From a virus, in IMG/VR virus record IMGVR_UViG_3300010354_012484, positions 1 to 47,259 of that record: a stretch of 47,259 bases of DNA; one strand, 5' to 3'. This document shows, in pieces, positions 1 to 47,259 of this stretch (position 1 is the first letter of the stretch; each line of letters starts with the position of its first letter). The position numbers were made by a program, and so were the translations under genes. The notes under the pieces were generated by a model. It searched no databases, was not told where the DNA came from, and saw only the letters and a program-made list of their open reading frames with translations.

Positions 1-219
1 AAAGTCCCAACAACTGCGACAACCAATTGGTCTTTCATTGTTTAAAAGAGCTCTGCGTAGTTCTCTAGTGGCTGTGCTATTCCAAATTTCCTGTAGAGTT
101 TCTTTTCTATAATCACCTATCCTATCAGGATAACGCCAACAGGCACTGACTTTGCCTTCCTGCTTGATATTTTGATGTATGAAAGGCATTATACAAAATG
201 TCTTGTTCTGATCAAACAT
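1..219 (-). CDS. Radical SAM protein with N-terminal twitch domain (partial, cut by window edge)
   Basis: Only the first 73 codons lie in the window; the rest is beyond the left edge. The start ATG is at 219-217 and overlaps the end of the upstream radical SAM gene by 8 bases. The visible part matches the N-terminal half of its neighbours: a TFCIMPF opening with Cys9, a later Cys27, a segment resembling LQEIWNS, and a closing GCRSCWD pair (Cys67, Cys70). In the neighbouring genes the same Cys pattern precedes the CxxxCxxC radical SAM motif by about 50 residues, so that motif should lie just outside. It is probably the sixth radical SAM gene of the cassette. The family is inferred from the N-terminal domain only. 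Confidence 0.75.
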   Translation of the reverse strand, partial: MFDQNKTFCIMPFIHQNIKQEGKVSACWRYPDRIGDYRKETLQEIWNSTATRELRRALLNNERPIGCRSCWDF

Positions 220-1618
220 CTCTGAATATGTCCTTCATTTCAGGAAAGGTATTATAAAAGTCTGTGCCTCTCTGCTGATCTAATAATTCAAGATATTCTT
301 TGGTTTCAGGTAACCTCATAGACCAATCTTCACTCTTGGCAAATCTTACCATGCCTCTCAGTCTGCTTATGCCATAGTCTGCACTGAGCCACTTCTCTTG
401 AGTTACCTTGCCTTGATACCAGCTAGGTACACCCAGATGCCAATTTGCTGTCCACCATGGAATAAATTCCTCATATTTGGCTTCGATCTCATCTTTGAAC
501 CATGCAGGTAGAACCTTGACATTTAGATGTGGAGGATGATAGACAAAGTGATAGTTGATGCCACCTGCACCAAAAGGCCACATGTTGACTTTTCTGAATC
601 CGTGCTCCAGTTTCCATTTCAAGAATTCAGGAATGTAATAGATATTAAGAGCCTGAACTGCACAGGCAATGGTAACTTCTACATTGTCGGTGGTTTCTTC
701 ATCTAATTGACGAAATGCTTCCAGATTGCGGCTCCATTGGCTAGGATATCGAATATAGTCATTACGTGCTCCTACTGCGTCTACACTGTAGTGAAAACGT
801 ACCAGTTTAAAATGACTCCATAGCTCGAAGAGATCTTCACGCCATTCAACACCGTTACTGTTATAGCGTATTTCCATGTCCTTGGCATAGCCTTGACGTA
901 TACATTCTTCTAGTATGTCATAGTGTTCTTCAATGATTAAGGGCTCACCACCGGCAAAGTAGAGCTGCTTCATGTTAGGCACTTGTTCCCATAACTGTTC
1001 CCAAAATTTTGGATTATTCTTATGCCAATTATAGCTGGCTCCGTTAATCTGCCCTTTGTTATCCCACTGCATGGTTTCTTTAAGACTGACGTTTTTAAAA
1101 TTAGGATATAATTTCTGCCATTCTGGAATCCATAAACTGCTGTCATGCGGACTGCACATTACACAGGCCAGATTACACTTGGTACCAAAACGCATGTCAA
1201 TATAAGTGACCTGTGGTGGCACACTGCCATCTTCTGCTGTATTAGCTATGAGTTGATCTAGATCAACACGTTCACTCCAATATCTAGTTTCCCATTGACG
1301 CTTGCTTTGGTGTCCAGCACGTTCCTCTTTATAGCATTTAGTACAACTGGGAGGTTCTTCCCCGTTGAGCATTTGCAATCTTACATTTTTCATATATTGA
1401 TTGTTCCAGCTGGTCAAAAAGTCAGTGACGTTTAAGTTAGCTGGCTTGCCATCTTCCTGTTTAAGAACTCCAATTTCTCCGCCATGGCTCTTATCGTTAG
1501 TAGGACCCACACTGCTGGCATTGGCAGTACAGCATACACGCATATGACCGTTGGGTCTAGTACTTAGATGCACCCAAGGTAGTATGCAAAATGTTTCACT
1601 AGGTAATTTTTTGCTCAT
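212..1618 (-). CDS. Twitch domain-containing radical SAM protein, 468 aa
   Basis: Radical SAM enzymes use a [4Fe-4S] cluster to split S-adenosylmethionine and start radical chemistry. The cluster motif CNLACVMC is at residues 148-155. The N-terminus carries a second Cys set that probably binds an auxiliary Fe-S cluster: TFCILPW (Cys11), RVCC (Cys29/30) and SCTKC (Cys92/95), the N-terminal twitch arrangement. A YFAGGEPL segment fits the SAM-binding GGEP motif. The C-terminus has QQRGTDFYNTFPEM, which recurs in the 426 and 456 aa neighbours. The start overlaps the upstream stop in an ATGA. The substrate is unknown; the context is a cassette of radical SAM and glycosyltransferase-like genes downstream of tail genes. 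Confidence 0.9.
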   Translation of the reverse strand: MSKKLPSETFCILPWVHLSTRPNGHMRVCCTANASSVGPTNDKSHGGEIGVLKQEDGKPANLNVTDFLTSWNNQYMKNVRLQMLNGEEPPSCTKCYKEERAGHQSKRQWETRYWSERVDLDQLIANTAEDGSVPPQVTYIDMRFGTKCNLACVMCSPHDSSLWIPEWQKLYPNFKNVSLKETMQWDNKGQINGASYNWHKNNPKFWEQLWEQVPNMKQLYFAGGEPLIIEEHYDILEECIRQGYAKDMEIRYNSNGVEWREDLFELWSHFKLVRFHYSVDAVGARNDYIRYPSQWSRNLEAFRQLDEETTDNVEVTIACAVQALNIYYIPEFLKWKLEHGFRKVNMWPFGAGGINYHFVYHPPHLNVKVLPAWFKDEIEAKYEEFIPWWTANWHLGVPSWYQGKVTQEKWLSADYGISRLRGMVRFAKSEDWSMRLPETKEYLELLDQQRGTDFYNTFPEMKDIFRDV

Positions 1619-2688
1619 TGATTAATCACTTCTATTTTAAATTTTCCAACTGGCAGCTCTGTTATAGTTGATTTGCTACATATTTCTGTACATCTAGATA
1701 CTCTATCTTTAGAATCTGTACCATGACATTGACTATTCCAACTGTCTACTAGATCTTCTTGGTAGAATTTATGATTGATAATATCTGCTATAGACTTTAG
1801 ATTAGCATTATTCCAATCAGGATCGTTGTATGTATTTAACAGTCTATCCGTGATAAAATTTACCTTGGTAGTGTCAGTGACTAAAAATCCATTATGTATA
1901 AAACAACAGGGCCATATACGCCCATCATGACCGACAAAATACATCTTCTGTTCCAGAGTATTGCACAGTATAGGCTCATGAACCCTAGGTTCAATTTCTC
2001 TAAGATAATTTTCTAGACTTCCGGGGCCTGGCTTTATTTTGTTATCTAATAATTTTTTCTTTTTGATATTGTCCAGTCCGATCTTAGTAACAAGACTGCG
2101 ATCATGTCTCTGCTGAAACATCACAAAACCCATTTGCCTACTAAGAGCACGAGCTTGGTCAGCTTGATGCTGATTCCAAGGAAATATCAAATACTGCCAC
2201 ATAGCTCGTCCTTGTTCACTGATAAATGCACGAGCATTGGCCATTATTTTTTTCCAATCACTGCCCTGTCTATAGATATGATTAGTATCTTCCATTCCGT
2301 CTATGCTGAAATGCACCAGATGTTCTTGATGTTTTTTTAGTACTGTGGCTAGCTTTTTAAAGTATGTTTCATTACGCAGACTGGCATTGGTGTGAATTAC
2401 TATGTAATACTGTTTGACTTCCAAGGCCATTTCTAACATTGTTAGAAAATCTGGATGTGTTAAGGGATCGTCGATGGTACCGCAAAATTCTAGCTTGTTC
2501 ACAGTGGCAAACTCTGGAGCACTGATAATTTTTAAAAAAGTTTCTTTGCTGAGTAGTTCATTTTTATTGATAAAACTTTTAGCTGTATTGAATGTAGATA
2601 GATCTGTTCTCACACAGCCTAGACAGAGTAGGTTGCAGTTCGAGCTAAGTTCGAACTGAATCGCAGCAGGATCATTAAGATATTCCAT
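1615..2688 (-). CDS. Radical SAM protein with C-terminal Cys-rich (SPASM/twitch-like) domain, 357 aa
   Basis: The radical SAM motif CNLLCLGC is at residues 18-25, right after the start, so this type lacks the N-terminal twitch of its neighbours. Its auxiliary Cys residues are C-terminal instead: an ILCNT Cys, then IWPCCF, then the cluster CHGTD...RCTEIC, resembling SPASM/twitch domains that bind extra Fe-S clusters. The central part (IDGMEDTNHIYRQG, RAFISEQGRA) closely matches the next gene upstream, indicating tandem duplication. The start follows the upstream stop by 3 bases and its own stop overlaps the downstream start in an ATGA. Such C-terminal domains occur in peptide- and sugar-modifying radical SAM enzymes; the substrate here is unknown. 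Confidence 0.88.
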   Translation of the reverse strand: MEYLNDPAAIQFELSSNCNLLCLGCVRTDLSTFNTAKSFINKNELLSKETFLKIISAPEFATVNKLEFCGTIDDPLTHPDFLTMLEMALEVKQYYIVIHTNASLRNETYFKKLATVLKKHQEHLVHFSIDGMEDTNHIYRQGSDWKKIMANARAFISEQGRAMWQYLIFPWNQHQADQARALSRQMGFVMFQQRHDRSLVTKIGLDNIKKKKLLDNKIKPGPGSLENYLREIEPRVHEPILCNTLEQKMYFVGHDGRIWPCCFIHNGFLVTDTTKVNFITDRLLNTYNDPDWNNANLKSIADIINHKFYQEDLVDSWNSQCHGTDSKDRVSRCTEICSKSTITELPVGKFKIEVINQ

Positions 2689-2691
2689 GTT

Positions 2692-3867
2692 CTAGTTAAA
2701 CTGTTCCTTAAAAGCGTCAAATTTAGTGCCGCAGGTCTTGGCACACATTGCACTTTTACCTTCAGCACAGCTAGATTTATTCCAGCTGTCGGGAAGAACA
2801 CGCTGAAAGAAATCACCTTCAATAATTTCTTCCACTGTGTATTTTTTAGCATCTAATTTATCTAGGCCAACTTGATCAATGAATCGCCAAATCTGAGCAC
2901 CTTTATTCTTGTAGTACCAAAGATACATCTGTCCTGCTGTCCAGCAACAAGGCTGTAGGATTCCTTCTGCTGTGACATAGACATTTTTTTCTTTGGCAAC
3001 TTTACAGTCGATGACTGCGTCATCCCAAATGCGTTCTACTGGCTTTTTCTTGTCAGGATCTGTGCTAAATTTCTGCATACCTTGTACTTGATCTAGATTT
3101 TCTATCTTGACAATATTATCTACTGTGATTTTATTCTCGTCATCTTTTTTAGTTATTTCTTTAAGTTTGTCCAGGACTGAGTTACGATATTTAGGATTAG
3201 TAGGAGCCTGTAATAGAGTAGTCAGTCCTTTACGATTCTGTGCTTGATGCGACTCTTTGGTAGCAGCTTGATTATTACTGAAAAAACGTGCAGACTTTTT
3301 ATATTGAAAGCGTTCAAAGCCCATGTCTTTGCTGAGCTGCTCGGCTTCATCAACCTGATGTTCATTGTGTGCAAATACTATATAGTCCCATCGTGCTCTA
3401 CCGCCCGCTGCTATGAAAGCCCGAACATTCTCCATGATCTTAGTCCATACTGTGCCTTGTCTATAGAAATGATTGGTATCTTCAAGGCCGTCTAGACCAA
3501 ATATTACATAGCCGTTGCCATTAATAATTTCTGCAAGTTCTGCCCACCATTCAGGTTTTTTCATACCACCATTAGTGTGCATACTGAGATTAATATCAGC
3601 ATTGTGCTTTCTAAAATAACGAAATGCTTCTAGCGTATCTTTGGCACTGCCTGGATCTCCATAATTACCACAGAGGTAGATTCGTTTAAGTTGTCTTAGA
3701 AAGCTAGGAGTAAAAATTGTCTTAATGTCGTCAATATCAAGTTCTCTGTTTTTTAAATGAGGATTAACTTCTCCCCCATTTAGGTTACGTGAACACATGG
3801 GGCAACTGGCATTACATACTTCAGTCATCTCCAAGTGAACTGTTTCTATCTCATGATAATGATACAC
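2692..3867 (-). CDS. Radical SAM protein with C-terminal Cys-rich (SPASM/twitch-like) domain, 391 aa
   Basis: This is a paralogue of the 357 aa gene just downstream. The motif CNASCPMC is at residues 18-25, the same positions as in the sister protein. Shared central motifs include LDGLEDTNHFYRQG and VRAFIAAGGRARWDY. The C-terminal auxiliary Cys set is DCKVAKE, QPCCW and then SCAEGKSAMCAKTC. It differs by an insertion of about 30 residues rich in Lys/Asp before the C-terminal domain. Its start shares a base with the stop of the methyltransferase-like gene (TAATG), so translation is probably coupled. It is a radical SAM enzyme of unknown substrate; pairing of two paralogues could mean they act on two sites or form a heterodimer, which is inference. 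Confidence 0.88.
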   Translation of the reverse strand: MYHYHEIETVHLEMTEVCNASCPMCSRNLNGGEVNPHLKNRELDIDDIKTIFTPSFLRQLKRIYLCGNYGDPGSAKDTLEAFRYFRKHNADINLSMHTNGGMKKPEWWAELAEIINGNGYVIFGLDGLEDTNHFYRQGTVWTKIMENVRAFIAAGGRARWDYIVFAHNEHQVDEAEQLSKDMGFERFQYKKSARFFSNNQAATKESHQAQNRKGLTTLLQAPTNPKYRNSVLDKLKEITKKDDENKITVDNIVKIENLDQVQGMQKFSTDPDKKKPVERIWDDAVIDCKVAKEKNVYVTAEGILQPCCWTAGQMYLWYYKNKGAQIWRFIDQVGLDKLDAKKYTVEEIIEGDFFQRVLPDSWNKSSCAEGKSAMCAKTCGTKFDAFKEQFN

Positions 3868-4724
3868 TATTTTTCTCCATAGATCATAAACCGTGTGTAT
3901 TTGGTCAATCTAGTTTCACCTCTATAGAATATATTAGTCATTTTGTATTTTTGTAAAAACTCTGCTATATCTTCAGCATAATTAACATGATCATCTTCTA
4001 CAGGACTGCTATTACTTTGAATTAGTACTCTTGTACCTGGTCTTAGTCTATGAAACCATTCGTCGGTCATATGTTCTGCGCTGGTATTTATGATTAGGCT
4101 GGGTTCCAAGATTTTATCACGGAACATGATGTTTCCGTCGGTGTCTATACATTTGTTAATGTCTTTGTTTAAGACCAAGGCCTCGGGATTGATGATCTTT
4201 ATCAACTCATTGTGCTTTTTGTCAGGATCTATAGAAAATAATTTACTGTAATTAATATCTTTGAGATAGAGGCTATGATGTGTTAGCCAGCCGCCTATTA
4301 GAAGAATATGATTAAAGTTTAGATCATATTTGTACAATACTTCAGCCAACCATATTTTACTTTGAACTTGGCTTTTTCCGAATATCACACTCAAGATATT
4401 CTCATAGCCCAATTCTAACATTGCATTTAACTTCTCAATGAGATCATCTTTAGGCCAAATTGATCGCATAGTATTCATTATGTCTACAGTAGACACAGTA
4501 TTTTTAGCACAGACTGTGGTATAAAAAGTCAAGCGATTTTCTCTAGATTTTTCAGGATACTTTTCATAGTCATCTACCATTAGTAATTTTAGACTCCATG
4601 GCTTGCTGTCCTGACCACTGTAGCATAGATTAATAATATTTCTAATGAATTTTTTCTTTTCCACATCGTTGACAAAATGAAAGTACTTTTCTATACCAAA
4701 CAACCATGTAATATCGTTACTCAT
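3867..4724 (-). CDS. Class I SAM-dependent methyltransferase-like protein, 285 aa
   Basis: The second half looks like a Rossmann methyltransferase. It has a beta-strand/loop HILLIGGWLTHHS in the motif I position (with GGW rather than a canonical GxGxG), an acidic strand end FSIDPD that could bind the ribose of SAM, SLIINTSAEHM in the motif IV position, and RVLIQSNSS further on. The first half is helical with no recognised motif. It sits between radical SAM and glycosyltransferase-like genes with 1- and 8-base overlaps, so it probably belongs to the same pathway, for example methylating a sugar or a protein. The assignment rests on motif pattern only and no target residue can be proposed. Confidence 0.6.
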   Translation of the reverse strand: MSNDITWLFGIEKYFHFVNDVEKKKFIRNIINLCYSGQDSKPWSLKLLMVDDYEKYPEKSRENRLTFYTTVCAKNTVSTVDIMNTMRSIWPKDDLIEKLNAMLELGYENILSVIFGKSQVQSKIWLAEVLYKYDLNFNHILLIGGWLTHHSLYLKDINYSKLFSIDPDKKHNELIKIINPEALVLNKDINKCIDTDGNIMFRDKILEPSLIINTSAEHMTDEWFHRLRPGTRVLIQSNSSPVEDDHVNYAEDIAEFLQKYKMTNIFYRGETRLTKYTRFMIYGEK

Positions 4725-5400
4725 TATCTAATCCTAACCATTCCTTAAATTCTTTTTCAATCCAGTCAAAGTCATTGACCACTGAATAATCCGCATTATC
4801 TTTGGCTGCATAGGCTACTCCGGCTCTTGCACCTTGTAGACTAAAATATCCAAATCTAGCTTCAATACCTGCTTCACACCACATGGACAATCTTTCGTGA
4901 CTTTCTTGGTCATTATTATTTTTATTAAGTCCTGCACTGAGTTTGACTGCTTCTCTAAATGCTGTACGCCATGTACTAAAAGGTGTATAATTAAATCTAT
5001 GTTCGCTGGCAAGAACATTGACCTTAATATAAGCATCTGCAAGTGTAGTAGTCATGTCTGGTCGATCAAGTCTATCTAAACTAAAACAGTCACGACTAAA
5101 AAGTTTTATGCCTCCATGACCATATACCAAGCCATTAACAGGATTCTTAGCTCTGAATACTGCTACGCTTTTCGGCTTGAGGTCTACCTGCTGATTAAAA
5201 CGAAAATTATCTAATATCCAGCAGTCGCCATCAACCACATAGAATCTATCCTCTTGACAGTGATCAGCAATGGCCTTATGACTTTGAAATATAGTGCCTA
5301 TAGATTCAAATGCCACAGCCCATTGGGCAACTTGACTGCATCTATACCAATTGTCTTGAGCATTTAATTCATCTTTATATAAAAAATATACAGGTATCAT
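4717..5400 (-). CDS. Glycosyltransferase-like protein with DxD motif, short paralogue, 227 aa
   Basis: This is one of four paralogues in the cassette. Shared features are a strand followed by an acidic loop (VYFLYKDE), FYVVDGDC with a DxD-type motif at Asp57-Asp59, NPVNGLVYGHGGIKL, and FSTWRTAFREAVKL. The DxD after a hydrophobic strand is what metal-dependent GT-A glycosyltransferases use to hold a nucleotide sugar. This copy has lost the GVKGF-AH motif of the other three (here SHKAIADHC), so it is the most diverged. It overlaps its neighbours by 4 and 8 bases. The glycosyltransferase call is inferred from the DxD context; the acceptor is unknown. Confidence 0.55.
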   Translation of the reverse strand: MIPVYFLYKDELNAQDNWYRCSQVAQWAVAFESIGTIFQSHKAIADHCQEDRFYVVDGDCWILDNFRFNQQVDLKPKSVAVFRAKNPVNGLVYGHGGIKLFSRDCFSLDRLDRPDMTTTLADAYIKVNVLASEHRFNYTPFSTWRTAFREAVKLSAGLNKNNNDQESHERLSMWCEAGIEARFGYFSLQGARAGVAYAAKDNADYSVVNDFDWIEKEFKEWLGLDNE

Positions 5401-6386
5401 GATGGTAAACTAAATCCGTATAAAGGTAAAGCACTTTGATTAAGCAGTGCTGGCCAGCCAATTCCTTTATTGGGACTGAAATGCACATGTTTAAACCAAA
5501 TACTCTGTTCTGCATCAAACTCAGCTAGAGGTAGACCCAGCTGTCTTTTTAGATCAGTCATTAGTTTGTGACTATGACTTTCTAGATACTCTCCATGATT
5601 TAATACCTGTAGTTGTTCCTGCCACATCGAGTCAAACCAATCATAGTCAGCAATCTTAATATGATCAAAATTTTCAATATAGAGTAAATAGGCAGCTAGA
5701 CGTGCTCCATAGATTACCCAATTACCATTTTCTACATCGCGGCCAATGGTCATCCAGATTAGCCAACGTGCAAAATTCGCCGGGTACATACGGTTTTTAA
5801 AATCTTCAGGCAGTAGTTTAGAGCCTTGATCAAGGCCCATCTTGATGCCTTCTCGGAATCCGGCTCTAAAAGCCTGCTTGGCACTGGCATTATTGACTAT
5901 GGTTCCATAGGTATTGTTCATCAGTTTATAATTTTTAGCATCCCAACAAAAATCTATATTATTTTTTGAATCACCGGAATCTGCTGCTTCGTGGCTACGC
6001 ATACTGACCACATGTGGAGAATACCACAATTTGACGCTGCCATTGCCATAGACTAGACCATTGACAAGATTTCTACTGCTCCAACTTAGAGTAGCTTCCT
6101 CGATCTCATCTGTCAGTTCAATGGCTCTATACCATATCTTTTTATCAATCTTACAGTCTCCATCTACTGTAAAAAATCTCTGGCTATCAGCTACACTAGC
6201 TGCCTGTTTGTGTGCAGCATCAAATCCCTTAACACCATGAACTCGATGCACCAGTGCTGGATTAGGATGATTGGCCAATAAGAACTCATAGTTTTCGTCT
6301 GCATTAGGCTCATCATAACTGATGAAAACTACAGGAAATTTTTTCAGTTCTATTATATTAGCCTGCGTAGAATTTGTTGAACTCAT
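5397..6386 (-). CDS. Glycosyltransferase-like protein with DxD motif, long paralogue, 329 aa
   Basis: Family motifs are VVFISYDEPNADENY at the N-terminal strand, HRVHGVKGFDAAH, FFTVDGDCKI (Asp75-Asp77), RNLVNGLVYGNGSVKLW and FRAGFREGIKMG. It is the same long type as the 323 aa gene at 9.8-10.7 kb, sharing SHEAAD, NIDFCWD and a C-terminal extension with FDHIKIADYDWFDS. The GT-A-like role is inferred from the DxD motif. The start overlaps the previous gene by 29 bases and the stop overlaps the next start in an ATGA. The N-terminal 15 residues (STNSTQANIIELKK) precede the family's usual first strand, so the native start could be slightly different, though no closer ATG exists. Confidence 0.55.
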   Translation of the reverse strand: MSSTNSTQANIIELKKFPVVFISYDEPNADENYEFLLANHPNPALVHRVHGVKGFDAAHKQAASVADSQRFFTVDGDCKIDKKIWYRAIELTDEIEEATLSWSSRNLVNGLVYGNGSVKLWYSPHVVSMRSHEAADSGDSKNNIDFCWDAKNYKLMNNTYGTIVNNASAKQAFRAGFREGIKMGLDQGSKLLPEDFKNRMYPANFARWLIWMTIGRDVENGNWVIYGARLAAYLLYIENFDHIKIADYDWFDSMWQEQLQVLNHGEYLESHSHKLMTDLKRQLGLPLAEFDAEQSIWFKHVHFSPNKGIGWPALLNQSALPLYGFSLPS

Positions 6387-7107
6387 TTTTTGTCCATTCT
6401 AAATCATTAATCTGTCTAAGTTTATCATGATCCCTGGCATGCGCTAGAGCATACGACTTGCCGTAATTAGCACCATCTATAGCGTAGGATCCATAGAGTC
6501 TATCTAATCCCTGAGTACACCAAACGGTCAATCTATCTTGTGATTCTTTATAGTAGCGGTCAATCAAGTCTTGATCATAGTTTAGCTTGTGTTTAATTGT
6601 TTGATCATCTAGATTCATTACCAATTTAACTGCTTCCCTAAAGGCGCTTCGCCATGTATTAAACTCATCATAATTAAATGCTGTTATATTACTTATTTCT
6701 TCAAACGCTTTTATAGGGAGACCAAACCCCGTGGTAAAATCAATAGCATTGGCTGTTCTTTGAAGTAGACCTTGTTTAGGTAAAATTTTGACACCCCCAT
6801 GACCGTAGACTAGATCATTTATGGGATTAATGCTGTTCCAGATGCAGATCATTTCAGATTGCGGAATACCCCACCAGGTTCTATACTTACTAGGAGTAAA
6901 TGCAAAATTAAAACTGTCTAAAATGTGTGCATCAGAATCGACTACATAAAAGTTATTGGTCAAGCTGCGACTGGCACAGGCCTGATGTGCTTCTACAAAA
7001 CCCTTAACACCATTGACTCGTCGAGCGTGAGGAGCCTTGGCTAACAACAGTTTATAGTTTGCATCAGCATAAGGCTCATTATAACTTAGAAAAAATACAT
7101 CTAGCAT
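6358..7107 (-). CDS. Glycosyltransferase-like protein with DxD motif, short paralogue, 249 aa
   Basis: I chose the ATG at 7107, which overlaps the upstream stop as ATGCTAG and starts the protein MLDVFFLSYNEP, in line with the paralogues. A longer reading from a TTG at 7146 adds 13 residues and overlaps more. Motifs are FFLSYNEPYADANY, RRVNGVKGFVEAH, FYVVDSDAHI (Asp57-Asp59), NPINDLVYGHGGVKI and FNTWRSAFREAVKL. These suggest a GT-A-type sugar transferase, by inference. It ends with a WTKNEFNKFYAG tail similar to WIEKEFKEWLG in the 227 aa paralogue, so these two form the short subgroup. Confidence 0.55.
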   Translation of the reverse strand: MLDVFFLSYNEPYADANYKLLLAKAPHARRVNGVKGFVEAHQACASRSLTNNFYVVDSDAHILDSFNFAFTPSKYRTWWGIPQSEMICIWNSINPINDLVYGHGGVKILPKQGLLQRTANAIDFTTGFGLPIKAFEEISNITAFNYDEFNTWRSAFREAVKLVMNLDDQTIKHKLNYDQDLIDRYYKESQDRLTVWCTQGLDRLYGSYAIDGANYGKSYALAHARDHDKLRQINDLEWTKNEFNKFYAG

Positions 7108-8381
7108 TTGATCAATGAATCTAATTCCGGAAATGTCTGCCGCCAATCTGTTTTTCTCTGCTGATCCAGTATGCTGTTAAGTTCTATAAATTTCTCTAGG
7201 CCTGATTCTTGATATTCTTCGCTGTCATAGTATTCAAACAGTTTTTCAAACACACTGGTATCAACATAGGTGGGTAGAAATTTCAGTTTGGCATGTGATT
7301 GTTTTAATAGTTCTACTATGTTCTTTCTCATGATCCTAGGCCAAATTGTAGTCCTCATCATGGCAGGATTATCTAAAAATATAGGATACCATCTTATAGG
7401 TCTAGTCTTCGATAGACCGTCTAGATAATGCCAAATTCTATCAATTGATCTAAGATTATAGGCATTGACCACTGTGTAAAAAACCAAATTAACATTGTCA
7501 AGTTTTGCTATAGTCTCTACATTGGAACTAAATTCTTTCCAATCTAGTGGATAGCGTATGTAATGTGCCTGATCCTCTGTTCCATCAATACTGATCTGTA
7601 TTTCGTTGTTGGGGAACTGAGTCAGTAGGTCGATTAGTTCGCTGTCTGCTGTAGTACCATTGGTGGTAAAACTGACCAAACAATTGGTATTCTTAGTGTC
7701 AATCAGATTTCTTAGCAGTGTTCTATTTTCTTTTATCATAGTAGGCTCGCCGCCTGTGATATAGACTCTTTTCAGACCGGCAGCCACAGTTTGAATATTA
7801 TTTTTGTAAACATCAGTTTTAAACCAATGGTTAATAGCAGCGGGAATCTGTCGCTCAACTGACCATATAGTTTGATACTGATGCTTGGCAGGCAGGTTAT
7901 CTAAGATTGCAAGTTTTTCCTGATTGACACGACTGGAACTATAACCCCAGCAGGAGTTGCAGGCTAGATTACAGGTATTACCTAATCTAAGTTCCAAGCT
8001 GGCCAACTGCTTGACTGGTACACGACCATTGGTCAAAAACTGATCAATATTATCTGCTATTGTTTTATTGTTTTCGTAGATAGAGTTTGATGTAGTTCTA
8101 CTGCTACTACCGGATAATTCTTCATGTCTATAACAGTCTTTACACTCTTTCACTGGTTTACCAGTCAGCATGTTCTGTCGCACAGTCTGCATATGATCAC
8201 TGTTCCATATACTGTCTATACTGTCATGACCTAGATTATAGTCCGAGCCGTTGTCTTTTTTGATATGGTCGTTTTCTCTTATATTACAGCAGAGCTTGAC
8301 ACTGCCGTCAGTATTACTGTTCAGATTAAAGAATGGATAGATACAGAATGTATCAGAAAGATTTGAATATTTGTTAACCAT
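7101..8381 (-). CDS. Twitch domain-containing radical SAM protein, 426 aa
   Basis: The radical SAM motif CNLACNSC is at residues 137-144, preceded by LELRLGNT as in the other copies. The N-terminal auxiliary Cys set is TFCIYPF (Cys13), KLCC (Cys31/32) and ECKDC (Cys80/83). YITGGEPT is the GGEP motif. The C-terminus ends QQRKTDWRQTFPEL. The overall plan is the same as the 468 aa protein, with low enough similarity to suggest different substrates. It overlaps the upstream gene by 8 bases and the downstream glycosyltransferase-like gene by 7. The substrate is unknown. Confidence 0.9.
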   Translation of the reverse strand: MVNKYSNLSDTFCIYPFFNLNSNTDGSVKLCCNIRENDHIKKDNGSDYNLGHDSIDSIWNSDHMQTVRQNMLTGKPVKECKDCYRHEELSGSSSRTTSNSIYENNKTIADNIDQFLTNGRVPVKQLASLELRLGNTCNLACNSCWGYSSSRVNQEKLAILDNLPAKHQYQTIWSVERQIPAAINHWFKTDVYKNNIQTVAAGLKRVYITGGEPTMIKENRTLLRNLIDTKNTNCLVSFTTNGTTADSELIDLLTQFPNNEIQISIDGTEDQAHYIRYPLDWKEFSSNVETIAKLDNVNLVFYTVVNAYNLRSIDRIWHYLDGLSKTRPIRWYPIFLDNPAMMRTTIWPRIMRKNIVELLKQSHAKLKFLPTYVDTSVFEKLFEYYDSEEYQESGLEKFIELNSILDQQRKTDWRQTFPELDSLIKC

Positions 8382-9744
8382 CGGTCTCGCAGGTTTCTAA
8401 GAAATGTTTAAGTTCGGGAAAGACTGAGACAAAATCTGTACCGCGTCGACGATCATATTCTCTAAACCATGCGGCAAAATCTCTATAACCTTCTCTCAGT
8501 CGTTGCTCACTGTAGTGAGTTGTCTCCATGTACTTGACCACACGATAGAACTTTTCGTATTCTAGCTCGCTGAACTTATATCTATCAGTATCGTCTAGAT
8601 TCTGCTTGATAAAATCTAGGTGCTGATACATATAAGGCATGAATTCTTCTTTGGGAAGAATATTCATATCATACTGTAAAGGTTCTTTTAGATAGGGAGT
8701 ATCAAATCTGACTCGTTGCCATTTGTTTTGATTGTCATGATTATAACGCTTTCTCCATTCTAAAATTTTAACCAATAGTTTAGAAAAATTTGGCACTGTG
8801 AGAAGATTAAAGGTAATCATAAATGTTATAGGCAGATTAGTCTTGGTTAGATATGTGTCAAAATTTCTTTCCCATATTTCAAGATCCAGGCCTGTTCTAA
8901 TATATTCTGCCTGTGGCCCCCAAGTATCCATGCTGGTGAATATTTTAAAGTCCTTGATCTTCTTATCGGCGATTAGATTATTAACCTTGTCAGTGAGTCT
9001 GTCCAAGAGTATAGGTTTTATGCCAAAGTTACTGTTGATATTCAGTTCTAGGTTGGGTAAAGGATTCTTGTCAAGATCATCTAGCAGCCTCCATGTACTC
9101 TGCTGTAGCAATGGTTCTCCGCCCGTTATACGCAGTATGGTCAAGGTCTTACTTACTTCAGGCCACCATTGCCACCATGCATCCACATAAGGATTTGATT
9201 CTTCTTCATAGATTTTAAAATAGTCAATATCACATCTATGATTATTGACCATGGTATACGGACCGTGTTTTTCTATTTCCTTATAGTAACTGCTGCTGGC
9301 CTTGGGATAACAGTAGCCACATTTGAAATTACACTCATTACCAAAGCTGATTTCAATGTACTGCGGATTAATGTTTTGATCCCAGGGACCGTTTTTGATC
9401 TGTTCGAATCGATCAGCAGTGTAAATTGTGCTGTTTCTTTCTTTTCTATCTGATATGAGATCATCGCCAAGAGCTTCGATATTCCAGCAGTATTGACAAC
9501 CCAAGGGCTTTTCTCCTTTAAGCATGGCAGCACGTTGTGTCTTTTTTTCCCAAGTATTATGCAATGCACTTGGATTGTTTTTGATTTCTTCTAAGGGTAT
9601 GCGATGAGGAGGTGGGTGATAGCAGCTATGTGTTTCTCCAGTCTGTAGATAAATCGTGACATGATGCCATTTAGCCATACAAAACGTCGGACTGATTTCA
9701 TTCATGATAGGAATGAACTGCTGTATTCTTGCTTTATCCTGCAT
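8374..9744 (-). CDS. Twitch domain-containing radical SAM protein, 456 aa
   Basis: The radical SAM motif CNFKCGYC is at residues 138-145 within YIEISFGNECNF, and LRITGGEPLL is the SAM-binding GGEP motif. The N-terminal auxiliary Cys residues are TFCMAKW (Cys22), SCYHPPP (Cys41) and GCQYC (Cys83/86). Unlike the 426 and 468 aa proteins it has a single Cys rather than CC in the middle position. The C-terminus has RRRGTDFVSVFPEL. It lies 11 bases after the upstream glycosyltransferase-like gene and overlaps the next radical SAM start by 8 bases. It is a radical SAM enzyme of unknown substrate. Confidence 0.9.
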   Translation of the reverse strand: MQDKARIQQFIPIMNEISPTFCMAKWHHVTIYLQTGETHSCYHPPPHRIPLEEIKNNPSALHNTWEKKTQRAAMLKGEKPLGCQYCWNIEALGDDLISDRKERNSTIYTADRFEQIKNGPWDQNINPQYIEISFGNECNFKCGYCYPKASSSYYKEIEKHGPYTMVNNHRCDIDYFKIYEEESNPYVDAWWQWWPEVSKTLTILRITGGEPLLQQSTWRLLDDLDKNPLPNLELNINSNFGIKPILLDRLTDKVNNLIADKKIKDFKIFTSMDTWGPQAEYIRTGLDLEIWERNFDTYLTKTNLPITFMITFNLLTVPNFSKLLVKILEWRKRYNHDNQNKWQRVRFDTPYLKEPLQYDMNILPKEEFMPYMYQHLDFIKQNLDDTDRYKFSELEYEKFYRVVKYMETTHYSEQRLREGYRDFAAWFREYDRRRGTDFVSVFPELKHFLETCETDG

Positions 9745-9755
9745 AAAATAATTTC

Positions 9756-10727
9756 CTAGTTTATGGTATTGTCTACGTGATCTTCACGAACCATGGCTCC
9801 TAGTCTTGGAGGATTAATAAAACTTTCTTTGAAAAATCTGCTACCATGTGAATCTAATTCAGCTATTTCTAAGCCCAGTATGCTTCTTAATTCCTCGCCC
9901 AGCATGTGTATTTCACTCAGTAATTTTTCATGACTGTAGGCCCATCCTGTGCTGTTACATCTAGCTGAATCTCCTTCAAATTTGGGCTGCACCTTTTCAC
10001 GCCAGAATTGATCATGCCAATCAAAATCTTTAACGGTTTTAAAATCATATTTGTCTCTGGCACAATTAGCTAGAAAAGCTCCTAGCCTTGTACCAAACAT
10101 TGCCCATAGACCGTTTTCTACATCAGCTCCTACACTGGCCCAAACCAACATACGTTTGTAATTTCTATCATAGACACGCTGTTTAAGATATCTAGGATCT
10201 ACTACTATACCCTTGTCCAAGAGTAATTTAACACCTTCCCTAAATCCTGCACGATAGGCCTGATAGGCGCTGGCATTGTTATGCACATCACTATAAATAT
10301 TGTTCATTTGAAAATAGTGTATGTCCCAGCAGAAATCAACCTGTGATTTGTCATCCTCGGCGGCCTCGTGTGTACGCATCTGCTCTACTACGTGTTTTGG
10401 CCACATTTTAACACCGCCGTTGCCATAAACCAGACCGTTGACTAGATTCTTTGCTGCCCAGCTGATAGTGTCATGTTTGCCTATTTTACTCATGTCAACT
10501 GATATGGTAAAAAATTCATCACGTACGATATTATCAGCATCAATGGTGATAAATCTATCTGTTTCTGATTGTGCTGCTGCTGCCTTATGCGCTGCGTCAA
10601 AACCTTTGACACCATGCACACGCTTGGCCCATGGTGCTTTTTCTAAGAGATCTGCATAGTTGCGATCAGCATTAGGTTCATCATAGCTTAAAAACACAAT
10701 GTCAAAATTTGTAATAGGAATTATCAT
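9756..10727 (-). CDS. Glycosyltransferase-like protein with DxD motif, long paralogue, 323 aa
   Basis: This is the clearest member of the four-gene family: IVFLSYDEPNADRNY, KRVHGVKGFDAAHKAAA, FITIDADNIV (Asp63-Asp65), KNLVNGLVYGNGGVKMW, THEAAEDD, QVDFCWD and YRAGFREGVKLL. The N-terminal strand, DxD and GNGG loop fit a GT-A nucleotide-sugar transferase, although I do not recognise a named CAZy family. It is the first of the four to be transcribed and is separated from the others by two radical SAM genes. The start overlaps the upstream unknown gene by 26 bases. The acceptor is unknown. Confidence 0.58.
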   Translation of the reverse strand: MIIPITNFDIVFLSYDEPNADRNYADLLEKAPWAKRVHGVKGFDAAHKAAAAQSETDRFITIDADNIVRDEFFTISVDMSKIGKHDTISWAAKNLVNGLVYGNGGVKMWPKHVVEQMRTHEAAEDDKSQVDFCWDIHYFQMNNIYSDVHNNASAYQAYRAGFREGVKLLLDKGIVVDPRYLKQRVYDRNYKRMLVWASVGADVENGLWAMFGTRLGAFLANCARDKYDFKTVKDFDWHDQFWREKVQPKFEGDSARCNSTGWAYSHEKLLSEIHMLGEELRSILGLEIAELDSHGSRFFKESFINPPRLGAMVREDHVDNTIN

Positions 10728-11688
10728 GTACGTTCTCTATATGTATATGGGCAAGATCTGTTATGACCTTAACTGGTTTATTAGTTTTCAAATCATATGA
10801 AAACATATTATAATTATCTAGTATTCCTGAATTAAAATTCACAACGTCAATAATTTCACTGGGATCAAATGCATTATAGATATAGAATACTATACGATCC
10901 TTATGAATGAACAAGTGATCATGTCGATTCAAGACACTCTGAAAGACCAATTGATTATTCGTCTGCTTGTACAGTATAGCAGGTTTATAGTCAATGTCAA
11001 GTACTTGAGGTTCATATGCTTGATCACTAACTGATATATTTAGATCATGATCATAGTGTATAAATTCGAAACGATTAAAGTTTTCAGCACTGTCGGGTAG
11101 CCATTGGCAATTAAAACTAAGCTCATGAACGTCCACCAGCTTTCTAATATTCAAACTTAGCTTGTCGTAGAGTCTTGCTCGTTCGTTGCCATCTATACAG
11201 AATATTTCTAGGTATTGAGGCAATCGTGATATCTGAGTTTCAGTAGTTAATTCATTGGTGTAGTCTTTCTTGAAATTTTCCCAGATAAAGTTAGCACGTA
11301 TCTTTTTGGTGATGACATCACAGTCAAGATGTATGTATTGAGACTGATTCTTGTAGCCAAACACATAGTCAAATTCGCCTTTTCTAGTGTATCGATCCCT
11401 GATCAGCTGCCGTGTCTTGGTTTTATAGTCGTATTTGATACGTAGATTGCTAAGACTTAGTTTATTATTAAAAAGTCTATCAATAAGATCATTGCTTTGA
11501 GCTTGAATAATGCCAAACCTTGGATCATCATGATTTTCATCTTGCGGGCTAATACCTACGACATTGTAGGTCAGCTTGTCATAGTGAACATAATAGGTGG
11601 TATCAGCCTGCTCTCGCTGTCGAAGAATGGTCTTTTGTATGTCAAATTCGCCATCTTCATCTAGAATTAACTCAGGTTCTTCATTCAT
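10702..11688 (-). CDS. Unknown protein, 328 aa
   Basis: I do not recognise a family. The first 30 residues are very acidic (EEPELILDEDGEFD) and contain no signal peptide. The rest looks like a soluble beta-rich protein with many Tyr, Asp and Asn residues, for example FDYVFGYKN, YIHLDCDVITKK and FEFIHYDHDLNISVSDQ. No membrane segment or Cys cluster is visible. Its start overlaps the glycosyltransferase-like gene upstream in an ATGA. The beta-rich, Asp/Asn/Tyr-rich make-up would suit a virion surface or carbohydrate-binding protein, but this is a guess. Confidence 0.7.
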   Translation of the reverse strand: MNEEPELILDEDGEFDIQKTILRQREQADTTYYVHYDKLTYNVVGISPQDENHDDPRFGIIQAQSNDLIDRLFNNKLSLSNLRIKYDYKTKTRQLIRDRYTRKGEFDYVFGYKNQSQYIHLDCDVITKKIRANFIWENFKKDYTNELTTETQISRLPQYLEIFCIDGNERARLYDKLSLNIRKLVDVHELSFNCQWLPDSAENFNRFEFIHYDHDLNISVSDQAYEPQVLDIDYKPAILYKQTNNQLVFQSVLNRHDHLFIHKDRIVFYIYNAFDPSEIIDVVNFNSGILDNYNMFSYDLKTNKPVKVITDLAHIHIENVHDNSYYKF

Positions 11689-12515
11689 TGATACTTGTTA
11701 TTTAGATTGGTTATAACGTTGTCGTTGAGCCAATCAGGCCTATGATAGTTGACTAAGCCGCTTTGAATAAAATTTTCAACCTTAAATTCTCCGGTTTCAT
11801 TAACCCAATATCCAAGAAATTCACTCCAAGGTCTTGTATTCCAATTAAGGCTGTTAGGACGATTTTCCTGTTTGGTAAGATCTATACACTTGACAAAGTC
11901 GAACTTATTTATTTTATAACTAGATATAGTGTAAAGAAAACTCATCATCCATTCAGGCCAAACATATTTAGGAAAGTTTGGCACGCTTTTTTGGTTCTTA
12001 AAGTAACGAATGAATTCCGCTTGATCATAGTGAGTGCCAAAAAGAAGTCCCAAACCTAGAATACTTTCAGCTCCACGACCCCGGTTGTAAAATACAGCAT
12101 TCAGTATTGATGTATCCGAAAAAGTTCTTTTTTCAATGGCTCCGTGATAGTAACAGTCTGGATCAATGACTGTGTTATTAAAATTAAATCTATTCTTAGG
12201 TAATACTACCGCACTCATTCCTAGCAAATTTTCCCATGTAGCCGGATTAAAATGTGTTAGTATCTGATTAGGAGACAGAACTATACTGGCATTATATGGA
12301 CTTTCTAGGCAGGACTTAAAATAAAGCGGTGTTTCGTAATAATTTTCCAAGAGTATACGTTTATCAAAGCCGTGCCATAGATCTGAACCTAGATACTCTG
12401 TAGTTACTACAGATATAGGTCTATCATGATCATGATATCGAATAGTCTTAGCCAAGAGGTTAACCTGCTTGAGTGTGTCATAATTGGCCTGTGTTATCAA
12501 GTATCCCTCACTCAT
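11685..12515 (-). CDS. Glycosyltransferase-like protein, 276 aa
   Basis: The N-terminus (GYLITQANYDTLKQVNLLAKTIR, then PISVVTTEYL) has the layout seen in the next gene upstream and in GT8-like sugar transferases: a strand, a helix with a run of small residues, then a second strand. The DxD region is not clear here (SIVLSPNQIL lies where the sister gene has MMDVDYLIGN), so catalytic metal binding may be lost. Conserved-looking aromatic segments follow, such as YVWPEWMMSFLY and LNWNTRPWSEFLGYW. It overlaps the upstream and downstream genes by 8 and 4 bases. Function is inferred from weak similarity to its neighbour. Confidence 0.45.
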   Translation of the reverse strand: MSEGYLITQANYDTLKQVNLLAKTIRYHDHDRPISVVTTEYLGSDLWHGFDKRILLENYYETPLYFKSCLESPYNASIVLSPNQILTHFNPATWENLLGMSAVVLPKNRFNFNNTVIDPDCYYHGAIEKRTFSDTSILNAVFYNRGRGAESILGLGLLFGTHYDQAEFIRYFKNQKSVPNFPKYVWPEWMMSFLYTISSYKINKFDFVKCIDLTKQENRPNSLNWNTRPWSEFLGYWVNETGEFKVENFIQSGLVNYHRPDWLNDNVITNLNNKYQ

Positions 12516-13404
12516 AGGCCAGTCTCTTAAAGTCGTAGTAGTGTCTTAGTATGGCTAGCTTATTCATAATATGAACGTTTTCATTTTTGATTCGACTACA
12601 GATATTTTTCCATAATTCACTGGGATCCGGACAGACCATGATATAATCATTGAGGTCTTTAACCTGAGCGATGTCATCAATCTGTTCGCTAAATCGCATG
12701 ACTTTGCCAGGTAGTTCAGTGATAATATTACCCTGCATGTGTCCGTTTAGAATATGGGCTGCAATGCTGACCGCATAGTCTGTTCTATAAAGTACACCAG
12801 GAAATTTATATAACCACTTGTAATAGTTGTAGTTATTTTTTACATGTTCCCATATGCCAAAAAATAACTGAGCTAATTCACTGTCACTGCGCCAGTAGAC
12901 CACAGTACTCCACCACATGTCAATACCATCAGGATTTAATTTCTGTTCCCATATCCTGGGCTTGTAGTTACGAACACTGATTGCATTTTTATACATAGCT
13001 ACTTCATAATCTGTATCAAATATAGCATCAAGAGTATTGTTGCCAATCAGATAATCTACATCCATCATGATGGTTTGATTATAAGGAGTTCTTTCAAAGA
13101 TACTGTGTTTGTTTTTATTATTAAATTGAGTGGTAAATTCATGCCATGGACTGTCCCTGTGTGCTCTGGTATTCTGCTCGTGTTGCACATCTTCTACAAT
13201 GATTTTGTCAAAAGTTTCGGCTGCTAGGTCAACAGGAATTTCACGCTCAAGAGCTGTCAATGTAGGATAGTCTGTCAGTAAGGTGACATGATTGGTCTGC
13301 ATGTACTTTTTTACAGTTCTTGCAGTGAGAATAGCTAGTTTTTCATAGGCTATTTTTTCATTATTATAGGCAATTAACAGTATGCCTTTTTCAAAATTTT
13401 TCAT
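12508..13404 (-). CDS. Glycosyltransferase-like protein with DVD motif, 298 aa
   Basis: The protein opens with a nucleotide-sugar-transferase-like strand and helix (GILLIAYNNE, LAILTARTVKKY, HVTLLTD) and has IMMDVDYLIGN with a DxD at Asp115-Asp117, which would bind metal and nucleotide sugar. Later segments WWSTVVYWRS and YRTDYAVSIAAHIL resemble the acceptor-side part of GT8-like enzymes. It starts at a TAATG junction with the 123 aa gene and overlaps the 276 aa relative downstream. It is distinct in sequence from the four-member DxD family nearby. The substrate is unknown. Confidence 0.55.
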   Translation of the reverse strand: MKNFEKGILLIAYNNEKIAYEKLAILTARTVKKYMQTNHVTLLTDYPTLTALEREIPVDLAAETFDKIIVEDVQHEQNTRAHRDSPWHEFTTQFNNKNKHSIFERTPYNQTIMMDVDYLIGNNTLDAIFDTDYEVAMYKNAISVRNYKPRIWEQKLNPDGIDMWWSTVVYWRSDSELAQLFFGIWEHVKNNYNYYKWLYKFPGVLYRTDYAVSIAAHILNGHMQGNIITELPGKVMRFSEQIDDIAQVKDLNDYIMVCPDPSELWKNICSRIKNENVHIMNKLAILRHYYDFKRLAYE

Positions 13405-13775
13405 TACTGGTCTTGAACAATTTCTTCTTTAAAATCTACTAAATTTTTGGTGTCACGATGGCGTTTTAATTTTTCTGCTTCGCTGTAGTATTCATTCAGT
13501 GCTTCGGTATAGGCACTCAGTAATTTAGCATGAAAATCTGGTAAATTGTTGACCATCACAGGATTTTCATTATCGTCTAAAAACACATAGCGATCTACTT
13601 CCAAATCAACTAATTGTTTAACAAAGACTATCAGGTCTATTCTAGCTGTAAATAGTGCGTTTGAATAGCCGATGGTCAGCATGGTACTCATTCGCTGTTT
13701 TAGATTAAGTTTTTGATTGTTTAGTGTAAGTCTGTAATTACTAAAGTCTAAGGCAGCTTTTAGCTTGTCATCCAT
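13404..13775 (-). CDS. Unknown small protein, 123 aa
   Basis: A soluble, mostly helical protein with no recognised motif. The N-terminal part has repeated Leu/Asn residues (LTLNNQKLNLKQRM), the middle is hydrophobic (LIVFVKQLVDLEVDRYVFLDD) and the C-terminal third is a charged helix (ALNEYYSEAEKLKRHRD). The upstream gap to the fibre gene holds a GGAG ribosome binding site and a late-promoter-like octamer (13806-13813), so this gene may begin a separate late transcript covering the radical SAM cassette. It could be a small structural or chaperone protein; function unknown. Confidence 0.65.
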   Translation of the reverse strand: MDDKLKAALDFSNYRLTLNNQKLNLKQRMSTMLTIGYSNALFTARIDLIVFVKQLVDLEVDRYVFLDDNENPVMVNNLPDFHAKLLSAYTEALNEYYSEAEKLKRHRDTKNLVDFKEEIVQDQ

Positions 13776-13805
13776 TCAGAACTCCGATTATATTAGCATA
13801 TAATC

Positions 13806-13813
13806 TATTTATG
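13806..13813 (-). promoter_or_regulatory. Late-promoter-like octamer CATAAATA
   Basis: On the minus strand the sequence reads CATAAATA, one base from the T4 late promoter octamer TATAAATA recognised by gp55. It ends 31 bases before the ATG of the 123 aa gene, leaving room for the GGAG ribosome binding site. It would drive the cassette from 13.8 kb leftward. The call rests on motif and position only. Confidence 0.5.
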
Positions 13814-13828
13814 ATTGACAAATAGTAA

Positions 13829-14917
13829 TTAAGTAGAAGATGAACCAGAATATACAGGTGCGGCAATAGAAAATGATGCAGAATTATTGGTCTTAGATGT
13901 GGCTTTTCTGCTTTCTACATAAAGTGAGTGTGTTCCAGATGTTGTGGCTGGATTAGTTGACGTTAATCTAACTGTTAGTATGACTCGTACAGGGCCGATT
14001 ACATAGGTAGGACCAGTGCTTATTACTCGGCCAAATACTTTGATATTTCTTGTGGATACACAGCCATAACCATAGCCTCCATATCCATATCCACCATAAC
14101 CATAGCCTCCATATCCATAGCCACCATAACCATAGCCATATCCGCCACAATTCCCATATCCATATCCATATCCATATCCATATCCACCGTACCCATAACC
14201 ACCGTACCCATAACCACCGTATCCATATCCTGAATCATGATTAGCTGTGAGCAGTAACTGATCTGTAGCTGTAAGGTCTCGAAATCCTTTGCCTTCACTT
14301 ATAATATTTGCACTGGTAGATGTAGTATTGGTTAATGATACACTGACCGTCCCTAATTTTTGGTAGACAGGGTCCCATTGACTGTCAACACTGGTTCCGC
14401 CAGTTCTTAAAAGATTCAGTCTTATTGACCCAGCACTGTTAAAAAAGTATCTCGCACGATCATAATCTGCGAATTGTAGGTTGACTGTATAGTTCAGTAG
14501 ACTACCAAATCCTCCTGTTCGGGCTATATTACCTAGAACAGATATAGCTGTTTGGCCAGCAGCGGCAATATTCTTCTTATTATTTACATCTGTGGCCACT
14601 GTTTGAATATCTTGCCAAATATTTGCTGTGACTTTTTGTCCTACAATAACACGGTCAAGATTATATATGCTTCCTACATGATCTGCACTGAGATTTAATC
14701 TATCAACAACTTCATTAACTAGAGTTGCTGTGATTTTTTTACCTGCATAGGCAAAAGTGGCTGCATCATTGCCCCAACCAAATTGTTGATTGGCCTTGGC
14801 AGTGGCGTTGGCAGGTGGACTACTATCTGGATAGTTATCTGCAAAAACTTTATTAGTGGCATTGACTAACTCGTTATAGTCAGCCGCCGTTATCTTCTTA
14901 CCAACACCAATTGTCAT
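13829..14917 (-). CDS. Tail fibre/adhesin-like protein with Gly-Tyr repeat, 362 aa
   Basis: The N-terminal third holds three copies of a short module with the pattern VG-KKIT-A-N followed by a helix: VGKKITAADYNELVNATN, AGKKITATLVNEVVDRLN and VGQKVTANIWQDIQTVA. A beta-rich part follows, then a low-complexity Gly-Tyr repeat at residues 230-285, and a C-terminal beta-rich domain (KVFGRVISTG, YVIGPVRVILTVRLTS). Gly-rich islands in a fibre-tip protein recall the polyglycine helices of gp38-type adhesins of T-even relatives, which contact the receptor. It sits with other fibre genes below the baseplate block and overlaps the upstream start by one base. A virion fibre or adhesin role is likely but inferred. 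Confidence 0.65.
   Translation of the reverse strand: MTIGVGKKITAADYNELVNATNKVFADNYPDSSPPANATAKANQQFGWGNDAATFAYAGKKITATLVNEVVDRLNLSADHVGSIYNLDRVIVGQKVTANIWQDIQTVATDVNNKKNIAAAGQTAISVLGNIARTGGFGSLLNYTVNLQFADYDRARYFFNSAGSIRLNLLRTGGTSVDSQWDPVYQKLGTVSVSLTNTTSTSANIISEGKGFRDLTATDQLLLTANHDSGYGYGGYGYGGYGYGGYGYGYGYGYGNCGGYGYGYGGYGYGGYGYGGYGYGGYGYGCVSTRNIKVFGRVISTGPTYVIGPVRVILTVRLTSTNPATTSGTHSLYVESRKATSKTNNSASFSIAAPVYSGSSST
14063..14230 (-). repeat. Gly-Tyr tandem repeat coding tract (168 bp)
   Basis: This tract encodes residues 230-285 of the fibre-like protein as iterations of GYGYG and YGYGG, broken once near the middle by NCGG. At the DNA level it is a degenerate repeat of GGxTAT-type units. Such tracts can change length by slippage or recombination. 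A single Cys lies inside the tract and another directly after it. Confidence 0.95.
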
Positions 14918-15837
14918 TATTTTGCACCTACAGCGATTTCAACTGCGCCAATATCATCATATGTCTTAGATCTAATAGCTCGACCAATTACTGCAAAACT
15001 ATCACAATGATCAGCTACCATGCCAATACCCGGAATTTCGCTTGCAACAATTCTTTGCCCTTGGCGAACTGTGCCTTTGACTAGACAAGGCACACGACCT
15101 TTAAGAGCTACAGGATAGGCATGTTCACTGTATTTTTCTTTGGCGTTTAGTAAAAATCCTGGTGCTGTACTTATTACTCCAAAAATTTCATTATCGAATT
15201 GATGAGAAGTCTTAGTAATTTCTGCTTGCCCGCCTAGTTTAACTAGATGCCCTGGAACAAGTTCTATGTCACTGCGATAAATTTCTGCCATGTCAGCAAA
15301 TTCTGCTTCCATACTTCTGCCGCGTATTTTGTAATTTCCAGATTCGCCGTCGTTATCTGTACCGCTCATGTTTAGGTTAATACCTTGTCCTATTGTAGGG
15401 AATATGGTCTGTAGACCAGTATCCAAATGTGGAGTATAAGTAGATGTGTCACTGCTGACTATGGCTACAATAATATTATTAACCTTGATCTTCATTGCAG
15501 GGTGCAGTATACTATTAGTATCTTTGATAAAGGTTGTGTCAAAACCTGTGCTGGGCCCACCTATGATGTTTAGACCACCCAGGGGATACCAACCACCAAT
15601 GGTGTAGACATAGAGCACACTCTCGCTGCTTTTCCACCACAATTGACCAATCACTGGATTGCTAGGAGCTGCTGGATTACTAAAATGTTCCAGCATTTGT
15701 ACCAGATTCTCGGCCATTATTTCACCGTAACCTGAATAATTTTTACCTACAAGTCTGATTGGACTGGTTGTATCAATGGTCCTATCAGCTACTATAGTTA
15801 GTCGTGTACCATCTGTTTTTGTAACGTCATATGCCAT
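14917..15837 (-). CDS. Tail fibre-like structural protein with C-terminal chaperone/protease-like domain, 306 aa
   Basis: The N-terminal part (SPIRLVGKNYSGYGE, then NPVIGQLWWKSSESVLYVYTIGGWYPLGG) resembles fibre proteins of marine T4-like phages that display a text-like 'what-you-see' beta module. The C-terminal 120 residues begin EAEFADMAEIY and include ELVPGHLVKLGG, FGVISTAPGFLLN, VALKGRVPCLVKGTVRQGQ and GAVEIAVG. This layout recurs at the C-terminus of phage fibre proteins and resembles peptidase G2/intramolecular chaperone domains. I do not see a clear catalytic residue set. It lies between two other virion genes; an AAAGGA ribosome binding site precedes the start. Confidence 0.65.
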   Translation of the reverse strand: MAYDVTKTDGTRLTIVADRTIDTTSPIRLVGKNYSGYGEIMAENLVQMLEHFSNPAAPSNPVIGQLWWKSSESVLYVYTIGGWYPLGGLNIIGGPSTGFDTTFIKDTNSILHPAMKIKVNNIIVAIVSSDTSTYTPHLDTGLQTIFPTIGQGINLNMSGTDNDGESGNYKIRGRSMEAEFADMAEIYRSDIELVPGHLVKLGGQAEITKTSHQFDNEIFGVISTAPGFLLNAKEKYSEHAYPVALKGRVPCLVKGTVRQGQRIVASEIPGIGMVADHCDSFAVIGRAIRSKTYDDIGAVEIAVGAK

Positions 15838-15857
15838 CTGCGAATTCCTTTATCGTA

Positions 15858-15865
15858 TATTTAGC
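15858..15865 (-). promoter_or_regulatory. Late-promoter-like octamer GCTAAATA (variant)
   Basis: The minus-strand sequence is GCTAAATA, followed by a short AT-rich stretch and an AAAGGA ribosome binding site before the ATG of the 306 aa gene. It matches the last six bases, TAAATA, of the T4 late octamer. The same order (TAAATA, then about 8 bases, then AAGGA) precedes the 193 aa gene and gp6. Confidence 0.4.
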
Positions 15866-15871
15866 AAATTT

Positions 15872-16453
15872 CTACAACCTAATTCTTAAAGTATAAACTA
15901 TTTGAATCACTCTTCCAGCATTTTTTGTCACCGGCTCAAACACTATATGACTAAGCAAATAGCCTGTATTCGGGCCACTTTGACCACGATTTTTAAGCCC
16001 TATTTCATTGAAAATAATTTCTCCTGCTACTGCACTGCCCACATCAGGCTGATTTTCTTCCAGAGTACAGGTTATGATTAAGTCTGTATAAGGCAAACCT
16101 TCCGAATGCTGCACACTGACATTATTTCTAGTAGCGTCATCATTATAAACCATGTCAATCTCATCTACAACTTTATAATAGATTGGATTATACAGTTCTG
16201 CTACAGTGCCTAACTCTAGATTTTCTGTGACATCTTTATAGGTAATACTGCCTGTTTCATCAATCACAGTTCCACCATTACCCATGTGCAGTTCATAGAT
16301 ATAGTTAGAATTATTACCCTGCAACATGTTAGCAATTGCAATGCTCATGGTTTCTGAGTTGACTGCATTGGCACCTTCAAATAATATAGTATTGTTGGTT
16401 AGGTCATAGATCTTAACATAACCATCAATTGTCAATTTACATTCTTTTAACAT
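15872..16453 (-). CDS. Putative virion structural protein, 193 aa
   Basis: A beta-rich soluble protein with no named family that I recognise. It opens LKECKLTIDGYVKIYD and contains SIAIANMLQG, ELHMGNGGTVIDETG and IIFNEIGLKNRGQ, the last resembling strands in small tail-tip or baseplate-associated proteins that end in RVIQIVYTLRIRL. Position between the gp7-position gene and fibre-like genes supports a tail or baseplate role. An AAGGAA ribosome binding site and a late-promoter-like element lie just upstream. Confidence 0.55.
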   Translation of the reverse strand: MLKECKLTIDGYVKIYDLTNNTILFEGANAVNSETMSIAIANMLQGNNSNYIYELHMGNGGTVIDETGSITYKDVTENLELGTVAELYNPIYYKVVDEIDMVYNDDATRNNVSVQHSEGLPYTDLIITCTLEENQPDVGSAVAGEIIFNEIGLKNRGQSGPNTGYLLSHIVFEPVTKNAGRVIQIVYTLRIRL

Positions 16454-16470
16454 TTGTTTTCCTTATACTA

Positions 16471-16478
16471 TATTTACT
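16471..16478 (-). promoter_or_regulatory. Late-promoter-like octamer AGTAAATA (variant)
   Basis: The minus strand reads AGTAAATA followed by TAGTATAAGGA, nearly the same as upstream of gp6 (AGTAAATAGACTATAAGGA). It precedes the 193 aa gene by 17 bases. The repeated arrangement supports a functional late promoter plus ribosome binding site, though the first two bases depart from the T4 octamer. Confidence 0.45.
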
Positions 16479-16483
16479 TGAAT

Positions 16484-19400
16484 TTATGTAATATCTCTAA
16501 TTCTCAAGCCCTCACTTACTGTGATGGTAGTTTCTTCCATGCTGTTCTTGTTGACTGTGCCTCCACGAATTTTATCCCTGTAGGATTTTACGCTAGAATA
16601 AAAATTTGTCAACACTGTAATTTCATCTCGAGTCAGAGACTGTACATTTTCTAGATTATTGCCAATTAGATTAACAGGCTCGATAGTACTAGATTTGGCC
16701 AACCAATCTACATTGATTTGTTCAGACAGTACATATCTAAACATGGCACAGATCAATAGGCTGTAGTATTTTAAATAGGATCCTGTGAAAATTTCATAGC
16801 GCAGACAGTCAACTATGCCATTGAACACTGTATTAAAATCGTAGTCATAGGGCACTCTGTTACTGTCCCAAATAGTTGCATCCCACCCAGTAATATTACT
16901 ATAGAGTATGTCACTGAACTGAATAGTTCCGTTCTTTCTAAACATTATACTGAAACTGCCATCACTGTTTCGACGATATATAGTATAGGTTTCTAAGCCA
17001 GTGAATACCTTGATATAGTTGTTGGCTTTTAGAACAAGATTATTTAGATCTACTATAGAATTAATGACAAAGTCAATCTCTTTAGTACTGTCAAATTCTT
17101 CATTGCTATAGTCGGCATAATACCAAAATGCTGTAACGTCAATGGTCTGATCGGCCACTGTGTATAGAGTATTGTTTAGTCTAGTTTCTCCCCAATTTGG
17201 CAAACTAACTACGTCGACATTTAGCATGATTTCGTTTAGTTTTTTCACAAAGGTTCTTCTAGCTTCCAGTATATCCGAGAACCAACTCTGTATATAGGGC
17301 CTAATCTGATTGCCATTACGATTGTATCTGTGTAGGTTGATAAGATCAGGCACTTGTTTTTCTACATAGAAGTAGAGTTTTTGAAGGTCTTCGTTGTCCC
17401 ATGGTCGTCTATCCCAGAAATAACCATCCCATGTTCCCAGCAAGGATCCATTTATTTCAAACACATCAGTTAATAGTTGCCATTTAGTTGGATCAAATTC
17501 TCCTGCTTGGCTAGGTATGACCATTTTACAGATATAAAATTTATCGTCGTACTTGACAATATCGCTTTGATTATAGCCGGAATATTTTCTATAATTATCA
17601 AAAACTGCAATTATCTTATAGAAAACGTGAGCACTTATGCTGTCTCTGAATCTAACATGAACCCATTCAGGTATAGTTTCCACAGTGTTATTTTCACTGA
17701 TGAAAGTCCATTGCTGATGTTTTTCTTCTCCCTTGATCTTTTTCTTGATCTGTACAACTGTGCTAGAATTATTAAGGTAAGTGTCGATGCCACGAACAAT
17801 AATGCTTCGTGGACTGATAGGAGCCCACCATGCCAGTCCAGCTGCACTGGGATTCAACACTGTTCTTGCCAATTGATCCACAGTATAAACACGTTTAGCC
17901 TTGCTTTCTTGCGGAATGTTTCTCTTATTTTTAACCCAGAAATAGTAGGTAATAAATGTGTTACCATTATTATAGTCAATTTCTTCTACCCAGTGATAGT
18001 TGTCTGATCCTAGGCTACGATCAACATAGGCGTCACCAGTTACCAATACACCATCAATTTCAAAACGATTTTCGACTAGTTTACCCCATTGGCTTGGATG
18101 CACTGGGCTGCGAGTCCATTCGTAAATTTCTGCAGGAAGGTTATCTATGGTTGTACCCCAATATGTCATCTTGTTATAGTCATCACCACTTTCATAGTCA
18201 TTAAATTTTAGGTTGCTAGTATCCCACCAACGACGGCCTACAAATTCTTCATACCATGCTAGACTACCATAAACACTCTTATAATCGTCGGTGGTTCTGT
18301 TATACTTGGCAGGATCAACACGGTCAATAACGTCGATGTCATCTCTGAATGCCTTGTGTATGAACAGTTTACGTGGATCAAATACTTCTAGTTTAGCTAG
18401 AGTCTTGTTGGCAACATAGTCATAGACAATCAGATGTTCAATATCACTAGGATCAACAGCTGATGATTTTTCCTTGACAAGATTCTTAACTATGGTATCC
18501 CCGGGCTGAGTTCCACCACCTCCGCCACCATCATTTCCACCACCTCCGCCACCATCATTTCCACCACCTCCGCCTCCACCCCCGCCACCAGAGCCTTGAG
18601 GAAATGTTTTTACTGTGTAGACTTGAAAGTTTCCGCAACCATTATTTGAGCCATCATCTACAATGGCCACAGGCAGCTTGGCGTTATAGCCGCTGGGTGT
18701 TTCTGGCGGACTTATTGCAGTTTCATTTAGTGCATTAGTGAATGGTACAAATTTACGACGCCAAGCATAGCCATAATTATCTGCATTAGCACCAGTTACT
18801 AGACTTAGATCTGATTGATTCTTAAATCTAGTTGGCTTTAAAGGAAATACCTTACCAGTGGTAATTTTTCCTGTTACCTTGGCATCAATATAGAATTGTG
18901 TGGGAGATCCGGGCTCTAGTTCGGAAATACGCCATACTCCGTTAGCACTGGTAGTTTCACTGGCACAGTTTACTATGACTACATAGTCACCAGCTTGACA
19001 GTTATGATCTTTGTTCAGTGTAATTCGTGCCTTGCTGGTATCTGTTGGACCCGGACAGCTTTCTGTAATAGCTAGGTTTCGATCCACAGTCTGAAGGACC
19101 TGCCAGGTTCCTTGCCAAACTCCAGGTACACAGTTAGCACTGCCAGTACCACTTATATCAGGATTGGGTATAGAATAGTTAGCACAGTGAAAACTAGGCA
19201 ACCACGGTTCGTCAATTTTGGCAAACTTGTCTGCATTATTGGCCCAACTATTTGGGCTCACTGTGGTTGTGGCATAGTATAAGAATCCATTATATCTTAC
19301 CTGATCATATTTTTTATAACTCTGTTCGGGGTTATAGTGTTCAATCAGCCAAAGATCAACAAATTTGTCATAATTATCAGACAGATCTTCGAGTTTTTCT

Positions 19401-22400
19401 ACAGAAAAATTTACATCACCTATAATTATAGGACCACTAGATTCTAGTTCAGTATAAGGTACTTCGTAGCCACTAAAGGACAAGGTCTTATTATAAGGTC
19501 TATGAACCCAGGTCTTGCTGTCATCTTTGATGTAGACAGTTTTTCTATCTTCAGTTGGTTCATCAGGGTGTACAAATTTGATCAGCTGTGTAGATTCTGT
19601 TATCTGTTCGCTCCCCAGTTCGAACTCATAGTATTCAATATTTTTAACATTGCCCAGTTCGCCAGTTCGAACCATGTATTCTTCATAGGGCGTGGTCGTT
19701 GATCCGTCTTTATGTGTCAATGGATTTAGGCTGTTAAATACCTGACTGGTACCTTTATTGTAGGTTATGGCATTTTTAAATAATACTTCATTGTCTTCTT
19801 CTAGGAATAGCTGTCTGAGTTCTTCGTTCCTGGTTAGGCCAAATTGACTGCGGCTGGCTTCTAGTATTGTAGGATCCAGCACTACGTTTTCTACATCTAG
19901 CAGATTCTTCCCTACTTCAGCCATGGAATCGTAGTTAGGCAGAATGCCATCACCACTGAACATGTAGCCCGGTATATGATATTTGCCATTCCAGGCTTGA
20001 CTGCGTTTGCCCCCTACTACAAAACTTCGCTTGGTTGTGCTCTGTTCAGGCAAAAAGTAGATGTCATCAAACACGCTGGTATTTTCAAGATGTATTACAG
20101 ATTCATAGTCGACAAAGGTCATCTTGATTCCATAGACACTGTTTTCAGGATTTTTAGCCTTAATAACAATGTTATCATCTCCCCTGTAGACTAAAAGATC
20201 TTTGGCAAATATAGGTCTGCCCAGTCTGTCGATACATTGGCCTGGATTATCATTAGTGCCTTCAAGATTTTCTAACTGTCCCTGTGTACCTTCAATCTTG
20301 ATATAGTTGTGCGAAGGATTTAGATCTATATAATTTCCTGGAGCTAAAATATCATTGCTCCAAAATATAAACTGTTTGGCACTGAGTTGCCAATTTAAGA
20401 GATCGTCGATTTCTACTTCCTCATAGACAAATCCCAGACTTTCTAGATATTTTCCGTAGCCAATGATGAAGTCATAGATTTCCTGTCTGTTAGTAAATGT
20501 CTGTCCATAGCTGACTAGATCAATGGTATTAGTGTAATAGAGTTTTTCATTGAATACTGCATTGCCAATTTCTTTGCCCACAGTTGGACTATTTTCCTTA
20601 GGTAGGAAGTAGGGGAAATAGCCGAATTCATTAGTAAATCCATTTATACTGTATTCGTCGCCGTCCCAGATAATTCTCATACCACTGTAAAAAATTTCTT
20701 GATGTGGATAGTGCTTGACTGCACGTACACTGTAGTTTTCTTCAGGCACAAATAACAGTTGACGTTGACTGTTTATACTTGTACTTTCTATTCTAATATT
20801 GTCCTTGTTGCTGAAACCGTTGAGTAAGAATTCTTTATGTACTTGTAGATTATTAAATTTTTCAATGATTTCAGTTTCAAAGTTTTTATTATGTAACACT
20901 GCAAATTCAACCATGAGACTTTCTATACCACCAGTATAAACTGTTTCAGTATCTACATAGATTCTATTACTTTCGTTTTCTATAATGCCTTCTCTCCACC
21001 ATCCAGTTGAACGTCTACTGACTAATGGTCGATTATTGTCATAGCTCTGTGCTACTAACCATGACGGTATTAGGCCATTTTCGTTGGGATCATTATAGAC
21101 TGTGCCTGGAATCCAATCTGATTCAATAAAAACTACATCTTCCTCGTAGGCTGGTATTAGTTTTCTATGATAGTCATGTGCAATATTTCCTCGTTGCCAA
21201 AACTTATCAGTCCTATCAACTTTTTGACGCCATTCATTGATAATGGTCTGGCCTGGCACCCACAGTAGACTCACAAACTGTGCAGGTGCCAGTAGATAAT
21301 TTTGTTTGACCTGACTGGCCAAGCCATAGTGTGTGTTTAAGAAAACAAACTCATAAGGGCCAATTTGACCAGGACTCCAATTAACCAGTGCATCGCCAGA
21401 ACTTAAAGTAGTAAGCCACTCTAACTCGTTGGGAGGAACGAGAGCACCAGTTAAACTAACAGGAAAACTTTCAGGGTCAGCAAGATTTGACAGTCTTGCC
21501 AACTCAGGTCTTATGTCTATAAAAGGAGGTTCGCCAATGTTACCCACTCTTAGCGCACGCTCTAGAGCAGCTCTTTTAGCAGGAACAGTCCAACTATAAA
21601 AACCATCCCACCAAATTGGCTTGACAGTATAGCCCAGCATTTCCCATGGATGTGTATGAGGTCTGTCTGTGCCGTAGATATACTTGTAGATTGCTCGCCA
21701 TGATCCAGTTACAGTGGTATCATCGTCTCCAGATCCGTTTTGATAGATGTAGGTAAAACCGTTGCCATAAAAATAGTCACTGTTGTCTGTGACAAAGATA
21801 TTGTTTTCCAGCTGCCATTTTCTATACTCGTTGGCTATGGCAGATCTTGATCTTGCCCATGATTCCAGTACTCTATTGAAATAGCTTGGTTGATTCTGCA
21901 CCAATTCATGAATATTATTTTTCTCCACATCACGAGCAATGCTGCTCCACACTGCTTTTTCATATTCGTAGAGATACTGATCAACTAGATTAACAGGATA
22001 ACTATTAATATCAACGCCTTCCTCCATGTAATGGCGTGTGCCGTCATGTCTGACTAAGAACCATTTGTCTGGATTATAGGATGTGTCCCTGTAAATCTCC
22101 GGCATATACAAAGGACTAAGGCCTATTTTGGTCAAGCTGGCTGGAATTTGACTGTTATATTCTTTGTACCATTGTTTTATGGTCACTGTCTTGCCGTAAT
22201 TATGTGCGGCAAATGCTATGATAGTGTATTCACTTGGGGGATCAATGATATCAATTCTACCGTCTCTAAAGAAACCATTGTATGCTCCAGGTATAGTAGG
22301 AATCTCATTGATAGATACCAAGCCACTCTCCGACAGTCCGATACCGTCGGCTAATTCTTCTGATGCTACTAGGCCTGGTTGATAGTAAGGTTCTAGCTCA

Positions 22401-25375
22401 GAACTATTTAGAAAATAATCATAGTCTTTCATGGCAATTTTGCCATCAATGATCACATGTAAGATTCTTTCTTTGCCTGTCCTATAGCTGATAGGTTCAA
22501 GGTCGCCAGAGAGATAGACTCTGTCCTTAGTGGCTGTAACGTCATGACTGATTTCTCTATAATCAGCTTCAATTGATCCCCATCCCATCATGTTACTGTG
22601 CAGCCAAAATGCAGTTTCATTGGCAGTGCTGCGATAAATCTTGCTGATAGCAATGTTTAATATTTCCCATGAATCATACTTATTGTATTCAGTGGTGTCA
22701 ATGGTATTAGACAATTCTAGTTTTAGCTTGTTTAGAAATATATCGTAGTGTTTGCCCTGCTTTAGAATTATTTCAGTAAAGTCGAATGGCATATTAGTAG
22801 CTAGAACTGCTAGTTTACTAAGAGGGTCATTGTGTTTTAAGAAAGTTCCGCCGCCAAAAGAACTAGAATTTGATAGATTCTCAGGATCAACATATTCTCT
22901 AGTATTGATACCATTGGCCTTGATATTACTGGAATGCTGATATAGACTGTAGTAATTTACTGTACCAAGTTTTTCATTAAGAGGATTTACTGTCAGTGAC
23001 AATGGAGCTGTTCTAGATTCAGGAAATGCTACTAGACTAGACACAAGAATCTTGTCCCCAGTGTTGACCTTTTCTGTCAATAACGGACCGTTAATAATGG
23101 TGTCATAATACGCATCTATAGTTTCTTTTTCTACAGTGTAATCATAATTATAGTAGAGAGGATTGGTATAATCTTTAGTATAAACACTGGTGATAAAGGC
23201 CCAACTAGACGATGATCTAATCAGAGCAGTCTTGAAGGTATTTCCGTATCTCCAGTAGAGCTTAAGATCTGGATCTAGAAGATAGTTTGTCTGTTCTACT
23301 CCACCAATCGTTATGGTCCTGTTGAGATTTAATTCTATTACACCATTTTTGATACCATTGTTAAAAATATGTGTACTTGGTATGGCCTGCGGAGAGGATA
23401 TATTGTCGACGATGGCTGATGTATAGAGAGTAAATGTTAATGGCAAATCATGACAGTGTATATAGACTCTATTTCCCGAAACCAATGGTAGTAGCTGTTC
23501 AAAGAAATTGATGCCGCGGCGACTGCTGAATCTTAATAGACCATACTCTTCAACTTCCACATAGAATTTAATTTTTTCTTCGGTATCATAATAGACATGT
23601 ATTCTATAATAACTAGCAGCAGTGGGAACAACATCTGCCGACCATGAATCATTGTCTAGATCAACTACTAGGTCCTGAACCTGCCTTGTATAATCAATGC
23701 CACGACGTGGTTGATAGAAGGGAATTATTTTGTCATCGTTACGGTATCCATAAGGACCAGTAATTACAATCTGTTGATTAGTTATACTGTTATAGTAATA
23801 AAATTCGCTGTCAACATCTGTGGAAAATTTAATCTGGTTAGGACTGACTGCACTAGAATTATTTTCATCTATTAGATCGAAATCAATGCTGCTGACTTCA
23901 ATGTATTTTTCTAGTACAGTGTCAAACACAGTACCTTCTTTGTAGCCCAGTATTACTCCGCCGTCAAAGTTTGTATCGTTTAAGTTACTGATATCTGTGC
24001 TGTCGCTTAGAAAAAATTCGTACTTAGGAGATTGATTTTTTTCTGTTTTGTTCTGAGCAAAACGCCATTTACCTTTTTTGAAGATTACCTGATAGTGTAG
24101 ATATTGATTGGCCGTAGTTATTAGACAGCCATCATATTCAATACTGTCAACAACCTGACTAAATGTAACTTCGCCAGTGACACTGTCAACATTGGCACGA
24201 TAAAGTCCATTAGTTTCTTCAAATACAACTCGGTCCTGATCTTTCAATAGATAACCTGTGCTGTCAATTATTGATATTCTGTTTTGATAGTCTGTTACTT
24301 TGCCAGCGAAGATAGATGTAATATCACTGATTATTCTGTCAGGCCAATTGGCCAACTTGACGTTTCTAAAGAAATTAATAATGGGACGCAGGGCTTTATT
24401 TTCAATTGACACTATTTGACTTATGTTGATACCTAGAAAGTTAGCCACTGAACGAATAGTACTGATATGGTACCAATGGTCCAGAGCCTGCCAATGATTA
24501 GCATTTCCGTCAACCAAATATCGATCCTGAATCACATACTCCGGGCCGCCTGTTGTTAGTCTGCTGCCATCCCAGTTTTCACTGTCCCATTTAATCGCAG
24601 GATAATCGATGTAGGCATCGTCCTTGTCCCATGGTCGTTTTTTGTATATTGCCTTGGGAACTCTATCAGGATTAGTTGGCACTGGCAGTAGTGTTATAGC
24701 TCTTTCTACACCAGCAACCAGATACAGCTTGGGATTCTCGATGTCAATGGTTCGATATTCTGGATCTATATAGCCGGTAAAAAACACAGTCATACCTGAT
24801 TTTAGATCTAGTACCTTACCTGTTAGGTCATCCAAAATCTTTGCAAATGGCCTTCCTATCAGTTGTTGGCTGATTGAAAATTTATTTCCGCCTCCGATTT
24901 TTTGATTAAAGTGTAGTCTACAGGGAGGTAGGTCATGCTCTAGCCAGTAGTACAAATGATAATCAGTCAGCTTGAGATGATTAATGGGCAGATCGAGAAT
25001 GTTGATATTTTTGTCTAGTACAATTCCATCTTTTAGTTCAAAGTTTTTTACTCGAAAATAATTTTCTATGTCTAAGTAGCTGGATTTACCTAGATAATTT
25101 TCGTTGCTGTCTTTTAAGACCAGCATGTTATTGGTCTGACTTTCTCGGCGAACTTGATCTGATTCTAGTCTAAAAAATTCTTCTTGTTTATTACTGGCTG
25201 ATCTAAGACCAAATGTTTCTTTAAAAGGAACCAACTGTCCTTTGCTGGTCATAGCATCCAAACTGCCGTCTAACATCTTCTTGTTAGGATCAGTAATAAA
25301 GACACTGGGCAGCAGTTCGTGGTTTTTTACTTTCTTAGGCGTTGCCTGCCCGGGTTTTCTAACTTGTTCGCTCAT
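16484..25375 (-). CDS. Very large baseplate wedge protein in the gp7 position, 2963 aa
   Basis: This single uninterrupted frame directly follows gp6 with a 4-base overlap, the place of gene 7 in T4, whose product links the wedge proteins at the baseplate periphery. T4 gp7 is about 1032 aa, so this is nearly three times as long. It is beta-rich with many Tyr, Asp and Trp residues and recurring units such as YKKYDQVRYNGFLYYATTTV and YNQSDIVKYDDKFYICKMV, which look like small carbohydrate-binding-type modules. A poly-Gly linker lies near residues 2262-2289. No membrane segment or enzyme motif was found. The gp7 identity rests on synteny and size class, not on clear sequence similarity. Confidence 0.6.
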   Translation of the reverse strand: MSEQVRKPGQATPKKVKNHELLPSVFITDPNKKMLDGSLDAMTSKGQLVPFKETFGLRSASNKQEEFFRLESDQVRRESQTNNMLVLKDSNENYLGKSSYLDIENYFRVKNFELKDGIVLDKNINILDLPINHLKLTDYHLYYWLEHDLPPCRLHFNQKIGGGNKFSISQQLIGRPFAKILDDLTGKVLDLKSGMTVFFTGYIDPEYRTIDIENPKLYLVAGVERAITLLPVPTNPDRVPKAIYKKRPWDKDDAYIDYPAIKWDSENWDGSRLTTGGPEYVIQDRYLVDGNANHWQALDHWYHISTIRSVANFLGINISQIVSIENKALRPIINFFRNVKLANWPDRIISDITSIFAGKVTDYQNRISIIDSTGYLLKDQDRVVFEETNGLYRANVDSVTGEVTFSQVVDSIEYDGCLITTANQYLHYQVIFKKGKWRFAQNKTEKNQSPKYEFFLSDSTDISNLNDTNFDGGVILGYKEGTVFDTVLEKYIEVSSIDFDLIDENNSSAVSPNQIKFSTDVDSEFYYYNSITNQQIVITGPYGYRNDDKIIPFYQPRRGIDYTRQVQDLVVDLDNDSWSADVVPTAASYYRIHVYYDTEEKIKFYVEVEEYGLLRFSSRRGINFFEQLLPLVSGNRVYIHCHDLPLTFTLYTSAIVDNISSPQAIPSTHIFNNGIKNGVIELNLNRTITIGGVEQTNYLLDPDLKLYWRYGNTFKTALIRSSSSWAFITSVYTKDYTNPLYYNYDYTVEKETIDAYYDTIINGPLLTEKVNTGDKILVSSLVAFPESRTAPLSLTVNPLNEKLGTVNYYSLYQHSSNIKANGINTREYVDPENLSNSSSFGGGTFLKHNDPLSKLAVLATNMPFDFTEIILKQGKHYDIFLNKLKLELSNTIDTTEYNKYDSWEILNIAISKIYRSTANETAFWLHSNMMGWGSIEADYREISHDVTATKDRVYLSGDLEPISYRTGKERILHVIIDGKIAMKDYDYFLNSSELEPYYQPGLVASEELADGIGLSESGLVSINEIPTIPGAYNGFFRDGRIDIIDPPSEYTIIAFAAHNYGKTVTIKQWYKEYNSQIPASLTKIGLSPLYMPEIYRDTSYNPDKWFLVRHDGTRHYMEEGVDINSYPVNLVDQYLYEYEKAVWSSIARDVEKNNIHELVQNQPSYFNRVLESWARSRSAIANEYRKWQLENNIFVTDNSDYFYGNGFTYIYQNGSGDDDTTVTGSWRAIYKYIYGTDRPHTHPWEMLGYTVKPIWWDGFYSWTVPAKRAALERALRVGNIGEPPFIDIRPELARLSNLADPESFPVSLTGALVPPNELEWLTTLSSGDALVNWSPGQIGPYEFVFLNTHYGLASQVKQNYLLAPAQFVSLLWVPGQTIINEWRQKVDRTDKFWQRGNIAHDYHRKLIPAYEEDVVFIESDWIPGTVYNDPNENGLIPSWLVAQSYDNNRPLVSRRSTGWWREGIIENESNRIYVDTETVYTGGIESLMVEFAVLHNKNFETEIIEKFNNLQVHKEFLLNGFSNKDNIRIESTSINSQRQLLFVPEENYSVRAVKHYPHQEIFYSGMRIIWDGDEYSINGFTNEFGYFPYFLPKENSPTVGKEIGNAVFNEKLYYTNTIDLVSYGQTFTNRQEIYDFIIGYGKYLESLGFVYEEVEIDDLLNWQLSAKQFIFWSNDILAPGNYIDLNPSHNYIKIEGTQGQLENLEGTNDNPGQCIDRLGRPIFAKDLLVYRGDDNIVIKAKNPENSVYGIKMTFVDYESVIHLENTSVFDDIYFLPEQSTTKRSFVVGGKRSQAWNGKYHIPGYMFSGDGILPNYDSMAEVGKNLLDVENVVLDPTILEASRSQFGLTRNEELRQLFLEEDNEVLFKNAITYNKGTSQVFNSLNPLTHKDGSTTTPYEEYMVRTGELGNVKNIEYYEFELGSEQITESTQLIKFVHPDEPTEDRKTVYIKDDSKTWVHRPYNKTLSFSGYEVPYTELESSGPIIIGDVNFSVEKLEDLSDNYDKFVDLWLIEHYNPEQSYKKYDQVRYNGFLYYATTTVSPNSWANNADKFAKIDEPWLPSFHCANYSIPNPDISGTGSANCVPGVWQGTWQVLQTVDRNLAITESCPGPTDTSKARITLNKDHNCQAGDYVVIVNCASETTSANGVWRISELEPGSPTQFYIDAKVTGKITTGKVFPLKPTRFKNQSDLSLVTGANADNYGYAWRRKFVPFTNALNETAISPPETPSGYNAKLPVAIVDDGSNNGCGNFQVYTVKTFPQGSGGGGGGGGGGNDGGGGGGNDGGGGGGTQPGDTIVKNLVKEKSSAVDPSDIEHLIVYDYVANKTLAKLEVFDPRKLFIHKAFRDDIDVIDRVDPAKYNRTTDDYKSVYGSLAWYEEFVGRRWWDTSNLKFNDYESGDDYNKMTYWGTTIDNLPAEIYEWTRSPVHPSQWGKLVENRFEIDGVLVTGDAYVDRSLGSDNYHWVEEIDYNNGNTFITYYFWVKNKRNIPQESKAKRVYTVDQLARTVLNPSAAGLAWWAPISPRSIIVRGIDTYLNNSSTVVQIKKKIKGEEKHQQWTFISENNTVETIPEWVHVRFRDSISAHVFYKIIAVFDNYRKYSGYNQSDIVKYDDKFYICKMVIPSQAGEFDPTKWQLLTDVFEINGSLLGTWDGYFWDRRPWDNEDLQKLYFYVEKQVPDLINLHRYNRNGNQIRPYIQSWFSDILEARRTFVKKLNEIMLNVDVVSLPNWGETRLNNTLYTVADQTIDVTAFWYYADYSNEEFDSTKEIDFVINSIVDLNNLVLKANNYIKVFTGLETYTIYRRNSDGSFSIMFRKNGTIQFSDILYSNITGWDATIWDSNRVPYDYDFNTVFNGIVDCLRYEIFTGSYLKYYSLLICAMFRYVLSEQINVDWLAKSSTIEPVNLIGNNLENVQSLTRDEITVLTNFYSSVKSYRDKIRGGTVNKNSMEETTITVSEGLRIRDIT
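18511..18590 (-). repeat. Poly-Gly coding tandem repeat in the giant baseplate protein
   Basis: About three copies of a 24-base unit (TTCCACCACCTCCGCC plus ACCATCAT) encode GGGGGGND repeats followed by a longer Gly run, near residues 2262-2289. It looks like a flexible linker separating the two large parts of the protein. The last copy is degenerate and purely Gly-coding. Confidence 0.9.
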
Positions 25376-28300
25376 CGACCAATCCTGATGTTGGTATCAG
25401 TAATTTCATTAATCACTATAATATCATTTACGTTGGCCACACTGGTTACAACTTCATTCCTGTCTGGCTGTATTTGGAATAAGGTTCCAAACCTTCCATC
25501 TGTGCTGATAGGCACTATGACCACACTGCTAAGATCTGCCTTTAGGGCAGTGTGAACATAGGCTGCTAGTTCTGTGAAATAAAATATTTCACCAAAACCA
25601 AAGTTACCAGGTGTAAAAAATTTATCTATAGCAGCAATAACCTTGCTCTTGATTTCACTGTCAGTCAGTCTACTTCGCGGATTTTTTACAACCTTAAACT
25701 GTGCCTGAAATTCTAGATCAGCCAGCTTGCCAAATAAAGGTTTGAATTTAACTGGATGAAATATTACTTCATCAGTCATCATTTTATAACTGGTCAATCC
25801 TGTAAACGCTGTGCGTAGTTCTTCGCTGGTAGGAGGCAAGGGCTGATTAAATGCAGCATCATTGCGACGTTTCCATGCTACATAGTCGTCATTATAACTT
25901 TTGTTTAGTACATAAACATCAATCACATTGGTCAAGCTGGGATTCAGTGTTTGATCAATGGGCACATTATGTTCCCATTTGAAAGCTAGATTCATAGTTC
26001 CTGGAAGATCTTCAGAAGATGTACTGGTCTGAGGAATCATATAAGAAAATTCACCTTCATTGTATTCGATCAATTTGACATAGTCATTGGCCACAATATT
26101 GATAAAGTGTAAGGGATCATCGGGAAGAAAATCGTTGTCTAGGTCCAAGGGCGTCACACGAACCTTGCTGTTGTCTGTGTAACCGTCGTCGTAGACATAA
26201 TAACCTGTGATGGTATAGGTCATGCGTGTTTCTAGTTTTCGATTAGCTGCTAGTCCAAGCACATTTATTTTATCATAACTGATTGATTTGAAACTGGGAT
26301 TAAAACTAGGTGCAAAATTAATATTATAGAACCTTAGTAGTTCTTCACTGCCAAAAATATAATTCAACTGTCTAGTTGTAATAGTCCATCCATTATTATC
26401 TTTAATTGCTGCTAGTAACCATGCGGCTTCATCGAAAGGAAATTCAAATGGAGCATCAATATAGACATCGGTGCTGATAACAGTCCATTTAGCATTTATG
26501 TTATCGTAGCGTAGAGCAAAATTTTCTTCTGCTTCTAGCTTACCCAAGATAATGTCTCTAGTAAGCTCGTCGAATGTTCTGGGAAAAGGAGGTATAATAG
26601 TTCTTATGGTATCTGTAGTAACAATACTCTTACTAAGCTCAACAGTGCCTCTTCCATTGGCCAATCTTCCTGTATAATTGTAGTCACCATCTTCAATGCC
26701 CAATCCGTCTCCTTTGATATCTTTAACAGTTACCCAGGTATTGACTCCGTCAGCATTGCGAAACTTGACCAGACTGCCGGGTCTAATCTGTCTTAGATAG
26801 CCAGCTGTAGTATAGCCTAATTTTTGAGGTACTGTGCTGGCATTGCTTTCAGAGATATAACCATTGCTGGTATTTAGGTCATTATAGACATTTCTCCAAC
26901 GAAAATCTGGCAGCTTCCAAACTTGAGCATTCACACTGTGGTTCTGTGCCACAGTTCCGTCTACTGCTCTTGTTATACCAATAAATTTATAACTGGATCC
27001 ACTGATTAGTAGTCCTGTATAGGTAAAACGTTCGTTATTGATTTCTAACAATCCGCCATTGACATCAAAATTATCGTAGGGGTCGTTGGTGTTAATACTG
27101 TTAACTTCAATTACTGTGATTACTTGACTGCTGGTGATAGCTGTTTTTAATCTTGTATAGTAAATGGTTTTTCCTAGTTCTATACAGTCAAAATTTCTCA
27201 AGGCCTGTTCTCCAGTTAGTCCAGTAAGATTAATCTTGCCATAGTAGAAATTAAGGAGACCTAGATCGCTGAGCTGACTTTCAATATACTCATCCAACAG
27301 GTCTACTGTACGTCTTGTAGGATTGTCAGCTACATATAGATTCTTTGCTGACTCTTCTTTGTAGAGATAGCCATCATCGGCGAATTCTACAAGAGGTCTA
27401 CTCTTGCCAGTTGGATCCTTGAGATCCACATAACGACTATGTCCGCTGAATGTACGATTCTCAGCTTTCATTACTAGTACATCACTGTTCAATGTTGGCA
27501 AAAATCCGTTGTAGTCATCCGCAGTGACCATGCGATTTTTACTGTAAAAAGCTTCGGGTGCATTTATTTTAATTTCGTCAATGGTTTCTGCGGGTAGACC
27601 AGATACCATGTTATCCTGTAGTTCCAGTGTTAGACTCAGGGTGTTTTGCTGATTATCTGGATTGGTATAGGGTATATCAATGGTGATACCTGTGATATCC
27701 CCAGCCTTGACTCTAATGAATCTATTTTCAGCGGTACGGTACCAAACTCTAATATTACCAGCTGGTGTGTTAGTAAATGTACCATCACCGAACTTGATGC
27801 TGGTTACGTCGTTACCACTATAGATTACTTCGTAGACATCTTTGTTAGCACCACCGTACTCGTTGAGCACGATATTATTAAAATCTAGATTACCCACTCT
27901 GTCCCATGATTTAATCACAGCACCGTCTTGATCTACGGTTTGAACAAAAAAATCTTCTTCACTTACGTTACTGGTAGCTGGTATATCAATGATTACATTG
28001 CTGATTGGATTTAGTATTTGCTCTACAAAACTGCTGATATAGCCCTGTCTGGCCATAAAGAAAAAGCCTGTTTTACTGCTGCCTACGCCTTTACCGTCAT
28101 TTCTATACATAACACTAAAACTGTTATTATAGTCTGGTTCTAGCTGTGTTATTAGTCCGTCAGAATCGATGTCAATGGGCACAAGATCAAAATTCATACT
28201 GGCACCATCTACTGTGGCATTGACGGGATAGTTTGTGTAGCCCAGTAGGTTATTGAACTCATAGACTTCATAGATATTGGCACTGTCGGTATTGACTACT

Positions 28301-28827
28301 CGCTTGACTGGAGTACCAAATCTATTATTGTTATTAAAGGCACTGTCCATGATACGAATAAAACGTTCATATTCCAGATCACTGGGATCGCTGCCCCACT
28401 GCACTGTCTTGTTAGAAATACTTGATCCTGTGCTGTCAAGAATCTGTTCGCTGGTACTTACACTGACCACTTTCATAAAACCCACCGCAGGACGAACACG
28501 CTTAGGTTTGTAGCTGAGCATACGTGCAATTCGCAGTACGCTTTCACGTTTTTCAGCTGTGTCTAATATATTTTCTCTAGCATTTAAGTCCATGCGAAAT
28601 GCTAGGTTTTGTCCAACATAGGCAACTAGGTCAAGCAGTGCTATAAATTCACTGTTCTGTATGTAGTCATTGAATTCTTCGGCATAATTTATCTGCATGT
28701 AGTTGACCATGCTGTCTCTTAGAGTGTCGAAGTCGTAGCTGGTGAATTCGGCATTCTTGAAACTAGAGTAAATTACTGACCAATCTTCAGCACCGTATAA
28801 ATTTTCTTGGCGTATGGCTTTTGGCAT
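25372..28827 (-). CDS. 6: Baseplate wedge protein gp6, 1151 aa
   Basis: The N-terminus is characteristic of T4-like gp6: DWSVIYSSFKNAEFTSYDF, DTLRDSMVNYMQ, EFIALLDLVAYVGQNLAFRMDLNARE and RESVLRIARMLSYKPKR. In T4 gp6 forms the dimeric ring that ties the baseplate wedges together and controls sheath contraction. The C-terminal part has the Baseplate_J-type end (DLEFQAQFKVVKNPRSRLTD, then FFTPGNFGFGEIFYFTEL). T4 gp6 is 660 aa, so this one has several hundred extra residues in the middle (around 450-900), beta-rich and probably surface-exposed. An AAGGA ribosome binding site is 7 bases before the ATG, and it is followed by the gp7-position gene with a 4-base overlap. Confidence 0.9.
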   Translation of the reverse strand: MPKAIRQENLYGAEDWSVIYSSFKNAEFTSYDFDTLRDSMVNYMQINYAEEFNDYIQNSEFIALLDLVAYVGQNLAFRMDLNARENILDTAEKRESVLRIARMLSYKPKRVRPAVGFMKVVSVSTSEQILDSTGSSISNKTVQWGSDPSDLEYERFIRIMDSAFNNNNRFGTPVKRVVNTDSANIYEVYEFNNLLGYTNYPVNATVDGASMNFDLVPIDIDSDGLITQLEPDYNNSFSVMYRNDGKGVGSSKTGFFFMARQGYISSFVEQILNPISNVIIDIPATSNVSEEDFFVQTVDQDGAVIKSWDRVGNLDFNNIVLNEYGGANKDVYEVIYSGNDVTSIKFGDGTFTNTPAGNIRVWYRTAENRFIRVKAGDITGITIDIPYTNPDNQQNTLSLTLELQDNMVSGLPAETIDEIKINAPEAFYSKNRMVTADDYNGFLPTLNSDVLVMKAENRTFSGHSRYVDLKDPTGKSRPLVEFADDGYLYKEESAKNLYVADNPTRRTVDLLDEYIESQLSDLGLLNFYYGKINLTGLTGEQALRNFDCIELGKTIYYTRLKTAITSSQVITVIEVNSINTNDPYDNFDVNGGLLEINNERFTYTGLLISGSSYKFIGITRAVDGTVAQNHSVNAQVWKLPDFRWRNVYNDLNTSNGYISESNASTVPQKLGYTTAGYLRQIRPGSLVKFRNADGVNTWVTVKDIKGDGLGIEDGDYNYTGRLANGRGTVELSKSIVTTDTIRTIIPPFPRTFDELTRDIILGKLEAEENFALRYDNINAKWTVISTDVYIDAPFEFPFDEAAWLLAAIKDNNGWTITTRQLNYIFGSEELLRFYNINFAPSFNPSFKSISYDKINVLGLAANRKLETRMTYTITGYYVYDDGYTDNSKVRVTPLDLDNDFLPDDPLHFINIVANDYVKLIEYNEGEFSYMIPQTSTSSEDLPGTMNLAFKWEHNVPIDQTLNPSLTNVIDVYVLNKSYNDDYVAWKRRNDAAFNQPLPPTSEELRTAFTGLTSYKMMTDEVIFHPVKFKPLFGKLADLEFQAQFKVVKNPRSRLTDSEIKSKVIAAIDKFFTPGNFGFGEIFYFTELAAYVHTALKADLSSVVIVPISTDGRFGTLFQIQPDRNEVVTSVANVNDIIVINEITDTNIRIGR

Positions 28828-28844
28828 TTTTAATCCTTATAGTC

Positions 28845-28852
28845 TATTTACT
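28845..28852 (-). promoter_or_regulatory. Late-promoter-like octamer AGTAAATA (variant)
   Basis: The minus-strand AGTAAATA overlaps the gp25 stop codon and precedes gp6. It is followed by GACTATAAGGA, giving the same promoter/ribosome-binding-site layout as before the 193 aa gene. The TAAATA core matches the T4 late octamer. Confidence 0.45.
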
Positions 28853-29228
28853 CTGATGTTGCATCCCTGTAGAACACTGCTACTAAATCTGTTAGGGTAG
28901 CAGTGGGTACATAATTTAGTAGGATAGCCACAGTGATAGATGATAGATCGATATTTTCTCTAATATCTAACTGCCTTAGTTCCAGTCTCGGGTCTTTGGT
29001 TACAATACGCAAGGTATCTTCTTTGACAATGTCAATGGTGTCATTGGTCAAGGGATCAAATAGTACGTCCCATATTATATAACCAAAAGTAGGACTCATT
29101 AGACGTTCACCTTTTCTAGTATAAAGTTCGTTTAACAAATCACGTTTGGCCAATTCCATGTCATAGAGCTTAAAATTGCCCCATGACTTTTCTACTGTGC
29201 TGTATCCTTTAAAAACTCTCATACTCAT
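28848..29228 (-). CDS. 25: Baseplate wedge protein gp25 (GPW/gp25 family), 126 aa
   Basis: The sequence has the gp25 family layout: DLLNELYTRKGERLMSPTFGY near residues 30-50, IWDVLFDP, a central helix (DIVKEDTLRIVTKDPRL) and a final sheet (SITVAILLNYVPTATL). T4 gp25 is 132 aa and completes the wedge core with gp6 and gp53. There are two in-frame ATGs, at 29228 (MSMRVF) and 29222 (MRVF). A late-promoter-like octamer ends on the first ATG, so transcription would begin near 29222, favouring the second ATG and a leaderless message. No Shine-Dalgarno sequence is visible. It heads the gp25-gp6-gp7 block. Confidence 0.9.
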   Translation of the reverse strand: MSMRVFKGYSTVEKSWGNFKLYDMELAKRDLLNELYTRKGERLMSPTFGYIIWDVLFDPLTNDTIDIVKEDTLRIVTKDPRLELRQLDIRENIDLSSITVAILLNYVPTATLTDLVAVFYRDATSE

Positions 29229-29235
29229 ATTTATT
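29228..29235 (-). promoter_or_regulatory. Late-promoter-like octamer AATAAATA at gp25
   Basis: On the minus strand AATAAATA ends on the A of the upstream gp25 ATG. With T4-like spacing (start about 6-7 bases beyond the octamer) the mRNA would begin at or near the second ATG (29222). No ribosome binding site is present. Confidence 0.5.
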
Positions 29236-29269
29236 ATGAAATAATATAAGTAGTTAATGGAGAATCATA

Positions 29270-29494
29270 ATGAAAAACAAAAATGACTGGAGGGGCTCTC
29301 GACAGCCCGACACAGTGAACATAGTCTGCGAAGCTAATGGCAAGGTCATGCCTGCTGACGTAATCAGCCTCAATGAACGAATGCTGGTAGCTGCTATATC
29401 CGGTGTGAAAATTACACTGGTCAGCAAAAAAGAGAATGGTGTCTACGAAGGCCGCATGGGCGGCCTTGATTTAGTCTATGTAAAAAAGGCCTAA
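29270..29494 (+). CDS. Unknown small protein, 74 aa
   Basis: Preceded by a TGGAGAA ribosome binding site about 5 bases before the ATG. It is beta-rich with no recognised family: TVNIVCEANGKVMPADVISL, MLVAAISGVKITLVSKK and YEGRMGGLDLVYVKK. The strand lengths suggest a small barrel. It runs convergently into the HNH gene with a 4-base overlap of stop codons. No promoter is clear in the short gap to gp25. Confidence 0.6.
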   Translation: MKNKNDWRGSRQPDTVNIVCEANGKVMPADVISLNERMLVAAISGVKITLVSKKENGVYEGRMGGLDLVYVKKA

Positions 29495-29509
29495 GCCACA
29501 TGCTTTTTT
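29482..29509. terminator. Possible bidirectional terminator between convergent genes
   Basis: An A6 run followed by G-GC and a later GCTTTTTT can fold into an A/T-rich stem with a GGC/GCC inner stem. It lies across the overlapping stops of the 74 aa gene and the HNH gene, giving a T-run in both directions. The stem is weak and partly coding. Confidence 0.3.
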
Positions 29510-30033
29510 CCGTTGTAGCCTAGATATTCTGCCCATGCAGGATCCCTAAATGTATAGCCTACATGATTAGTTTCGCGATTAGCCTTGACCAGCTGCCAAT
29601 AATTGGGTTCCTTGGGCTTGGTCAAAGGCTCGATTACCTTGGTCCCTTTGAGCCAATTACAGGTGGCACAGCAGGTTACTAGGTTGCTCCAACTGCTGAT
29701 TCCACCGTGACTGCGCGGCTTGACATGATCAAGCGTTAGTTCCTTGGCATGAAACTGTTCTCCGCAGTACTGACAGGTATAATTGTCTCGAAGATATACC
29801 ATCTTACGATTGAATAAGACTTTTTGACGCGGACGAACATAGCGTTTGGTCATGACCACACTAGGCACTCGAATTGTAAGTCTTTGGCTGTGTACAACCC
29901 AATCCTCATACTCTTTGACCACATGAACCTTATTCAAGTAGAATAATTTTATAGCATAGGTCCAGTCGATTATACTAGGAGGTAGCATACTGAGAGGAGT
30001 ACCATCTTGGTTTAATAATAAAGTATCACTCAT
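29491..30033 (-). CDS. HNH endonuclease, 180 aa
   Basis: The HNH core is complete: a zinc-binding pair CQYC in NYTCQYCGEQF, the catalytic strand LTLDHVKPRSHGG with Asp-His, SNLVTCCATCNWLKG with the Asn and second CxxC, and a final lysine-rich helix. The N-terminal 75 residues (LLNQDGTPLSMLPPSIIDWTYAIKLFY) match the usual N-terminal part of phage HNH proteins of this type. Free-standing HNH genes in T4-like phages are often homing or packaging-related nucleases. Both a sigma70-like promoter (30086-30114) and a late-like octamer (30045-30052) precede it, so it may be expressed twice. Confidence 0.88.
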   Translation of the reverse strand: MSDTLLLNQDGTPLSMLPPSIIDWTYAIKLFYLNKVHVVKEYEDWVVHSQRLTIRVPSVVMTKRYVRPRQKVLFNRKMVYLRDNYTCQYCGEQFHAKELTLDHVKPRSHGGISSWSNLVTCCATCNWLKGTKVIEPLTKPKEPNYWQLVKANRETNHVGYTFRDPAWAEYLGYNGKKHVA

Positions 30034-30044
30034 TTTGTTAATTT

Positions 30045-30052
30045 TATTTATT
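30045..30052 (-). promoter_or_regulatory. Late-promoter-like octamer AATAAATA before HNH gene
   Basis: AATAAATA on the minus strand ends 12 bases before the HNH ATG, which would leave a leader of about 5 bases and no Shine-Dalgarno sequence. The motif is the same as before gp25 and the desaturase gene. Confidence 0.45.
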
Positions 30053-30066
30053 AGGTAAAAATTCCA

Positions 30067-30095
30067 TTGACAGTCTAGAAAAACTATTGTATTAT
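30067..30095 (+). promoter_or_regulatory. Sigma70-type promoter (TTGACA-N17-TATTAT)
   Basis: TTGACA at 30067-30072 and TATTAT at 30090-30095 with a 17-base spacer, only one base from consensus. The expected start is near 30102, 33 bases before the 69 aa gene, which has a GGAGG ribosome binding site. It overlaps an opposite-strand promoter. Confidence 0.8.
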
Positions 30096-30114
30096 CTTAA
30101 ATACATATTGTCAA
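30086..30114 (-). promoter_or_regulatory. Sigma70-type promoter on minus strand (TTGACA-N17-TACAAT)
   Basis: Read on the minus strand, TTGACA is at 30114-30109 and TACAAT at 30091-30086 with a 17-base spacer. It would transcribe the HNH gene with a leader of about 45 bases. Its -10 shares bases 30090-30091 with the -10 of the plus-strand promoter. Confidence 0.75.
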
Positions 30115-30134
30115 TCATAACTAGGAGGTATCAA

Positions 30135-30344
30135 ATGGACTTGGAATCAATTGATAACCACATCAAGCATCTATCCAATCAGCATATGCTTTTGGAAAAT
30201 ACGCTGGACAAAATCTATAAACAAAAAAGTTGGAATGAATTCGACGTAGAAAAACTCAAAAAAGAAAAGCTGCGTCTTAAAGATCAACTAGCAGCACTAC
30301 ATCGACGACGACATGATTTTATGAATGCACTAGACGTTGATTGA
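30135..30344 (+). CDS. YdcH/DUF465-like small coiled-coil protein, 69 aa
   Basis: The start is the ATG at 30135, set by a GGAGG ribosome binding site 7 bases upstream; an in-frame ATG at 30087 lies inside the promoter and is unlikely. The protein is almost all helix with heptad-like Leu spacing and a C-terminal LKKEKLRLKDQLAAL segment like the DUF465 (YdcH) family. The family's role is unknown. A strong sigma70-type promoter lies just upstream, so it is probably an early gene. Its 3' end overlaps the convergent desaturase gene by 15 bases. Confidence 0.65.
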   Translation: MDLESIDNHIKHLSNQHMLLENTLDKIYKQKSWNEFDVEKLKKEKLRLKDQLAALHRRRHDFMNALDVD

Positions 30345-31070
30345 TTGGGATTTTCTGTAAGTTATCAACTTATAGATCCAATTACCCCAGTCCAGTCGAT
30401 GACCAAAACTGGCATTTGCAGGATCATTATGATGATTCTTATGCCAACCTTCTCCGCCAAATAATAAACCCAGCAGAATATTATTATTAGGACCTTGTTT
30501 ATTATGGCTAAAACAATTGGTCATACTGCCGCCAAACCACATGAGAAAACCCGGAACGATCATGATACACCAATACCATGCCCACGGCAAAAATATTAGC
30601 CCGAGGCTGTGTGCTAGAAATAACACATTAAAATAGTTTTTATGCTGCCACAGATACCATGGATTTCTTAGTAGATCAGGAACAAATTTAACAATATCAT
30701 TACCGCCACTACTCCACCAATAAGTTTTAATATAGCCGAGATATTTTGGACTATGAGGATCACGCTCGGTGTCACTGAATGTATGATGTTTTCTGTGCGT
30801 TCCTGCCCAACCTATGAGACTGCCACTGGCTCCCAGCCACGATAGCAACATCAAGAATTTTGATAGCTTGTCATTGATCTTATTTCTATGAGTGACAATT
30901 CTATGATAAAAAACAGTGCCGCATAATCCTACATAAATAATATGTGATATTATCAATGATGGTAAGATTATGTCAGCGGGAATCAAAACTAAGCCTATTA
31001 GAAAAGCCGCGTGAATATACAGTTGAGTCGCTAGTAGTAACTGTTTGAAGTCAAAATATTTCAATAACAT
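30330..31070 (-). CDS. Fatty acid desaturase (acyl-CoA/acyl-lipid delta-9 type), 246 aa
   Basis: All histidine boxes of the membrane desaturase family are present: HRIVTH at 56-61, HRKHH at 92-96 and HKNHH at 210-214, plus a His at 189 (FSHN). These hold the di-iron site that inserts a double bond into a fatty acyl chain. At least three membrane segments are seen (about residues 18-50, 70-90 and 148-182). Length fits the short bacterial and phage desaturases. A late-promoter-like octamer lies 7 bases before the ATG and no Shine-Dalgarno sequence is visible. With the acyl carrier protein at 46.2 kb it suggests the phage alters host membrane lipids during infection. Confidence 0.92.
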   Translation of the reverse strand: MLLKYFDFKQLLLATQLYIHAAFLIGLVLIPADIILPSLIISHIIYVGLCGTVFYHRIVTHRNKINDKLSKFLMLLSWLGASGSLIGWAGTHRKHHTFSDTERDPHSPKYLGYIKTYWWSSGGNDIVKFVPDLLRNPWYLWQHKNYFNVLFLAHSLGLIFLPWAWYWCIMIVPGFLMWFGGSMTNCFSHNKQGPNNNILLGLLFGGEGWHKNHHNDPANASFGHRLDWGNWIYKLITYRKSQSINV

Positions 31071-31076
31071 AGCGTG

Positions 31077-31084
31077 TATTTATT
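31077..31084 (-). promoter_or_regulatory. Late-promoter-like octamer AATAAATA before desaturase
   Basis: AATAAATA on the minus strand ends 7 bases before the desaturase ATG. T4-like spacing would put the RNA start on or next to the ATG, giving a leaderless mRNA. Confidence 0.5.
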
Positions 31085-31113
31085 AAGTAGTAAACAGTTT
31101 TTCAATTCAAAAG

Positions 31114-31121
31114 AATAAATA
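31114..31121 (+). promoter_or_regulatory. Late-promoter-like octamer AATAAATA before 102 aa gene
   Basis: AATAAATA on the plus strand, 44 bases before the ATG at 31166. This leaves a normal leader with an AAAGGAG ribosome binding site. It lies back to back with the desaturase octamer. Confidence 0.45.
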
Positions 31122-31165
31122 TATTAAGGAACATTGTCCGTGACAATTGTGCAAAGGAGCCGAAT

Positions 31166-31474
31166 ATGTACGAAGTTTTATATAATTTAACTAAACCTGG
31201 TACTACCAAAGAGCAAGCGTTAGCTGATATGGCTGCTGCTGCCAATGGTACACCACAAAAAGCAAGAATTCAACAGTTTGTTACTGAAGGAAAGATTGTT
31301 TCAAGATCAACAAGCGTGGCTGGTGACACTTTTACTAGCAAGCAGGTATGGATCAATCGCGAAGCTCATGATAGTTGGAGTCAAGAAATATACAACAATC
31401 CAACACTAATGGCATTTCATACCAATTTACAAAGTATGGGTTATGCTATTACTATTAGTAAAAAAGAAATCTAA
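31166..31474 (+). CDS. Unknown protein, 102 aa
   Basis: An AAAGGAG ribosome binding site sits 7 bases before the ATG. No family is recognised. The first 50 residues include KEQALADMAAAANGTPQKA and a beta part SRSTSVAGDTFTSKQVWI; the end has NREAHDSWSQEIYNNPTL. The strand-helix mix hints at a ferredoxin-like fold such as small monooxygenase-like domains, but no catalytic residues can be pointed out. It may be a late gene from the octamer at 31114. Confidence 0.6.
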   Translation: MYEVLYNLTKPGTTKEQALADMAAAANGTPQKARIQQFVTEGKIVSRSTSVAGDTFTSKQVWINREAHDSWSQEIYNNPTLMAFHTNLQSMGYAITISKKEI

Positions 31475-31481
31475 TTCTTAT

Positions 31482-31505
31482 CCACGCTCACTAGTACGGG
31501 CGTGG
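31482..31505. terminator. Hairpin between convergent genes, possible bidirectional terminator
   Basis: CCACGC (31482-31487) pairs with GCGTGG (31500-31505) around a 12-base loop. It lies between the stop of the 102 aa gene and the stop of the 202 aa gene, which ends inside the hairpin. The T-tracts on both sides are weak, so termination is plausible but unproven. Confidence 0.45.
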
Positions 31506-32099
31506 AATTCTATACCTTGGTGCTTCAGAAGCATAAGTTCTTAATTCCTGCTTGTAAATAAACATCCGTATAATTACATCAAATGGCCAAGTTTGATTTG
31601 CCATGATATTTTTCTGCCATTCTAACTCAGGTAGTGTATGCTTTGGAATAATGTTTTCTATGTAGGTGTCGAAATTTTTATTATTTCGCAAATTAGCCCT
31701 TAGTGACATTCCCCATGCTCTATCGTATTTAACTGGCACAGCAATAAAAAATGTCCATATTTTTCTTTCAAGACCAAGATCAATCAAATAATCCAGCATG
31801 GGACAGAGGAAGTTTCGAAAATTTTCTAATCCATTGGCGTCATAGACACTGATTTGTCCAGGACAAAAAACATTACTTCTGTCCCAATACCAATTCCTGC
31901 CTGTGGCCTTAAGTTCCCCGTTTTCAAAAAGGCCATAGACATCAACCCTCTTTCTAACTTCTGGGTTTGTTATTGCTCTTATCAGGTATTGACCAAATTT
32001 TTCACCGCCACCTCCATATTCTCCCCACCAATTTTTTATATTGTCAAGATAAGTTGACACTATGGGCATATGATCTGGTGTTAGTTGCACGAATTCCAT
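31491..32099 (-). CDS. Unknown protein, possibly acetyltransferase-fold, 202 aa
   Basis: A strand pair VYGLFENGELKATGRNWYW near residues 54-72 looks like the central hairpin of GNAT acetyltransferases, followed by helix FRNFLCPMLDYLIDLG and strand IWTFFIAVP. The acetyl-CoA-binding R/Q-x-x-G-x-G/A loop is not evident, so activity is doubtful. The C-terminus ends PRYRIPRPY. The late-promoter-like octamer 7 bases before the ATG and lack of a ribosome binding site resemble the desaturase gene. Function unknown. Confidence 0.55.
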   Translation of the reverse strand: MEFVQLTPDHMPIVSTYLDNIKNWWGEYGGGGEKFGQYLIRAITNPEVRKRVDVYGLFENGELKATGRNWYWDRSNVFCPGQISVYDANGLENFRNFLCPMLDYLIDLGLERKIWTFFIAVPVKYDRAWGMSLRANLRNNKNFDTYIENIIPKHTLPELEWQKNIMANQTWPFDVIIRMFIYKQELRTYASEAPRYRIPRPY

Positions 32100-32105
32100 A
32101 CGGTT

Positions 32106-32113
32106 TATTTATG
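32106..32113 (-). promoter_or_regulatory. Late-promoter-like octamer CATAAATA before 202 aa gene
   Basis: CATAAATA on the minus strand ends 7 bases before the ATG at 32099, again with no Shine-Dalgarno sequence between. It is divergent from, and close to, the ligase promoter. Confidence 0.5.
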
Positions 32114-32116
32114 ATA

Positions 32117-32145
32117 TTGACACAAAATAAATTCGGCTATATACT
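32117..32145 (+). promoter_or_regulatory. Sigma70-type promoter (TTGACA-N17-TATACT)
   Basis: TTGACA at 32117-32122 and TATACT at 32140-32145 with a 17-base spacer. The expected start is near 32152, about 23 bases before the DNA ligase ATG. Confidence 0.8.
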
Positions 32146-32174
32146 AGTATATAGACTAACAATTTGAGTAAATT

Positions 32175-33467
32175 ATGAACAAACCCTGGCAAATTATTCG
32201 TGACCTAGAAGTACATAATCTCCGCACTAACAAAGAGCAGATTATTGATGCTAATCGCGACAATGCAGAGTTTTTAGAAGGTTGCAGGCTAGCACTGGAC
32301 CCTATGATTACGTTTGGACTCAAGCAGATTCCTGAGCGCAGTGGTGCAGATGGTCCAGGAGTGGACTGGAATACCTTTACTCTAGTTATTACGGGTTTCG
32401 TGACTAGGCAAGTCACTGGTAATTTGGCTCGAGACATGGTTGCAGAAATGATGTCAAATTGTACCAACAACCAATGGAACAATTGGTATCGTCGCATTCT
32501 TATCAAAGATCTACGCTGTGGTGTCAGTGAAAAGACCATAAACAAAGTGATTAAAGGCACTGTGCCTGTGTTTAGTTGCCAGCTGGCACATGATAGTTCA
32601 GATCATGAATCTAAACTGTGTGGCAAAAAACTACTAGAAGTAAAACTAGATGGAGTTAGAGTCATCACAGTAGTCTACCCTGAAGGTAGAGTAGATCAGT
32701 TTAGCCGCAATGGCAAAGAACTCTTGAACTTCGGTCATCTACGAGATCAGTTCAAGTCAGTGGCTGCTGGCTTGTTAGAACCTTGGGTTTTTGACGGCGA
32801 AGTAATGAGCAGCAGTTTTCAGGACCTAATGAAACAGGTACACAGGAAAGATAATGTTAATGCTAAGGACGCTGTTCTGCATCTCTTTGATAGTCTGCCT
32901 TTATCTAAATTTGAGTCTGGTGGTTGGGCTAGTGATCAGGCTTTTCGCTCGCATCACCTAAAGGCATGGTACGAGCATAACAAGGCTAAATTGCCCAGTG
33001 TAGAGATCTTAGATCATGTGTTGGTGGATTTAGACACTGAGCAAGGACAAGATCTATTTCGAAAAGTAAATAAACAAGCAGTAGAAGGTGGCTATGAAGG
33101 CATCATGATTAAGGATCCTAAGGCTCCTTATGAATGCAAGCGTAGCACTAGTTGGCTCAAACTCAAGCCTTTTATTGAAGTAACGCTGGAGATCAAAGAT
33201 GTCGAAGAAGGCACGGGACGAAATACAAAAAGACTTGGCGCATTTATCTGCGAGGGACGAGATGGAGGCCGAAACATTCGTGTTAATGTTGGTAGTGGGT
33301 TTAGTGACAGTAATCGTGATGAGTATTGGCTTAATCGTGATGGACTACTTGGTCTATTGGTAGAAGTTCGTGCAGATGCTATTACGCAAAATCAAGACGG
33401 TAGCTATAGTCTACGTTTCCCACGTTTCCTTAGATTCCGTGGCTTTGAAGCAGGCGAAAAACTATAA
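32175..33467 (+). CDS. 30: ATP-dependent DNA ligase (T4 gp30-like), 430 aa
   Basis: Adenylation motif EVKLDGVR puts the catalytic lysine at Lys157. Further nucleotidyltransferase motifs are FDGEVM (III), YEGIMIKD (IV) and SWLKLKP (V), followed by an OB-fold part (GAFICEGRDGG, GSGFSD). The N-terminal 140 residues form the helical domain seen in T4-type ligases (ILIKDLRCGVSEKTINKVI). T4 gp30 is 487 aa. It seals nicks in replication and recombination in the cytoplasm. A near-consensus sigma70 promoter lies just upstream, so it is probably an early gene; the next small gene starts on its stop codon (TAATG). Confidence 0.93.
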   Translation: MNKPWQIIRDLEVHNLRTNKEQIIDANRDNAEFLEGCRLALDPMITFGLKQIPERSGADGPGVDWNTFTLVITGFVTRQVTGNLARDMVAEMMSNCTNNQWNNWYRRILIKDLRCGVSEKTINKVIKGTVPVFSCQLAHDSSDHESKLCGKKLLEVKLDGVRVITVVYPEGRVDQFSRNGKELLNFGHLRDQFKSVAAGLLEPWVFDGEVMSSSFQDLMKQVHRKDNVNAKDAVLHLFDSLPLSKFESGGWASDQAFRSHHLKAWYEHNKAKLPSVEILDHVLVDLDTEQGQDLFRKVNKQAVEGGYEGIMIKDPKAPYECKRSTSWLKLKPFIEVTLEIKDVEEGTGRNTKRLGAFICEGRDGGRNIRVNVGSGFSDSNRDEYWLNRDGLLGLLVEVRADAITQNQDGSYSLRFPRFLRFRGFEAGEKL

Positions 33468-33712
33468 TGTTTAATTTTAAACACCTAGCACAGGTAGAAG
33501 AATCATACCTTGAGCATATGAGATTTAACCTATGGGTATCTGGTATGGTCTTTCTCCTAGCAGGTGTCAGTTTTATACATGCCTTTTTACCTTTTTTGTT
33601 TGCTAGGTATCCTTACAAATTAAAGAAACATCTTTACGAGAAAAGTCTAAACAGAGAAAAAAGAGTTGTGAAACTTCTTAGAAAAAAATCATTGGAAAAA
33701 GAAGATCAATAA
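33467..33712 (+). CDS. DUF6356-like small membrane protein, 81 aa
   Basis: The pattern ESYLEHMRFNLWVSGMVFL followed by AGVSFIHAFLPFLFARYP matches DUF6356-type capsule/membrane proteins. One or two membrane spans cover about residues 20-46. The C-terminal tail is strongly basic (LKKHLYEKSLNREKRVVKLLRKK), so it probably stays in the cytoplasm. It starts on the ligase stop (TAATG) and so is translated with it. The role is unknown; a membrane-modifying early protein is possible. Confidence 0.65.
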   Translation: MFNFKHLAQVEESYLEHMRFNLWVSGMVFLLAGVSFIHAFLPFLFARYPYKLKKHLYEKSLNREKRVVKLLRKKSLEKEDQ

Positions 33713-33724
33713 TTTATAAACCTA

Positions 33725-33753
33725 TTGACAATGTCAGATAAGTTTTGTATAAT
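33725..33753 (+). promoter_or_regulatory. Consensus sigma70 promoter (TTGACA-N17-TATAAT)
   Basis: TTGACA at 33725-33730 and TATAAT at 33748-33753 with a 17-base spacer: perfect hexamers and optimal spacing. The expected start is near 33760, giving a very short leader containing AAGGAA before the ATG at 33774. Confidence 0.9.
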
Positions 33754-33773
33754 TGTCTAGCAAAGGAACAATT

Positions 33774-34064
33774 ATGCGAAACTGGCTCAGACAAAAACTA
33801 ATGAAATTTTTACGAGACGACCAGCCTGTGGCTGAAGGAACGAAAATGGGTTATTTAAGAACCCACCATGGCTTGGATGAAGACGCCAACGACCCCATTA
33901 GATTTACCTTGTATAATGCTGTTGGTGGCAAAATTCTAGAAATGAGAACTCATGATAAAAGAACGGATCGCTGGAATACAAGTCTTTATGTTATTGAAAG
34001 TAACGAGAACTTTGGAGAAAGCATTGGCCGAATTGTATTCACGGAAATGCTTAAAAAAGGCTAG
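33774..34064 (+). CDS. Unknown protein, 96 aa
   Basis: The ATG at 33774 is chosen because an AAAGGAAC ribosome binding site sits 5-8 bases upstream and the promoter start is near 33760; an in-frame TTG at 33753 lies within the -10 box. The N-terminus is basic (RNWLRQKLMKFLRDD), the rest beta-rich (PIRFTLYNAVGGKILEM, WNTSLYVIES) with a final helix. No family is recognised. It heads a five-gene early unit ending with the MazG-like gene. Confidence 0.65.
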   Translation: MRNWLRQKLMKFLRDDQPVAEGTKMGYLRTHHGLDEDANDPIRFTLYNAVGGKILEMRTHDKRTDRWNTSLYVIESNENFGESIGRIVFTEMLKKG

Positions 34065-34071
34065 TGCTGGA

Positions 34072-34302
34072 ATGAACGAGAAAGAAGTTGGAAAAGTTCT
34101 AATATCAACACTAAGTGGCCTTCTTCATGATAGAATCTACTGCCACCGCAGTACGGTAAAAGGTTATAGCCATCTTACTGAACATGGCGAGAGAGTAATG
34201 AATCAACTTATTCAAACATTGGTGCCTACGTTGATAGAAGCACAGGACAAACAACGTGAAGACTATGCCAAAGAATACATGATGGAGCAGTTAAAGAAAT
34301 GA
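34072..34302 (+). CDS. Unknown small helical protein, 76 aa
   Basis: Starts at the ATG 7 bases after the previous stop; a longer reading would run into that gene. The sequence is helical (VGKVLISTLSGLLHDRIY, MNQLIQTLVPTLIEAQDK) with a short HLTEHGERV turn. No family is recognised. The stop overlaps the next start in an ATGA, so it is co-translated in the early unit. Confidence 0.6.
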   Translation: MNEKEVGKVLISTLSGLLHDRIYCHRSTVKGYSHLTEHGERVMNQLIQTLVPTLIEAQDKQREDYAKEYMMEQLKK

Positions 34303-34526
34303 AAATTACTACTCGTCAATCTAAGATTCGAACTATTCGACAGGGCGATCCTTTGTTTACTATCATTGACGACCTAACAATTACTAATAGAGCAGGATTT
34401 GAAATATCCTGCGGCTGTCCTTACAATTATAGAGACATCATACAAGAATGCGTACAAAAAGGATGGCTAAAACCTGTGGCCTATATGACCGCAGAGGAAC
34501 AACTTATGGAAACACTAAAACTATGA
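34299..34526 (+). CDS. Unknown small protein, 75 aa
   Basis: Linked to both neighbours by ATGA overlaps, which supports it as a real gene. The N-terminus is basic (MKITTRQSKIRTIRQGDP); the middle has FEISCGCPYNYRDIIQECV with three Cys residues that could bind a metal. The C-terminus is an acidic helix. No family is recognised. Confidence 0.6.
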   Translation: MKITTRQSKIRTIRQGDPLFTIIDDLTITNRAGFEISCGCPYNYRDIIQECVQKGWLKPVAYMTAEEQLMETLKL

Positions 34527-34888
34527 CAAACCCTTTTAAGGATCAAGCAACATTCATGACGGCCTGTGATCAAACTGTGTCTCAGTATAATATATCTCAG
34601 TTTGTAATGTATGCAGGTCTTATTGACGAAGAAGTTAAAGAGCTAAAAGAAGCAATCAACAACAATAACAAGGTAGAAACACTGGACGCTCTTGTAGACA
34701 TCTTGGTTGTAACCATTGGCGCTATACATAGCATGGGTGCTGATGGAGAAGCGGCATGGAATGAAGTCATGCGTACTAATATGGCCAAAATAGATCCTGA
34801 GACAGGCAAGGTGCGTAAGCGTGAAGATGGTAAAGTGCTTAAACCCGAAGGATGGCGACCACCTTTTCTCAACAACTTTGTTATCTAA
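34523..34888 (+). CDS. MazG-like nucleotide pyrophosphohydrolase, 121 aa
   Basis: Start at the ATG in the ATGA overlap with the previous stop. It has the all-alpha MazG layout: a first helix with the metal-binding LIDEEVKELKEAI (ExxE), then ETLDALVDILVVTIGAI (ExxD), followed by a helix-turn with NEVMRTNMAKIDPETGKV. Related phage enzymes hydrolyse (d)NTPs or (p)ppGpp-type nucleotides; marine T4-like phages commonly carry one. It is the last gene of an early unit and meets the lysozyme-fold gene head-on with a 4-base overlap. Confidence 0.8.
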   Translation: MTNPFKDQATFMTACDQTVSQYNISQFVMYAGLIDEEVKELKEAINNNNKVETLDALVDILVVTIGAIHSMGADGEAAWNEVMRTNMAKIDPETGKVRKREDGKVLKPEGWRPPFLNNFVI

Positions 34889-35652
34889 TAAGGGAAAGGC
34901 CCTGAACGTTTTTTTAGAGCCTGTTCTAAGGGATTGTATTTAGAAACATTGTTAAAGTCAAAACTGGTACCGGGTATGGTCTTTCCGGTCTGTGCTTGAT
35001 AGACGCTGCTTGCCGCCAACATCTGCTGTGCTGTAGCAGCAGTGCCAGTCTGCTGATTTAGCTTGCCTTTGAGTATTAATTCATTGGTCTTTTCCATACC
35101 CTGACTTATTAGAGCATCTGTGTTGACCTGCGGCCCATAATTATTATTAGCAATCATAGCCGCTTCTTTCTGTCTACGTGGACGATCTCTTTCATCAGCA
35201 GCAATAAAACTGGCTGCTCTAGCCCATTCACCACTTCTATACATCTGCGTTAGATCAATCTTTTCTCCGCGAACAAAAGCATAACTGGCATCGCCTGTCT
35301 GATTGTGAAAGCTGACTAGACCATCAAATACGTTCTGTGGCACGGTTTCAACCTTATTGGCAATCAACATGGCCTTAACTGCTCGCTCACTGGTCGCAAT
35401 ATCTCCTTCAAAAAGACTGTTGGCTTTTTCAGGACTAATTCCTTTGGAAAATACACTGGCTACGTCATTAGAATTAAAGTTTTGCTGCGGTAACGCTCCT
35501 GCTACTTGACTACTACCCGTACCAGTATTACTGGGTATACTAGGACCGATAGTGTTAACATCAATACCACTGTTCAGTAATTTTTTGGCGGCTGTAGCTT
35601 CTGATTGTTTTTTATAAAATTCTGTATAGGTCTGTAGTATTTTATCGTCCAT
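34885..35652 (-). CDS. GH24 lysozyme-fold protein lacking the catalytic N-lobe, 255 aa
   Basis: Residues about 70-170 fit the C-terminal lobe of T4-type (GH24) lysozyme: ISPEKANSLFEGDIATSE, QNVFDGLVSFHNQTGD, a GEWARAASFI helix and DRPRRQKEAAMIA. However, the N-terminal part that normally holds the catalytic Glu and the GYGH segment is missing; instead there are about 60 low-complexity residues (SNTGTGSSQVAG). It follows gp5 by 2 bases in the same operon. In T4 gp5 carries an internal lysozyme, while the gp5 here lacks one, so this may be the separated, catalytically dead remnant, or a structural hub part. Enzyme activity is doubtful. Confidence 0.55.
   Translation of the reverse strand: MDDKILQTYTEFYKKQSEATAAKKLLNSGIDVNTIGPSIPSNTGTGSSQVAGALPQQNFNSNDVASVFSKGISPEKANSLFEGDIATSERAVKAMLIANKVETVPQNVFDGLVSFHNQTGDASYAFVRGEKIDLTQMYRSGEWARAASFIAADERDRPRRQKEAAMIANNNYGPQVNTDALISQGMEKTNELILKGKLNQQTGTAATAQQMLAASSVYQAQTGKTIPGTSFDFNNVSKYNPLEQALKKRSGPFPY
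34891..34915 (+). terminator. Weak terminator candidate after the MazG-like gene
   Basis: A 4-base stem AGGG/CCCT with a 5-base loop is followed, after 5 bases, by a run of seven T's (34909-34915). It lies inside the 3' end of the opposite lysozyme-fold gene. The short stem and gap make it weak. Confidence 0.3.
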
Positions 35653-35654
35653 GA

Positions 35655-37415
35655 TTAGTCCTTGGGATCTACATTGGTTTTAGGCACAGTCAATATGGTC
35701 CTATCGTAGGTAGACAGTCCTGTGGTTCTTTGGAATTCGCTGAATTCATCTTTGACCTGAGCTACATATATCTGTTCATCTAATGTCTTGGGCTGCTGTG
35801 CAAAATTAGCGCCAGTTCCACCTATACCGCCCCCACTTAGTAAAATTTCTTTCTTCTGTTGATTTCTTATGTTTAATGCAGCTTCAATTGCTTTGCCTGC
35901 ATAGCCTGCTCCGGCACCCAGACCCAGTAATTTACCAGCCTGTGTGACTGCCTTGCCTATATTAGCTGGTTTGAACAAGGAGCTGGCCCAGCCTCCACTC
36001 TGTCCTTTTCCATCATCTACGTTAACAGGACTGTAGCCGTTGCTTTCCTTGATCTTATCTTTGGCTGGTTCGGTCACAGTGGCTTCTAAGACTTTTACTG
36101 GCACTGCTTCTTCTTTGGCTGCTACAATAGGAGCGCCTTGTTCATCGGGTCTAGGTTGGCGTGGCTGTTGATCTGGTGCAGGATCATTCTTCATCTGCTG
36201 ATTACCATGTCCTGAACTGTTCATTGATCCGCTGTGTCCGTACCATGGTTCATGCTCGGGCACTGTATTACAGATGCTTTCGATAATGCCTTGGTTTACT
36301 ACCAAGATATGAGTTCCTATAGGATCAGCTGGATCTGCTATGGGCCCATTCATATGAATCACTCCAGCTGTTTCATAGTGTCCTATGCCGCTGTTGATAT
36401 TACTGGTTTCGCCGCTGGTTAATTTATGATTAGTTGCTGCTAGACTATTAAACTCGTTAGCTGATTGAAAATTTATTGATCCACTGTTGGTCTTGACATT
36501 AAAACTGACACCGGCTTCCATATTGATATTTTGATTGGCATAGAAGTTAATATTTTTTTCACTGTGTACGTTTACGTCTCCGCTGGCATAAAGATGCACA
36601 TGTCCATCAGCACTGAGTTCCAGCCAATTTTCTCCGTTTTTACTGATTAGATAGATATGTCCTGCTACATCGTCCATCATGATCTGCGTGCCGTTTCTAG
36701 TACGCAGGCGAATCATTCTACTGTTTCCCTGAGCATCACCGTCGTCTAGAACAAATTGATGCTGTCCGGGTGTTAGTAATCCTAGAACTTTACTAGGAGC
36801 TTCTCTATGAGCACTGTGACTGGTTAGACCACGTAGACTATCTTCTTCCAGTCCCTGTTTTCTAAGTGCGTTACTGAGAGGTTTATGTTCAACAAATCGA
36901 TCTAGATCAGTGTCTGGATCTTTTTTATTCTTAGGTGCTGCTGGAAGATTAGGTCCGCTCCATGTATTCTTAGCAGGTATGCCAGGTATACTCACTGTGG
37001 TTCCTCTTTGAAACAGGCAGGCAAACCAATAACCTTCGTCTATTTTACCTCCAGCAAAACCTACTAGAACTCTAGCATCAATGTCTGGCGGTATGGCCCA
37101 AAAGCCATAACTTTTTATAGTATCTTCGTATTCTGTGACATTGTCACCCTGTTCGAATATGCTGGTAGTTCCAGCAAAAGGGCTGGCATAGCTGACACTG
37201 ATCCATGTGGATTCGTCCTCAGGTTTGCCACCAAAGTCTTCTATGTAGACCTGTAGTCTTCCCATTCTCTGCGGATCATCATTTCTTTTAACTATACCTA
37301 TGTATACGCCCGGACTGGCCTGAAGGCCACGTACACCGCTGCTGGTGCCTTGTGCAGCTTCATTGTACTGGTGCGGTACATTTTTCGCACCGTAGGTATT
37401 GGCTACTCGACTCAT
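35655..37415 (-). CDS. 5: Baseplate hub protein gp5-like (OB-fold plus beta-helix), 586 aa
   Basis: The N-terminal OB domain is clear: GVYIGIVKRNDDPQRMGRLQVYI at residues 36-58, then WISVSYASPFAG and YGFWAIPPDIDARVLVGF. Residues about 240-350 form a beta-helix of the gp5/VgrG type (IMMDDVAGHIYLISKNGE, HLYASGDVNVHSEKN), the membrane-piercing needle. The lysozyme domain that sits between these parts in T4 gp5 is absent. The C-terminal 200 residues are a different, Pro/Gln/Lys-rich region with a Gly-Ala segment (AGKLLGLGAGAGYAGKA), perhaps membrane active. An AAGGAG ribosome binding site precedes the start, and it overlaps the hub gene upstream by 4 bases. Confidence 0.85.
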   Translation of the reverse strand: MSRVANTYGAKNVPHQYNEAAQGTSSGVRGLQASPGVYIGIVKRNDDPQRMGRLQVYIEDFGGKPEDESTWISVSYASPFAGTTSIFEQGDNVTEYEDTIKSYGFWAIPPDIDARVLVGFAGGKIDEGYWFACLFQRGTTVSIPGIPAKNTWSGPNLPAAPKNKKDPDTDLDRFVEHKPLSNALRKQGLEEDSLRGLTSHSAHREAPSKVLGLLTPGQHQFVLDDGDAQGNSRMIRLRTRNGTQIMMDDVAGHIYLISKNGENWLELSADGHVHLYASGDVNVHSEKNINFYANQNINMEAGVSFNVKTNSGSINFQSANEFNSLAATNHKLTSGETSNINSGIGHYETAGVIHMNGPIADPADPIGTHILVVNQGIIESICNTVPEHEPWYGHSGSMNSSGHGNQQMKNDPAPDQQPRQPRPDEQGAPIVAAKEEAVPVKVLEATVTEPAKDKIKESNGYSPVNVDDGKGQSGGWASSLFKPANIGKAVTQAGKLLGLGAGAGYAGKAIEAALNIRNQQKKEILLSGGGIGGTGANFAQQPKTLDEQIYVAQVKDEFSEFQRTTGLSTYDRTILTVPKTNVDPKD

Positions 37416-39874
37416 AGACCACTACTCCTTCCCAGCAGACGTTTTTTACGCTGTCTATCTGCCAATTGATTATCTTTTGCTTGTTGTCTTGCCTGATCTT
37501 CCTTGTTCTGGGCCTGCTGCTGTGCTTGGGCCTGTTGTTCTAGAACATTTCTCACAGGTTCTTCACCTAAGGTACGATCAACATAATTTTCAAAACTTCC
37601 TTCGCCTACTAGGTCTTTTGGTATCAGGTGTGTGGGCACAGTAAGATCTTTTACAGCAGTTAATTTCTGTGTCCAGCGACCATCTTTAAATTCATTTCTC
37701 ACTGTTTTGACCAGATATATGCCTACGATTTGATCTGTAGTAGTAAAAGACAACATGTCATTTTCTTTTATTATGCTGCTGTCAGGTACTCGACTGAGAA
37801 AATAAAATAAAGGACTTCCTTTATAGACCTGTGCAGTTCCATAGGTACCCCATGTTGCTACTCTGGAATTCCAATCGGGATCAATGCCGGGCATTTTAGA
37901 ATTTACTTCAGATCTAACAGCAGCACCATTCTTGGCAGGCAGTTCAATACTGCTATTAAAGATTTCAGCACCTGCTGCCAGAGCATTGGGCACGCCCAGC
38001 CAAAAAGGATCAGCAAATATTTCTAGCTCTAGTTCCATAAGGTCCCGAGGACCGCAGAGGACTTCAAATAATTTTTCCATGAGCAATTCATTTTCAGACC
38101 TAGCTAGGTCAACATATTCGCCAATTTGAGTTGATTCCATTCTAGGTCTAAGACTGGGATACTCACCCTGTATATAGTTGTCCAGAATACTTTGAAAAGT
38201 ATCAGCGTCAATGTCTTCTATATATTTTCCTTTGAGACTTTCTAGCAATTCCTGTCTAGTATTAATTTGGCTCAAAGGTTGACTTCTAGTTTGCGTATCT
38301 AGTTCTTGTTGCCGTTGTCTAGCTATTTCAGCATAGTTATCGCTGGTACGTTTAACTGTGATGTAGCGATTTTTGAGGTCTGAATACTTGCTATCGAGCT
38401 TGCCGTCGGCGATGGCTTTTTCATATTCAATAACACTTTTGCCTTTATAGCCTGGAGTTTCATCAATAATTCCCCGTAATAGGTTATTATACGACTTGGC
38501 ATATTCCTGATTTCTCTTTATCTCCCATAGTGCATCTCTTTGATTTTCATCTACATAAGGAGTATTTCTTCGAGAATAATTCTGCTTGTTCATCTGCCCT
38601 TCGCCAGTTTCATGCCTATCTGTCCATAGCACAGGAAAACTAGGTAGGTAGTTAAGCTGATTAAAAGTTAAATCAATCTTGAGTATGTCTGTGTTTAGGC
38701 CTGTGTACAAATGATAGTACACTTTCTGTAATAGCCCCTGCTGTATATAGTATTTTAATCGAGCTATAGCCTTGTCCTTATTTGCTAAAAGATTAAGAAG
38801 ATCAATTTCGTCTGGGTAATGATACATATTAGGTTGATCAGCTAGGTATACCAAAAAGATATGTTTAACTGCATATCGTCCACGAATATAGTCAAAGGCC
38901 TTGTAAACAGTATGAGTTTCTATTCTAAAAAATTGATACACTTCTTGCAGCATGCCTTGTAGGTTACCTGTATTTTCCTTGCTGGTACCCTGAGCTCCCG
39001 GAGTCTGTGGTCTACCTTTTCCTGGCAGTAGATTGCTAACTTCGTTGGTGCTGGTTAATATTCTGTTAATTTGTTGTATCAGAGTCGTTCCAGGCCGCAT
39101 ACTGATGTTCATGATCTTATTGGCTTTGTGTCGAGGAAACAGATTTCTGATATCCCATGCAGTCTGTATACCTGAATCTGCTTTTCCCTTGGTTGTAAAA
39201 GTAAATTTTTGTAGCTGTGGCTCCACAATAAAATGAAACTCATCGTGATAGATGTCACTGGCTGCAGGATTACTTCCTCCAGGAGGAGTGGGACTACCTG
39301 CCTTCTGTCTAGCTTCGGCTAGTCTAAATTCTCGAACCTCCAATTCTCGTTGTAGCTTTATAAAATATTCTCCAACAGTGCCTGCTTCAATTTTGATAGT
39401 TTCTTTAGTAGGCTGTACCATGTCAGTCTGCGTGTGATGAGATGTCGGCACAAATTTTAAATTATATTCAGTACCCTTTTCACTATAAGCTCCTTTGATA
39501 TCTGTGGTCACAATCATGATAGGCCATATGTACTTGAAAGGTGACGCATCACGTGGAAGATTTTCCGCTAAGAGCTCCATTTCTAAGAGAAATTTAGCGT
39601 CAAGATGATTCGAGATTCCCAGTTGATATGCGGCTGCTCGTATCCAATCAAACATGCTCATGCCTAGAGGCTCATAGATTTTTATTTCTCCATTGAAGTT
39701 AAAGGCCACTGTGGTAATATTATTAGCCGAAACAATGCTATCCCAAGATACATCTGCAATGATGTAGCGGCCGGTTGTAGCAGTCTCTGCCAAGACCATA
39801 CCTACTCTAGGATCTAACTTAGATACAGAATTAGGGTGAACCACGGTCAATCTAAAGTAATAATTATCAGCCAT
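37412..39874 (-). CDS. Large baseplate hub/tail protein (gp27 position), 820 aa
   Basis: A long virion protein directly upstream of gp5, the neighbourhood where T4 keeps its hub proteins; gp27 binds gp5 in T4. Features: an N-terminal beta part (YFRLTVVHPNSVSKLDP, TTVAFNFNGEIKIYEPLGMS), a central helical region with charged coils (IARQRQQELDTQTRSQ), a conserved-looking DLMELELEIFADPFWLGVPN and a C-terminal basic, Gln/Ala-rich coil (QQAQAQQQAQNKEDQARQQ). It is far longer than T4 gp27 (391 aa) and I see no direct match. Hub identity is inferred from position. Confidence 0.55.
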   Translation of the reverse strand: MADNYYFRLTVVHPNSVSKLDPRVGMVLAETATTGRYIIADVSWDSIVSANNITTVAFNFNGEIKIYEPLGMSMFDWIRAAAYQLGISNHLDAKFLLEMELLAENLPRDASPFKYIWPIMIVTTDIKGAYSEKGTEYNLKFVPTSHHTQTDMVQPTKETIKIEAGTVGEYFIKLQRELEVREFRLAEARQKAGSPTPPGGSNPAASDIYHDEFHFIVEPQLQKFTFTTKGKADSGIQTAWDIRNLFPRHKANKIMNISMRPGTTLIQQINRILTSTNEVSNLLPGKGRPQTPGAQGTSKENTGNLQGMLQEVYQFFRIETHTVYKAFDYIRGRYAVKHIFLVYLADQPNMYHYPDEIDLLNLLANKDKAIARLKYYIQQGLLQKVYYHLYTGLNTDILKIDLTFNQLNYLPSFPVLWTDRHETGEGQMNKQNYSRRNTPYVDENQRDALWEIKRNQEYAKSYNNLLRGIIDETPGYKGKSVIEYEKAIADGKLDSKYSDLKNRYITVKRTSDNYAEIARQRQQELDTQTRSQPLSQINTRQELLESLKGKYIEDIDADTFQSILDNYIQGEYPSLRPRMESTQIGEYVDLARSENELLMEKLFEVLCGPRDLMELELEIFADPFWLGVPNALAAGAEIFNSSIELPAKNGAAVRSEVNSKMPGIDPDWNSRVATWGTYGTAQVYKGSPLFYFLSRVPDSSIIKENDMLSFTTTDQIVGIYLVKTVRNEFKDGRWTQKLTAVKDLTVPTHLIPKDLVGEGSFENYVDRTLGEEPVRNVLEQQAQAQQQAQNKEDQARQQAKDNQLADRQRKKRLLGRSSGL

Positions 39875-39880
39875 TATTGT

Positions 39881-40588
39881 CTATGAACCTTCTTGAGAAG
39901 AATCATGCATTTCATGTCGAGGATTGGTCACTCGTTGAATAAGTCTGTTTGTTGCTTCTGCTGCTGCTGCTCGTGTATCATTGTTTACAGGAGTGGTCTG
40001 TTGTGATTTATTACCAGTTGCTACTTTTTGGCCAGTTGCTGTAGTTTTAGTTTTTTCTTCTTCTTTACTGTCTTTGTCTTTCTTTATCTGTGCTTTAAAA
40101 AAATCCTCACCTAAACTAGGGTCAACCTTGGCCTGCGATTGCGGAAGACCTTTACCAGGCTCAAAGCCTACGGTTTCGTTAAAAGGACGTCCTGTTGCAG
40201 GATTAATACTCTTTGGATCTACATATCCTTCGCTGTTTCCTGGGCTTTTAAGAGAGCTTTTACGAATATCATAATGAAGGTGAGGACCGGTTGTACGATC
40301 ACCGGTATTACCAGTATATGCTATTTTGTCTCCTGGGTTTATGGTCTGACCTGGACGAACTAATGTACCTTGATTAGCAAGATGCCCGAATGTATGCACA
40401 TATCCGTTTTCATCTCGAGCCATCACTGCATTGCCATATCCTGTCATCTCCCTCGCTTCGATCACAGTCATTTTTTGATTAGTGTATATAGGAGTTCCAA
40501 TTGGAGATCCGTAGTCTTCCCCCCTATGAATACTCCATGCGTTATTTATGAACCTTTCTTTATTATAACCACTGGTCATTGCAGCCAT
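39881..40588 (-). CDS. M23 (LytM/lysostaphin-like) peptidase, tail-associated, 235 aa
   Basis: Zinc peptidase motifs are intact: HRGEDYG (His21, Asp25), HTFGHL (His65, His69) and GPHLHYDI (His103, His105). M23 enzymes cut peptide bonds in the peptidoglycan cross-links. The C-terminal 100 residues are low-complexity and Lys/Thr/Gln-rich. Being within the baseplate operon between gp53 and the hub gene, it probably opens the cell wall at injection, replacing the lysozyme activity missing from gp5. It has no signal peptide, fitting a virion rather than a secreted enzyme. It starts one base overlapping the gp53 stop. Confidence 0.85.
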   Translation of the reverse strand: MAAMTSGYNKERFINNAWSIHRGEDYGSPIGTPIYTNQKMTVIEAREMTGYGNAVMARDENGYVHTFGHLANQGTLVRPGQTINPGDKIAYTGNTGDRTTGPHLHYDIRKSSLKSPGNSEGYVDPKSINPATGRPFNETVGFEPGKGLPQSQAKVDPSLGEDFFKAQIKKDKDSKEEEKTKTTATGQKVATGNKSQQTTPVNNDTRAAAAEATNRLIQRVTNPRHEMHDSSQEGS

Positions 40589-40908
40589 TATACATTAGTC
40601 CCGAAATTTTCGCCAATTACACCATTGCGTGGTACAAACACAGTCATACCTGATTTAAAATCCCATATAGGATCTGCTATAATATCTGCATTGGCTAAGG
40701 CAATGATCCACCACAGTCTACTGGTCTTATACTGCTGATAACTAAAGAGATCGATACGATTTTCACATTCTGGAGGTACTTGAACATATTCTCCCTGACC
40801 CAGATCCACACTGGGTATAGTCACAACATCAAGATAAAAATCTTTTTTTCTAGCATTTCTAAGATAGCTTTTTCTATCGTAGAGATTACCTATTGAGCTT
40901 CTTGCCAT
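40588..40908 (-). CDS. 53: Baseplate wedge protein gp53-like, 106 aa
   Basis: The C-terminal half matches gp53: RIDLFSYQQYKTSRLWWIIALAN, DIIADPIWDFKSGMTVFVP, a LysM-like ending. The N-terminal part (SSIGNLYDRKSYLRNARKK) is short; T4 gp53 is 196 aa, so this copy is about half size, possibly lacking the T4 N-terminal domain. gp53 fits between gp25 and gp6 in the wedge core. It is 2 bases downstream of the gp48-like gene. Confidence 0.8.
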   Translation of the reverse strand: MARSSIGNLYDRKSYLRNARKKDFYLDVVTIPSVDLGQGEYVQVPPECENRIDLFSYQQYKTSRLWWIIALANADIIADPIWDFKSGMTVFVPRNGVIGENFGTNV

Positions 40909-40910
40909 AA

Positions 40911-41582
40911 TTAGACGTATCCTCGACTGGCTAGAGCGCCAGTAGCAAATTTTTCTAAAGTAAATTCCTGAACAGTTCGGTATATATTAGGCTGAACCAG
41001 CAGACTTATGTTTATGGTAAACACGCTGGGTAAGAATAACACACTGCCTTCTTGCACTCCGTTAACTACTAGAGGAGGCTGTTCCTCTCTTTGATCATCA
41101 GCACCATAATTAGTAGGCACATCCGAACGTCGAACCTGCTGTATGCCAGTGATCAACTTGTTAGTTCTATCATAGATGCCTTTTATATAGTCCACATCTT
41201 CAGGAAAAGTCATTGAGAATTTGCTGATAATCACTGGAACGTTGTTAAATACATAGGTTCCATGAGCAAAGAATCTCAGTATCCTTGGAGGCTGTCCACG
41301 ATCCGGATCAGCTCTACCATAATTCATCTTGGTATAGGTGCGTAGGAATCTTATAGCATATTCACTTAGAGCGAAATGATCAGTGGTATGTGATGAAAAT
41401 TTAGCCTGTATACCAATGTTAGGATTATCCGTTTTATTATATCCATATGGTTGATAGTTAGTGTGTGTTAGGCTATAGGCTTCGTATTTGACATCATTGC
41501 TGTAGTCAATCTGAGGCGTATAGGGAAATATCAACTTGGATAGTCCTGCTACTGGATTTCTTGGTTGTAAGTACACGCTCAT
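40911..41582 (-). CDS. 48: Baseplate tail-tube cap protein gp48-like, 223 aa
   Basis: Residues 45-130 carry the pattern found in gp48 of marine T4-like phages: IQAKFSSHTTDHFALSEYAIRFLRTYTKMNYG, QPPRILRFFAHG, FNNVPVIISKFSMTFPEDVDY. gp48 and gp54 cap the baseplate and start tube polymerisation. T4 gp48 is 364 aa, so this is shorter. It is the first gene of the 34.9-41.6 kb minus-strand operon. A perfect TATAAATA octamer lies 6 bases before the ATG and no ribosome binding site is visible. Confidence 0.7.
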   Translation of the reverse strand: MSVYLQPRNPVAGLSKLIFPYTPQIDYSNDVKYEAYSLTHTNYQPYGYNKTDNPNIGIQAKFSSHTTDHFALSEYAIRFLRTYTKMNYGRADPDRGQPPRILRFFAHGTYVFNNVPVIISKFSMTFPEDVDYIKGIYDRTNKLITGIQQVRRSDVPTNYGADDQREEQPPLVVNGVQEGSVLFLPSVFTINISLLVQPNIYRTVQEFTLEKFATGALASRGYV

Positions 41583-41587
41583 GCTAG

Positions 41588-41595
41588 TATTTATA
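41588..41595 (-). promoter_or_regulatory. Perfect T4-type late promoter TATAAATA
   Basis: The minus strand has TATAAATA, exactly the T4 late consensus read by gp55, ending 6 bases before the gp48-like ATG. The gp55 gene itself starts 61 bases away on the opposite strand. It probably drives the whole hub operon to 34.9 kb. Confidence 0.75.
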
Positions 41596-41656
41596 GTAAA
41601 ATAATCTATAGTTTTAATGCTTAGAGCTTGATTTATCTAAAGGAATAGTGTAAAAT

Positions 41657-42511
41657 ATGTCTATGACAACTACAACCACAGCAAAGCAATACCTAACCAA
41701 TAAGGAACTGCTCAAAGAGATACACCTTAGTAAGAACAAATACTCCAGTTATGCTCAACCCGAATATTCAGATTATGACATAATTTTACCCAGTTTGACT
41801 AAGATTAATATACGAACGGTAGCTGAAGCCAAAAGAACTAGAGCTCTACGAATGAGTCATGCACTCCTGGCGGAAAATCAAAAAATTAATCCTAAAATAA
41901 AACTAGCTGATGTTGAAATCGACTATAAAAAGGTAGCCAAAACAGATGTGGTATTCAGGATCATGACTCATGATCATATTCCTCTAGAGCCCGGACGTAA
42001 AAAAACTCCTAAAAGACAAGGAGATCATCATACCAAGGTAAACTTTCCCCCATTTCAACATTGGAAGTTTGATTCCAAAGATGAGCTTATATGTGTGGGT
42101 AAGAGTCATTGGCAGGGAGATATTACAACAGGCCGATTCAGCTTAGAAGGACAGATGACCACTAAATTAGCTCGCAGTTTTATGATGCTGGTTGAACGCT
42201 ACAGTATGCGTTTCAATTGGCGAGGCTACACCTACGTAGATGAAATGCGTAGTCAAGCACTATTACAGCTCAGTCAAATTGGACTACAGTTTGATGAAAG
42301 TAAAAGTCAAAATCCTTTTGCCTATTATACTGCTGCCATTGACAACAGCTTTACAAGGATATTAAATGTAGAAAAGAAAAATCAAATCATACGAGACGAT
42401 CTTTTAATTGAGCTAGGCAGTAATCCTAGTTTTACTCGTCAATTTGAACATGAAGCCATGATGCGTGACGAGCGGGAACGCATCGCAAATCTTAAAGTAG
42501 AGGACTTTTGA
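41657..42511 (+). CDS. 55: Late transcription sigma factor gp55, 284 aa
   Basis: Residues about 175-275 match the gp55 core: LARSFMMLVERYSMRF, GYTYVDEMRSQALLQLSQIGLQFD and PFAYYTAAIDNSFTRILNVEKKNQ. gp55 replaces the host sigma factor and directs RNA polymerase to TATAAATA. T4 gp55 is 185 aa; here about 100-120 extra N-terminal residues (YDIILPSLTKINIRTVAEAK, VVFRIMTHDHIPLEPGRKK) precede the core. An AAAGGA ribosome binding site is 12-15 bases upstream. The stop overlaps the next start. It is consistent with the late octamers seen across the window. Confidence 0.85.
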   Translation: MSMTTTTTAKQYLTNKELLKEIHLSKNKYSSYAQPEYSDYDIILPSLTKINIRTVAEAKRTRALRMSHALLAENQKINPKIKLADVEIDYKKVAKTDVVFRIMTHDHIPLEPGRKKTPKRQGDHHTKVNFPPFQHWKFDSKDELICVGKSHWQGDITTGRFSLEGQMTTKLARSFMMLVERYSMRFNWRGYTYVDEMRSQALLQLSQIGLQFDESKSQNPFAYYTAAIDNSFTRILNVEKKNQIIRDDLLIELGSNPSFTRQFEHEAMMRDERERIANLKVEDF

Positions 42512-43416
42512 TGGAATATCATGAAGAGGTCATTGCTGACATTGACCCAGAAAGTTTGAAAGGTAAAAGTTTACTAATAGCCACACCAATGTATGGAGGT
42601 CAATGCTATGCTACCTATATGCAGTCCATGATGAGATTAGGTGTGCTATGTAATAACTTTGGAGTGGAGTTTGATACCTGTCTTGTTGTCAATGAATCCC
42701 TGATATCAAGAGCTAGAAATATGTGTGCTAATATATTTCTAGATAGAAAATTTACGCATCTAATGTTTATTGACTCAGACATAGGATTTAATCCCATGGA
42801 TGTGATCTATCTCCTACACCTTGCCGGCGACAACGATGAACATCATGTCATAGGCGGTGTCTACAGCAAGAAGGAAATACTGTGGGAAAACATATATCAG
42901 GCTGTCAAATCTGGCGCTGTTGAAGATTCCAGCATGTTAGAATCCATATCAGGTAATTTTTATTATCCCTTAGCAGATCCCAGTAAGGCCATACAATTGA
43001 CTGTGCCCTCCCGAGTTCGGGAGTTAACCACTGGATTCATGATGATTACTAGAACATGCTTAGAAAGATTTAAAGAAGCTTATCCAGAATATAACTACAT
43101 GCTGGAACCAAGAATAGGACAGAATATTCCTATAAAAGGCGAAGTCACACAGTTTTTTCAGTCCGAAATTAGGCCAGACCAGTTTGGTCAACCTAGATAT
43201 CTTTCTGAAGATTATTGGTTCAGTCATAGAATTGCCGATCTAGGCATGAACATATGGGCTTGTCCATGGATAAGTCTTACACATACAGGTACTCATGACT
43301 ATAAAGGAGCCATGGCAGACATAATCATTGCCAGCGAAGTCATAGCTCAGAAATTTCAAGAAACCAAAGAAAATGTACCTGAGCCTCTACCCTTGCCAAA
43401 AGGATCAAAAGAGTGA
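42511..43416 (+). CDS. Glycosyltransferase (GT-A fold, DxD), 301 aa
   Basis: The start is the ATG at 42511 (TGATG overlap with gp55), with AGAGGA upstream; a TTG just before it is less likely. LLIATPMYGGQCYATYM is the nucleotide-binding N-terminal strand, NESLISRARNMCANIF a following helix, and LMFIDSDIGF holds the DxD motif (Asp88-Asp90). GGVYSKKEI and a later SEDYWFSHRIADLG fit the acceptor-side catalytic part of GT2/GT60-like enzymes. It sits between gp55 and gp47 in an early/replication unit, a different setting from the DxD cassette at 5-11 kb. It could modify phage DNA or a surface glycan; no base-modification enzymes are seen nearby. Confidence 0.75.
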   Translation: MEYHEEVIADIDPESLKGKSLLIATPMYGGQCYATYMQSMMRLGVLCNNFGVEFDTCLVVNESLISRARNMCANIFLDRKFTHLMFIDSDIGFNPMDVIYLLHLAGDNDEHHVIGGVYSKKEILWENIYQAVKSGAVEDSSMLESISGNFYYPLADPSKAIQLTVPSRVRELTTGFMMITRTCLERFKEAYPEYNYMLEPRIGQNIPIKGEVTQFFQSEIRPDQFGQPRYLSEDYWFSHRIADLGMNIWACPWISLTHTGTHDYKGAMADIIIASEVIAQKFQETKENVPEPLPLPKGSKE

Positions 43417-44432
43417 CTGAACTTTTTAAACGTGCAGCAGTATTCACTGACATACATTTTGGCATGCGTCAAAACAGTCAGGCACACAATCTTGACTGCG
43501 AAAATTTTGTTAAATGGTTCTGTGAAACTGCTAATAAACATGACTGTGACACTGCTATCTTCATGGGCGATTGGCATCACCATCGTGCTACTGTAAATGT
43601 CAGCACCTTAAACCATACTGTCAATGCAATAGAATATATCAGTAAAAGATTTGAACGTTTCTTTTTTATTCCTGGAAATCATGACCTATATTATAGAGAA
43701 AAGCGCGACCTTAATAGCTTGCCATTCATCAGACAACTTAAAAATGTTGTCTTGGTTAACGAAGTCTACAGTGAAGGCGGGGTTAGTCTTGTTCCTTGGC
43801 TTGTAGCTGATGAATGGACTGGTATGAAAAGGCTAGACAGTCGTTATGTCTTTGGCCATTTTGAGTTGCCTAATTTTAAAATGAATGCCATGGTGGACAT
43901 GCCAGATCACGGTGGCTTAAACAGTGAACATTTTCCCAATCAAGAATATGTATTCAGCGGACATTTTCATCTGCGACAGCAGAAAAAAAATGTACACTAC
44001 ATAGGCAATGCCTTTCCTCATAACTATGCAGATGCTTGGGATGACAATAGAGGCATGATGGTACTGGAATGGAACAGCGAACCTAAATATATTGCTTGGC
44101 CTGATGCTCCCAGTTTCAAAACAATTAATTTAACTAAATTGATTGAAGATCCAGATCGTTACATGAACAAAAATACATTTCTTCGTGTGACCTGCGATGC
44201 TGATATCAGCTTCGAAGAAGCGAACTTTCTCAAAGAAACTTGGCAGGAGAACTATAACCTTAGAGAGCTCAGTTTGATACCAGCCAAACAGGAAGAACAC
44301 ACACAGGATTGGAGTGGAGAGGTACACTTCGAAAGCGTGGATCAAATTGTGGTAAGTCAGCTCAGTTCGATCGAAAGTGATGTAGTAGACAGTCAAGTAC
44401 TCATTGACATCTATAATAGCTTACATGTATAA
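43413..44432 (+). CDS. 47: Recombination nuclease subunit gp47 (Mre11-like), 339 aa
   Basis: All calcineurin-type phosphoesterase motifs are present: FTDIHFG (D-x-H), MGDWHHH, IPGNHDLYY and FSGHFHL. The partner gp46 follows 8 bases downstream. In T4 the gp46/47 complex resects DNA ends for recombination-dependent replication and helps degrade host DNA. The start is a GTG at 43413, overlapping the previous stop. T4 gp47 is 339 aa, the same length. Confidence 0.92.
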   Translation: MTELFKRAAVFTDIHFGMRQNSQAHNLDCENFVKWFCETANKHDCDTAIFMGDWHHHRATVNVSTLNHTVNAIEYISKRFERFFFIPGNHDLYYREKRDLNSLPFIRQLKNVVLVNEVYSEGGVSLVPWLVADEWTGMKRLDSRYVFGHFELPNFKMNAMVDMPDHGGLNSEHFPNQEYVFSGHFHLRQQKKNVHYIGNAFPHNYADAWDDNRGMMVLEWNSEPKYIAWPDAPSFKTINLTKLIEDPDRYMNKNTFLRVTCDADISFEEANFLKETWQENYNLRELSLIPAKQEEHTQDWSGEVHFESVDQIVVSQLSSIESDVVDSQVLIDIYNSLHV

Positions 44433-44440
44433 TACAGACA

Positions 44441-46198
44441 ATGATTAAGATAAAAAATTTAACAGTTCGAAACTTTCTCTCTGTAGGCAATGTTACTCAG
44501 GCATTGAGATTTGACCGTTCGGGGTTGACTTTGGTGTTAGGAAACAATCTTGACCTAGGTGGTGATGGCAGTCGTAATGGCACAGGCAAAACTACCATAG
44601 TCAACGCACTGAGCTATGTGTTATATGGTAATGCACTTACTAATATTCGCAAAGATAATCTTATCAATAAGACCAACAGTAAAAATATGTTGGTAACCTG
44701 TGAGTTTGAATCACAGGGACACAATTATAAGATTGAACGTGGACGAAAACCAAATGTTCTTAAATTTTTAGTGGACAATAGAGAACTGGATCAAAACACC
44801 AACGAAGAGCAGCAGGGTGAAAACAAAGAAACACAGGCAGAGATTGAACGACTGCTAGGTATGAGCCATGATATGTTTAAACATATCTGCGCTCTCAATA
44901 CCTACACTGAACCTTTTTTGTCATTGAAGACCAATGACCAGCGCAGTATCATTGAACAACTTCTTGGTATCACACAGCTCAGTGAAAAAGCAGACCTACT
45001 CAAAGAGCTGATTAAGAATACTAAGGATCAGATCAAAGAAGAAGAATTTCGTATAAAGGCAGTAACAGATGCAAACAATAAAATTAAAGGATCTATTGAA
45101 GATCTGGAACGTCGTAGTCGTCTTTGGCAGACCAAGCAGAGGGAAGATCTTGAAAAACTTGACGCCCGGATCAACGAACTCCTCAACGTAGACATTCAAC
45201 AAGAACTGGAAAATCACAAACTACTAGCTAAATGGCAACAGACTGAAAAAGAACTTAAACAGCTCAATAAGGATCTTGCACAGCATCAAAGTGCTTGTAA
45301 AAAACTAAACTCCAATATTAAAGATATCAACAGTGCTCTAGCTAAAGCTCAAGATCATAAGTGTCATGCCTGCGGTAATGACATTCATGATGCCAAACAG
45401 GCAGAAATGCTCAATGAAATTAATAGTGCTAGACATAGCCTAGAAGCAGAACTGGCTCATGAAGAACTGGCACTATTACGTATTGAACAAAAAATTTCGC
45501 AGATAGGACCTTTAGGATCAAGTCCACGAGTCAGGTACACTGATATAGATGACGCTGTCAATCACAAAACCACACTGGAATCTTCCCAGGACCAATACGA
45601 ACGACGAGCACTTGATCTAGATCCCTATGTAGAACAGATTGAAAGTTTAAGGACTACTGCACTCGAAGAAATTAATTTCGATAACATAAACACCTTGACC
45701 AAACTCAATGAACATCAAGAGTTTTTACTCAAACTTCTAACAGGCAAGGATAGTTTTATTCGAAAACGCATTATCGAACAAAATCTCAGCTATCTTAACC
45801 ATAGGTTGGCCTATTATTTAGAAAAGCTGGCTCTGCCGCATGACGTCAAGTTTCGCAGTGATCTTGAAGTAGATATTACCCAACTGGGACAAGAGTTTGA
45901 TTTTGATAACCTTAGTAGAGGAGAACGTAATAGACTGATACTAGGACTGAGCTGGGCATTCAGAGATGTCTATGAAAGTCTTAACAAGCCTATAAACATC
46001 TTGTTCATCGACGAAATGATAGACAGTGGTATGGATGCCAATGGTGTTGACAATGCACTAGGGCTCTTAAAAATCAAGGCTAGAGAAAGCCGCAAGAATA
46101 TCTTCCTGATCAGTCACAGGGATGAACTAATCGGACGAGTAAACAGCATACTTCAAGTGGTTAAAGAAAATGGCTTTACAACCTTTAGTACAGAATAA
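44441..46198 (+). CDS. 46: Recombination nuclease subunit gp46 (Rad50-like ATPase), 585 aa
   Basis: An SMC/Rad50 layout: Walker A GSRNGTGKTT (Lys50), a Q-loop region with ICALNTYTEPF, two long coiled coils (about 175-300 and 315-440), a zinc hook CHAC at residues 308-311, signature LSRGERNRL and Walker B INILFIDEMIDSG. It works with gp47 on DNA ends. T4 gp46 is 560 aa. The upstream sequence has no strong ribosome binding site, so translation probably depends on gp47. Confidence 0.93.
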   Translation: MIKIKNLTVRNFLSVGNVTQALRFDRSGLTLVLGNNLDLGGDGSRNGTGKTTIVNALSYVLYGNALTNIRKDNLINKTNSKNMLVTCEFESQGHNYKIERGRKPNVLKFLVDNRELDQNTNEEQQGENKETQAEIERLLGMSHDMFKHICALNTYTEPFLSLKTNDQRSIIEQLLGITQLSEKADLLKELIKNTKDQIKEEEFRIKAVTDANNKIKGSIEDLERRSRLWQTKQREDLEKLDARINELLNVDIQQELENHKLLAKWQQTEKELKQLNKDLAQHQSACKKLNSNIKDINSALAKAQDHKCHACGNDIHDAKQAEMLNEINSARHSLEAELAHEELALLRIEQKISQIGPLGSSPRVRYTDIDDAVNHKTTLESSQDQYERRALDLDPYVEQIESLRTTALEEINFDNINTLTKLNEHQEFLLKLLTGKDSFIRKRIIEQNLSYLNHRLAYYLEKLALPHDVKFRSDLEVDITQLGQEFDFDNLSRGERNRLILGLSWAFRDVYESLNKPINILFIDEMIDSGMDANGVDNALGLLKIKARESRKNIFLISHRDELIGRVNSILQVVKENGFTTFSTE

Positions 46199-46233
46199 GA
46201 GTTTTCATATTAAATAGACTTAGATATTATTCA

Positions 46234-46491
46234 ATGAGGACATTGAATAAAACTGACAAAATTATGGACATTGAAACCAAGATACTAGATCTTCTAGTAG
46301 AAGAAACAGGAAAAACAGTAGAAGAAATTAAGACATCAACTACTTGGCAAGATTTGGACATGGACAGTCTGCTAACCATGGAAATAATTCTTAAGGTAGA
46401 AGACATATTTGATGTGACCGTAGATGAAAAACATGTTGAATTTATTAAAAATTATAACGATTTGGCAGCATATTTGAAAGAAAAACTATGA
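46234..46491 (+). CDS. Acyl carrier protein, 85 aa (75 aa from the inner ATG)
   Basis: The typical ACP fold: ETKILDLLVEETGKTVEEI, then LDMDSLLTMEIILKVEDIF with the phosphopantetheine serine in the DSL motif (Ser35 counting from the inner ATG), and a final helix. Two starts are possible: 46234 and 46264. The inner one gives the usual ACP length and N-terminus; neither has a strong ribosome binding site. ACPs carry acyl chains in fatty acid synthesis. With the desaturase at 30.3 kb it suggests lipid remodelling, though these genes are far apart and on opposite strands. Confidence 0.85.
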   Translation: MRTLNKTDKIMDIETKILDLLVEETGKTVEEIKTSTTWQDLDMDSLLTMEIILKVEDIFDVTVDEKHVEFIKNYNDLAAYLKEKL

Positions 46492-46691
46492 CAGAACAAA
46501 CACCAGTAAACACACAAGAAGAGCTAGTTAAACAGTTCCAGATCTATATCGAAGAAAATCAAAAATTTACCGATAAAAAAGTAAAAGCAGCAGCGGGTAG
46601 AGCTCGTAAAGCACTACAGGAAGTTGCCAAATTAGTAAAAGCTCGTCGTAAAGAGATCACTGAAGAAAAGGCAGCTATGTCAGTTAAATGA
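46488..46691 (+). CDS. Histone H1/Hc1-like basic protein, 67 aa
   Basis: The C-terminal half is a Lys/Arg/Ala-rich helix: TDKKVKAAAGRARKALQEVAKLVKARRKEI, like bacterial Hc1-type histone H1 relatives; the N-terminus is neutral to acidic (TQEELVKQFQIYIEE). Such proteins coat DNA. It starts in an ATGA overlap with the ACP stop and ends in an ATGA overlap with the next gene. A DNA-binding role is likely from composition, not proven. Confidence 0.6.
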   Translation: MTEQTPVNTQEELVKQFQIYIEENQKFTDKKVKAAAGRARKALQEVAKLVKARRKEITEEKAAMSVK

Positions 46692-47116
46692 CATGGTTGT
46701 ATGAAGGTTCAGAAGTAAATACATTGCCTGAAGACTGTGTTGGCTATGTCTATTGCATAACTAATACAGCAACAGGTCGTAAGTACATAGGCAAAAAACT
46801 AGCAAAATTCTCTAAAACAACATATCGCACAATTAAACTCAAAAACGGCTCAAAGAAACGCAAAAAAATCCGCAGCAAAATAGACAGCGACTGGCAACTA
46901 TATTGGGGCAGTAACGAACAACTCAAGGCAGACGTACTAGAATTAGGCTCCGACAAATTCATCCGTGAAATACTATACTATTGTACCAGCAAGGCAGCAT
47001 GTTCATATCTTGAAGCAAAAGAACAATTCACTAGGCGTGTTTTAGAAACAGACGAATACTATAACAACATTATTAATCTACGAGTTCATGGCTCACATAT
47101 TCTGGGCAAAATCTAG
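46688..47116 (+). CDS. GIY-YIG endonuclease-like protein, 142 aa
   Basis: GYVYCITNTATGRKYIGKK at residues 19-37 is the GIY-YIG core (VGYVY ... KYIG). It is followed by a basic loop (KLKNGSKKRKKIRSK) and WQLYWGSNEQLKADV, as in the free-standing Seg-like GIY-YIG proteins of T4 relatives. A C-terminal YLEAKEQFTRRVL holds the conserved Glu. These enzymes usually cut DNA at a specific site for homing. It ends 143 bases before the window edge, next to a GC-rich stretch. Confidence 0.82.
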   Translation: MTWLYEGSEVNTLPEDCVGYVYCITNTATGRKYIGKKLAKFSKTTYRTIKLKNGSKKRKKIRSKIDSDWQLYWGSNEQLKADVLELGSDKFIREILYYCTSKAACSYLEAKEQFTRRVLETDEYYNNIINLRVHGSHILGKI

Positions 47117-47259
47117 GTCCAAGCTCTACTGATAACAAAAGCCCGCACCGGCAAGTTGACAATGGTGCCCGAATCCCTGGTGATGTCGCGGGGTAGGAAA
47201 TTCCGAGCAGTAGCGGAGACATGATTGCCACTACCCTGATGACGTCAGGATGAAGCACT
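47117..47259 (+). ncRNA. GC-rich edge segment, possible structured RNA (incomplete)
   Basis: This stretch after the GIY-YIG stop is noticeably richer in G and C than the rest and has no credible gene. It can form nested stems: GCACC (47145-47149) with GGTGC (47164-47168); GGGTAG (47191-47196) with CTACCC (47231-47236) enclosing TCCG/CGGA (47202-47205, 47214-47217); and CCTGA (47235-47239) with TCAGG (47245-47249), which competes with the second stem. It could be a riboswitch-like leader, the start of an intron or another RNA; the direction is not certain and it continues past the window. Confidence 0.35.

Follow-up and report, generated by a model that had tools for sequence, protein, structure and literature searches.

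Radical SAM (rSAM) chemistry is usually linked to bacterial cofactor or natural-product pathways. Among phages, the T4-like Campylobacter phages CP220 and CPt10 encode 11-12 rSAM proteins; in CP220, five rSAM genes, an amidinotransferase gene and two nucleotide-sugar-transferase-like genes are packed together (gp80-gp88), and the five-rSAM module of CP220/CPt10 was termed interchangeable (Timms 2010, PMC2853527). In pelagimyophages, the host recognition cluster contains rSAM cassettes and glycosyltransferase (GT) genes in a hypervariable tail-fibre region (PMC7029224). In the 183-kb T4-like genome TARA_ERS488813_N000010, 12 rSAM genes occur together with a gene for an A-type Fe-S carrier and are read in its description as Fe-S metabolism (Nishimura 2017, PMC5332604). 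Mycobacteriophages are reported to encode GTs whose targets are proteins of the capsid and the tail tube (Freeman 2023, cited in PMC12363180).

The cassette and its genomic setting

The window, the whole stretch of 47,259 nucleotides analysed here, is a fragment of a large T4-like phage. The gene of a gp6-like baseplate wedge protein (25372..28827, minus strand; phrog_10646, 873 bits) marks a T4-like myovirus, and the nearest isolates are the large myoviruses SCTP-2, Atu_ph07 and PA5oct. The rSAM cassette occupies positions 1-9744 of the minus strand and comprises five complete rSAM genes and a sixth that is truncated where the contig ends: rF (1-219), rA (212-1618), rB (1615-2688), rC (2692-3867), rD (7101-8381) and rE (8374-9744). 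They are interleaved with genes of predicted GTs (GT-A-like fold, invariant DxD) and a putative class I methyltransferase. The tight packing with overlaps of a few bases, described earlier in the sequence-only reading, extends over 1-13404, where neighbouring ORFs overlap or are separated by at most 11 bp. A scan of little power found no minus-strand terminator-like site in 1-16500. The island exceeds 1-9744: related contigs contain 1-18 Radical_SAM matches each, and many of their rSAM genes fall past the break point of the window contig.

The cassette run adjoins a tail/virion block of the same strand (13404..16453; s1, gyg, tf and t2), in which tf and t2 match PHROG structural or tail families or unknowns. 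The arrangement recurs in relatives, where s1 plus gyg/tf, and likewise the cassette gene u3, were found upstream of rE in 35/36 loci. Since the cassette lies on the same strand and in the same run as the tail genes, its expression is probably late. A (GYG)n virion protein (13829-14917) was considered as an rSAM substrate and rejected; the repeat is present in the window and G001 and partly in G010, and absent from the other relatives compared. As the first substrate idea, its lack of conservation counts against the explanation preferred below.

Six distinct radical SAM genes

As judged by profile models and motifs, all six predicted proteins belong to the radical SAM superfamily. The NCBIfam model NF033640 ('N_Twi_rSAM'; curated cut-off 170 bits) matched rA (468 aa), rD (426 aa) and rE (456 aa) over the whole length with 435, 311 and 320 bits, respectively. 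The proteins rB (357 aa; 56.6 bits) and rC (391 aa; 50 bits) aligned with this model by the rSAM part alone, remained below the cut-off and are not counted as N-terminal twitch members. The 73-aa N-terminal part of rF matched profile positions 1-71 with 65.6 bits and the SPASM model PF13186 with 42.7 bits. In G001, a full-length 419-aa N_Twi rSAM occupies the equivalent position after rA, and its start shares 86% identity with rF, so the count of six rSAM genes is real. The gathering score of PF04055 or PF13186 was reached by four of the six proteins (rF, rA, rC and rD), with rB and rE falling slightly short. PF04055 itself was over the cut-off for rA, rC (44.9 bits) and rD; rE stayed below it (21.1 vs 29.5), and rB, though matched by other rSAM models, had none with PF04055 at E values up to 0.1.

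Each complete rSAM gene encodes exactly one CxxxCxxC motif (at C18 in rB), and this radical-cluster motif is invariant among the orthologs of rA, rB, rC and rE. In the orthologs of rA and rE, all seven cluster cysteines (four N-terminal auxiliary and three radical) are 100% conserved, as are five C-terminal cysteines in those of rB (242/261/262/333/337) and rC. The four proteins rA, rB, rC and rE thus carry the auxiliary cysteines of SPASM/twitch enzymes, and an Fe-S cluster is predicted there. The earlier assignment of five complete genes and a partial one, with an N-terminal twitch set in rA, rD, rE and rF and a C-terminal SPASM-like set in rB and rC, agrees with the profile matches, the invariant cysteines and the full-length rF relative. 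The curated-model scores, the invariant cysteines and strong purifying selection also exclude chance or spurious ORFs.

The most conserved core member is rA, with 232 viral relatives, the best 80 of which are 70-92% identical; in G003, G005 and G007 it is better conserved than the baseplate protein (71-75% vs 36-41% identity). It forms a single-copy clade (92 loci, support 1.0), as do rB (25 loci, support 0.999) and rE, and rC is near-single-copy (115 genes in 114 loci, support 0.968). The viral scan with rB returned zero matches, though rB orthologs sit at the expected place, which shows that the peptide-pattern search has its limits. Viral relatives numbered at least 581 for rE (best 80, 73-81% identical) and nine for rD (best seven, 57-64%); the latter form a small clade and, for the most part, adjoin rE and are fused to another rSAM. 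The paralogs of the window share about 20-27% identity over longer aligned stretches vs 57-92% reached by orthologs, which, together with the (near-)single-copy clades of rA, rB, rC and rE, excludes recent tandem duplication. Old single-copy clades, conserved cysteines and low dN argue for distinct retained roles, and the rSAM genes are, by these sequence criteria, predicted to encode old, distinct enzymes.

The search that found the 232 viral relatives of rA found only two cellular contigs, which excludes host DNA or a bacterial island. At least one of the two is phage-like: L105, binned as Neisseriaceae, holds the phage cassette, and of 369 genomes sampled from the class of this bin, only two had an NF033640 match above the cut-off. 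Such virus specificity speaks against auxiliary metabolic genes serving a host cofactor (PQQ or heme), a role that viral rSAM genes have been given elsewhere, as a PQQ gene in Baikal VP_139 (PMC7678222) and, in a proposal termed speculative by its authors, as ahbD in the Baltic (PMC9301287). The PqqE and heme-synthase models scored far below their cut-offs on the rSAM proteins, PqqA was not recognised, and the linked GTs and methyltransferase would be left unexplained, so that a cofactor role seems most improbable.

Predicted glycosyltransferases and methyltransferase, and gene linkage

GT-like genes had also been reported as mixed with the rSAM genes. This stands for g1 (4717..5400), g2 (5397..6386), g3 (6358..7107) and g4 (9756..10727), all on the minus strand and predicted to be GT-A-like, sugar-transferring enzymes of the SYDEPNA family, but the gene mt (3867..4724, minus strand) proved to encode a 285-aa protein with a predicted methyltransferase fold. 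The AlphaFold2 model of mt (pLDDT 92.9) gave 811 Foldseek matches in the PDB at E<=0.001, of which those listed are class I SAM-dependent methyltransferases (best E 4e-7), pointing to a Rossmann-type class I fold; in Pfam mt had no match. The modelled family member, g4 (pLDDT 90.3, pTM 0.89), matched the glycosyltransferases WrtF, TarP/TarS and SunS, its top matches being mostly GT-A with a TM of only about 0.3, and structure matches in BFVD were consistently GT. The gene g2 is 44% identical to g4, g1 and g3 join through the family alignment (the fold of g1 being taken from the family model), and D63 and D65 of the DxD motif are invariant among the 37 aligned members. The ORF of g3 is open to TTG 7146; its start is most likely ATG 7107. 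Most relatives have no N-terminal extension. The moderate fold match and the weak Pfam GT matches of the g genes count against a glycosylation line.

The same minus-strand run continues with u1 (10702..11688) and u2 (11685..12515), which have no assigned family and no match in Pfam or PHROG; homologs of u1 occupy the same place in G001, G002 and G010, and the place of u2 is also conserved in relatives. The next gene, u3 (12508..13404, minus strand), has an invariant D-x-D (D115 and D117 in the family alignment) and appears GT-like by eye alone; its family of 17 members gave no Pfam match. Profile searches of Pfam, PHROG and PDB with the GTs, u1-u3 and mt yielded no confident match, and structure comparison alone helped.

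Phage DNA is decorated in known systems by enzymes of several families, GTs included. The GTs, methyltransferase and rSAM enzymes of the cassette might likewise act on a phage base, and one relative seems, from a look at its sequence, to have QueE/FolE/DpdA-like genes elsewhere. The T4 DNA glucosyltransferases are GT-B enzymes vs the GT-A-like fold predicted here, no base-hydroxymethylating or base-kinase gene was recognised in the cassette, and the cassette sits with tail genes, all of which makes DNA hypermodification very unlikely.

The neighbourhood survey, which the sequence-only reading had set as its refuting test, found the nearest relatives linked to each other and to GT genes, and so did not refute that reading. 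Each scan retained the best 80 loci, so the counts describe close relatives first; some contigs are near-duplicates and the loci are not independent. Among 72 rA-anchored loci, rC lay upstream in 68, a GT was present in 68, and rC, methyltransferase and GT together in 57. The 65 methyltransferase-anchored loci contained an rSAM gene in 60 cases and a GT in 61, and a GT was directly upstream of rE in 79/80 loci (the best 80 of at least 581 relatives). In the GT-anchored sample (n=70), which is least biased toward rSAM, rSAM genes were found in 38 loci and were missing from 32. The methyltransferase occurred in 1/67 rD/rE-anchored loci, and the rE(-rD) module is widespread without the methyltransferase module. 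Relatives also contain single fusion polypeptides of the GT-GT-methyltransferase type (848-1127 aa), a Methyltransf_24-Radical_SAM fusion (L230), rSAM-SPASM double proteins (L110 and L116) and rSAM-rSAM fusions; no rSAM-GT fusion was found among them. The linkage and the three kinds of fusion (GT-GT-methyltransferase, methyltransferase-rSAM and rSAM-rSAM) support multi-step modification. At the same time, the cassette consists of at least two separable modules and is not one indivisible pathway, so the earlier idea of a single shared pathway is only partly supported.

SPASM/twitch rSAM enzymes mostly act on peptides, so a role on sugars is not the default. The rSAM proteins could accordingly be RiPP-like maturases that introduce cross-links, epimers or thioethers into a tail protein, with the GTs acting separately; the rSAM-rSAM fusions without GT domains would fit, as would the weak similarity to SkfB and other peptide maturases. 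Such independence is at odds with the locking of rE to a GT gene and with that of the rA module to both GT and methyltransferase genes. The Gly-Tyr repeat protein lacks conservation, and with no gap above 11 bp in 1-13404 there is no room for a precursor-peptide gene within the cassette, where none was found; an unlinked precursor elsewhere would stay compatible. Peptide maturation therefore seems quite unlikely.

Possible product of the cassette and comparison with known systems

The extended islands of relatives contain genes for NAD-epimerases/dehydratases, an E1-type ThDP pair, a dTDP_sugar_isom domain fused to an FkbM methyltransferase, and a carbamoyltransferase (21/80 rA loci). Among the 18 contigs of cassette relatives covered, five encode MetK and eight an A-type Fe-S carrier, which are rSAM supply genes. 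ORFs marked by eye as 'SGNH?' showed no SGNH domain when scanned with Pfam. Sugar-nucleotide genes are rare outside G002/G010, modules occur separately and rSAM-GT fusions are lacking, observations that count against the explanation given next.

Taken together, the data suggest that the phage uses this widely conserved cassette to make an unusual chemical decoration, which is probably a modified sugar attached to its own tail or to the host surface. Our leading, still tentative reading is a cytoplasmic tailoring line of GTs, methyltransferase and rSAM enzymes, expressed with the tail genes and acting on a tail-fibre or virion protein. In this soluble line, g1-g4 would attach or extend sugars and mt would cap them by a methylation step, after which the rSAM/twitch/SPASM enzymes may act on C-H bonds of the sugar or the attachment residue by oxidation, epimerisation, deoxygenation or cross-linking. 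The products would thus share one substrate, a glycoconjugate on the virion, whose most likely acceptor would be the tail-fibre/virion protein encoded directly upstream, and the finished virion would bear an unusual decoration with an effect on adsorption or protection.

The position beside tail genes fits a host-surface target too. The rSAM enzymes may tailor sugars of a host glycan (LPS O-chain or similar) remodelled during infection, leading to seroconversion or superinfection exclusion. Host-glycan remodelling was proposed for the GTs of the pelagimyophage cluster, which also occur with rSAM cassettes (PMC7029224), and the sugar-nucleotide and carbamoyltransferase genes of relatives are consistent with it. 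A simple hydropathy scan of three islands of 23-50 kb found no convincing membrane segment (two borderline hydrophobic stretches lie in one soluble-type epimerase) and therefore no exporter, flippase or polymerase candidate; moreover, remodelling would pay least at the late stage when the cassette is probably expressed. Host-glycan remodelling is thus possible but doubtful, and we infer that a decoration on a tail protein is more likely than one on a host glycan. Somewhat more doubtful still is the broad idea that large T4-like phages of natural waters maintain a dedicated radical-chemistry glycosylation line, with up to 18 rSAM per contig, making a sugar-derived tail-fibre structure without a known cellular counterpart.

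Hundreds of environmental phage contigs retain ordered rSAM sets next to tail genes. If the virion is the target, post-translational radical chemistry would become part of phage-host recognition. The conserved GT pair with rE makes a minimal unit small enough for expression and testing.

Multi-rSAM T4-like phages are already known, but nothing close to this particular cassette occurs among 50,697 phage records, none of which contains a close relative of rA, rE, g4 or mt; the chemistry is therefore probably undescribed. NF033640 names no function, and rB and rC carry their cysteine domain at the opposite end from its members. The available text on mycobacteriophage virion glycosylation does not mention an rSAM/methyltransferase cassette (PMC12363180), and that on TARA_ERS488813_N000010, compared by description only, does not describe GT/methyltransferase linkage or orthologous clades (PMC5332604). 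The Pelagibacter phage Mosig has MoaA-like rSAMs, an aminotransferase, a carbamoyltransferase and a distant mt homolog. CP220 and CPt10 do not have the GT-mt-rC-rB-rA order; their rSAM proteins are matched distantly by the rB/rC models and not at all by the rA model, and the SYDEPNA GT profile found no match in them. The cassette is thus not a CP220-type module, but the window shares with these phages a T4-like genome with many rSAM genes and sugar-transferase-like genes.

Radical SAM genes and their neighbours

The window is a linear viral record of 47,259 bases with T4-like baseplate genes. Its gp6-like protein matches phrog_10646 (873 bits), and the nearest isolates by this protein are large myoviruses, e.g., Salicola phage SCTP-2, Agrobacterium phage Atu_ph07 and Pseudomonas phage PA5oct. 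Model comparison bore out the six radical SAM (rSAM) genes of the sequence-only reading, all on the minus strand. The products of rA (212-1618), rD (7101-8381) and rE (8374-9744) scored 435, 311 and 320 bits, respectively, against the N-terminal-twitch model NF033640 (cut-off 170 bits). Those of rB (1615-2688) and rC (2692-3867) match only the rSAM part of this model and possess a C-terminal Cys set. The contig ends inside the cassette and cuts rF (1-219), which matches the N-terminal part of the model and shares 86% identity with the beginning of the full-length rSAM following rA in the related contig G001. The cluster cysteines are fully conserved across aligned orthologs. Compared with relatives, dN was 0.07-0.39 and dS was mostly saturated; the three pairs with usable dS (rC, g1, g4) gave dN/dS of 0.07-0.17.

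In a tree of 882 rSAM cores, single-copy clades were formed by rA (92 loci, support 1.0), rB (25 loci, 0.999) and rE (70 loci, 0.967), and the rC clade included 115 genes from 114 loci (0.968). The window paralogs share about 20-27% identity over their longer aligned stretches. The window rSAMs are old, distinct enzymes.

The glycosyltransferase (GT)-like neighbours g1-g4, also pointed out earlier, are here called GT-A-like, on a moderate match. They constitute a single family (37 aligned members, 21 invariant columns including DxD). With the AlphaFold2 model of this family (pLDDT 90), Foldseek retrieved TarS/TarP, SunS and the fucosyltransferase WrtF, at TM about 0.3 and E values from about 1e-3 to 3e-4, as well as viral glycosyltransferases in BFVD. 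The gene mt is predicted to encode a class I methyltransferase by structure comparison (model pLDDT 93). Neither g1-g4 nor mt obtained a Pfam assignment above the cut-off. In the mt homologs of three loci (L083, L068, L049), repeats of about 23 residues, of the LRKAVLEENLHSIFRL type, are arrayed at the N-terminus.

Other genes of the window include an HNH endonuclease (29491-30033, minus), a SegE-type GIY-YIG endonuclease (46688-47116, plus) and, between DNA-metabolism genes, a protein that is GT-A-like by eye (FIDSDIGF; 42508-43416, plus) with no Pfam match. A fatty acid desaturase (PF00487; 30330-31070, minus) and an acyl carrier protein (PF00550; 46234-46491, plus) are possible lipid-related genes. 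The virion-type protein at 13829-14917 (minus) has a Gly-Tyr run with 12 GYG motifs; the run has four such motifs in G001 and some in a G010 fragment, and is absent from its remaining listed relatives.

Linkage and distribution of the cassette

The linkage counts rest on the best-matching loci of each scan, and some contigs are near-duplicates of one another. The viral relatives of rA number 232, and the best 80 of these are 70-92% identical to it. Of 72 evaluable loci, rC and a GT were each present upstream of rA in 68; mt was present in 57, and so was the full set of three. Loci anchored on mt had rSAM in 60/65 and GT in 61/65, and those anchored on the GT family had rSAM in 38/70. For rE, with at least 581 relatives, a GT gene lies directly upstream in 79/80 evaluable loci, usually overlapping, and 35/36 loci with enough DNA have, farther upstream, a tail block consisting of s1 plus gyg/tf; rD relatives mostly adjoin rE. 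The rE module usually lacks mt (present in 1/67 loci). Therefore, the genes travel as two modules, g4-rE-rD and g3-g2-g1-mt-rC-rB-rA-rF, joined in the window. The earlier idea of one multi-step pathway is thus only partly supported.

In three related contigs (G003, G005, G007), rA is 71-75% and the baseplate protein 36-41% identical to those of the window. A comparison with 50,697 phage records gave no match to g4, mt or rE, and to rA only matches at 21-25%. Cellular genomes are nearly devoid of rA relatives (two contigs in the genome collection). One of these, a GTDB MAG contig assigned to Neisseriaceae (L105), carries g4-mt-rC-rSAM-rA and, judging from gene content, looks like a phage contig mis-binned into a bacterial genome.

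Extended islands, fusions and the likely substrate

Fifteen large related contigs contain 4-16 NF033640 matches each (E<=0.001), and Radical_SAM matches number 1-18 per contig in 18 contigs. Between g4 and g3, G002 and G010 encode NAD-epimerases, an E1-type ThDP pair and a carbamoyltransferase (Pfam on G010), with an additional dTDP_sugar_isom/FkbM fusion in G010; Asp_Arg_Hydrox and nitroreductase genes are located close to this interval. The carbamoyltransferase recurs in 21 and Asp_Arg_Hydrox in 19 of 80 rA loci, where the epimerases do not recur. MetK (5/18 related contigs) and an A-type Fe-S carrier (8/18) are also encoded, as might be expected if much SAM and many Fe-S clusters were needed. 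A long rSAM of about 680 aa, the N-terminal 350 aa of which have no domain assignment, is encoded on the strand opposite to the cassette in G001 (167069-169105), G002 (42628-44688) and G010 (58038-60101). QueE-, FolE- and DpdA/TGT-like proteins, recognised by sequence appearance at about 184833-194999 of G001, a close relative, suggest possible 7-deazaguanine DNA modification there.

Fusions provide independent evidence that the cassette products work together: two GTs and mt form a single polypeptide in five loci (L058, L046, L067, L315, L348), Methyltransf_24 is fused to Radical_SAM in L230, and in L110 and L116 alike the Radical_SAM and SPASM stretches occur twice each. Fusions of an rSAM with a GT were absent from the relatives examined for fusions. 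Since sugar transfer, methylation and radical chemistry are linked or fused, and sugar-type genes occur in some relatives, a glycoconjugate is the most economical substrate. A serious rival is remodelling of host glycans by the cassette, as proposed earlier for pelagimyophages (PMC7029224). A simple hydropathy scan of three islands revealed no convincing membrane protein, and no precursor peptide was found in the cassette gaps, all <=11 bp. With neither exporter nor precursor peptide found, the choice tilts towards a cytoplasmic acceptor. We infer that the obvious candidates for such an acceptor would be the tail proteins, whose genes immediately precede the cassette in the same orientation.

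Comparison with described phages

Phage and viral rSAMs have been associated with low-oxygen metabolism (PMC2853527), Fe-S supply (PMC5332604), PQQ (PMC7678222) and, speculatively, heme (PMC9301287). The GT-methyltransferase-rSAM order, the orthologous clades and the fusions are not among the descriptions in the consulted portions of published accounts of multi-rSAM phages. T4-like phages with multiple rSAMs are themselves already on record there: Campylobacter phages CP220 and CPt10 have 11 and 12, respectively (PMC2853527), a T4-like TARA genome has 12 (PMC5332604), and pelagimyophages carry rSAM cassettes (PMC7029224).
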